39,191 nucleotides of DNA. It comes from Cytophagales bacterium. Lineage in GTDB: Bacteria > Bacteroidota > Bacteroidia > Cytophagales > Cyclobacteriaceae. The notes under the pieces are model-generated. The model was given only the letters and a program-made list of their open reading frames with translations, was not told the DNA's origin and did not search any database. The stretch spans positions 1 to 39,191 of the forward strand of contig JAKSDQ010000027.1 in the NCBI GenBank assembly GCA_022360015.1, given 5' to 3'. Made by a program: the position numbers and the translations under genes. Below, piece by piece: positions 1 to 39,191 of the stretch (its first letter is position 1; every line of letters begins with the position of its first letter).

Positions 1-17
1 ACTTCTCAATTATTATT

Positions 18-25
18 TACCTTTG
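18..25 (+). promoter_or_regulatory. -7 promoter element of tRNA-Leu
   Basis: TACCTTTG matches the Bacteroidetes -7 consensus TAnnTTTG exactly and lies 18 bases before the tRNA. The partner -33 element would fall outside the window, so only half of the promoter can be seen. Confidence 0.55.
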
Positions 26-43
26 CACTTCCAAAAAATATTA

Positions 44-125
44 GCGGATGTGACGAAATTGGTAGACGCACTAGACTTAGGATCTAGCGCCGCGAGGCAT
101 GGGGGTTCGAGTCCCTCCATCCGCA
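44..125 (+). tRNA. tRNA-Leu (anticodon UAG)
   Basis: A class II (long variable arm) tRNA. The acceptor strands gcggatg and catccgc pair over 7 bp with an A discriminator, and CCA is not encoded. The anticodon stem ctaga/tctag closes a 7-base loop, cttagga, that places TAG at positions 34-36, decoding CUA and other CUN leucine codons. The T-arm shows the ggttcgagtcc pattern. It stands directly upstream of trigger factor, separated by a hairpin. Confidence 0.96.
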
Positions 126-134
126 CGAAATACG

Positions 135-175
135 AACCCTCGGTCACGATAAAAAAGTCGAGATTGAGGGTTTTT
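135..175 (+). terminator. Rho-independent terminator after tRNA-Leu
   Basis: A 15-bp stem (135-149 with 158-172) with one A-A mismatch and two G-U pairs closes an 8-base A-rich loop and runs into a T5 tract. It should end the tRNA transcript before tig, although the stem is only about 35 bases from the tig start. Confidence 0.75.
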
Positions 176-208
176 GATTAATCCTATATATAACAAAACT
201 TTAAAGCT

Positions 209-1537
209 TTGGACATCACATTAGAAAAAAAAACCTCTACGGAAGGCTTTATTAAAATTACGTTAAAGGAAGGTGATTATCAACCTCAAGTTGAAGAAAA
301 AATCAAGGACTACAGCAAAAAAGCTAACATAAAAGGTTTTCGTCCCGGCAAGGTGCCGTTTAGCTATATCAAAAAACTTTACGGCAAGTCAATTATGGTT
401 GACGAAATTAATCAGATTTTAAGTGAATCGCTCACCAAATATATCAGGGAAAACAAAATCAATATACTGGGCGAGCCTTTGCCCAACCAGGATAAATCGA
501 AAAATATCGACTGGGACAATCAAAAGGACTTTGACTTTGAATACAATATAGGGATGGTAGAAGAATTTGACTATGATCTCTCTTCCAAAGTAAAGGTCAC
601 TGCTTATGATATTGATGTGGAAGATAAAACCATCACTGAAACGGTAGAGAACTTAAAACTGCAGTATGGTACCATGACCAATCCGGATGCGAGTGAGGAG
701 GGGGATGCTTTGTTTGGTACATTGGCGCAGGGCGATTTTACAAAAGATCTACTGATTGAGATCGCTGACATCGATAAAAAGCTGTTCAAAAAGTTTATTG
801 GTTTGAAAAGCGGGGATTCTGCCACATTTGATCTGCACAAAGCCTTTACCGACACACATGCATTGAGCCATATGCTTGGAGTCAGTGAAGACGAGACAAA
901 GGCATTATCAGGTGATTTTGAATTTACGGTCAAAAATGTAAACAGACGTGTACCTGCCGAATTAAATAAGGACTTTTTCGATAGAATATTTGCAACGGGT
1001 GACATTAATTCCGAACAGGAGTTCCTTGATAAGATTGCCTCTACCATCAAAGATAATTATGCGAAGGAAACAAAGTCTTTTCTCGATTACACCATACAAA
1101 ACAAACTTGTGGACTCCACAAAAATCGATTTGCCTGACGAATTTTTAAAAAAGTGGTTGATTACATCCAATGAAGGTAAAATCACTGAGGAGGATATTGA
1201 AAAAGAGTATGATGCTTATGTGAAAGATTTAAAGTGGTCATTGATAAGAAATAAAATTATTGAGGATCAGGAAATTAAACTTGAAAGCGAAGATATCATC
1301 GAAAAGACACGGCAAATCATACGGGAGCAATTTGCACATTCAGGACTCGGGGCGCAGATTGAGGATAACATCGACACATTTGTCGACAATTACCTTAAGG
1401 GTGACGAAGGCAATAACTACCAGAAGGTGTATAATCAAACCATGGTGGAAAAACTAATGGGAGTTATTAAAGAGAAGATCAGCATTAGTCATAAAAAAGT
1501 TGATCTGGAAAAATTTAAAAAACTGGTTTCAAACTAA
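209..1537 (+). CDS. tig: Trigger factor, ribosome-associated chaperone
   Basis: Trigger factor binds near the ribosomal exit tunnel and shields nascent chains. The N-terminal domain carries the family signature GFRPGKVP (residues 43-50) in the loop that contacts the ribosome. The middle part corresponds to the PPIase-like domain and the long helical C-terminal part (from about residue 260) to the chaperone arms. The length of 442 aa is normal for Bacteroidota trigger factors, whose PPIase region is divergent. The start is TTG at 209: the N-terminus MDITLEKK from that codon fits the family, and there is no ATG nearby. No clear Shine-Dalgarno is visible, which is usual in this phylum. The next genes are clpP and clpX, the classical tig-clpP-clpX order. 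Confidence 0.95.
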   Translation: MDITLEKKTSTEGFIKITLKEGDYQPQVEEKIKDYSKKANIKGFRPGKVPFSYIKKLYGKSIMVDEINQILSESLTKYIRENKINILGEPLPNQDKSKNIDWDNQKDFDFEYNIGMVEEFDYDLSSKVKVTAYDIDVEDKTITETVENLKLQYGTMTNPDASEEGDALFGTLAQGDFTKDLLIEIADIDKKLFKKFIGLKSGDSATFDLHKAFTDTHALSHMLGVSEDETKALSGDFEFTVKNVNRRVPAELNKDFFDRIFATGDINSEQEFLDKIASTIKDNYAKETKSFLDYTIQNKLVDSTKIDLPDEFLKKWLITSNEGKITEEDIEKEYDAYVKDLKWSLIRNKIIEDQEIKLESEDIIEKTRQIIREQFAHSGLGAQIEDNIDTFVDNYLKGDEGNNYQKVYNQTMVEKLMGVIKEKISISHKKVDLEKFKKLVSN

Positions 1538-1585
1538 AATCCATACTTTATAAGTATATTAGGGATCTTTTAAGTTGACTTTTTT

Positions 1586-1593
1586 TATTTTTG
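1586..1593 (+). promoter_or_regulatory. Candidate -7 element upstream of clpP
   Basis: TATTTTTG fits TAnnTTTG exactly and ends 20 bases before the clpP ATG. A convincing TTTG -33 element at 17-21 bases upstream is lacking, so clpPX may be read from here, from the tig transcript, or both. Confidence 0.35.
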
Positions 1594-1613
1594 AAAATTA
1601 TTAGTTAATACGT

Positions 1614-2285
1614 ATGAATAAAGATGAATTGAGAAAGTATGCCATAAAGGGTCAAGGGATTAGTGGCAGCACTTTCGATAGCTATGTGCAAAGAATTGAA
1701 AGCATGACCAGGGCGGTTATTGAAGAAAGGCCGACCAATTTCAGGGAAATTGACGTTTTCTCCAGGTTAATTATGGACAGAATCATCTTTCTTGGAATGC
1801 CTGTGGATGATAATATTGCCAATATTATTACAGCACAGTTGTTATTCCTGGAGTCGGTAGATGCCAACAGGGACGTATTATTATATATTAACAGCCCCGG
1901 AGGCTCTGTTACTGCCGGATTAGGCATGTATGATACGATGCAATATATCAGTCCTGATGTAGCAACCATATGTACCGGCCTGGCCGCCTCCATGGGAGCA
2001 GTGCTTTTGGCAGGCGGGGCAGCGAATAAACGATCGGCCTTACCCCATGCCAGGGTAATGATCCATCAACCATCCGGTGGTATGCAAGGGCCTTCCAGTG
2101 ACATGGAAATCTCTTTAAAGTTAATCATGTCTTTGAGAAAAGAATTGTATGCTATCCTGGCCAATCACAGTGGAAAAAACCCGAGTGAAATAGAAAAGGA
2201 TTCTGACAGGGATTTCTGGATGACAGCGGGTGAAGCGAAAGAGTATGGACTGATCGACGAAGTTTTGGTCAAAAAGAAAAGTTAA
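1614..2285 (+). CDS. clpP: ATP-dependent Clp protease proteolytic subunit ClpP
   Basis: Serine peptidase of family S14 that assembles into a tetradecameric barrel and degrades proteins fed by ClpX. The catalytic triad is visible: Ser126 in GLAASMGAV, His151 in VMIHQPSGG and Asp200 in SDRDFWM, with the spacing of the Escherichia coli enzyme (25 and 49 residues). The oxyanion glycines are in INSPGGSV (92-99). The N-terminal stretch of about 25 residues before the conserved core is a likely propeptide. The length of 223 aa is typical. It is followed after 12 bases by clpX, almost certainly co-transcribed. Confidence 0.97.
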   Translation: MNKDELRKYAIKGQGISGSTFDSYVQRIESMTRAVIEERPTNFREIDVFSRLIMDRIIFLGMPVDDNIANIITAQLLFLESVDANRDVLLYINSPGGSVTAGLGMYDTMQYISPDVATICTGLAASMGAVLLAGGAANKRSALPHARVMIHQPSGGMQGPSSDMEISLKLIMSLRKELYAILANHSGKNPSEIEKDSDRDFWMTAGEAKEYGLIDEVLVKKKS

Positions 2286-2297
2286 AATAAAATAATC

Positions 2298-3524
2298 ATG
2301 ACACAAGTTACTTGCTCGTTTTGCGGAAGAAATAAAAAGGATGTTGACCTGATGATATCAGGTATACATGCTCATATATGCAACATTTGTATTAACCAGG
2401 CCCAACAAATTCTGGCTGAAGAACTAAAAACCAAAGCAAGTAACGACGCCCCCCACTTTAACCTCGTAAAGCCGGTTGAGATGAAATCGTTTCTCGACCA
2501 ATTTGTTATAGGACAGGATGAGGCTAAAAAAGTGATTTCTGTGGCTGTTTACAACCACTATAAAAGGCTCATGCAAAAGAAAGCCGAGGATGATATTTTG
2601 ATTGAAAAATCCAATATCATCATGGTGGGTGAAACAGGTACCGGAAAAACATACCTGGCCAGATCTATCGCTAAAATTCTGCAGGTACCTTTTTGCATTG
2701 CCGATGCTACTGTGCTGACCGAAGCAGGGTATGTAGGTGAAGATGTAGAAAGTATATTAACCCGTTTGTTGCAGGCTGCCAACTATGACGTGGAAGCCGC
2801 CGAACGTGGGATCGTCTACATTGATGAAATTGATAAAATAGCCAGGAAGTCTGATAACCCTTCTATTACCCGGGACGTTAGCGGGGAGGGTGTACAACAG
2901 GCATTACTCAAATTACTGGAAGGCACCTCTGTCAATGTACCACCGCAGGGAGGAAGAAAACATCCGGACCAAAAGATGATTAATGTAAACACCGAAAACA
3001 TCCTGTTTATTTGTGGAGGGGCTTTTGACGGTATCAACCGCAACATTGCTTCCCGGTTAAATACCAAACCGCTAGGGTTTTCTTCAAATAAAAACGATGA
3101 CTTTAGCATCGATAAAGAAAACCTGCTGCAATATATCACCGCCCAGGATCTGAAATCATTCGGATTAATTCCCGAACTAATTGGCAGGTTGCCTGTGCTG
3201 ACTTTCCTGAACCCGCTCGACAAGGATATTTTAAAACAGATTTTGACTGAGCCCAAAAATGCTTTAACCAAACAATATAAAAAGCTTTTTGAAATGGAAG
3301 ATATTAAGCTGGAAATCAGGCAGGAGGCTTTGGATTATATTGTTGATAAAGCCGTGGATTTTAAACTGGGTGCCAGGGGACTCAGATCAATTTTCGAGGC
3401 CATTGTCACTGATGCCATGTTTGAACTGCCTTCTAATCCCGATGTGAAAAAACTCGTCATCACCAAAACCTATGCCGAGGATAAGTTTGAGAAATCCAAG
3501 TTTAACAAGTTGAAAGTAGCTTAA
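2298..3524 (+). CDS. clpX: ATP-dependent Clp protease ATP-binding subunit ClpX
   Basis: AAA+ unfoldase that recognises substrates and threads them into ClpP. The N-terminal zinc-binding domain has four cysteines (Cys6, Cys9, Cys28, Cys31). Walker A is GETGTGKT (111-118), Walker B is around VYIDEID (173-179), the pore-1 loop is GYVG (144-147), the RKH loop is at 220-222 and the sensor-2 arginine is in GARGLRS (358-364). The ClpP-docking tripeptide IGF of E. coli appears here as LGF (259-261), an acceptable variant. The length of 408 aa is normal. It forms an operon with clpP. Confidence 0.97.
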
Positions 3525-3733
3525 AAAAGCCAGGATTTCCTGTGCTTCTTCCGATCTCAAGTTAAGTTTATCTTCACCTATGTTGTCGGACATTTCTTAA
3601 CTGTTCAATTTTTCCGGTTCTAATTGGTTCTTTGTTAAGTTATCGTTTGCTCCTTTCCGGTTAACAAAGCCCCTTTGGGAATCATGTTTTTTTGTTTTTT
3701 TGTTACCTACAATAATTTTAATTTTTTGATAAG

Positions 3734-3774
3734 CTCATCAAGGAGTTGACATTGATGAGAGTTACATTTTTTTT
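3734..3774 (+). terminator. Candidate terminator downstream of clpX
   Basis: CTCATCAA (3734-3741) and TTGATGAG (3752-3759) form a perfect 8-bp stem with a 10-base loop, followed seven bases later by a T8 run on the plus strand. It is 210 bases after the clpX stop and lies just before the convergent glycosidase gene. The gap from the T run to the stem makes it slightly unusual. Confidence 0.45.
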
Positions 3775-3776
3775 AA

Positions 3777-6413
3777 TTATTCCTTCTTTATGTTAAATGT
3801 CGCTGCTTCTCCCGGATTAAATGTTTTGCCTTTCCCGAATTTAATTTTATTAACACCTTTTAATTCAAAAGACTTCAGACGCAGAGGTTTTCCACCGATT
3901 ACTTTTAAAGTTACACTTTTATTTCCTTGCTCGACTTTGATCTCCACAGTTCCGTACTGGTAGCCATTGGACCAAAACCATTTGCCATTTCGATCATTGA
4001 AACTCATACGTTGATCAACAGCAGAATATTCAAATCCTATGTAGGCGATCAGCGTGCCCCATGAAGCCATTGCCCGTGCATAATGATGACCACATTCTGC
4101 CTCATTAAAAGGGCTTCTTTTCTTTCCATCGTAGCGATCCCTGATATTTTTAATAGTTTCCAAACCTTCCTGCTCCATACCCTCATAGAGCATACCTATT
4201 GCTGCAGTATATTCAAAACCTGTCATAACTTCAGACCAATAGGGGAAAGGGATTTTTGGACGACCACCTTTTGGCCAACTGGCCATTAGTAACGCTTTTT
4301 CATCTCCCATGGCAAAAGAGCGCATATTATTAAAATGCTCAAACATGCTTTCTCTCTTATTGTATTTGAGGATACTCTGCAAGGTTGTTTTAACATTGTC
4401 CTCTTTGACCAGATATCCCAACCCCAGAATGTGTGCCATGTACTGCCCTACCAATTGGTCCACCAAACAACCTGTAGATAATTGGTAATCAGGGTTTTCA
4501 AAATCATCAGAGCCCATTCCTTTTATCAACCCGTTCGCAATTTCCTCTTTGCTTTTTGGGGTATGAATTTTATGAATATAATATTCACCGTTAAAAAGAT
4601 GCTCATCGGTCCATCTTGAACCATCTTCAAAGAGCTTTTTACATTTTTTTGCAAATTTTTCATCATTCATATAAAGCGCCATCTGTTCACCAGCCCTTAA
4701 AGCGCCCAGATACCAAATTTGCATTTGAGGATTAGGGCCGTAATATTCTACGTCCATCGTATTGTGCTGCACCCCTTCCATAACACCGTCTACATTGCCA
4801 TCCCAACCATTTTTTACCCACGCAAAGGCTAATGCTGCCTTCACTTTTCCCCAGTGTTTTTCCAAAAAATCCGAATCTCCGGACAATTGCCAATCCCTGT
4901 AAAATTTCATGACAGTTCCCATTTGTCCATCTGCGGCGGCAGTACCAAAACCTGATTCTAAGTTTAATGGTAAGTTGGCCCGGAATGCCATATGTCCGTT
5001 GTCCCTGGTAGAATATCCAAATTCTACCTCCCGCATGCTTCTGGCTAAATCGTTGAAAAGGAAAGCCGTGGCCTGTTCATAATTCCAAACATGGGTACAT
5101 GAGCCAAAACAAGATCCAAAACGATCCATTACGCCTTCCCAGCCAAACATTTTTCCATCTTTAATCCGAAAGACAGTTTGGGAACGCAAGGTGCTAAGAT
5201 TGAATAAGGCGGCTTCCTTTATGACATCAGGATAGCTACTATTTGAAATGGCATTTGTAAAGGAGAGGGTCTTTTCGGTCAGGTTGGTGAGGTGGTCTAC
5301 CTCTTTTTCAATCACTTCCCAGGCATCGGTATAGTGCGTGGTATAGTAGTTTCCTACATTGGTTTTTGACCAGGCAAAACGGTTTGGAAAATGCCAGGTC
5401 AAGTAGAAAGTAAATGATTTCGTTTCACCTGGTTGAATAATTTTGTGCACAGCCAATGAGGCCATTGGATTGTCGTCTACTTGTTTTTCCTTTTCTGTTA
5501 ACAAACCATCTTTGCTGAAGTCATCCCAAAAGTCGAGAATTGCATTGCTCCAAGCATTAGGAGTCGAGCTTGTTCTATAAGTGATTTTTCCACCTTCATG
5601 GATTGGCGTGGACAACGCTATTGTTCCCCAGGCCGGGTCATCCTTATCGACTTGTTCTGAGTACATATATATGCCCTGCACTTTGTTTGTATATCTATAC
5701 TCGTTTTTGTTGTTTTTCGCGCCTATTGGAATATAATCACCTTTCCAGTTTGACGTATGTTTACTCCCATCCTGGCCGACAAAGTTTCTGATATTACCGG
5801 AAACAGACACTTCCAGGTCTTCTTTACTTATATTTTCAACTTCATATTTTAGAATTGCGACAGGAATCCCCGATGCGTCTGCATCTCCCGGTATCAGAGG
5901 GTTATATCCTACCAGTTTAACTTTAATTGGCATGGATTTATCCGATAGATTAACAATCCCAAATGGGTAGGTAGACTCAAACGATGCATTTCTAAAACGT
6001 GGCAGACCATGATGGTTGACAGATCGTCCTTCGTAATGTTGATAATCTGCATAATCAACAGGTCCCAGAAGCGCTTTTGTTTTAGAAAGCTCATTTTTTT
6101 TCTTTGTATATATGGCAAAAAAAGGTGCATCATTGCCTTTTCCCACGGTACTGTATCCTTTTGCCGGAACATTCATGATTTCCCAATCTTTAAGTTCTCC
6201 GGAGCCACTTAAAGAAACTGTACCGGTTCCTATTCCACCTATTGGTAACGCTATACGATAAAGGTGGTTTTGGTCATAACCTTTTAAAATATCAATCCTT
6301 TTACTCAGCAATTTTTGCTGCGCAATTGTATGTATTGGAATTGCCAGGACTACAATCAGTATGATAAGGATTTGATTGCCGGCTTTTTGGTATAAGTTTG
6401 TATTTGTCATCAC
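3777..6413 (-). CDS. Secreted GH116 (GBA2-like, DUF608) glycoside hydrolase
   Basis: Resembles the GH116 family, which includes bile-acid/non-lysosomal glucosylceramidase GBA2 and bacterial beta-glucosidases. Residues 1-31 form a Sec signal peptide (hydrophobic 15-30, probable cleavage around TIAQ/Q), so the enzyme should be exported. The N-terminal beta domain begins with the family pattern LPIGGIGTG (56-64). The alpha/alpha-barrel catalytic part spans about 395-790. Asp554 in HNTMDVEYYGP matches the family's acid/base position. The stretch SCTHVWNYEQ (438-447) covers the region where I expect the nucleophile Glu, but the alignment there is uncertain. The length of 878 aa is usual. It is monocistronic, convergent with clpX, and not linked to the susCD locus. 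The substrate is unknown. Confidence 0.85.
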   Translation of the reverse strand: MMTNTNLYQKAGNQILIILIVVLAIPIHTIAQQKLLSKRIDILKGYDQNHLYRIALPIGGIGTGTVSLSGSGELKDWEIMNVPAKGYSTVGKGNDAPFFAIYTKKKNELSKTKALLGPVDYADYQHYEGRSVNHHGLPRFRNASFESTYPFGIVNLSDKSMPIKVKLVGYNPLIPGDADASGIPVAILKYEVENISKEDLEVSVSGNIRNFVGQDGSKHTSNWKGDYIPIGAKNNKNEYRYTNKVQGIYMYSEQVDKDDPAWGTIALSTPIHEGGKITYRTSSTPNAWSNAILDFWDDFSKDGLLTEKEKQVDDNPMASLAVHKIIQPGETKSFTFYLTWHFPNRFAWSKTNVGNYYTTHYTDAWEVIEKEVDHLTNLTEKTLSFTNAISNSSYPDVIKEAALFNLSTLRSQTVFRIKDGKMFGWEGVMDRFGSCFGSCTHVWNYEQATAFLFNDLARSMREVEFGYSTRDNGHMAFRANLPLNLESGFGTAAADGQMGTVMKFYRDWQLSGDSDFLEKHWGKVKAALAFAWVKNGWDGNVDGVMEGVQHNTMDVEYYGPNPQMQIWYLGALRAGEQMALYMNDEKFAKKCKKLFEDGSRWTDEHLFNGEYYIHKIHTPKSKEEIANGLIKGMGSDDFENPDYQLSTGCLVDQLVGQYMAHILGLGYLVKEDNVKTTLQSILKYNKRESMFEHFNNMRSFAMGDEKALLMASWPKGGRPKIPFPYWSEVMTGFEYTAAIGMLYEGMEQEGLETIKNIRDRYDGKKRSPFNEAECGHHYARAMASWGTLIAYIGFEYSAVDQRMSFNDRNGKWFWSNGYQYGTVEIKVEQGNKSVTLKVIGGKPLRLKSFELKGVNKIKFGKGKTFNPGEAATFNIKKE

Positions 6414-6855
6414 TCTATAATATTTGTCGATTTTAAAATGCCCTGCTATGCTATGGAAAAATTGAACCGATTAATCCTGCATTTTTTATCTGCCCGGACA
6501 TCATGAATAGAGACTTATCAGGCAAAATGTTAAATCAATATTAAAAATTTTTCAGCCGTATTATGTATCATCATGATCATTAGTTTTATGCCATGGTATA
6601 AAAACTGTAGCCGGCTGCGGATCTTATCCATGTCAAGATACAAGAACGTTGCAACGGACTGCATTTAAATTTACTACAATCTCGGCTATTCTTCTTATAT
6701 ATTGTCACCATTTTGTGCTTTTTCTTTCGGTTTCTTTTCCGTTGTGTGTTGGGACTGGCAAGCGCTTTAAAAATTCAATCATTAAGGATACGTATTCAAA
6801 TTGACCGAAAAACAGGAACTAATCGGCGCTCAATGACAGGATTAGCCAAAAACAA
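6414..6855. other. Intergenic region between lpxB 3' end and GH116 gene 5' end
   Basis: About 440 bases with no convincing gene. It must hold the promoter of the minus-strand GH116 gene, but I find no clean TAnnTTTG element on that strand. The only structure noted is the hairpin at 6819-6845, listed separately. Confidence 0.6.
6808..6845 (-). terminator. Weak candidate terminator after lpxB
   Basis: On the minus strand CTAATC (6845-6840) pairs with GATTAG (6824-6819) across a 15-base loop, followed by a short spacer and T5. It begins about 10 bases after the lpxB stop. The stem is short and the loop is large. Confidence 0.3.
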
Positions 6856-7962
6856 TCAAGCCAGATGCGCTAATATAAGTCTTGCTGTGGTTTGGGAGGC
6901 GCTTTGGGTTCCAAGTAATTCCCTGACTTTTTGATAACCAGTTAGTATATGTTGCCTTTTATTACCTTCCGGAAGTATTTCCCGAATGGCAATTTTTAGG
7001 TTAGTAGTTGTAAATTCATTTTGAATTAATTCTTTTACAACTTCCTCTCCCGCAATTAAATTCACCAATGAAATGTAACCCACCTTAATAAAATGCTTGG
7101 CTATATGGTAAGTAAAGTTGCTGGTTTTGTAACATACAACCTGCGGAACATTTAGTAAAGCCGTTTCCAATGTGGCGGTACCTGAGGTGACGATGGCTGC
7201 GTGAGCGTGAGCCAGCAAATCATAGGTTTGATTATATACCATGCTTACCTGCTCTGTTTTATCCAACACCGCATAAACTTCCGGTGGTAGATTGTCAACT
7301 GCGGCTACTACAAACCGGTAGTCTGGAAAATACTGAATTACGCTAAGCATTGTCTCAAGGATGTAAGCAACCTCCTGTTTTCTGCTACCAGGGAGTACGG
7401 CAATTACCGGATTGATCCCAATATTATTTTTGTCATTAAATTGCTCATTGGGTTGAAAAGCATCGATCGCATCGAGCAATGGATTACCCACATAATCCAC
7501 TTCATAATTATATCGCTGATAAAAATGCTTCTCAAAAGGTAGTATAACGAACATTCTATCGACCACCTTTTTAATTTTAAAGACCCTTTTTTGATTCCAG
7601 GCCCAGATTTTCGGGGAAATATAGTAGTATGTCCTGATCCCATTCGCTTTTCCAAATGTGGCCATACGCAAATTAAAACCGGCAAAATCAACCAGGATTA
7701 ACACATCAGGTTTGAATGCCATGAGGTCTTTTTGGCACAATTTCAGCAATCTGCGAAGCTTTGCAACGCTTTTTAGCACTTCCCAAAAACCCATTACAGC
7801 AAGGTCGCGATAGTGCATAAACACCTCCACCCCGCTGTCCTTCATGTAATCCCCACCAATGCCACGCACCTCCCGGCTCGTATCTATTTCCCGGAGGGAT
7901 TTGACAAGGTTAGCTGCATGCAAATCTCCGGACCGCTCTCCGGCGATGATGTAATACTTCAT
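6856..7962 (-). CDS. lpxB: Lipid-A-disaccharide synthase LpxB
   Basis: GT19 glycosyltransferase that joins UDP-2,3-diacylglucosamine and lipid X to make the lipid A disaccharide at the inner membrane. Family hallmarks are the N-terminal IIAGERSGDLHAANL (5-19), GIGGDYM (35-41), the middle stretch YYYISPKIWAWNQKR (about 112-126), and the C-terminal nucleotide-sugar half with VLPGSRKQEV and TSGTATLETAL. The length of 368 aa is normal. The ATG directly follows the TAG stop of the upstream queD-like gene, and the last queD codons supply GGAGGTGAG 7 bases upstream. That is an unusually strong Shine-Dalgarno for this phylum and indicates translational coupling. Confidence 0.96.
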   Translation of the reverse strand: MKYYIIAGERSGDLHAANLVKSLREIDTSREVRGIGGDYMKDSGVEVFMHYRDLAVMGFWEVLKSVAKLRRLLKLCQKDLMAFKPDVLILVDFAGFNLRMATFGKANGIRTYYYISPKIWAWNQKRVFKIKKVVDRMFVILPFEKHFYQRYNYEVDYVGNPLLDAIDAFQPNEQFNDKNNIGINPVIAVLPGSRKQEVAYILETMLSVIQYFPDYRFVVAAVDNLPPEVYAVLDKTEQVSMVYNQTYDLLAHAHAAIVTSGTATLETALLNVPQVVCYKTSNFTYHIAKHFIKVGYISLVNLIAGEEVVKELIQNEFTTTNLKIAIREILPEGNKRQHILTGYQKVRELLGTQSASQTTARLILAHLA

Positions 7963-8385
7963 CTACTCACCTCCGAAATATTCGACAAAGTTACGGGGTG
8001 TCTCATACAATTTAAGGGAATGCAATGATCCGTTTGGTGTAATATCCTTCACCTTAGGGGCAAGAATCTTCCAAAACTCTGTGACCAGCACTTCGCAACT
8101 GGCCATCTTGCCTTCCATAAAATCTACATCTATATTCAGGTTTTTATGGTCTACCTTATCAGTTATCTCATGCCTGATCAGGTTACTGAGTTTTTTTAAA
8201 TCCACGACAAAGCCGGTTTCAGGATCAGGCATGCCTTTAACCGTTACGATCAATTCAAAATTATGCCCATGCCAGTTTTCATTGGCACAAGGGCCAAAAA
8301 CCTCGATGTTCTTCTCTTTGGTCCAGTTTGGGTTGTACAACTGATGGGCCGCATTAAAATGTTCCTGACGACTTACGTATAACAT
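7963..8385 (-). CDS. queD: 6-pyruvoyl-tetrahydropterin synthase / QueD family protein
   Basis: A T-fold enzyme of the PTPS/6-carboxytetrahydropterin synthase family, acting on 7,8-dihydroneopterin triphosphate in queuosine or pterin synthesis. The zinc ligands are His14 (EHFNAAHQ), His39 and His41 (WHGHNFE), and the catalytic Cys33 is in GPCANEN. Spacing Cys-x5-His-Gly-His is that of the mammalian PTPS type rather than the shorter Cys-x3 spacing I recall for E. coli QueD. I chose the start at 8385 (MLYVSRQEHF). An upstream in-frame ATG at 8487 would add 34 residues with no family match. The protein is 140 aa and is co-transcribed with lpxB. The exact reaction is inferred. Confidence 0.88.
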   Translation of the reverse strand: MLYVSRQEHFNAAHQLYNPNWTKEKNIEVFGPCANENWHGHNFELIVTVKGMPDPETGFVVDLKKLSNLIRHEITDKVDHKNLNIDVDFMEGKMASCEVLVTEFWKILAPKVKDITPNGSLHSLKLYETPRNFVEYFGGE

Positions 8386-8519
8386 AGTTCGATTAATTAT
8401 AGGCAGCAAAGATACAAAAGTTGTTTTAGAAAAGAGCCAGGGACAATAAATACAACCACGGGTAAAAATGACTGGTTTCATTCTCAAACTCCTGTTACAA
8501 AATAATTGGGGCGGCAGCT

Positions 8520-8536
8520 CCCGGGCGAAGCCCGGG
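8520..8536 (-). terminator. GC-rich hairpin after FG-GAP gene
   Basis: A perfect 7-bp stem (CCCGGGC/GCCCGGG) with a 3-base loop, 3 bases past the stop of the FG-GAP gene. It is very GC-rich against an AT-rich background. No immediate T run follows on the minus strand, so it may be a terminator or a 3'-end stabiliser. Confidence 0.5.
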
Positions 8537-8539
8537 CCA

Positions 8540-11500
8540 TTATTTAACAGCCTCCCTGTTAACCTGAAACAAAGTCAAAGCACCATTATTTCTCGCCACC
8601 AAAACACCATGGCGGTGGTTTCCGAGTTTAATCAAACCTAATTTCTTTACATCACCATCGGCCATAAAGCCTGTTTGCCTGGCAATCTGAATTTCCGGTT
8701 CGCCATTATTTCCCCCTTTTAAGAAAAGACCAATCCCTGCATCTGCCCTGGGCGTTTCTACTTCTGATGCATACAGGTTGCCTGCTACCAGCAAATCTTT
8801 CAATCCGTCATCATCAAAATCAAAATATATAATAGCATTAACGGGTGAAATCTGGGCCCGGAGGGGAAGTGGAGTTAACTTATAGCTGCCATTACCTAGA
8901 TTTTCCAATATGGAAGACGCAAATGTGTAAGCCTTTAAGTTATGCATTGGGTTATTAAATGATTCCAAAATAACCGGTAACGTAGCAGAACCAAACTCAT
9001 GATAGCGCTTAAACTTCTGCTTCATCATCGGAATTTGCTGAGAGGAACATTCACGGCCACGGACAGGGTAAAGCTTCCCTTCATTATAATACCCTAATAA
9101 AATATCGTTATTCCCGTTCCTGTCCAGGTCGCCGCTGTAAATCTCAAAGGGTTCGTTTAACGTAGCCTGATACTTATAGTTCAGCCCCAAATTCCCCACC
9201 ATAAAATCCAAATCACCGTCTCGATCAAAATCGATAGGCTCTATGCTAAACCACCATCCGGATGATTTTTCATAAAAGCTGGCTTCTTTGTCCGGTAGAA
9301 ATATCCCGTTATTGTTCAGAAAAAACGTGATAGGCATCCATTCACCGACAACTACGAGGTCAATTTGATTGTCGTTATTAACATCCGCCCAAACCGCGTC
9401 GGTGACCATCCCAATTTCAGATAATTCCGGCGCTGTCTTGTCAGTGATGTCTATAAACTTTCCCCGATCATTTTCTAGCAAATAACTTTTAGGAGCAAAA
9501 GGGTAATAGCCCGGCTTTACCCTGCCCCCGACAAATAAATCGAGATCACCATCATTATCGAAGTCAAAGGGCTTTACAACGGACCCACTACTGTAGATTC
9601 CAGGCAAAACATGATTGGATTTGGTAAAATTCCCATGACCGTCATTAACATACAACCTGTCCTCATAATTTTCATGGTTTTCTTCATATTCATTCCCTCC
9701 ACTGACAACATACAGATCAAGGTCCCCATCCAGATCAAAATCGAAAAAAGCCGCATCCAGATCTTCTTTCGATTTGTCTTCTGACCAGTGATTATTAGTT
9801 AATCGATAAAATCTGCCAGGTGGCTTTTGAATGTATAAGCTGGCAATTTGGCCCTGTGCGGCACCAACGTAAAAATCCTCAAGACCATCGCCATTAACAT
9901 CACCTACAGCCAATGCAGGGCCAAAATTTGACAATTTATGAGGCAGAAGTATTTCCCTTTGAAAATCATCGTATTCATTCTCTTTGTGGCAGAAATCAAT
10001 ACCGGCCTTTGTGGTGATATCCAGAAAAAGCTTTTCATTTTTCGACGTTTTTTTCTCATATTTAAACTGACCGGTTGCATTGACGATATTAAGCTCATAG
10101 GATTTATCCACGGTCAAATCTTGTAACAATTGCGATTGACCATCAGGCCAAACAATTCGGAGAGAATCAATGTTTGTGTTTGCTCCAAGACCAAATATTA
10201 TTTTATGTTGAGAGCTGGACTGAAATCCCCGACTCACAGAATGCTCATAGTATTGTACTGTTTTTCCGGTATGAACCCAGATTTTACTTCCTATACCATT
10301 CCGGTTCGGCACCTTACCTTGTAGCTGAAGGGTAATAAAATGACGTGATCCATTTAAAAGGTTTTCGTATAGGAAAGCGGTTTGGTCAATGTTATTGGTA
10401 ACAATATCGAGATCACCATCATTGTCTAAATCAACGTAAACCGCACCGGTGGAAAAGGCCGGATGATCCCCTCCCCATGCTTTTGTTACCTTTGTAAAGG
10501 TTAAATCGCGGTTATTTTTAAAAAAATAATTACTTACTTTTTGTGAAGGGATTTTACTTAAAGCAAAATCGATTTCTTTTTCGATACCACCTGCAGATAC
10601 CGGAAGTTGCTCCAGGCTATCCCGGTAGTGAGACATAAAAATCCCAAAATCATTATTCCTGATATCTTTTCTTAATCCGTTGCTGACAAACAAATCCTTA
10701 AAACCGTCATTGTCAAAATCAGCTAAAAGTGGCGACCAACTCCAATCTGTTTTTGAAACACCGGCCAGACTGCTGATTTCACTAAAAGAACCATGGCCAT
10801 TATTTAACTGCAGGGTGTTTTTCATATATTGATAGTGCTGACCATCTTTTACTGTTTTCCAAAATAATTCAGGGCTCATCCCTTTCATATTGGTTTTTTG
10901 ACGATAGTTATCCTCGGCAACCATGTCTACCACCATAATATCCAGCAACCCGTCATTGTTGTAATCAGCCAGGTCAGCTCCCATGGAAAAGTTAGAAATA
11001 TGCTTAATTTGCTCTTTTAGCTTTTCAGTGAAAGTGCCGTCTCCGTTATTATAATAAAGATAATCGGGCTCCAGAAAATCATTACCTACATATATATCCG
11101 GTAACCCGTCTCGATTAATATCTCCAATGGCCAACCCCAGGGCATAACCAACTATATTCCCTTTGATACCGGCAGAATAACTGATGTCTACAAACCAGCC
11201 TCCTTCATTTTTATACAGCTTGTCTCCAATCTTCGGGGCACGGAAACCTGCGAGTGATGCATCATAATACTTGGTTTCTTTAATGTTATGGTTTATCAGA
11301 AACATGTCTAAATCACCATCAAGATCCATATCAAAAAATGACGCCTGGGTGCCATAACCGGTATCGGCCAATCCAAATGACGAAGCTTTTTCTGTAAAAG
11401 TGCTGTTGCCATTATTGATGTACAGTAAATTAGCCGTTGAGGTATTAGGGATTTCACCTGATCGGCAAATGTATATATCCATAAAACCATCCTGATTAAT

Positions 11501-11872
11501 GTCAACCATCGTTACTCCGGTATCCCACCCGGCAGGTCCGGCTATCCGGGCACTTTCGGTGATATCTTCAAATGTTAAATTACCTTTGTTGAGATATAAT
11601 TTGTTTTGATGATAGTTGCTTACAAAAAACAAATCGATCAATCCATCATTGTCGATATCACCGGCAGCTACCCCTCCTCCATTGTAATGATAAGGATAAA
11701 ACATGATATTAAGCCGGTCGGTTTCAGGAACTTCATTGGAAAAGGAAATACCACTTTTACGATGGGACACCAGTCTGAACAGCTTTTGATTTTCCTGGGC
11801 CAAAAGAATCATATGGACAGGTAAAACAAATAATAAATATATAAAAGCTGAAAGCCTCTTTTGGTTCAACAT
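8540..11872 (-). CDS. Secreted FG-GAP/VCBS repeat protein with ASPIC/UnbV domain
   Basis: A very large exported beta-propeller-type protein of the CRTAC1-like class. Residues 1-26 form a Sec signal peptide (cleavage near LLAQ/E). Many calcium-binding-like blocks of the type D-x-D-x-D-G follow, for example GDIDNDGLIDL (71-81), DINQDGFMDI (124-133), DMDLDGDLDM (181-190), DYNNDGLLDI (303-312) and DLDNDGDLDI (481-490). A UnbV/ASPIC domain lies at about 512-597, then a second run of FG-GAP blocks from about 650. Such proteins are commonly encoded next to SusC/SusD pairs and are presumed to sit at the cell surface. The actual ligand is unknown. It is 42 bases downstream of the 11915-12592 gene, which probably shares its transcript. 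Confidence 0.9.
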   Translation of the reverse strand: MLNQKRLSAFIYLLFVLPVHMILLAQENQKLFRLVSHRKSGISFSNEVPETDRLNIMFYPYHYNGGGVAAGDIDNDGLIDLFFVSNYHQNKLYLNKGNLTFEDITESARIAGPAGWDTGVTMVDINQDGFMDIYICRSGEIPNTSTANLLYINNGNSTFTEKASSFGLADTGYGTQASFFDMDLDGDLDMFLINHNIKETKYYDASLAGFRAPKIGDKLYKNEGGWFVDISYSAGIKGNIVGYALGLAIGDINRDGLPDIYVGNDFLEPDYLYYNNGDGTFTEKLKEQIKHISNFSMGADLADYNNDGLLDIMVVDMVAEDNYRQKTNMKGMSPELFWKTVKDGQHYQYMKNTLQLNNGHGSFSEISSLAGVSKTDWSWSPLLADFDNDGFKDLFVSNGLRKDIRNNDFGIFMSHYRDSLEQLPVSAGGIEKEIDFALSKIPSQKVSNYFFKNNRDLTFTKVTKAWGGDHPAFSTGAVYVDLDNDGDLDIVTNNIDQTAFLYENLLNGSRHFITLQLQGKVPNRNGIGSKIWVHTGKTVQYYEHSVSRGFQSSSQHKIIFGLGANTNIDSLRIVWPDGQSQLLQDLTVDKSYELNIVNATGQFKYEKKTSKNEKLFLDITTKAGIDFCHKENEYDDFQREILLPHKLSNFGPALAVGDVNGDGLEDFYVGAAQGQIASLYIQKPPGRFYRLTNNHWSEDKSKEDLDAAFFDFDLDGDLDLYVVSGGNEYEENHENYEDRLYVNDGHGNFTKSNHVLPGIYSSGSVVKPFDFDNDGDLDLFVGGRVKPGYYPFAPKSYLLENDRGKFIDITDKTAPELSEIGMVTDAVWADVNNDNQIDLVVVGEWMPITFFLNNNGIFLPDKEASFYEKSSGWWFSIEPIDFDRDGDLDFMVGNLGLNYKYQATLNEPFEIYSGDLDRNGNNDILLGYYNEGKLYPVRGRECSSQQIPMMKQKFKRYHEFGSATLPVILESFNNPMHNLKAYTFASSILENLGNGSYKLTPLPLRAQISPVNAIIYFDFDDDGLKDLLVAGNLYASEVETPRADAGIGLFLKGGNNGEPEIQIARQTGFMADGDVKKLGLIKLGNHRHGVLVARNNGALTLFQVNREAVK

Positions 11873-11914
11873 CTTCCGTTAGTTTGCTTGAAGTACAGGT
11901 AAAACAGGGCAGGC

Positions 11915-12592
11915 TTAGTTAATCGAATTGCAAAATTGTATTAAGCGGGCCAAATCATTGTCATTTTTGATATTTATCTTGTTTTTCTTGATGAAGGTCT
12001 TAAGCTGCTGCTCGTGTTTTGGAAAAACTTCAAATATCGATTTCCTGGATTTATTTATTTTAATGAATCCGGTTTTTTCAGAATAAACGTAGTATTTTGA
12101 AGATTGAAGGAACTTCTGCGTGGCAGTATTCTCACCATAACCTCTGGTTTCAACTTTGGTGATGGTGCAACTGTATTTTTTTAACAGGTGAAAGTCACCG
12201 TCATCATTTAAAACACCATAGAAATCAGACGGATCATATTCATCATGAGCCGGATAACCACTGCGAAACAAAGATCGACCCGCGTTCTCCGGGTTAAAGA
12301 CCTCAAATTCTTTTACCAGTTGATGATTCAGGGAAATCGCCTTTTTTTCTTTAATGATTTCCAATTCATCATCATAAATATTATACCGCAATTGATATTT
12401 TCCCCTGCTCTTACCATCGACATCAGTGAACGTTCCTGTTCTCCACTCCGGAAATAAATAGGGTGATCCTTCAACACCTATATATTTTTTTGCTTTCATC
12501 ACTTCTCCTGTGTTTGCATGCATATTGACCATTTGAGCAAAAACAGGAAAGCTTGAGAGAGTTATAAATACGATTAAAAATAACTTCTTCAT
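11915..12592 (-). CDS. Secreted protein of unknown function
   Basis: 225 aa, not recognised. Residues 1-19 form a clear Sec signal peptide (MKKLFLIVFITLSSFPVFA, cleaved near FAQ). The mature part is rich in Lys, Tyr and Asp and has no cysteine cluster, except one Cys in SCTITK and one near the C-terminus. No membrane segment follows the signal, so a periplasmic or secreted location is likely. It lies between the SusE-position lipoprotein, from which it is separated by a hairpin at 12725-12749, and the FG-GAP/ASPIC gene. It may serve the same uptake locus, but nothing in the sequence proves this. Confidence 0.75.
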   Translation of the reverse strand: MKKLFLIVFITLSSFPVFAQMVNMHANTGEVMKAKKYIGVEGSPYLFPEWRTGTFTDVDGKSRGKYQLRYNIYDDELEIIKEKKAISLNHQLVKEFEVFNPENAGRSLFRSGYPAHDEYDPSDFYGVLNDDGDFHLLKKYSCTITKVETRGYGENTATQKFLQSSKYYVYSEKTGFIKINKSRKSIFEVFPKHEQQLKTFIKKNKINIKNDNDLARLIQFCNSIN

Positions 12593-12724
12593 TTTTCTGT
12601 ACTCAGGGTATTCTTAAAAATCGGTCTTGCTTCAATTGTTAGGTTGCCTGAATTATTCTGACAATCAGAACCAATGACTCATTTCAACCTGTGCTGTAAC
12701 ACGCACGAACTATGGATAAAAATG

Positions 12725-12749
12725 AAGGGCGGCCCGAAGGCCCACCCTT
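12725..12749 (-). terminator. Hairpin terminator after SusE-position gene
   Basis: On the minus strand AAGGG/CCCTT (outer) and GGCC/GGCC (inner) pair around a TTCG tetraloop with a small asymmetric internal loop, followed by TCATTTTTA. It begins 9 bases after the stop of the 12759-13580 gene and probably ends the susC-susD-lipoprotein transcript. Confidence 0.6.
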
Positions 12750-12758
12750 AAATGGTTG

Positions 12759-13580
12759 TTATTGTTTGGTTAATGTACCGGTTCCGGAGTCTCCGTTAGT
12801 ATTGCTCCAGGAAATGGTAATAGTATCATCGCTATTGACAGTTCCGGAAATAGTAAAAGGAACTCCGGATCCATCCATATCATCTAAATCGGTGAGGGTG
12901 TCACATACATCCCGAATTCTTCCGGGAGGTGCATCAATAGTGTAGGAAGTCGGATATACCCCAAATGACATATCATCAATAGTGTAAACTATAGGTTCAT
13001 CCTCATCAGCGGTCAACACCACAGTGGAGATAAGATCAACATAGGTATCGGACACCCCTCCACTGCCGTCGCCTATATTCCCGCTCATAGTAGCCCTATA
13101 AGTTCCGGCCAAATCCGATATGCAGGAAACTGCTATGGTGTGTACGACCGATTTATAGTTTTCAGAAATCTCTGCTTCTGAATTTGTCAAATTAAATGTC
13201 AGCAACCAACTTTCACCGGGTAAGACATTTTCATCCAGAATCTCAAATTCAATAAAAGCGAAACTCGATCCTGGCGGAATTGTCACCGGATTGGGACTGA
13301 TAAGTTCATAATGAACCCCTTCAACAGCGGTAGTGGTATTATCAATCTCATAATTAATGTCGATAGGTTCGGACTGATGAGCTCCTACCAGGTTAATTTG
13401 TAATTGTTCGGCAATGTTTGCGCCGTCGTTTTCACGGGGATATACACCCCCTGATCGTCCTGAAAGCCGGTCAAATTCCACTACGAGACCTTCCCATACA
13501 ATGGCTGTTTCATCCATACATGACGGCAATCCGAGGAATGCCATCGCAACCATGAAAATACATATATATATCTTTTTCAT
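12759..13580 (-). CDS. SusE-position outer-membrane lipoprotein
   Basis: 273 aa. Lipoprotein signal with lipobox LPSC (Cys21), then Asp-rich sequence. Residues about 30-135 resemble the beta-sandwich (Calx-beta or DUF4843-like) domains seen in lipoproteins that follow SusD genes, including the pattern AVEGVHYELISPNPVTIPPGS. The C-terminal half (about 150-273) forms a second beta-rich domain with many Thr, Ser and Asp. SusE/SusF-position proteins usually bind the imported ligand at the cell surface, and that role is inferred from gene order. It follows susD after 27 bases on the same strand. Confidence 0.8.
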   Translation of the reverse strand: MKKIYICIFMVAMAFLGLPSCMDETAIVWEGLVVEFDRLSGRSGGVYPRENDGANIAEQLQINLVGAHQSEPIDINYEIDNTTTAVEGVHYELISPNPVTIPPGSSFAFIEFEILDENVLPGESWLLTFNLTNSEAEISENYKSVVHTIAVSCISDLAGTYRATMSGNIGDGSGGVSDTYVDLISTVVLTADEDEPIVYTIDDMSFGVYPTSYTIDAPPGRIRDVCDTLTDLDDMDGSGVPFTISGTVNSDDTITISWSNTNGDSGTGTLTKQ

Positions 13581-13607
13581 TTTAATGCTGTTTTATTTGC
13601 CTAATTG

Positions 13608-15032
13608 TCAATATCCGGGATTTTGAAGCAGATTAGGGTTGATATCCACATCACCATTTGGCAAATTGCCCAAAATCCTGAAATTACTATAAGGTAATGT
13701 GGGAATGTTCCCCTGCGGTTTTGGTATATCCATACCACGACGCTTCAAATCGAACCACCGATGTCCTTCAAAAGCCAGTTCCCTTCTTCTTTCCAGCAAA
13801 ACATCATTGGTCAATGTGGCACCTGTAGAACTAATGGGTGAAGCTGCCAGTCCTCTGTTTGCTCTGAGCAGATTTACATCAGCCCTGGCTAAATCCTCCT
13901 GATCTGTTTCTGCATAGGCCTCAGCCCTGTTGAGCAATACCTCGGAGTATCTTATAATGGGCATGTTATCTGCCCAATTAACAAATTCCGTGGGTTTATT
14001 TCCCTCAAAAACATTATTACCATCTGCAGAACCTGAGTATTTATTATTGTAAATAAAATCATTGTCCGGAAATGTCATATCCAGATACCTGACATCATTT
14101 GCCTGATCATAAATACTAAGCAAATCATCAGTATACACTAAATCAGACCAGGCTGTGGGTAACGTTGTGGTCACTCCGGCAAGTGCGCTGTTTAAGCTTA
14201 TTGTTTCCTGACTGTCAAATATTAACTCAAAGAAAGCTTCGGGATTAAACTGCCCGTGAAATGCATCGGCATAAGCAGACTCAGCGACAAGGGTAGCCAT
14301 ACCTGAATTCATGGCATCGGTGGCATAGGTTATAACATCATCGTATCTTTCCAGGTACAAATAAACCCTTGACAACAACGCCTCTGCTGCGCCCCGTGAT
14401 GCCAGATAGTTAGGATTGTCGTTGTTCAACAAGCTAATAGCACTTAACAGATCCGATTCAATTTGAGCATATACTGCAGTTACTGTCTCACGGGCCCTAA
14501 GATCAGCCTGATCGGGCCGTTCAACAGGCTCGGTTCTGACAACCACCCCGGCATCCCAACCATTAACAATTTGGGTAGGTTCATAACCATAGGTACGTAC
14601 CAAATCATGCAATACCAAAGCCCTGACAAACTTCCCTTCCCCTTCCAACTCTCTTTTTCTGGAATCGCTTATCTCCGAATTCGCGATATTGGCCAACAGA
14701 TTATTAGCTGCTGAAAGCACCTCATAGCAAGGGTCATAAATGGCAACATGCGAACCTGGTACGTTGTCATATTCACTGGCATAACGGTTGGAAAGAAAAT
14801 TAGCCCTGACATTATCGGCCAGCACGTCCCCAACAATCATCATACGGGCGCCATAATACGCTACATTTTGCATTGAGCTATACATGGAGATGGCAACTCC
14901 TTCTATTCCATCGCCTTCCAAAGCCTGGTCTTTTGTTATCTGGGTCGGATCTTGTAAGGAAAGCCGGTCCTCACAGGAAAATACTCCTATCAAAAAAAGA
15001 CAGGTCAATAAGTATTTTATATAATTTCTCAT
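13608..15032 (-). CDS. SusD/RagB family nutrient-binding outer-membrane lipoprotein
   Basis: 474 aa. The lipobox VFSC places the lipidated cysteine at residue 20. The N-terminal TPR-type helices (LVLHDLVRTYGYEP, DLLSAISLLNNDN, AAEALLSRVYLYLERYDDVI) and the C-terminal blocks MPIIRYSEVLLNRAEAYA and LLERRRELAFEGHRWFDLKRRG are diagnostic of the family. SusD proteins form the lid on the SusC barrel and capture substrate at the cell surface. It sits 14 bases downstream of susC. The ligand cannot be read from the sequence. Confidence 0.96.
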   Translation of the reverse strand: MRNYIKYLLTCLFLIGVFSCEDRLSLQDPTQITKDQALEGDGIEGVAISMYSSMQNVAYYGARMMIVGDVLADNVRANFLSNRYASEYDNVPGSHVAIYDPCYEVLSAANNLLANIANSEISDSRKRELEGEGKFVRALVLHDLVRTYGYEPTQIVNGWDAGVVVRTEPVERPDQADLRARETVTAVYAQIESDLLSAISLLNNDNPNYLASRGAAEALLSRVYLYLERYDDVITYATDAMNSGMATLVAESAYADAFHGQFNPEAFFELIFDSQETISLNSALAGVTTTLPTAWSDLVYTDDLLSIYDQANDVRYLDMTFPDNDFIYNNKYSGSADGNNVFEGNKPTEFVNWADNMPIIRYSEVLLNRAEAYAETDQEDLARADVNLLRANRGLAASPISSTGATLTNDVLLERRRELAFEGHRWFDLKRRGMDIPKPQGNIPTLPYSNFRILGNLPNGDVDINPNLLQNPGY

Positions 15033-15046
15033 TTTTAAAGTCTTTA

Positions 15047-18000
15047 TTATAATCCAATTTGAACTCCAAGCGTGTATTGTTTGGCCTGAGGATATCTGCC
15101 AAGGTCCGTTTGCAGCAGTTCAGGATCCCATCCGGTATACTCTGTCAGGGTCCACAGGTTAATTCCCTGGGCAAATACTCTCGCCCTGTAAAGACCGATT
15201 TTGGATACTATTGTATTGGGAAAATCATAGCTTAAGGTGGCGGCCTTCAGCCTGATGTAAGAAGCATCTTCAAGCTGCCGTGTAGAAAACTGATTACTCC
15301 GGGAGTCACCTGGCTCAGCCACACCATCATAAGGCCTCGGTACGTGAGTGATGTCTCCCGGATTCTGCCACCTGTCCAGTTGTGATACCGCCTGATTCCA
15401 GATATACCCACCCGATGCTTCGTGAAAGAAAGCATTGTTGTTCAGAATCTGCCTTCCATAGTCAAACTGGAAAAACACATCGAGCGTAAATCCTTTGTAA
15501 GTTATGGTATTGGTTAATCCGCCAAAAAAGTCAGAAAGTCGATTCCCCTGAATTCTATTATCCTCATCCTGCAGGAGGTAGGTGATATTACCGTCGGCAT
15601 CTTCCCACATGGCTTTGCCATTGGCAGGATTTACCCCTAAGTAAGTCGGAGACCTGTTCGATCTCAAAGAATTTCCAACAATCAAATATTCTCCACTGGC
15701 CAATACTACCGTGTCATTCCCGGCAAATAGCTCTTTTACCTGATTCTCCTGAAAAGAGATATTGAAATCGGTGGTCCATTTAAAATTACCGGCATCAATA
15801 TTTACCGTGGAAAGTTCTATTTCCAAACCTTTGTTTTCAACAATACCTACGTTTTCTTTTACTGATCCCCATCCGGTATCCGTAGGCAATGATCTGTCTA
15901 ACAAGAGACTAGAGGTTTCGGTTATATAGGCATCAACGGCTCCTGAAATCCTCCCTCCAAATAATGCAAAGTCCAAACCTATATTTGCCTGTTCTGCCAC
16001 CTCCCAGGTCAATCTGTTATTTCCCAGCGTAACCGGTAGAAAACCATTTTGTAAGGTGCCCCCTTCGCCGGTATAATTACCCACAACACCCCAGGCCTGT
16101 GCGGCAACAAAATTCTCAGTGCCATTAGGGTTTAATAAAGAATTACCGGTTTGACCGTAGCTAGCCCTGATTTTCAGATTGTCTATCACAGCAATATCAT
16201 CCATAAAAGACTCCTCTGAAATGGCCCATCCTACAGAACCGGAATAAAAATTACCCCAACGATTATCTACACCAAACCTGGAGGAGCCGTCCCTTCGTAG
16301 AGTAGCTGTGGCAAAATACCTTTTTTTGTAATCGTAATTCACATTTCCGAAAAAACTGGCCATATTCCAGGATGTATTAAATGAATTGACTGGGTTTGAA
16401 ACAGCAGTACCAGGACCCGCAGCCGAGGCTAATGTTCTCAACCTGAAGTTGTTGAAACCCTCCCCTATGGCTGTTAAATTTTCCCATTCCAGTTGACGAT
16501 ATTCAAAACCTACCAGTGCATTGATAGTGTGGTCTCCAAAGCTTTTCGAATAAGTCAGGGTTTCATTGGTATTCCAGCTAATGATATTTCTTCTTCTCTC
16601 GCTGCGTCGGCCGCCAATACCATTGCCAAAGTTTCTATAGTTATTGATTCTTGGATCCGACCAGGCGTATTCCTCCATGCCAGAGTAGTCCACCCCTATA
16701 AATCCTCTCAGTTTCAAGTTAGGGAGGATCTGATAGTTGACCGCAAAGCTTCCTACTATTTGCGTGTTATCTGATACCCGCTCATCAAAATCGGCCATTT
16801 GCACAATGTTAAAATTCCAGGGTTGCGGCAAATCCTGGTTGTATTCACCTGCTTCATCCCGGACAGGTTCATTGGGCGCCATGAATAAGGAGGCGAGGTG
16901 TATGCTGCTTATAAATGCACCATCTGAAATCGTCCCATTCTGAGTAGTCCTTGCTAATGAAATCTTCTGCTCTATAGATAATTTATCATTGATTTTATGA
17001 TTCAGGTTAAATCTGCCCGTACCCCTTTCAAAATCAGAAGCCAAAACGATACCTTCCTGAAGGTTATAGGAGCCTGAAATGAAAAAGTTAGTTCTTTCAT
17101 TACCACCATCAAATGAAATATCATAAGTTTGATTCGTACCGTTTCTGAATGCCTCATCCACCCAATCAGTATCTTGATTACCATATAAATCCTGTACATA
17201 TTGCGCGGTTGTTCGTCCCTGTCCATCCGGATCATAATTCGGTCCGAACCGGTTTGTGAGGGCCTCCGCCCTTAACGTTTTAAACTGAGAGGTATTTAAG
17301 GCATCAATCAGGTTGATAGGAGCGGTTTCACCGACCTGTGCCGTGAAATTAATCCTTGTCTTTCCTGCTTTACCCCTTTTGGTCGTAATTAATACCACAC
17401 CATTCGCTGCCTGGGCTCCATAAATTGCGGCAGCGGAAGCATCCTTCAAGACTTCTATGGATTCGATATCATTCGGGTTAATGCTGTTCAGGGCATTACC
17501 TGATCCAAAGGTGTTGTTGTCACCAGAATTTACCTGTACCCCATCAACCACATATAAGGGATCGTTTCCTCCTGTGATAGAACCTACACCCCGGATTCGT
17601 ACGTTAATAGCACCACCAGGCGCACCGGAAGTAGAAGTCACCTGCACACCGGCTGCACGGCCCTGAATGGCTCTGTCAAAGGATTGCATCGGCAAATTTT
17701 CGATAACTTCACCTTTTACAGAAGCTATCGATCCTGTGAGTGAACGTTTTTCCTGAACACCATAGCCTGTAACAACAACTTCCGAGAGTTGCCGAGTATC
17801 TCCAAGTAAGGTGACATTTATGGTGGATTGCGAACCAATGTCAATTTCCCTGGTGGCAAACCCAATGAATGAGAATATCAAAACACCACCTTCAGAAGGC
17901 AGGCTTAGTACATAATTACCATCGATATCAGAGGTGGTTCCGATAGCTGTGCCCTTTAAAATGATGTTCACTCCCGGTAGTGAGGAACCATTTTCATCTA

Positions 18001-18091
18001 AGACCTTCCCTGTAATGGTCCGGTCCTGTGCCCTGGCATCAATGATAAGCGCTGCCAAGAGCATGAAGCAAATGAGTAGAATCTTCTTCAT
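15047..18091 (-). CDS. SusC/RagA family TonB-linked outer-membrane transporter
   Basis: 1014 aa TonB-dependent barrel that imports a ligand captured by its SusD partner. Signal peptide 1-22 (cleavage near ARAQ/D), a CarboxypepD_reg-like beta-sandwich at about 24-98 (ITGKVLDENGSSLPGVNI), a TonB box EVVVTG (104-109), the plug with GRAAGVQVTSTSGAPGG and LYVVDGVQV (about 115-235), then the barrel. The C-terminal strand YTLGVQIGL ends the protein as usual. There is no N-terminal STN domain, so anti-sigma signalling through this protein is not expected. It is first in the minus-strand operon with susD and has a promoter at 18167-18197. Confidence 0.97.
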   Translation of the reverse strand: MKKILLICFMLLAALIIDARAQDRTITGKVLDENGSSLPGVNIILKGTAIGTTSDIDGNYVLSLPSEGGVLIFSFIGFATREIDIGSQSTINVTLLGDTRQLSEVVVTGYGVQEKRSLTGSIASVKGEVIENLPMQSFDRAIQGRAAGVQVTSTSGAPGGAINVRIRGVGSITGGNDPLYVVDGVQVNSGDNNTFGSGNALNSINPNDIESIEVLKDASAAAIYGAQAANGVVLITTKRGKAGKTRINFTAQVGETAPINLIDALNTSQFKTLRAEALTNRFGPNYDPDGQGRTTAQYVQDLYGNQDTDWVDEAFRNGTNQTYDISFDGGNERTNFFISGSYNLQEGIVLASDFERGTGRFNLNHKINDKLSIEQKISLARTTQNGTISDGAFISSIHLASLFMAPNEPVRDEAGEYNQDLPQPWNFNIVQMADFDERVSDNTQIVGSFAVNYQILPNLKLRGFIGVDYSGMEEYAWSDPRINNYRNFGNGIGGRRSERRRNIISWNTNETLTYSKSFGDHTINALVGFEYRQLEWENLTAIGEGFNNFRLRTLASAAGPGTAVSNPVNSFNTSWNMASFFGNVNYDYKKRYFATATLRRDGSSRFGVDNRWGNFYSGSVGWAISEESFMDDIAVIDNLKIRASYGQTGNSLLNPNGTENFVAAQAWGVVGNYTGEGGTLQNGFLPVTLGNNRLTWEVAEQANIGLDFALFGGRISGAVDAYITETSSLLLDRSLPTDTGWGSVKENVGIVENKGLEIELSTVNIDAGNFKWTTDFNISFQENQVKELFAGNDTVVLASGEYLIVGNSLRSNRSPTYLGVNPANGKAMWEDADGNITYLLQDEDNRIQGNRLSDFFGGLTNTITYKGFTLDVFFQFDYGRQILNNNAFFHEASGGYIWNQAVSQLDRWQNPGDITHVPRPYDGVAEPGDSRSNQFSTRQLEDASYIRLKAATLSYDFPNTIVSKIGLYRARVFAQGINLWTLTEYTGWDPELLQTDLGRYPQAKQYTLGVQIGL

Positions 18092-18166
18092 ATTAAACAG
18101 TTTAGCAGTGAAAAAAAGTTTTATTTCGGAAGCTAATAGCTTTTAGCTTGTAGAACGGTTGTTCTT

Positions 18167-18197
18167 CAAACATATAATAAATTGTACTTATTTTAAA
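18167..18197 (-). promoter_or_regulatory. Promoter of the susC operon
   Basis: On the minus strand TATGTTTG (18174-18167) fits the -7 consensus exactly. TTTA (18197-18194) stands 19 bases upstream as a one-mismatch -33 element. The start site would be near 18160, giving a leader of about 70 bases that includes a 6-bp hairpin (18130-18135 with 18144-18149). Confidence 0.5.
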
Positions 18198-18227
18198 GTA
18201 AATTAATAAAAAAATAACACAAAATGG

Positions 18228-18248
18228 GGTATATTATGTATATATACC
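18228..18248. promoter_or_regulatory. Inverted repeat upstream of the susC promoter
   Basis: GGTATAT (18228-18234) and ATATACC (18242-18248) are perfect 7-bp arms around a 7-base spacer, about 30 bases upstream of the -33 element. The position would suit an activator site. No regulator gene adjoins, so this is only a candidate. Confidence 0.35.
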
Positions 18249-18775
18249 TAATAGCTTCCCTGGTTTAACAATTCTTAACGCCGTCTCTGCAGAGAAGAAT
18301 CCGGGTTGTTAATTTATTAATAAAGTGTTTGAATATGTGTTGTTATCATTAGACATGACAGTTCTATCAGTAGCATAAAAGGCCTTTTTTATTTACTTAA
18401 CCAGGTTTTCCTTTTAGATTTCAGACTTTACCACAGACCTTTTTGATGAACGAGCTTTTCCTTGTACTTCAAGATATGAGATAAAAAAGTATATTAAAAG
18501 TCGTTATTTTTATCCCCCCTTTTTTCATGTAAGTTTTACACCATTAATATTTTTTTTTATTTATCAAAAATGATGGAAAATTACACAAATTGTGTAATGA
18601 AGTACTCATACGGGCACATAACATGTATACTTGAACCAGCTACTTTACGAGTGATTGTTCTTCTATAAGAAGATAGACGCTTCGACCTATTGTTTGGGCA
18701 CAAAGGCTTGTAGAAGCTTATGATTTCTTTATCGCAAAATATCATTTATTCATCGAAATAGGGCTTGTATCCATC
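18249..18775. other. Intergenic region with compound inverted repeat
   Basis: About 530 bases without a credible gene between the divergent susC and 3D-domain genes. It contains an inverted repeat TTAACAA (18265-18271)/TTGTTAA (18306-18312) enclosing a further arm pair ATTCTT/AAGAAT and a perfect 12-bp palindrome TCTCTGCAGAGA (18284-18295). Several T-rich and A-rich runs follow. No RNA gene was recognised. Confidence 0.45.
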
Positions 18776-18804
18776 TTTAAACCTAAACATTTTTAGTATT
18801 TTTG
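18776..18804 (+). promoter_or_regulatory. Candidate promoter of the 3D-domain gene
   Basis: TATTTTTG (18797-18804) fits the -7 consensus, with TTTA (18776-18779) 17 bases upstream as an imperfect -33 element. It would give a leader of roughly 120 bases. Confidence 0.35.
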
Positions 18805-18902
18805 AGTATGAGTTAGGGTTACTTATTCAGGATGTTGAAATAAACATGTAATCTTATTCAATATCTGAATAGCCAAATTGGCACGGAATTTATAGTAAGG
18901 TT

Positions 18903-18938
18903 ATGAAAATTGGATTAACTAACCCTAAAGAGCAGTGA
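18903..18938 (+). other. Possible 11-codon leader ORF overlapping the next start
   Basis: ATG at 18903 opens MKIGLTNPKEQ. Its TGA stop (18936-18938) overlaps the GTG start codon (18935) of the 3D-domain gene in the arrangement GTGA. This is the layout of a translationally coupled leader peptide. It could also be chance. Confidence 0.25.
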
Positions 18939-19486
18939 AACGGATTTTAAGCAACCCATATTTGTTGGCGTTTGTTTTGTTGGTGCCAGCATTGTTGAGT
19001 TTTACAAATGATGAAACTACAAGCGAAAACCTAAGTGAAGACCTAACTGAAGCATTAATCGGACCGGAACGCGGGGAGCTTACCAATGTTAATAACCGTG
19101 CAGGATTATTTGCCGACTTAGTACCCAGCTTCAACGTTACAATAACGATGTATGAGCCAGTTGCAAGCCAAACTGATGATACGCCAAACATTACAGCCGA
19201 CGGCACCAGGTTTGAAATTCCTGTAGCAGGTGATTATAAATATGTGGCACTGAGCAGAAACTTGCTGAAAAGATGGGGAGGAAACTTTGATTATGGTGAT
19301 TTCATCATCATCAGAGGTGCAGGGGGCAAAAGTGGAAAATACCAGGTCAGAGATACGATGAATCCAAGATTTGTCAATTATGTAGATATTCTCGAGTCTC
19401 CGGGTACAGGGCCTTACAAATATGAAAATGCGATCATAGTAAAACACAAACCGAACAATACACAACAACCAAAGGACGTTAATTGA
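18935..19486 (+). CDS. 3D-domain / double-psi beta-barrel exported protein
   Basis: 183 aa. The GTG start gives MKRILSNPYLLAFVLLVPALLSF, a signal peptide or anchor (hydrophobic 9-23). The C-terminal part (about 68-172) resembles 3D-type/RlpA-like double-psi barrels: VTITMYEPVASQTDDTPNIT, then FEIP, YVALSRNLLKRWGG, FDYGDFIIIRGAGG and the Asp-containing end YQVRDTMNPRFVNYVDILE. Related barrels occur in peptidoglycan-active proteins such as MltA and RlpA, but catalytic activity cannot be claimed. Residues 25-60 are acidic and of low complexity. The DUF4468-like gene begins 21 bases downstream and is probably co-transcribed. Confidence 0.75.
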   Translation: MKRILSNPYLLAFVLLVPALLSFTNDETTSENLSEDLTEALIGPERGELTNVNNRAGLFADLVPSFNVTITMYEPVASQTDDTPNITADGTRFEIPVAGDYKYVALSRNLLKRWGGNFDYGDFIIIRGAGGKSGKYQVRDTMNPRFVNYVDILESPGTGPYKYENAIIVKHKPNNTQQPKDVN

Positions 19487-19506
19487 ACTGTAAAAGCAAT
19501 GACCTT

Positions 19507-20073
19507 ATGAGAACCTTATTAACACTACTATTGATTGTCGGCGGCTTATTTATAAGTCCGTTGCGCGCGCAGGAGCGGGTTGGGGTCAACCTACTCAGTT
19601 TTTCTGAAGAAGTAAGCATTGAAGGCACAGCCAAGGAAGCGCTTTATGAAAAAGCGAAGTATTTGTTCGAGAACAAATTCAACAAATCCCCATATTATTT
19701 AAGAATGAACAAGAACTCCGGAACGCTGTCAGGCGGCGGTGTGGAAAAATTTAAGATCTCAGGAATTTCGAGATCCGCAAAACCACTTTTAAACTATAAG
19801 GTGGTCATGGTCGTAAGGGATAATGGCTATTCACTGAAAGTAACGGATTTCTACTACAAAAAGACTGTGCGTAAATCCAGTCAAAGTGTTAAAAAGTTTT
19901 TGTTTGTCAATCCCGAATCATCCAAAAAGAGCCAGACAATCCATAAAAAGCTAAAGAAGGAAGCAACTATGATCGCCCAAAATGTCAGGGATGAAGTAAG
20001 AAAAGAACTATATAAAAGTGCCAGTAGTGATATTGCTACCAATGAAGCTTCGGCTGAAAACGTTCACTGGTAA
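19507..20073 (+). CDS. DUF4468-like (TBP-like fold) exported protein
   Basis: 188 aa from the ATG at 19507 (MRTLLTLLLIVGGLF), which gives a clean signal peptide cleaved near LRAQ/E. A TTG 24 bases upstream is in frame but would add a charged extension before the signal. The pattern SIEGTAKEALYEKAKYLFEN, followed by GTLSGGG, FKISG and YSLKVTDFYYKK, resembles DUF4468 proteins of Bacteroidota, which have a TBP-like fold and unknown function. The Lys/Ser-rich C-terminal part may be helical. It ends at a strong bidirectional terminator. Confidence 0.7.
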   Translation: MRTLLTLLLIVGGLFISPLRAQERVGVNLLSFSEEVSIEGTAKEALYEKAKYLFENKFNKSPYYLRMNKNSGTLSGGGVEKFKISGISRSAKPLLNYKVVMVVRDNGYSLKVTDFYYKKTVRKSSQSVKKFLFVNPESSKKSQTIHKKLKKEATMIAQNVRDEVRKELYKSASSDIATNEASAENVHW

Positions 20074-20113
20074 CTTATTATGCCTCGCATACGCTAAACA
20101 ATTACCATATATC

Positions 20114-20146
20114 AAAAAGCCCTGTCTATTTTAGCCAGGGTTTTTT
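20114..20146. terminator. Bidirectional terminator between convergent genes
   Basis: An 11-bp stem with one G-U pair (20114-20124 with 20136-20146) has an A5 run on the left arm and T6 on the right, so it works in both directions. Its right end overlaps the stop codon of the minus-strand gene at 20145. Confidence 0.85.
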
Positions 20147-20831
20147 ATTTTTTCTTTTTGAAGTCTCCTCTTTTGATCGATTTCACTAACTCAGCCCAGG
20201 CAAATGGATTGAGTAAGGCGCTGGTAGGATTAGGATTGTAAAGAAACCGGTTATGGGCCGTGTAGAATTGTTGGTTGACAAAGCCTCTGTAAGCTTCCCG
20301 GCCATCCATGGGCAGGGTTTCTGCTATTCTGGCTAAAACTTCGGCCCCCATATTATCTTGTGAAAAATTATTTGAGGGCAACTGCAGGGCTAAAACAGCC
20401 TGTTTGAAGTCTTTTTCGGTTGGAAAAGGAAATATCTCTACCTCTTCCAGATAGGTAGTGTCGGGCTTAAGTTCAAAAAATTCTGTGATGTTTTCCCCAC
20501 GATCTCCGGGAATAACATAAAGAATTCTTTCAAAACCAATCGCACTAATTATTACACTGTCACCAACCAAAGCCGGCATTGAGAAATAACCGTACAAATT
20601 TGAAGTTGTACCCCTTCCTGCTTTCGGGACATAAACGTGCACACCCGGAACGCCCGTGGTACTGTCCGCCCCTACCACAACCCCTGAAAACTGAACAATT
20701 TGCTTATCCTTTGTGGTAACTTCTTGTGCCCTGGCATCCATTATTACCAAAACACCAAACACCAGTGTCACAGCCAAAAGCTTATAAAAAGCAGGTGTAG
20801 CAGCGGTCAATATGATTTCAAACTTCTTCAA
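20145..20831 (-). CDS. CarboxypepD_reg-like domain exported protein
   Basis: 228 aa. A long N-terminal signal (hydrophobic 17-30, cleavage near ARAQ/E) precedes a carboxypeptidase-regulatory-like beta-sandwich at about 47-122 (FSGVVVGADSTTGVPGVHV, GRGTTSNLYGYFSM, DSVIISAIGFE), the same domain type as at the N-terminus of SusC. The remaining C-terminal part is of unknown function and ends in four lysines. Proteins of this plan are common in Cytophagales beside a small regulator and a HAD phosphatase. Function is not known. It is divergent from the ArsR-type gene. Confidence 0.75.
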   Translation of the reverse strand: MKKFEIILTAATPAFYKLLAVTLVFGVLVIMDARAQEVTTKDKQIVQFSGVVVGADSTTGVPGVHVYVPKAGRGTTSNLYGYFSMPALVGDSVIISAIGFERILYVIPGDRGENITEFFELKPDTTYLEEVEIFPFPTEKDFKQAVLALQLPSNNFSQDNMGAEVLARIAETLPMDGREAYRGFVNQQFYTAHNRFLYNPNPTSALLNPFAWAELVKSIKRGDFKKKK

Positions 20832-20890
20832 TACACTAAATTTACACCAAAAATTCTTTATTAAGTGTTACTTAACTTATAAAAATAATG

Positions 20891-20902
20891 ATTAATATTA
20901 AT
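20891..20902. promoter_or_regulatory. AT palindrome in the divergent regulator gap
   Basis: ATTAATATTAAT is a perfect 12-bp palindrome, 57 bases before the ArsR-type start and 60 bases before the divergent start. It could be the autoregulatory operator, but AT-rich palindromes are frequent in this DNA. Confidence 0.25.
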
Positions 20903-20958
20903 TTAAATGCAGTAATGGTATAAAAGGTTTCTTTTTCAATCGTTGATTATATACGAAA

Positions 20959-21342
20959 ATGAGATTAAAGAATTTTAGTTTAAGCCCTGGCACCCAGTTC
21001 TTTAAGTCTTTTGCCGATGAATCGAGGGTAAGGATATTATTTCTTTTATATCATGATCACGAGTTGAGCATTTCTGATATTGAAAATATACTAGACTTTA
21101 CGCAAACAAAAACCAGTCGACATTTGATCTACTTAAAGAATGCCGGGTTAGTCAGCTCCCGGAAGGAAGATCAATGGGTGTTTTATTCTTTAAAAGAAGA
21201 GGTAAAGGATTTTGTCAATCAAATCTTTCAGTTTTTAAGCAAAGACCAGATTTTGTTGAGAGATCTGGAAACGTATGAGATACTAAATTCCAACAGGGAG
21301 CTATCTATCAATAAAATTCAACGCAAAACCTGGCCACATTGA
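20959..21342 (+). CDS. ArsR/HTH-5 family transcriptional regulator
   Basis: 127 aa winged-helix regulator. The pattern FFKSFADESRVRILFLLYHDHELSISDIENIL leads into the recognition helix TQTKTSRHLIYLKNAGLVSS and the wing DQWVFYSL (about 15-75), typical of ArsR-family repressors. No cysteine occurs in the alpha3 or N-terminal metal-binding positions, so metal sensing of the classical ArsR/SmtB kind is unlikely. Its TGA stop overlaps the start of the following HAD gene. The target is unknown. Confidence 0.85.
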   Translation: MRLKNFSLSPGTQFFKSFADESRVRILFLLYHDHELSISDIENILDFTQTKTSRHLIYLKNAGLVSSRKEDQWVFYSLKEEVKDFVNQIFQFLSKDQILLRDLETYEILNSNRELSINKIQRKTWPH

Positions 21343-22040
21343 CCTTGAAAAAATACCATCACATATTTTTTGACCTGGATCATACCCTTTGGGACTTTGA
21401 TAAAAATGCTACGGAAACGTTGATAGATCTATACCGGCAATTTGAATTAATGAGCTTCAACCTTTTTTCAGAATTCGCCCTGGTAGAAAAGTTTATGGAG
21501 GTAAACAACCACTTGTGGGATTTATACAATGTCGGAAAAATTGATAAGGTTGAAATTAGGGAAAAAAGATTTACCATTATTTTCATGGATTTAGGCCTGA
21601 CGCCGGAACAGGTTCCCCCGGATTTCGGGGAGGTTTATTTGCAGTCCTGCCCCAAAAAAACAAACATCATGCCCTACACATTAGAGATCCTTGATTATTT
21701 GCAGGAGAAATATGAATTATGCATTATAACCAATGGGTTCGACGACGTACAGGATACTAAATTAACCAGTGCCAACATCAAAAAATACTTTAAGCAAATC
21801 GTCACTCCCGAATCTGCCGGTTCGAAAAAACCACAGAAGGAAATATTTGAATACGCCCTGGGGCTTGCCAGGGCGGAGGTGAATAAAAGCATCATGGTGG
21901 GTGATAATTTGCAGACTGATATTCAGGGGGCAAGGCGTGTAAACATGGATCAAATCTTTTACAATCCAAATGATCTGTTTCACAAAGAAAAGGTAACCTA
22001 CGAAATAAACTGTCTGAGTGAAATGGTAAAGATACTATAG
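21339..22040 (+). CDS. YjjG-family HAD hydrolase (noncanonical pyrimidine nucleotidase type)
   Basis: 233 aa HAD-superfamily phosphatase. Motif I is FFDLDHTLWDF (nucleophile Asp12 and general acid Asp14), motif II is IITNGF, motif III is the lysine in GSKKPQKEIF, and motif IV is MVGDNLQTDIQGA. The cap region with HLWDLYNVGKID is like that of YjjG, which dephosphorylates nucleoside monophosphates in house-cleaning. Two TTG codons can start it: 21339, overlapping the ArsR stop as TTGA, or 21345, giving MKKYHHIFFD. The second matches relatives better and the first suggests coupling. Confidence 0.85.
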   Translation: MTLKKYHHIFFDLDHTLWDFDKNATETLIDLYRQFELMSFNLFSEFALVEKFMEVNNHLWDLYNVGKIDKVEIREKRFTIIFMDLGLTPEQVPPDFGEVYLQSCPKKTNIMPYTLEILDYLQEKYELCIITNGFDDVQDTKLTSANIKKYFKQIVTPESAGSKKPQKEIFEYALGLARAEVNKSIMVGDNLQTDIQGARRVNMDQIFYNPNDLFHKEKVTYEINCLSEMVKIL

Positions 22041-22100
22041 TGCTGACAAGCCAGGAGATCGATGGTATAGAAATTATTAAAATAAAATAGACTGTTTATT

Positions 22101-22108
22101 TAAATTTG
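22101..22108 (+). promoter_or_regulatory. Candidate -7 element upstream of pruA
   Basis: TAAATTTG fits TAnnTTTG and lies 92 bases before the pruA ATG. No good -33 element is seen at the expected distance. Confidence 0.35.
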
Positions 22109-22199
22109 CCGATGATTTTATAAAATTGCGGTCCCATTGAATATGAAGTTTTAAATATGCTCAAAGTTTAAATTAACAAGAAATAAAACCCATACTATA

Positions 22200-23831
22200 A
22201 TGCTTAAAGGATTTTTTAATGTCCCCATTCCTGAAAATGAGCCTGTAAAAAGTTATGCGCCAAATTCTGCCGAAAGAGCAGCTTTAAAATCGGCTATCGA
22301 GGAGGCAAGATCTTCAAAAGTCGATATTCCCATGTATATTGGCGGTGAAAGGGTAACTACCGGACGGAAGTTACCGCTGAATCCCCCACACGACCATCAG
22401 CATGTGCTGGGTCATTTTAGTGAAGGGGATTCGGATCATGTCAAACAGGCTATAGATGCAGCCATGGCTGCTAAGGAATCCTGGGCTGGTATGTCATGGG
22501 AACACCGGGCAAGTATATTTCTAAAGGCGGCCGAATTATTGGCGGGCCCTTACCGGTATAAAATCAACGCTGCCACCATGTTGGGGCAATCAAAGAATGC
22601 TTACCAGGCAGAAATTGATTCGGCCTGCGAGCTGATTGATTTCCTAAGGTTCAATGTGAGTTACATGGCTGAGATTTACAAGCAACAGCCGGACTCCGCC
22701 CCTGGCACCTGGAACCGGATCGAACAGCGGCCGCTGGAAGGGTTTGTGTTTGCCCTTACTCCATTTAATTTTACTGCGATTGCCGGCAACCTGCCTTCCG
22801 CACCTGCTATGATGGGCAATACCGTGGTTTGGAAACCAGCCTACCAGCAGATTTACGCCGCCAATGTGATTATGGAAGTGTTTCAACAAGCCGGCCTTCC
22901 CGATGGTGTGATTAATATGATTTACGTAGATGGCCCTGTGGCCGGGGAAGTGATCTTTAATCATCCCGACTTTGCAGGCCTGCACTTTACCGGAAGTACC
23001 AAGGTATTTCAACAATTATGGAAAACTATCGGCGAAAATATTCACAAATACAAATCCTACCCCAGGATCGTTGGAGAAACCGGAGGTAAAGACTTCATTG
23101 TGGCCCATCGATCGGCGAGTACCCGGGAAGTGGCCACTGCTATTACACGGGGCGCCTTTGAATATCAGGGGCAAAAATGTTCAGCAGCTTCAAGGGCTTA
23201 CATTCCCTCAGGCATGTGGGAGGCGTTGAAAAAACTTGTGGTAAATGATGTTAAAGATATCAATATGGGTGTCGTGGAGGACTTTTCAAACTTTTTTAAC
23301 GCAGTCATTGACAAAAAGGCCTTTGATAAGATTACAGGATATATCGACCAGGCCGGCAAAAGTGATCTGGTTGAAATACTGGCTGGCGGCAGTTATGATA
23401 AGTCATCCGGGTATTTTATCCAGCCTACCGTTTTACTAACCAAAGATCCACAATATATAACCATGTGTGAAGAGATATTTGGCCCGGTTATTACCATTTA
23501 TGTTTACCAGGAAGACCGTTTTGAGGAAACGCTGGAATTGATTGATCAGACGTCACCTTATGCCTTAACAGGCGCCTTGTTTGCTACTGACCGTTATGCC
23601 ATTGAACTGGCATCGAATAAGTTGGTAAATGCTGCCGGTAACTTCTACATCAATGACAAACCTACCGGTGCGGTCGTTGGTCAGCAGCCTTTTGGCGGGG
23701 CAAGAGGATCAGGCACCAACGATAAAGCCGGTTCAATGATCAACCTGTTGCGGTGGGTTTCGCCCAGAACTATCAAGGAAACCCTGGTTCCATCCACAGA
23801 TTTTAGATATCCTTTTATGGAAACGCAATAA
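22200..23831 (+). CDS. pruA: L-glutamate gamma-semialdehyde (P5C) dehydrogenase
   Basis: 543 aa aldehyde dehydrogenase of the ALDH4A1-like type, which oxidises P5C/glutamate semialdehyde to glutamate with NAD in proline and arginine breakdown. Catalytic residues are Cys327 (GQKCSAASRAY) and the general base Glu293 (VGETGGKDF). The NAD-binding pattern FTGST is at 263-267, and FALTPFNFTAIAGNLPSAPA (184-203) is typical. There is no proline dehydrogenase domain fused or adjacent, so this is a monofunctional enzyme like the eukaryotic form. Its last 66 bases and the following 48 bases recur at 25183-25296. Confidence 0.96.
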   Translation: MLKGFFNVPIPENEPVKSYAPNSAERAALKSAIEEARSSKVDIPMYIGGERVTTGRKLPLNPPHDHQHVLGHFSEGDSDHVKQAIDAAMAAKESWAGMSWEHRASIFLKAAELLAGPYRYKINAATMLGQSKNAYQAEIDSACELIDFLRFNVSYMAEIYKQQPDSAPGTWNRIEQRPLEGFVFALTPFNFTAIAGNLPSAPAMMGNTVVWKPAYQQIYAANVIMEVFQQAGLPDGVINMIYVDGPVAGEVIFNHPDFAGLHFTGSTKVFQQLWKTIGENIHKYKSYPRIVGETGGKDFIVAHRSASTREVATAITRGAFEYQGQKCSAASRAYIPSGMWEALKKLVVNDVKDINMGVVEDFSNFFNAVIDKKAFDKITGYIDQAGKSDLVEILAGGSYDKSSGYFIQPTVLLTKDPQYITMCEEIFGPVITIYVYQEDRFEETLELIDQTSPYALTGALFATDRYAIELASNKLVNAAGNFYINDKPTGAVVGQQPFGGARGSGTNDKAGSMINLLRWVSPRTIKETLVPSTDFRYPFMETQ

Positions 23832-23879
23832 AAATCTGAAAAACCGGAATAAACACCTGGCTGACTCAATGTATAATTG
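23766..23879. repeat. Left 114-bp direct repeat (pruA 3' end, genuine copy)
   Basis: Covers the final 22 codons of pruA, including the stop, and 48 bases beyond. The copy at 25183-25296 is identical except for two substitutions (23823 A to G, 23845 C to G), with a constant offset of 1,417. Past 23879 the two copies diverge abruptly. Confidence 0.95.
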
Positions 23880-23919
23880 AAAATCTAATCATGGGCTTTT
23901 GATGCAGGCAAGGTGAAAT
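23879..23919. repeat. Short dispersed repeat, copy A
   Basis: Starts exactly where the left direct repeat ends. It shares the core GGCTTTTGAwGCAGGC, then GGTGAAAT, with 27336-27377 at roughly 85 percent identity allowing small gaps. It lies just before the ATG of the orphan lipoprotein. Confidence 0.6.
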
Positions 23920-23923
23920 AGAT

Positions 23924-24421
23924 ATGTACGAGTTTAAAACTAATATCCATAATTACAATAAAAGGAATAACCTTTGCGCGGTTACAGCGACAAAAGGACA
24001 AATATTTTTTTGTCTGGCAGTTTTAATTAGTTCATGTTTAATGAGTTCGTGTGCGCGTCCTCTTTTCATGATAAATGCCAGTGATCAGAAATTGCTACTT
24101 TTTAAGGACAAGTCAGTAGTAGATAGTATTGCTCTATTTACAAATAGTCATTTAGAATACAAATTATTAGGGAGTACGCTCTATTATACGGATAATTTGG
24201 TCACGCCAGGTCGGTTAAACCTAAACTTGTATAAAGTAGAAATCGAGCATGATAAATTCCGGAAACCACTAGTAAGCCATCTGGGTAGTTACGACATGGA
24301 TTATTGGTTGCTAGAAAGAATTAAGATTAAAAACAATGAAGTTCTTCTTAAAGTTACTCAAGTCGGGGAAGGGCTCACCACAACCAAAAAGTTCTCGCTT
24401 GATTCGTTGTTTCAAAAATAA
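23924..24421 (+). CDS. Orphan putative lipoprotein
   Basis: 165 aa, not recognised. A polar N-terminal stretch of about 25 residues precedes a hydrophobic segment (27-40) ending in LMSSC, a plausible lipobox with Cys43. The mature part is beta-prone (LLLFKDKSVVDSIALF, LYYTDNL, LNLYKVEIEHD). No earlier or later start codon gives a shorter signal, so the long N-region is odd. It lies inside the segment bounded by the pruA repeats and has no visible partner on its strand. Confidence 0.55.
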   Translation: MYEFKTNIHNYNKRNNLCAVTATKGQIFFCLAVLISSCLMSSCARPLFMINASDQKLLLFKDKSVVDSIALFTNSHLEYKLLGSTLYYTDNLVTPGRLNLNLYKVEIEHDKFRKPLVSHLGSYDMDYWLLERIKIKNNEVLLKVTQVGEGLTTTKKFSLDSLFQK

Positions 24422-24452
24422 TTCTTTGACCGGTTGTTGATGCGTTATTCTC

Positions 24453-24710
24453 TCACTCAGCGCTATTCGCAGGCCACGTTGAGAAAAAGAGAAGAGGCAA
24501 TAAACTGCTTCTTTTTATTTTTTTGAAGAAAAAAGGAAACAAATGATCAGATTTATGCACATTCCGGCTTTTTGGCAGCGTGAGACTTACAGGAGGTAAT
24601 GCATCGTTAGAAAACCAGGCATCATCATAATGAAATTCATAACTTTTAAGGTTATTTTGTGTCAAAATTCCTGCTAACAGCCCATTATGGTAGACTTTTG
24701 CACTGCGCAT
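24453..24710 (-). pseudogene. hipS: Truncated HipS (HipA N-terminal subdomain) remnant
   Basis: The first 60 codons encode the HipA N-terminal subdomain: MRSAKVYHNGLLAGILTQNN, then YHFDD-like YEFHYDDAWF, PPVSLTLPKS and HLFPFFF. In Bacteroidota HipS-type proteins I expect a Met-Leu-Ser-Glu-Gly stretch after FPFFF. Here the frame turns into an unrelated Lys- and Ser-rich tail from about 24527 down to the stop. The gene is therefore cut off after roughly half of the domain and no HipT kinase follows. It begins 3 bases after the stop of the hipB remnant, the normal layout of a hipBST operon. Confidence 0.7.
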
Positions 24711-24713
24711 TTA

Positions 24714-24930
24714 TCAAAACTCCGGTTGTTTAACTTGCCATTTCAGCTCTATACCCAACACCTTAGTTAGCTTGGTCAGCGTTTCGAATGTTGGGTTACT
24801 TTTACCACTTTCTAATGCTTTCAGAGTTTGTAACCCTACATCTGATAGATAGCTCAGCAAGATGTTCCTGCGTTCTTCCTAAAAGCTCACGTCTCTTTTT
24901 GAGGGTTTCAACTAATTCTTGCAGGTGCAC
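24714..24930 (-). pseudogene. hipB: Frameshifted HipB-type HTH antitoxin
   Basis: Read on the minus strand from GTG at 24930, frame one gives HLQELVETLKKRRELLGRTQ then EHLAELS, and another frame continues SDVGLQTLKALESGKSNPTF and ETLTKLTKVLGIELKW to a TGA at 24714. Together they form a 70-aa Xre/HipB helix-turn-helix protein. The two parts are separated by a 4-base tandem duplication (GATAGATA on the plus strand, 24844-24851). Removing one GATA restores an uninterrupted frame. As written, no functional antitoxin is made unless slippage occurs. Confidence 0.8.
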
Positions 24931-25182
24931 TATATGGCTCTTTTTATTGCAAAGTCAGACAATAAATCTTATTTTCCACCAAAAAGAACATTAAATTTCA
25001 CTTTTTAGATCCAACCAAAACGAAAGGGAAAACATCATTCTTAACATTCTCAAAATCAAAATTTTAACAACCCTAATCCCTGAAAATAAAATCAATAATT
25101 ACCTCCAATGATGTAGTGTGCCTGAAAAATTTTAACTGATTGATAGTCAGATTTTTAAATCAAAATCGTGTCAAACTCGGGA
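24931..25182. other. Non-coding right part of the repeat-bounded segment
   Basis: About 250 AT-rich bases upstream of the hipB remnant with no gene, RNA or clear promoter. It ends abruptly at the right pruA repeat. Confidence 0.6.
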
Positions 25183-25296
25183 AGAACTATCAAGGAAACC
25201 CTGGTTCCATCCACAGATTTTAGATATCCTTTTATGGAAGCGCAATAAAAATCTGAAAAACGGGAATAAACACCTGGCTGACTCAATGTATAATTG
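25183..25296. repeat. Right 114-bp direct repeat (displaced pruA 3' end)
   Basis: A copy of 23766-23879 with two mismatches, detached from the pruA reading frame. Unlike the left copy it continues into the full second arm of the hairpin at 25278-25306, so this is the side that retains the original downstream flank. Confidence 0.95.
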
Positions 25297-25306
25297 GGTG
25301 AGTCAG
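25278..25306. terminator. Hairpin, likely original pruA terminator
   Basis: cTGACTCA (25278-25285) and TGAGTCAg (25299-25306) make an 8-bp perfect stem with a 13-base loop. The T run is poor on both strands. In the left repeat the same first arm exists, but the second arm has been replaced by the inserted segment. Confidence 0.45.
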
Positions 25307-25328
25307 GGTCTTATGACACACTTCCAGG

Positions 25329-26870
25329 TTATTGGAGTTTGTTTTCCAAAATAATAAATGACAAGCCGCTCTCCATCCATTTTTTAACATAACCTTTGGT
25401 GTCAGGCACCACCTCAAAAGCCAGTGCTCCTAACACCAAATCTTCATCTCCATCATTATCCCAATCAGCGTGGTCCATCACAATCCACCTTCCTCGTGAG
25501 GGGTCTTTGAAAGTAGAAGCTTCGAATTTTCCATCTCCTTTGTTTTCAAGATAAACAAAGCTTTCATCCGGTGTTTTTTCAAAATCCGGAAAAAAGGATA
25601 TAGAGGCAATATCAATATCCCCATCCTGATCAAAGTCCAGGGGTATGGCATTATAGGCACCATTCTGATGCCAAAAGAACACTTCTTCGAATTGATTCGC
25701 GCCATTGTTCCGATAGATTCTGATGCCATGATAAGGTTTCATTAGCGGCGGGTAGTCCGCGTTGTCCCCGGCTGTATGAATGATATCGTCAAAACCATCC
25801 TCATTGTAATCAAAAAAATTGAAATAGCTCGATCCATAGCTGGGGGGAAAGCGCAGTAAGGCCTCTTCCCTGAACACGCCATTGCCCTGATTATAATAGG
25901 CAAATATGCCCTCATCGCCCTGACCAAAAAGGGCAATTATATCAGGAAGGCCATTGTTGTCAAAATCTTTTATATATGCCTTTATGGGTCCGGGGCGGGT
26001 GCTCAGTAAATGCGAGATGTACTTTCTGTCAGGCGTTTTTTCCCGCCAGGTCAACCGGCCGGTCCACTTTGCAAATTCACAAATGACAATATCCTCCAAA
26101 CCGTCCTGATTGAGATCCCCAAATGATGAATGTACAGGCCTTCTCAGTTGGCTGATTATTTTCCGGGCTTTCCCTTTCCCCTCTTTCGGCAACTCCATCA
26201 AAAAGCCCGAAGGGGCATCTGTAGGGGAAAAGGATCCCATCACGGTAATAAACAGGCTTTTTTCTCTATTATTAAGCCATACTGCCCCCTCTTTTGTATT
26301 GGCAACATTGGGTAGTTGAAGCTTTCTATTAAACTGATAAAGTTTTTGAGAATGCGCATCAGCGATGTAAAGGCCATCTCCGGCAAAGGCAACACAGGTA
26401 GTGCCCGGGGGTGAAAGCCTGTAGGGTGTCTCCACTACTTCAAACAGTTTCAACCCTGTACGGATCTCATCACTGATAATTTCCAGACTATCCGGCGCGT
26501 GGGACAAATAGTAATGCTGAATTTTCACCCATATGCTATCCGGCAGCAATTGATGTGGCGGAAATGTATTGGCCTTTTTTACCATTTCACCACTAGCCCC
26601 CCGGCCAATCAGCTTCATTCTGACACTGTCATGAGGGTAAATCCCATACATATAACCCATCCTCGGAAGTACGTGCTTCTTCCAGGTAGATTTATCGAGC
26701 AGGGACGGTTCAGGATAGCTATGACAGTTAGTACAGTAGGCTTTGGCTAAACTCCGGGCACTTCTTTCCAAATCCTGGGACGCAGGCGGTTCGTTTTTCC
26801 CCTTTTCTCTTGAACAACCTGTCGAAATAAATACCAAACAAATAACCGCTAACCAAAATCTCATTCCCAA
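25329..26870 (-). CDS. Heme-c containing FG-GAP repeat lipoprotein
   Basis: 513 aa. The lipobox STGC gives Cys19. A single CxxCH heme-attachment motif lies in AYCTNCHSYPEP (Cys46, Cys49, His50), followed by a cytochrome-like helical stretch to about residue 130 with a candidate Met ligand in LPRMGYMYG. The rest is a beta-propeller-like FG-GAP region with calcium-binding blocks DLNQDGLEDI, DFDNNGLPDI, DYNEDGFDDI, DFDQDGDIDI and DWDNDGDEDL. The combination suggests a membrane-anchored surface or periplasmic redox protein. The partner is unknown. It is alone on the minus strand between the pruA repeat and a small membrane protein. Confidence 0.85.
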   Translation of the reverse strand: MGMRFWLAVICLVFISTGCSREKGKNEPPASQDLERSARSLAKAYCTNCHSYPEPSLLDKSTWKKHVLPRMGYMYGIYPHDSVRMKLIGRGASGEMVKKANTFPPHQLLPDSIWVKIQHYYLSHAPDSLEIISDEIRTGLKLFEVVETPYRLSPPGTTCVAFAGDGLYIADAHSQKLYQFNRKLQLPNVANTKEGAVWLNNREKSLFITVMGSFSPTDAPSGFLMELPKEGKGKARKIISQLRRPVHSSFGDLNQDGLEDIVICEFAKWTGRLTWREKTPDRKYISHLLSTRPGPIKAYIKDFDNNGLPDIIALFGQGDEGIFAYYNQGNGVFREEALLRFPPSYGSSYFNFFDYNEDGFDDIIHTAGDNADYPPLMKPYHGIRIYRNNGANQFEEVFFWHQNGAYNAIPLDFDQDGDIDIASISFFPDFEKTPDESFVYLENKGDGKFEASTFKDPSRGRWIVMDHADWDNDGDEDLVLGALAFEVVPDTKGYVKKWMESGLSFIILENKLQ

Positions 26871-26975
26871 AATCTATGTTAACACAAACAATGATACAGC
26901 TTACTTGCGGAAATAAGGTTAAGCCAAGGTTAAAGTTTTATTAAGTTGAAGTCAACAGACAACGAAAAATTCCAA

Positions 26976-27200
26976 TCAACCTATTAACGAAGTCTTTCCC
27001 TTATCAAATTTGCCCAAACCCGGTAGCGGGTGCATATCCTCCTCTTCAAATTCCCTGATTGCTGCCTCCCAAAACCTGGGATCATCGCTCTCCAGCTTGC
27101 TAAATTCGTCGTTTACCAGCCAGGCTCCATAACACAACATAAATATCAATGAGCCCAGCAGACCAACAACTATCCGCTTTAACAATCGTTTATTCATCAT
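26976..27200 (-). CDS. Small single-span membrane protein, possible SGNH-hydrolase stub
   Basis: 74 aa. Basic N-terminus, then one hydrophobic segment (about 9-28). The sequence DDPRFWEAAIREFEEED resembles the lead-in of secreted SGNH/GDSL hydrolases, where it normally precedes a Pro-rich turn and the Gly-x-Ser-Ser nucleophile block. Here the frame ends shortly afterwards, without that block, and I see no continuation in other frames. It is either a truncated remnant or an independent small protein. Confidence 0.5.
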   Translation of the reverse strand: MMNKRLLKRIVVGLLGSLIFMLCYGAWLVNDEFSKLESDDPRFWEAAIREFEEEDMHPLPGLGKFDKGKTSLIG

Positions 27201-27248
27201 TTACATTTCGGTGAATACTATTGAATAGAACCTATTTAATCAGGCACC

Positions 27249-27262
27249 GATTTTATAAAATC
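27249..27262. promoter_or_regulatory. 14-bp palindrome in a divergent gap
   Basis: GATTTTATAAAATC is a perfect palindrome between the divergent genes at 27200 and 27469. It is an operator candidate on position only. Confidence 0.25.
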
Positions 27263-27335
27263 CGACAGCTATTTCAAAAAGTGTTAAAAATTATGCTAAA
27301 GTTATTTTTTTTTATATGAGAAAAATGTATTATAT

Positions 27336-27377
27336 GAAAATTTCAAATCATTGGCTTTTGAAGCAGGCAGGTGAAAT
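27336..27377. repeat. Short dispersed repeat, copy B
   Basis: Similar to 23879-23919 (see copy A). It lies about 90 bases before the ELWxxDGT gene, so in both places the element precedes an exported-protein gene on the same strand. Confidence 0.6.
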
Positions 27378-27468
27378 GCACTGGTCGAAAAGCTGATCAG
27401 GAATCAGGGAAAAGCATAAATCCGGGCCTAAGATCACAATTTATAGGGAAACAAACAATCACTTCACC

Positions 27469-28737
27469 ATGAATAAGCAATTATGGTTTTTGCCCCTGTT
27501 ACTTAGTATGTTTTTCAACAGGTTAAGTGCACAGATACAGGTAACTGATTTATTATCTAAAGACTCGGACAAAAATTCCATGCCAAGAAATTTCGTTCAA
27601 TTTAATAATCTGCTTTTCTTTGAAGCAATCACCGAAAGTTATGGCAAGGAAATATGGGTAAGTGATGGTACAGTTGACAATACCAGACTGCTAAAAGATA
27701 TTTACCCGGGGAAGAGCAGCGGTATCACTACCGTCTTTTCGCAAAGTTCTGTAACATTTAATGATAAGCTTTTTTTTGTAGCGAATGATGGACAGAACGG
27801 AAAACAGATTTGGTCCACAGATGGAACTGAAGAAGGGACAGTACCTGTTACCGACTTACCAAAGCTCAATATGTCCAACCTGACCTTGGTAGGTGATTAT
27901 TTTTACTTTCTCTCGAAAGAGGGTTTTCTACTCCATGTCTGGAAGAGTGATGGAACCAGCGAAGGAACTATTGTAGTAAAAGGGGATCTGCCTATCCGGA
28001 ATTATCCAAGTTTTGAAGGTGCCGCCAACGGTCTGTTTTTCTTCACATTTCAGCCAGAAGAAACCAATCAATCCAGGGTTTGGAGAAGTGACGGTACCGA
28101 ATCAGGCACCTTTCCGGTCACGCAAGAAGTTGACGGGAATGGTGCAGGGCCAACGGGGACATCCTCCCTGACACAGTATATCGAATTCAACAATGATTTA
28201 TACTTTGTGGTCAAAAGTTCATCAATATTTCCCTTTCCTACCACGGTGGGTATTATGAAAACCGACGGCTCCCCGGAAAATACCGTTCCGGTAAAAGCAG
28301 TACATGAAGGCAACTGGGAATTAGTCGATTTTGCTGATGTCATTGAAATTAATAATAAGTTATATTTTTCATTTTTCCTGACGGACTACCGGCGCTTATT
28401 CATATGGGAATCAGATGGAACGGAAAACGGCACCAAAAAAATCTATGATGTGAGTGGCCCAAAATATTATGTGCCTTCCAATCTGGCTACAAATGGAACT
28501 GATTTGATCTTTACCGGTAAAAGCAACAACGATGAAACCGCCCTCTTGAAATTAAATCCTGAAAACTATCAGGTGGAGGAAATCAAAGAGTTAATTACAA
28601 ACGTAAACCAACCTTTTTTTACTCGTCATTTCAACATCAATCTCATCAGCAAGATCACAGACAACTCATTTTATATTGCTCCTCCAACAAGTGGTGCAAC
28701 AGCCACGTCCGCTGGCGCCAGGTTAAGCATGAGGTGA
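27469..28737 (+). CDS. Secreted ELWxxDGT-repeat beta-propeller protein, possibly truncated
   Basis: 422 aa. Signal peptide 1-21 (cleavage near LSAQ/I). At least six repeats of the ELWxxDGT type are visible: EIWVSDGTVDNT, QIWSTDGTEEGT, HVWKSDGTSEGT, RVWRSDGTESGT, GIMKTDGSPENT and FIWESDGTENGT, spaced about 45-65 residues, as expected for propeller blades. Family members in Bacteroidota are usually exported and often end in a type IX secretion C-terminal domain. None is seen here: the protein stops in a short Ala/Thr/Ser-rich tail, PTSGATATSAGARLSMR, whose DNA is locally GC-richer. The ligand is unknown. Confidence 0.8.
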   Translation: MNKQLWFLPLLLSMFFNRLSAQIQVTDLLSKDSDKNSMPRNFVQFNNLLFFEAITESYGKEIWVSDGTVDNTRLLKDIYPGKSSGITTVFSQSSVTFNDKLFFVANDGQNGKQIWSTDGTEEGTVPVTDLPKLNMSNLTLVGDYFYFLSKEGFLLHVWKSDGTSEGTIVVKGDLPIRNYPSFEGAANGLFFFTFQPEETNQSRVWRSDGTESGTFPVTQEVDGNGAGPTGTSSLTQYIEFNNDLYFVVKSSSIFPFPTTVGIMKTDGSPENTVPVKAVHEGNWELVDFADVIEINNKLYFSFFLTDYRRLFIWESDGTENGTKKIYDVSGPKYYVPSNLATNGTDLIFTGKSNNDETALLKLNPENYQVEEIKELITNVNQPFFTRHFNINLISKITDNSFYIAPPTSGATATSAGARLSMR

Positions 28738-28999
28738 TATGAAAGAGCAAATTAATTGCTTCATTTCCAATAAATTACAATCTTATAAATACCCATTTTT
28801 AGGGGTTGACAGTTGTTTAGTTTTTTAGTAAATTAATATTTTCTTTTCTGACATTGGCAGGAATATAAAAAATGGGATAACCTACTATTAAACGACCAGT
28901 CCGACCACCAGCTTACTTCGAAAAGAAGAAGTCAATCCTTTTGTCTGTTTATTAAAAAACACAATCTACCAAATTGTTCAACTCTAACTAAATAAGCTT

Positions 29000-31246
29000 A
29001 TGGAAACCACGAAAGAAAAACTATCCCCACACGAATTGGATGAATTTGACTTTGAGGAACAGCTAGATATCCAGGAAACCGATGCCGAATACATACAAGA
29101 AACGGCTTCACTATTTCCAGGGCTATTGCAGGTAAGCGGTTTATATACCTGGTCTTACAAAATCGCTCTCAAAAATCCATTTCCCTACGCTAAACCGGAT
29201 GGATTAGAGGAGTCAGAGATACAACCTATCGGGTTTTGGAGGAAAAGAAAGGAAGCACTCAGGATAGATCTCGATGGGAAATATCCACAAAATACGATAA
29301 GTGGGACCATAAAGATCGGGCTAAACCTTCGGTCACATTGGATAGCAAGTGTGAAATACCAGGGATCATCCAAATGGGCTGGCACTATCTGGTACAAATC
29401 GGGCCATGCTGCCTTACTCCCTCACACTGGCATTAAGATGAAGGTAATCCGATCACTGTACCCGGGCCAACGCCTGGCAATCGTCAAGTTCGGTGGCGGC
29501 GGTGCCACGAGCCGCACTATGATCTATCGATGGAAAAGTAAATATTTTCGCAATGTCCAATTCGAGTTTGATGTGGCAAGCGGAACTTCGGCAGTGACAC
29601 ATATTGAAACTGACGCACATCCAAATCGCCCTGCCTCTTTGCCTGCGGAAAAATTAACCATCCAAAAAGTATTTCGAAGTACCGGTTTTAAAGTTTCGAC
29701 AACAAAAGACAGTTCGATAATACCACTCAGCGGGTCAGGGCCCAATGCGCGGTGGAGTGATATGGAAATGCACGATGCCATGCAGACCTATTGGTCAAGA
29801 TTTTCCAACAGACCTCAGTGGTCATTGTGGACATTCTTTGCCGGTCTGCATGAGCAAGGACCTTCGCTGGGCGGGATCATGTTTGATGATATTGGTCCAA
29901 ACCATCGTCAGGGAACTGCTGTTTTCAATGATTCGTTCATCAAAAATCCTCCTCACAGTGACCCTAAACCGGCAGCCTGGGTTAATCGTATGAAATTCTG
30001 GACAACCTGCCACGAAATGGGCCATGCCTTCAACCTGGCACATTCCTGGCAGAAATCCTTGGTTTTTGGCGGAAAAGGTCCCTGGATACCCCTGGATAAT
30101 GAACCTGAGGCGCGTAGTTTTATGAATTATCCTTTCAGCGTTGCAGGCGGGCAGTCAGCATTTTTCAAAGATTTTGAATATAGATTCAGTGATGACGAGC
30201 TACTCTTTTTGCGTCACGCACCAGAGCAGTTCGTGCAAATGGGAAATGCGGACTGGTTTGATGATCATGGGTTCAACCAGGCAAATGTTTACCCTGAACA
30301 AAGCTTTAAACTGGAAGCACGCCTGCACCGAGATATCGACCATTTTGAGTTTATGGAACCGGTTAAGATCGAGCTGAAACTGGTTAACATGACCGGCCAG
30401 CCAAAATTGCTGGGTATCTCAACACTCTCAGACAGTGAACATTTAACCGTAATTATCAAAGGAAAAGGAAAACCTGCAAGACAATGGCACCCTTACACTC
30501 AAAAATGCCTGGAAAACCCGCTCAGGCAGTTGGTTCCCGAAGAGGCAATGTATAGCTCTTTGCGTATAGCATCAGGTCTGAATGGCTGGGATCTGGCAGA
30601 GCCAGGGGTCTATGAGGTTCAGGTAGCTATAAACATTGAAGGGGAAGATATAATCTCCAATGTATTGAATGTGAAAATTGCCCCACCAAAAAGCTATGAA
30701 GAAGAGCTCGTAGCTCAGGATTTCTTTTCTGAAGATGTAGGAAGGATCCTTGCCTTCAATGGAAGCATGTTCCTTGAAAAAGGTAATGACGTATTGCGGC
30801 AGGTTGTGGACCAGTTTGGAAAAAACCGGGTTTCATGCCATGCCTCCATTGCGCTAAACATGCCTTTGGCCAAAGGATACAAATATTTAGACATTCCGGA
30901 GGGCGAATCTTTATATGCTTCGGCACAGGATGCAAATGCGTCAATCAAAGTGGCCGAACCAAAAGTAGACGAAGCCCGAAAGGAACTGATGAAAGTTTTA
31001 ATATCCAACAAAAACAATGCGGTAGATACCTTTGGGCATATTGACTATGGAGACCAGGTTAAAATGCTAAGCCAGTTTCTTTACGCCGATGGCGATGCCA
31101 GGAGTGCGGAAGAATGTATGAAAAATGCTCATGATGTGCTGAAGTCACGTAATGTACTTGATTCGGTGCTTGAAGAATTTCAACATGAAAGGAGACAATA
31201 TTCTGAAAACAAATCCGGTTCCAAAACGGCCACAGTAGAAGATTAG
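29000..31246 (+). CDS. Metzincin-like zinc metallopeptidase without signal peptide
   Basis: 748 aa. The zinc motif HEMGHAFNLAH places His338, Glu339, His342 and His348 in the HExxHxxxxxH arrangement, with Asn345 where metzincins usually have Gly. A Met-turn candidate SFMNYP (Met375) follows at suitable distance. Upstream, residues 220-330 hold a probable catalytic-domain start (KVFRSTGFKVSTT). About 430-640 is beta-rich, like an accessory domain (FKLEARLHRDIDHFEFMEPV), and the last 100 residues are helical, TPR-like. The N-terminus is acidic (METTKEKLSPHELDEFDFEE) with no signal peptide or membrane span, so either it is cytoplasmic or it leaves by a leaderless route. The lipoprotein at 31336 probably follows on the same transcript. 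Confidence 0.75.
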   Translation: METTKEKLSPHELDEFDFEEQLDIQETDAEYIQETASLFPGLLQVSGLYTWSYKIALKNPFPYAKPDGLEESEIQPIGFWRKRKEALRIDLDGKYPQNTISGTIKIGLNLRSHWIASVKYQGSSKWAGTIWYKSGHAALLPHTGIKMKVIRSLYPGQRLAIVKFGGGGATSRTMIYRWKSKYFRNVQFEFDVASGTSAVTHIETDAHPNRPASLPAEKLTIQKVFRSTGFKVSTTKDSSIIPLSGSGPNARWSDMEMHDAMQTYWSRFSNRPQWSLWTFFAGLHEQGPSLGGIMFDDIGPNHRQGTAVFNDSFIKNPPHSDPKPAAWVNRMKFWTTCHEMGHAFNLAHSWQKSLVFGGKGPWIPLDNEPEARSFMNYPFSVAGGQSAFFKDFEYRFSDDELLFLRHAPEQFVQMGNADWFDDHGFNQANVYPEQSFKLEARLHRDIDHFEFMEPVKIELKLVNMTGQPKLLGISTLSDSEHLTVIIKGKGKPARQWHPYTQKCLENPLRQLVPEEAMYSSLRIASGLNGWDLAEPGVYEVQVAINIEGEDIISNVLNVKIAPPKSYEEELVAQDFFSEDVGRILAFNGSMFLEKGNDVLRQVVDQFGKNRVSCHASIALNMPLAKGYKYLDIPEGESLYASAQDANASIKVAEPKVDEARKELMKVLISNKNNAVDTFGHIDYGDQVKMLSQFLYADGDARSAEECMKNAHDVLKSRNVLDSVLEEFQHERRQYSENKSGSKTATVED

Positions 31247-31335
31247 GGAAAAACCTAAAATAGTCTGTATCCGGAATAGTTATTGAGAAATCCGGCGCTA
31301 TGATGGGTGATCATCTCAGACATTTTCGGTTATCC

Positions 31336-31749
31336 ATGAAGTTCAAATGGATGAAATGGCATTACATTGTACTATCTTTTTCATATATAATCCTAACCAA
31401 TTGCAGCACAATGGGTAATAAAACAGATAGTTCTCAATCCATTGGCCAGAAGCCTGTTTTTCATATTGCCCTCCGGGAAGGCTTCTATGAAGATGAAATT
31501 CAGGTGGAACACAATGGGCAAATCGTATATCAAAAAAACAAAGTTACCAGTGATGTAAGAATTGGTTTGGCAGATTCCTTCGAAATTCCACAACAAGAAG
31601 GGCCTGATATACTTTATTTTATGATCCCTGAAAAAGGTATAAAACAACGGATTACATTTCAGTTTTCGTTTACGGTTTACATGGCAGTATCCTACATCGA
31701 TGATGAACTGCGGCTTACAGTCTCTGATGCGCCCTTTGGTTACATGTAA
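31336..31749 (+). CDS. Small putative lipoprotein downstream of the metzincin
   Basis: 137 aa from the ATG at 31336 (MKFKWMKWHYIVLSFSYII), chosen because it yields a short basic N-region and a lipobox ILTNC. An in-frame ATG at 31300 would add 12 residues. The mature part is beta-rich (FHIALREGFYEDEIQVEHNG, ITFQFSFTVYMAVSYIDDEL) and not recognised. Its position 90 bases after the metzincin gene on the same strand suggests a shared transcript, possibly as inhibitor or anchor, but that is a guess. Confidence 0.6.
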   Translation: MKFKWMKWHYIVLSFSYIILTNCSTMGNKTDSSQSIGQKPVFHIALREGFYEDEIQVEHNGQIVYQKNKVTSDVRIGLADSFEIPQQEGPDILYFMIPEKGIKQRITFQFSFTVYMAVSYIDDELRLTVSDAPFGYM

Positions 31750-31764
31750 CACAAATGAAGTTTT

Positions 31765-31792
31765 AAAGGGCCTGTTTTCAAAAAGGTTCTTT
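31765..31792 (+). terminator. Candidate terminator after the metzincin-lipoprotein pair
   Basis: AAAGGGCCT (31765-31773) and AGGTTCTTT (31784-31792) form a 9-bp stem with two G-U pairs, 16 bases past the stop. Only a short T run is present at the base of the stem. Confidence 0.4.
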
Positions 31793-31892
31793 AAAGCTTC
31801 ACTGATCAGGACATCCCTGAAGTTTTAATTTTTGTTAGTTCGACCAACACCTATAAGTCATTAGTTTTTTTTACACCGATCCCAGGGATATA

Positions 31893-32404
31893 CTATTTGG
31901 AACTATCAATGAGAGGTTTAATTGACAAATCAGTATAAAACAAATACACATTTTTAGGGCCTTTAAACAAACTTATCTCCCTGTTATCCTTGAGATAGCA
32001 ATATGCGGCATTACCACCATCGACACGCTGATAAGTACTATCATGACTATATTTCACTGCCAGTGCTTGCCATAGCATCCACCTGCAGTATTAAGGGCAT
32101 ATCATAAATTTCCAGAACCGCTTAATGCTAATAAAAGTTGATTTAGCTTACTATTATAGAAATAGGGGGTAAAACTTGTTTCTGCCTTGCCTTTATCAAA
32201 GGCCATATCATAGGTATATAAATCAAAATCATTGACATATATTTTGCCGTCTTCAAGTAACTTTTCAAGGTGCCGATTGAATTGTTTTTCTGTCATTCCA
32301 AAGGTGAAACCTAATAAGAGGCTAGGATTACTTTTTTGATATTCTTTTTGCTGATTACCACATGCCGCTGAAATCAATAACAAGCTGGCGAGCATATAGT
32401 TCAT
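31893..32404 (-). pseudogene. Broken small lipoprotein gene
   Basis: Start at 32404 gives MNYMLASLLLISAACGNQQK, a lipoprotein signal with lipobox SAAC. The frame runs to TGA at 32102 (ending ALSGSGNL). A second frame from about 32078 to 31893 encodes LWQALAVKYSHDSTYQRVDG, then AYCYLKDNREISLFKGPKNV and YLFYTDLSIKPL, which reads like the natural C-terminal half. A short stretch in the third frame (IYDMPLILQVDAM) bridges the two. The simplest reading is one gene with two frameshifts near 32080-32110. Two unrelated small ORFs cannot be excluded. Confidence 0.5.
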
Positions 32405-32573
32405 AATAAACCCAGTTGGTTGAACCCACGAAATACCTAATTTAACTTTTAAAGGCAAATCTTAATTAAGGTAGTGCTACATTTAAGCCAGGTTAACTTA
32501 TCTCAGGTTGAAATGTGGTAAGGTGCCGGATAAAGAAATAGGCGGTTAAAGGGGTTTAAAATACTTTATTTTA

Positions 32574-32798
32574 TTACATTCTTGGTACTGGTATGCCAGG
32601 TTTTGAGCAAATTCCATGCACATTACTGTCTTTTATTGGTCGGTCATCAATGGGCATGTTTAAATAAGCAGTACCTCCTGTTTTTGGGTTTTCAAACTTA
32701 ACTACTCTTGCTTTATTTTCTGGCAATGGTAACATTTCGCAACCATGTGTCCTTATCCAGTCAAAAAGATAAGCTCTTGTAACTATATAATCAGTCAT
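32574..32798 (-). CDS. HicA-like toxin candidate of a HicBA-type pair
   Basis: 74 aa. Fold cues are an N-terminal helix (TRAYLFDWIRTHGCEML), two strands (KARVVKFENPKTGGTAYLNM), and a C-terminal helix IKDSNVHGICSKPGIPVP. These resemble HicA-type double-stranded-RNA-binding-like toxins, whose last helix ends in an Ile-Leu-Lys-like block. The usual Gly-Ser-His-His strand motif is absent and is replaced by GGTAYLNMP. It follows the HicB-like gene after 17 bases. The assignment rests mainly on the partner and gene size. Confidence 0.55.
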   Translation of the reverse strand: MTDYIVTRAYLFDWIRTHGCEMLPLPENKARVVKFENPKTGGTAYLNMPIDDRPIKDSNVHGICSKPGIPVPRM

Positions 32799-32815
32799 TT
32801 AATGATATTAAGCCG

Positions 32816-33109
32816 TTAAGCCGATTGAAGGAAGATTGATTTTTTGGTTACCTTTGAATCGTTAGATTTCAAATCGTTGGCAACTTTTGAAGCTTCATAG
32901 TCAAATATGTCATGCAGGGCATTAAATAAATTGGTTATTAATTCATGTTCTGTATCACCCTCTGCAAATACGTTTGGAAATTGTTTGAAATAACCTGAGT
33001 ATCCCCCTTGTTTTTGGTCTTCTATTTCTTTAATTCTGGGAAGTGTGTATTCCATCCAGGCCAATTTCTTTTTCATCCTGGATCGATATTCCTTGGTGAT
33101 CTCATCCAT
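32816..33109 (-). CDS. HicB-like antitoxin
   Basis: 97 aa. The core GGYSGYFKQFPNVFAEGDTE, then HELITNLFNALHDIFDYEA (about 35-73), matches the partial RNase H fold of HicB antitoxins. There the strand pair carries Gly-Tyr and the Ala-Glu-Gly-Asp turn precedes the helix. A basic helical N-terminal extension (MDEITKEYRSRMKKKLAWME) is present. There is no C-terminal helix-turn-helix or ribbon-helix-helix of usual length, so autoregulation by DNA binding is uncertain. It lies directly upstream of the HicA-like gene. Confidence 0.75.
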   Translation of the reverse strand: MDEITKEYRSRMKKKLAWMEYTLPRIKEIEDQKQGGYSGYFKQFPNVFAEGDTEHELITNLFNALHDIFDYEASKVANDLKSNDSKVTKKSIFLQSA

Positions 33110-33143
33110 AAGACTTTAAAGGTGTATCAAATTGTGTATTAAA

Positions 33144-33180
33144 CAAAAAAGCCACCCACAATTTTAATCTTGTAAGTGGC
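33144..33180 (-). terminator. Rho-independent terminator after tRNA-Ala
   Basis: On the minus strand a 10-bp stem with two G-U pairs (33180-33171 with 33158-33149) and a 12-base loop is followed by T6. It begins 12 bases after the tRNA 3' end. Confidence 0.85.
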
Positions 33181-33192
33181 TGATTATCAGCG

Positions 33193-33266
33193 TGGAGCCA
33201 ATGGGAGTCGAACCCACGACCTCTTGACTGCCAGTCAAGCGCTCTAGCCATCTGAGCTATGGCCCC
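33193..33266 (-). tRNA. tRNA-Ala (anticodon GGC)
   Basis: On the minus strand the acceptor GGGGCCA pairs with TGGCTCC, including the G3-U70 wobble that identifies alanine tRNAs. The anticodon stem cttga/tcaag closes loop ctGGCag, reading GCC/GCU. The T-loop is ggttcgactcc, the discriminator is A, and CCA is not encoded. Confidence 0.96.
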
Positions 33267-33348
33267 GTAAAATGGTAACAATTGATATAACTGATTTTTC
33301 TTTTTTCAGTTTATCAATGGGTTGGCAAATATATCCAATTTTTTCTAA

Positions 33349-33855
33349 TCAAAAAACCAGCCGGCGGGCTTTCACAAAAGCTTTTTGATAATAATTTGAA
33401 TAGAGGTTATCCTCCACCACACCACGGGAAGAGGAGGCATGAATGAATTTGATCGACTGCTTGCCTTTTATTTCAGTGACCAGGCCCGCATGGGAAACTT
33501 TTCGCCTGCGCTTTTTGGTGGCAAAAAAAACCAGATCCCCGGGCCGCAATTGCTGCATGCGTACTGCTTTCCCGATCTTACTTTGCTCTTTGGCACTTCT
33601 GGGTAGGGAGATATTGGCGGATTTGAAAGAAATTAACAGGAGGCCTGAACAATCCATACCCCTCTGGCTGGTGCCTCCGTAACGGTAGGGGGTACCTACA
33701 AAGGTTCGGGAAGTATTGATGATCTTATTGATTTTTTGTTGTCTGGCTGTTAGCTTTTTGCCGGAAGAACAACTGGTAAAAACAAGCAAAACAAAAACCG
33801 CCAGGTAAAAGAGGTAAAAGGGTCTATTGATGAAGGAGGACTTTACTGACACCAT
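33349..33855 (-). CDS. NlpC/P60 family cell-wall endopeptidase lipoprotein
   Basis: 168 aa. Signal with lipobox FTSC (Cys29). The NlpC/P60 papain-like domain spans about 45-160 with the triad Cys69 (GMDCSGLL), His122 (VSHAGLV) and His139 (FIHASS). TPYRYGG (55-61) and LRPGDLVFF (103-111) are further hallmarks. Members cleave gamma-D-glutamyl-meso-diaminopimelate bonds in peptidoglycan. Here the protein is anchored to a membrane and consists of little beyond the catalytic domain. It is upstream of tRNA-Ala on the same strand and divergent from asnB. Confidence 0.93.
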   Translation of the reverse strand: MVSVKSSFINRPFYLFYLAVFVLLVFTSCSSGKKLTARQQKINKIINTSRTFVGTPYRYGGTSQRGMDCSGLLLISFKSANISLPRSAKEQSKIGKAVRMQQLRPGDLVFFATKKRRRKVSHAGLVTEIKGKQSIKFIHASSSRGVVEDNLYSNYYQKAFVKARRLVF

Positions 33856-33989
33856 GTATCTTTTAGTTAAACATATAGTTAACGAACAATGATGTGGTTA
33901 AATATAACTTAATTCAATAAATGTATGGTTTAATTAAGAAAATTAATTAATTAACAGCCCGAATTTTAACATTTTTGTGAAGCAACAGT

Positions 33990-35891
33990 ATGTGTGGTAT
34001 CACCGGAATATATGCATTTAATGAAGTTGGCAGGTTTAATATGATCAACCTTGCCCGTGCTACGGCGGTTTTGGAAAAAAGAGGGCCGGATCACCAGGGC
34101 ATGTATACGGAATATTTTGTAGGCCTGGGACATCGAAGGTTATCGATTATTGACACTTCGGCAGACGGCAACCAACCTATGAAAGATGAAACAGGGCGGT
34201 TTACGATTGTTTTTAACGGAGAAATCTATAACTATAAAAGGCTCCGGAAAGATTTGATCAGCCAGGGTGTCTGTTTTAAATCAGACTCTGACACAGAGGT
34301 ACTACTCAACCTCTATATTCGTGAGAAAGAACAGTGCCTTAACAAACTGAATGGTTTTTTTGCCTTCGCCATTTATGACAAAGAAGATAACTCGATATTT
34401 CTGGCCAGGGATCGTATTGGCATTAAACCTTTGCTCTATTACCAGGACGAGGATAAGATTATATTCGCCTCCGAGATGAAGTCGCTGCTTGCCTATGGTA
34501 TTGAAAAGTCGGTAGATTATACTTCTTTATACCAGTATTTACAATTCAACTATATACCTGCACCCAGCACTATTTTAAATGGTGTGAAAAAACTGATGCC
34601 GGGTCACTTTCTGAAAATTAAAAACAGGGAAGTTAAAATCAGCAGGTATTATCACATCCCTTATCACAAAAGCCATCTCAATCCTGATAACCTCAACTAC
34701 GAGCAGCAAAAAGCGAGGTTAATAGAGTTACTGGAAGAATCGGTGAAAGAAAGGTTGGTAGCTGACGTTCCACTCGGGGCATTTTTAAGTGGTGGTATCG
34801 ACTCATCCGTCATTACGGCCCTGGCGACCAGGCACAGGGATCAACTCAACACTTTTTCGATTGGCTACCGCGATGAACCCTTCTTTGATGAAACCAAATA
34901 TGCGAACTCGGTAGCCAGAAAATTTAATACGCACCATACCGTTTTTTCCCTTTCCAACCTTGATTTATATGATCACCTGTTTGACATTCTCGATTACCTG
35001 GATGAACCATTTGCAGATTCCTCGGCTATTCCGGTCTATATTCTGAGTAAACACACCAGGAAGACAACCACGGTAGCGTTGTCAGGAGATGGGGCAGATG
35101 AGCTGTTTTCAGGATACAATAAACACCAAGCAGCATTTAAAGCCTTACAGGGAGGCACAGTTGCTTCGATGGTAAAATCATTGCTTCCCTTGTGGAATGC
35201 ATTGCCGAAATCCAGAAATAACCCTTTGACCAACAAGGTGAGACAGTTCCAAAGATTTGCCATTGGCATGAATCTGAGTGAGCGTGAGCGTTACTGGCGC
35301 TGGGCGGCATTGGCCACCGATTTTGAGGCGATGTCGATCTTAACGCTCGAGGCCAGGGAAAAAGTCAATACGGAGGAATTCAACCAACGAAAGCATAATA
35401 TTCTCACACACTTCAACGGAAAAGGCAATCTGAACGATGTGTTGTATACTGATATGCATATGGTTTTGACTAATGACATGTTAACCAAGGTAGACAGCAT
35501 GTCTATGGCCAACAGTCTTGAAGTCAGGGTCCCATTCCTGGATCACCATGTAGTCAATTATGCCTTTTCACTGCCGGAGGAATCCAAAATTAACAGCCAG
35601 ATGAAAAAACGTATTTTACAGGATGCTTTCAGGGATATTTTACCCAGGGAGCTCTACAGAAGGCCAAAGCATGGTTTTGAGGTTCCTTTGTTAAAATGGT
35701 TCAGAAACGAACTAAGATCGTTGATTGAAAATGATCTTTTGGCAGAGAATTTTATAAACAACCAGGGAGTATTCGACTACGTGGGTATCAGGGCGTTAAA
35801 GGAGCAATTGTTTTCTAAAAATCCCGGCGATGTGCATGCAAGAATCTGGGCGTTGGTTGTATTTCAATCGTGGTGGAAAAAGTATTTGTAA
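33990..35891 (+). CDS. asnB: Asparagine synthase (glutamine-hydrolysing)
   Basis: 633 aa class II amidotransferase converting aspartate, glutamine and ATP to asparagine. The N-terminal nucleophile Cys2 directly follows Met (MCGITGIYAF), so the start is certain. Glutaminase residues lie in RRLSIID (49-55), FNGEIYNY (75-82) and SDTEVLL (100-106). The ATP-PPase loop SGGIDSS is at 267-273, and the C-terminal synthetase part contains SGDGADELFSGY and MSMANSLEVRVPFLDH. The length is that of the long AsnB form. A capsule-type amidotransferase of the same family is possible, but no polysaccharide genes adjoin. Confidence 0.92.
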   Translation: MCGITGIYAFNEVGRFNMINLARATAVLEKRGPDHQGMYTEYFVGLGHRRLSIIDTSADGNQPMKDETGRFTIVFNGEIYNYKRLRKDLISQGVCFKSDSDTEVLLNLYIREKEQCLNKLNGFFAFAIYDKEDNSIFLARDRIGIKPLLYYQDEDKIIFASEMKSLLAYGIEKSVDYTSLYQYLQFNYIPAPSTILNGVKKLMPGHFLKIKNREVKISRYYHIPYHKSHLNPDNLNYEQQKARLIELLEESVKERLVADVPLGAFLSGGIDSSVITALATRHRDQLNTFSIGYRDEPFFDETKYANSVARKFNTHHTVFSLSNLDLYDHLFDILDYLDEPFADSSAIPVYILSKHTRKTTTVALSGDGADELFSGYNKHQAAFKALQGGTVASMVKSLLPLWNALPKSRNNPLTNKVRQFQRFAIGMNLSERERYWRWAALATDFEAMSILTLEAREKVNTEEFNQRKHNILTHFNGKGNLNDVLYTDMHMVLTNDMLTKVDSMSMANSLEVRVPFLDHHVVNYAFSLPEESKINSQMKKRILQDAFRDILPRELYRRPKHGFEVPLLKWFRNELRSLIENDLLAENFINNQGVFDYVGIRALKEQLFSKNPGDVHARIWALVVFQSWWKKYL

Positions 35892-35899
35892 GTAGTAAA

Positions 35900-35946
35900 A
35901 TACAGTAGCTTTGCCCGGCTCATTTGCCAGACAAAAACTACTGTAT
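35900..35946. terminator. Hairpin between asnB and dps
   Basis: ATACAGTAG (35900-35908) and CTACTGTAT (35938-35946) form a perfect 9-bp stem around a 29-base loop that can fold further (GGC/GCC). It lies between convergent genes and has no T tract, so its termination role is uncertain. Confidence 0.4.
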
Positions 35947-35963
35947 AAAGATCAACTATAGAA

Positions 35964-36437
35964 CTATTTTAACCATGCTCTAAACATCCAACTGTTTTTT
36001 TCATGTAATTTTATCATGTCAGATACCAGTGTAGCTGTACCTTCATCGTATGCATCGTTGGCCTGCTTAAGAATTTCTTTTTCCCTGATTATTAAGCTGT
36101 TTAAGTTAGATGTGATGGTTTCTATTGCCTCTTTTGCCTCGTGAACATGGGTTTTAGCTTTGATACCGGCATTAACCAGATAATCTTCAAAGGAATGAAA
36201 AGGCGTTTCATCAAGGGCTAGTATCCGTTCTGCTATATCATCGATATGTACGGCTGTTTCGGTGTATAGTTCCTCAAATTTTTTATGAAGATCAAAAAAC
36301 TCATGTCCTTGAATGTTCCAGTGAAAACCTCTCAGATTCTGGTAATAAATCTGAAGGTCAGACAACAGCAGGTTAAGTTGATCGGCGATCTCTTTTGCTT
36401 TGCCTACTTCCAGTCCTATTAGATTTACATTTGCCAT
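35964..36437 (-). CDS. dps: Dps-family ferritin-like DNA-protection protein
   Basis: 157 aa four-helix protein that forms a dodecameric shell, oxidises ferrous iron with peroxide and protects DNA. The inter-subunit ferroxidase ligands are His39 (RGFHWNIQG), His51, Asp66 and Glu70 (HIDDIAERI), with the same spacing as the Listeria Dps (31, 43, 58, 62). The N-terminal tail is short and not lysine-rich, so direct DNA binding through a tail is doubtful. Transcription is monocistronic. An inverted repeat at 36518-36542 upstream could be an operator. Confidence 0.95.
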   Translation of the reverse strand: MANVNLIGLEVGKAKEIADQLNLLLSDLQIYYQNLRGFHWNIQGHEFFDLHKKFEELYTETAVHIDDIAERILALDETPFHSFEDYLVNAGIKAKTHVHEAKEAIETITSNLNSLIIREKEILKQANDAYDEGTATLVSDMIKLHEKNSWMFRAWLK

Positions 36438-36517
36438 AACGAATATATTTAATTGTTTATTAAGATAAACGGATTTGTATCAGCTTTGGCTACAGAATTT
36501 TATCTATTGTTTTGATC

Positions 36518-36542
36518 ATCTCATAGATGTTATCTATGTGAT
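36518..36542. promoter_or_regulatory. Imperfect 25-bp palindrome upstream of dps
   Basis: CATAGAT (36522-36528) and ATCTATG (36532-36538) pair perfectly around a 3-base spacer, and ATC/GAT extend the symmetry beyond one mismatch. It lies 81-105 bases before the dps start and 38 bases after the stop of the next minus-strand gene. No T tract follows, which favours an operator over a terminator. Confidence 0.35.
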
Positions 36543-36579
36543 TAAAAAAAGATTACGTTCCGGTGATTAGCTGATGATT

Positions 36580-37638
36580 TCAGAGGGATTCCGGTTTTTT
36601 AAAACTTTTTCTAAGGGCCATTTTAAGGCTTTTTTTCACCAATTCACCCATGGTGCGACAACGCAGGAAGGCCTTTTCATCATAGAATTCTGCCAACTCC
36701 TTTTTCAGGTTTTCTACATGTTCGGATAACGAAATGGTGTCTTTTTCCATGGCATCAAACAAATCCTTGATCACATACCTGGATGCTTTAATACGATTAG
36801 CAATAAGCGCCCTTTCCTCTTTTTGATACTGCCGCATGGTTTCCGGGGTCATGTGTTTCATGCCAATGGCAATGATGGGGTTATTTTGTTTAAAATATTT
36901 TGGCATGTAGATGGCTTTTCTGCCCTCATACGACTGCTGATCGAAATCTATGGCCCGGATGCGATAATGTACTTCTTCGAAATCGGGGGTAATATCAACT
37001 ACAAAGTTGCTGGAATGCATATCTCCCAGCAAACGTACAAAACATCGCTCATTGAATTTTACAAATTCTTTGGACAGCCGCACTTCATTCAATCTTTTAT
37101 CCTGAAGATGGTGTTTGATAAACTGATCACCGGGAATGCCGACAATATGTTCTTCTATTAAGGTTTCGTGGTTGACAATGTATCTGATTCTATTAGGGGA
37201 AAGTAAATCTTCGAGCTCTAAGCCATACACCCTGGAAGCATCGGCATTTTTGATATAAAAGTAGTCAAAATTATCGTTGATCCGGTTAACCACCCGGATA
37301 CGAAATGGTTGTGTATTGCCATAAACACAGATATCGACCCTTTCAATAAACAAGTGTTCCATGACAGACAGGTCACCATCGGCCTTCAAAATAGCATAGA
37401 TTTTCTTAAGCTGGTAATGGATATGCTGCATGTCAGAAGGGCTGTAGAATACAGTTTCCCATAACGTATCTTCACCCCAGTGGTCATAAAGAGCAATAGA
37501 GTTATTGTAACGCCGCAAATCATTGTACTGAATCGGGAGGTTAAGTTCCCTGCCATGTATTCTGAGATATTTTCTCAGGCTGGGGCTTATTTTAAATGGA
37601 ATTTTCTTTTTACTAATTAAAGCCATTGCACTTATCAT
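36580..37638 (-). CDS. Uncharacterised protein with protein-kinase-like fold motifs
   Basis: 352 aa, not a family I can name. The order of motifs suggests a kinase or aminoglycoside-phosphotransferase fold. Lys130 in YFYIKNADASR may be the ATP lysine. LIEEHIVGIPGDQFI (160-174) looks like the hinge. LGDMHSSNFVVD (204-215) resembles the catalytic loop with Asp206 and Asn211. RAIDFDQQSYEGR (228-240) resembles the metal-binding DFD/DFG segment. The N-terminal 100 residues and the basic C-terminus are specific to this protein. It may start at the second Met (37626). It is followed 142 bases later by dps, and murF lies 49 bases upstream on the same strand. Confidence 0.7.
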   Translation of the reverse strand: MISAMALISKKKIPFKISPSLRKYLRIHGRELNLPIQYNDLRRYNNSIALYDHWGEDTLWETVFYSPSDMQHIHYQLKKIYAILKADGDLSVMEHLFIERVDICVYGNTQPFRIRVVNRINDNFDYFYIKNADASRVYGLELEDLLSPNRIRYIVNHETLIEEHIVGIPGDQFIKHHLQDKRLNEVRLSKEFVKFNERCFVRLLGDMHSSNFVVDITPDFEEVHYRIRAIDFDQQSYEGRKAIYMPKYFKQNNPIIAIGMKHMTPETMRQYQKEERALIANRIKASRYVIKDLFDAMEKDTISLSEHVENLKKELAEFYDEKAFLRCRTMGELVKKSLKMALRKSFKKPESL

Positions 37639-37687
37639 TCTGCTTCAAACAAGCCATCTATGATATCGAAGCCAATAGTTGTGGTCT

Positions 37688-38977
37688 TTATTTTTCTATG
37701 ACGTCAACCAACTGTTCCAGCCCCAGGCTTCTCGATGCTTTTATAAGGATCAGGGCTTTATCAAACGGATTTTCATGAAGATAATCAATGAGCTGGTCTT
37801 TTTCTTTAAAATAAGTGGATTCAGGATTAGCATTTTTTGCGGCTAATATTTTTTTTCCGCAGAAAATCACTTTGTTGAAGTGCCTTTCTTTGGTTAATTC
37901 GCCGATTTTATAGTGTTCTTCTTCACTGATTTCGCCCAGTTCATTCATATCTCCCAGAATGACCACTTTGTTTCCGGATTCCATTTCCGCGATGTTTTCA
38001 ATGGCAGCTCTCATTGATACCGGATTGGCGTTGTATGCATCGAGAATGAGCATGTTATTGCCTTTCTTAATAATCTGGGAGCGATTGTTGGAGGGTGTGT
38101 ACTTGCTGATGGCCCGGTTGGCCTTTTTGTTGTCAACCTCAAAAAATTTACCAACGCACAGTGCTGCGGCAATATTTTCAAAATTGTATTTACCTACAAG
38201 ATTGGTTTCGATCAGATTGCCTTTGTCTGACCTTATTACTAAAAAAGGATCAGCGGTGACCAACTCGCAATGATAGTAATCGGAATAATCCGGATAATAA
38301 TACGGCCTGTCAAACCGCTCGGCCATTTTATTTAATATCTCATTTTGAGAGTTGATAAAAACCTTTCCATGATGATCGAGCAGGTATTGATATAGCTCAC
38401 TTTTCCCCCTGATTACGCCTTCGAATCCACCGAAGCCTTCGATATGGGCTTTTCCGATGTTTGTAATGAGTCCGTGTGTAGGCCGGGCCATTTCACATAA
38501 TTCGGCAATGTCTCCTACTTTGTTGGCGCCCATTTCAATAATGGCTATTTCCACCTTTGGACCAATGGATAATACCGAAATGGGTACACCTATATGATTA
38601 TTCAGGTTTCCCGCTGTGGCAAAAGTTACGAACTTTTTACTCAACACCTCATTGATTAATTCCTTTGTGGTGGTTTTTCCGTTGGAACCGGTAATACCAA
38701 TGACTGGAATTTTTAGTTTAGACCGGTGATGTATGGCCAGTTCCTGAAGTGTTTTAAGAGCGTTTTCTACCAGAATGTAACGATCGTCTTCGAGCTTGTG
38801 GTCAGGGTCATCGATCACCGCAAAGCTGGCACCTTGTTCCAGTGCTGCTTTCGCAAATTTATTGGCATTAAAATTAGGGCCTCTTAGTGCAAAAAAAATA
38901 TTGCCGGATTTAATCCTCCTGGTATCGGTAGAGACACCGGTAGCACTTAAATATTTATCATATAAAGAGGCAATCAT
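37688..38977 (-). CDS. murF: UDP-N-acetylmuramoyl-tripeptide--D-alanyl-D-alanine ligase
   Basis: 429 aa Mur ligase that adds D-Ala-D-Ala to UDP-MurNAc-tripeptide in the cytoplasm. N-terminal domain GVSTDTRRIKSGNIFFALRG, ATP loop GITGSNGKTTT (94-104), central IEMGAN, GLITNIGKAHIEGFGG and the C-terminal ILDAYNANPVSM and VILGDMNELGE are family signatures. I chose the ATG at 38977 (MIASLYDKYLSATG), because earlier in-frame ATGs at 39052 and 39073 lie in the rRNA terminator or ahead of the likely transcription start, and the added residues have no family match. A promoter candidate lies at 39028-39060. Confidence 0.94.
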   Translation of the reverse strand: MIASLYDKYLSATGVSTDTRRIKSGNIFFALRGPNFNANKFAKAALEQGASFAVIDDPDHKLEDDRYILVENALKTLQELAIHHRSKLKIPVIGITGSNGKTTTKELINEVLSKKFVTFATAGNLNNHIGVPISVLSIGPKVEIAIIEMGANKVGDIAELCEMARPTHGLITNIGKAHIEGFGGFEGVIRGKSELYQYLLDHHGKVFINSQNEILNKMAERFDRPYYYPDYSDYYHCELVTADPFLVIRSDKGNLIETNLVGKYNFENIAAALCVGKFFEVDNKKANRAISKYTPSNNRSQIIKKGNNMLILDAYNANPVSMRAAIENIAEMESGNKVVILGDMNELGEISEEEHYKIGELTKERHFNKVIFCGKKILAAKNANPESTYFKEKDQLIDYLHENPFDKALILIKASRSLGLEQLVDVIEK

Positions 38978-39027
38978 TCTGGCGTGGATTTTGGACTTTA
39001 AGATAACACTTTCTGGCAAAAGTGACT

Positions 39028-39060
39028 GAAATTTATTGTTATCTTTTAACATAAAACAAA
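39028..39060 (-). promoter_or_regulatory. Candidate murF promoter
   Basis: On the minus strand TTTG (39060-39057) and TAAATTTC (39035-39028, one mismatch to TAnnTTTG) are separated by 21 bases. The -33 element overlaps the T run of the rRNA terminator. The predicted start near 39021 fits translation from 38977. Confidence 0.4.
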
Positions 39061-39085
39061 AAACCCTAACCATTTAGGTTAGGGT
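39058..39085 (-). terminator. Rho-independent terminator of the rRNA operon
   Basis: A perfect 9-bp stem (ACCCTAACC/GGTTAGGGT, 39085-39077 with 39071-39063) with a 5-base loop is followed on the minus strand by T6 (39063-39058). It stands just after the 5S rRNA. Confidence 0.9.
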
Positions 39086-39108
39086 CTACTACCTGCTGTA
39101 GTCAATTA

Positions 39109-39191
39109 AGACTGGCAATGACTTACTCTCCCACCTGTGACAGCAGTACCATCAGCGCTACCGGGCTTAACTTCTCTGTTCGGAATGGATA
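39109..39191 (-). rRNA. rrf: 5S ribosomal RNA, 3' part
   Basis: On the minus strand the conserved blocks CCATTCCGAACAGAGAAGTT, AAGCCCGGTAGCGCTGATGG and GTGGGAGAGTAAGTC are those of bacterial 5S rRNA. The 5' end lies beyond the window, and the 3' end is placed near 39109 from the GCCAGTCTT stretch expected to pair with the 5' strand. This marks the end of an rRNA operon entering from the right. Confidence 0.92.

Follow-up and report, generated by a model that had tools for sequence, protein, structure and literature searches.

A 1.3-kb segment between 114-nt direct repeats of a pruA 3' end in a Cytophagales-like genome: a probable old insertion scar

Integrative elements may use the 3' end of a gene as their attachment site attB. 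The locus described here resembles such sites in that direct repeats of a gene tail surround cargo; it differs from them in that no integrase is present and recurrence at the site was not found in the relatives surveyed. Insertion with long target duplication (Nobusato et al. 2000, as cited in PMC1643837, PMC3031569, PMC4978471, and PMC3874152) is linked to restriction-modification genes in the available passages of the citing papers, one of which describes target duplications "in the order of 100 bp" (PMC3874152). In the available excerpt of an E. coli study, 56 of 60 clones presumed to be homology-facilitated events turned out by PCR to be partial duplications instead, of 109-950 bp in the 14 sequenced, and single crossover after circularisation of the DNA was given as their origin (PMC3240628). 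Within the T6SS clusters of Vibrio cholerae, incoming modules displace the 3' ends of genes, according to the accessible part of that report (PMC5361080).

The present locus lies in a 39,191-nt stretch of DNA, which was analysed whole and is called the window hereafter. We observed a direct repeat of a gene tail, one broken and one intact hairpin, an insert of mosaic content, a contig free of integrase, and a pruA/FG-GAP neighbourhood common to both genomes of the genus (Table 1). As in insertion with long target duplication, foreign DNA was located between target repeats of ~100 bp, and neither transposase nor integrase was found. The class is linked to restriction-modification genes, and here a restriction-endonuclease fragment occupied the left end. 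Unlike in that class, the cargo was degraded and mosaic, the empty site is an inferred one, and the host is Cytophagales-like, not Helicobacter. The kb-scale insert, a gene-end duplication similar in size to those of single crossover, and the microhomology at a presumed illegitimate junction recall homology-facilitated illegitimate recombination and single crossover as the excerpt presents them (PMC3240628), whereas the homology-facilitated events in it generally delete target rather than duplicate it, and no donor was found here. The persistence of the old gene's 3' end downstream of incoming DNA is shared with the V. cholerae clusters in the accessible account, although effector-immunity modules are involved there, and a housekeeping gene and debris here (PMC5361080). 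By these comparisons, the pruA case would be another instance of an insertion scar type already known for restriction-modification genes in other bacteria. Taken alone, it is ordinary genome turnover. An integrase-free insertion with a target duplication of ~100 nt and endonuclease and toxin-antitoxin debris, in a Cytophagales-like genome, is the pattern proposed for Helicobacter restriction-modification genes.

Table 1. Features of the pruA 3' region, in window coordinates
Feature	Coordinates	Strand	Description
pruA (1-pyrroline-5-carboxylate dehydrogenase)	22200..23831	+	intact open frame, 543 aa
Left 114-nt repeat	23766..23879	+	last 21 codons of pruA, stop and 48 nt; includes only 4 nt of the former hairpin's 3' arm
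Inserted segment	23880..25182	.	1303 nt, 35.5% G+C (window 40.6%)
Restriction endonuclease gene remnant	23880..24010	+	23912-24010 matches coding sequence of a relative in G008, 76% aa
165-aa ORF	23924..24421	+	lipoprotein-like body preceded in frame by endonuclease debris (about residues 1-33)
hipB and hipA N-terminal remnant	24523..25005	-	truncated, frame-broken; 81% DNA identity to intact operon on contig C150
A+T-rich filler, right end of insert	25006..25182	.	no match beyond 25005
Right 114-nt repeat	25183..25296	+	truncated pruA tail joined to older right flank
Hairpin, 14-pair stem	25273..25307	+	intact only at right copy, strong on + strand only; terminator-like position between convergent genes
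FG-GAP/VCBS-repeat lipoprotein-like gene	25329..26870	-	convergent with pruA; orthologue downstream of pruA in G001 too
Second piece of the same endonuclease debris	27324..27377	+	similar to 23868-23919; 3.5 kb downstream

The gene entering the repeat, which we take to be pruA as named in a sequence-only reading of this DNA, was complete upstream of the left copy. Single near full-length matches to it (61-87% identity) were present in 36 of 38 relatives, the exceptions being G007, with two contig pieces, and G035, with only a weak 29% match. That reading had described a 112/114 repeat over the last 22 codons of pruA plus 48 bases, and the alignment agreed: the copies formed a 114-nt direct repeat identical at 112 positions, which started at a pruA codon boundary (codon 523) and held 21 sense codons, the stop codon, and 48 further bases. 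Since the mismatches fell at copy positions 58 (A/G) and 80 (C/G), the longest exact run shared by the copies was 57 nt; at position 58, a single site, the right copy matched the congener G001. When the window was searched for ungapped repeats of at least 30 nt (seed 12), two were returned besides this one, with only 71-72% identity, so the pruA-tail repeat is not due to chance. Direct-repeat pairs of 60-600 nt with at least 90% identity and 0.3-12 kb apart numbered 4 in 86 sources (1.55 Mb of overlapping pieces, mostly pruA neighbourhoods). The 3' end of an ORF lay inside one copy in two of the four, the pruA-tail pair and one in L171.

The left breakpoint was located 4 nt inside the 3' arm of the hairpin. 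RNA folding of 25270-25325 on the + strand gave -24.1 kcal/mol (z -4.14, with none of 200 shuffles as good), compared with -7.5 (z 0.24) for the matching stretch at the left copy, and the - strand of the right site folded no better than shuffles (-11.8, z -0.68). The earlier observation that the right copy alone reaches the second arm of the hairpin was thus borne out, with a stem longer than had been noted. G001, the sole congener compared, had one pruA tail without repeat or insert. Its FG-GAP orthologue (72% aa) was likewise convergent with pruA and lay ~9 kb past it, with other genes filling the gap. Since the FG-GAP gene lies downstream of pruA there too, without the repeat or insert, pruA/FG-GAP would be the older neighbourhood and 23880-25182 the insert, which supports an insertion between pruA and the flank formerly on its right. 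The sequence-only reading had placed the old flank on the right and held that the segment split pruA from its terminator. The separation of the flank stood, by the gene order of G001 and by the hairpin being intact on the right only; the terminator is a presumption from position, because no T run followed the stem and the hairpin was not among the hits of a terminator scan. As to the empty site in relatives that it had proposed as a check, G001 lacks repeat and insert but carries 9 kb of other genes between pruA and the FG-GAP gene. None of the genomes examined showed a true empty site, with pruA followed directly by the intact hairpin and the FG-GAP gene; if strains with one exist, the mechanism of capture could be read directly from the two junctions.

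The mosaic insert consists of truncated parts, namely an endonuclease fragment, a body resembling a lipoprotein, and the remains of a broken hipB-hipA pair, and no sign of present function or mobility was seen in it. The relative of the endonuclease remnant in G008 carries a FokI-type cleavage domain; this gene fragment is the only restriction-modification content, and no working system is present. For the 165-aa ORF a family match was not found, and an LISSC motif in it, judged by eye, is a putative lipobox. What had been called an orphan lipoprotein is lipoprotein-like in its body, whereas its first ~33 residues are restriction-endonuclease debris. The toxin-antitoxin wreck reported earlier was recovered as hipB and hipA N-terminal remnants: the window copy stopped inside hipA and lacked both an intact HipB antitoxin and an intact HipA kinase, whereas C150 held intact hipB, hipA_N, and hipA_C frames. 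This hipBA part, at 81%, was all of the insert that had a source elsewhere in the genome. No terminal inverted repeat of at least 12 nt, transposase, or integrase was found in the insert, and a transposon or insertion sequence was rejected for want of transposase and terminal inverted repeats.

The left junction was compared with the second piece of endonuclease debris. The two stretches were similar with a score of 65 (best of 300 shuffles, 35), and the similarity extended 12 nt across the left junction of the insert. Among 2000 control 20-mers drawn from A+T-rich stretches of the window, 1 had an equally good leftward extension, and so had 1 of the 126 controls sharing the last two bases; the crossing similarity is imperfect (one mismatch, one gap) and was spotted before being tested. 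This near-identity suggests a microhomology-driven, illegitimate junction, which would form without the need of a donor pruA tail; no clear microhomology was found at the right junction.

We favour, with a probability of roughly 0.55, an old, immobile scar of illegitimate insertion with long (114-nt) target duplication, perhaps made by template switching. The incoming 1303 nt, horizontally acquired and fragmented beforehand, would have entered the short pruA/FG-GAP gap, inside the hairpin, and its entry would have duplicated 114 nt of the target. The event may have been illegitimate recombination during replication or break repair, in which strand synthesis left the pruA tail within the nearly identical stretch of ~12 nt (AATGTATAATTG), went on with the foreign segment as template, and then re-entered the pruA tail 114 nt upstream of its exit point. 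Such a return would yield a whole pruA and the repeat-insert-repeat order with no need for a pruA tail from a donor. That filler DNA was simply end-joined is disfavoured, as no Ku gene was found in this genome (G000) or in G001. Points against the favoured reading are that the genome retains no source for the insert as a whole, that an empty site was not seen, that the right junction lacks clear microhomology, and that the similarity across the left one is imperfect.

A donor molecule that carried a pruA tail could also give this structure, and import from a relative that carried pruA followed by the segment is the rival closest to the sequence-only reading. Homologous recombination in pruA combined with illegitimate joining, or circularisation followed by single crossover, would produce repeat-insert-repeat with an intact pruA and leave the recipient's own truncated tail on the right. 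The 2/114 difference would fit divergence between donor and recipient, as would the agreement with G001 at the one site noted above, and the partial duplications from circularised DNA in the E. coli excerpt are a precedent (PMC3240628). Apart from a separate fragment in G314, however, no donor arrangement was found by the tail search of 390 family genomes, a draw from a larger family, or in 80 named loci, and the similarity crossing the left junction would require an earlier illegitimate event in the donor. The tail was matched in 376 of the 390, and none of the other family genomes had a strong short second tail on its pruA contig. The named loci (the best 80 of 586) had no second coding tail in the downstream sequence covered, which ran from 43 to 10,000 nt and reached at least 5 kb in only 55 of the 80; a second match occurred in 6 of 80, always past the last aligned pruA codon. 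The insert had no match in plasmids or phages (distant sensitivity, E limit 1e-5), the protein of the 165-aa ORF had none in plasmids, the lipoprotein body had no relative in viral contigs in a search reaching close relatives only, and the exact pruA-tail pattern was not found in viral contigs. No molecule in these collections bore out the proposal that the DNA arrived as a circle, or brought a pruA tail of its own, and rebuilt the gene, and we regard import as possible but doubtful.

Direct repeats of a gene's 3' end that resemble attL and attR, at a site inside a hairpin, would be accounted for by an integrase-driven element with its attachment site in the pruA 3' end and its integrase since lost. 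The genome does contain such elements, judging by 19 tyrosine-recombinase matches, 18 of them above the family cut-off; none of the 19 was on this contig, in keeping with the earlier statement that no integrase is inside. By tblastn, eight integrase-like ORFs from the genome's own integrase loci had no match in the window or in the 608 kb of sequence following pruA in the named loci (79 pieces). As a control, 14 of the 19 source loci were hit by another of these queries, a figure inflated by overlap of some loci. An integrase active-site pattern was given no weight, since it was not found, yet was also absent from all 19 positive-control loci. With no second tail copy beside pruA established in relatives, and with debris as cargo, this origin is unlikely. 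Insertion at a pair of staggered nicks with 114 nt between them, followed by fill-in that duplicates the target in a transposon-like manner or by end joining, would be a simple route to two initially identical copies; transposase, terminal inverted repeats, and a Ku gene are all missing, making this route very improbable. That the genome is a draft of 340 contigs allows for an assembly error, which is scarcely credible given that the copies differ at two sites with no exact run above 57 nt, and that both flanks follow the gene order of G001.

At least two tail matches occurred in 11 of the 390 genomes, and all 11 were searched again. Extra matches in G013, G023, G140, G249, G284, G288, and G386 were weak (E 0.009-0.05). 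The two tails of G403 were rejected as a parallel because they were 149 identical bases at contig ends, read as assembly overlap, and the second tail of G212 belonged to a second long pruA-like frame (291 aa). A real pruA-tail fragment of ~100 bp was found in G314 (contig C34, 190-290), 87% identical to its own pruA. This fragment is near one end of C34, and 869 nt separate the end of the intact pruA from the start of C94, so adjacency to pruA is neither established nor contradicted. The starts of C34 and C94 could adjoin, which would give a parallel case; we gave this no weight as support. From 40 genomes searched, 29 genus-mate loci were used, and none convincingly had the genes to the right of the fragment within 1.5 kb of its pruA.

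A bolder idea is that the hairpin is a recurrent, integrase-free site at which template switching captures debris of defence genes and duplicates the tail, one capture having fused the endonuclease fragment to the lipoprotein body to give a new gene with a signal peptide; we consider this improbable. The different 9-kb cargo of G001 at the same gap and the lone tail fragment of G314, with both G314 pieces near contig ends, are compatible with such recurrence.

Rfam gave no match across 22000-27500. The 23884-23919 motif was rejected as a genome-wide element end, as it occurred exactly only twice in G000, both times in the window, and is endonuclease debris. A pattern search allowing up to 2 mismatches gave further two-mismatch matches, one in G000 and three in G001.

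Sequence comparison bore out both copies of the 114-nt direct repeat as described in the sequence-only reading. The repeat starts at a codon boundary of pruA and contains 21 sense codons, the stop codon and 48 nt. pruA is complete ahead of the left copy, and because unrelated sequence stands before the right copy, the right copy is a truncated pruA tail. The hairpin noted earlier at the right copy is present, but larger than had been stated (25273-25307, 14 pairs). Of the two copies, only the right one showed this strong fold, its 56-nt stretch reaching -24.1 kcal/mol on the + strand (z -4.14 in the shuffle comparison); read from the - strand, the stretch folded no better than shuffles. The hairpin has no T run and was absent from the terminator scan list. 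The window is an entire contig (C8) of the draft genome G000 (7.31 Mb in 340 contigs), and the closest named matches of its pruA were Cytophagales, with other Bacteroidota lower down (best 80 of 586 loci), which suggests a Cytophagales-like genome.

Besides G000, the searched set contained one other species of the genus, G001. There, the FG-GAP gene (25329-26870) has an orthologue (72% at the amino acid level) ~9 kb past pruA and likewise convergent. DNA blocks matched between the two genomes comprised pruA, 25340-26747 (FG-GAP gene), 28787-31200, 31350-31691 and 33141-34525, indicating that gene order is conserved and the intervening spaces differ. Because G001 keeps the pruA/FG-GAP order, with just one pruA tail and nothing resembling the insert (23880-25182), the right copy, the hairpin and the FG-GAP gene lie on the older flank, in agreement with the initial proposal that the right side was the old one. 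G001 is not a true empty site, in that other genes (AraC-like, NmrA-like, BASS-like and others, read from translations and not by family search) occupy the gap. At this locus (L124, G001:C34 about 625200-634100), the sister species has ~9 kb of different genes separating pruA from the FG-GAP gene, which marks the gap as a place where genes turn over.

Components of the insert
Feature	Position	Remark
Restriction endonuclease gene debris	23880-24010	left end of insert; protein match to family genome G008
Lipoprotein-like body		in frame with endonuclease debris, within ORF 23924-24421
hipB-hipA remnant	24523-25005	81% identical to operon on contig C150
Remaining right part of insert	25006-25182	no assignment

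Over its first 33 residues, the ORF starting at 23924 was 67% identical to the N-terminal part of a 446-aa G008 protein (approximately residues 60-92, counted by hand), which has a FokI-type cleavage domain and adjoins a Methylase_S gene. The 165-aa ORF fuses the endonuclease fragment in frame to the lipoprotein-like body, and a signal peptide, predicted by eye, is plausible. The whole ORF was matched at E 0.001 or better in 4 of 390 family genomes, its own included; two of these matched the endonuclease part only, and one matched residues 36-138 at 29%. Searches of families, solved structures, plasmids and viruses returned no relatives of the lipoprotein-like body. A terminator-like stem with a T run (24489-24516) lies 3' of the ORF. 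In the hip remnant, hipB is frame-broken and hipA is cut internally; the hipB, hipA_N and hipA_C frames are intact in the C150 operon (L034, G000:C150 5228-6858), where HipA is split over two genes. Judged from translations only, C150 probably encodes a DNA methylase as well, together with a reverse transcriptase of the group II-intron type that is split. The G+C content of the insert was 35.5%, equally low in 23 of 758 windows of the same length (windows overlapping the insert counted).

Similarity crossing the left junction was noticed before it was tested. The local alignment of 23860-24059 with 25330-28737 scored 65, against 35 for the best of 300 dinucleotide shuffles, and the alignment, with a second piece of this endonuclease debris at 27324-27377, extends 12 nt over the junction into the repeat. 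An equally good leftward extension was seen in 1 of 2000 control 20-mers, and in 1 of the 126 sharing the last two bases. We read this 12-nt similarity as putative microhomology. The second debris piece lies within an interval (26976-28737) that had no match in the compared G001 region.

Whatever the route, it has to leave pruA intact, duplicate the 114-nt tail, place the left end in a hairpin arm at microhomology, and bring in debris as cargo. Template switching, whether in repair or in replication, would do so from one foreign template with no need for a donor pruA tail, and is modestly preferred. Import from a relative, by one homologous arm or by circularisation and a single crossover, also yields all of these, and the latter has a precedent in E. 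coli, where 14 sequenced clones had duplications of 109-950 bp (PMC3240628). Simple end joining is disfavoured, as no Ku gene was found in G000 or G001.

Read as an integrase-driven element, the insert has neither an integrase nor an established recurrence at pruA. Of the 19 tyrosine-recombinase matches in G000, 18 exceeded the cut-off and none lay on C8, and tblastn with eight G000 integrase-like ORFs found none in the window or in 79 pieces downstream of pruA in the named loci (608 kb); as a control, 14 of the 19 source loci, some overlapping, were found by another query. An active-site pattern, also without matches downstream of pruA in the named loci, was void, having failed on 19/19 positive-control loci. 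As to recurrence, a 34-aa pruA tail was matched in 376 of 390 family genomes, and only G000 showed a strong short second tail beside pruA. No second coding tail was found in 80 named pruA loci (best 80 of 586), the extra hits in six of them all lying past the last aligned pruA codon. The choice among routes is less firm than the wider claim of an illegitimate insertion that needed no integrase and left a long target duplication. The insert fits this kind, published for restriction-modification genes with target duplications on the order of 100 bp (PMC3874152) and proposed for such genes in Helicobacter, but differs in its degraded cargo and in that no empty site was observed.

In another family genome (G314), a lone ~100-bp pruA 3' fragment (L125, G314:C34 190-290), 87% identical to that genome's own pruA, lies near a contig start, and the intact pruA, on another contig, ends 869 nt from its start; the two could be neighbours, a possible parallel case. 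In Flammeovirga sp. (L171), a 348-nt near-repeat (94%; 5951-6298 and 7595-7941) spans the beginnings (5' parts) of a pair of toxin-like ORFs; its second copy takes in, in addition, the 3' end of an ORF resembling an ATPase. This may be a further case in which a gene end was duplicated around inserted genes, or it may be a polymorphic-toxin array.
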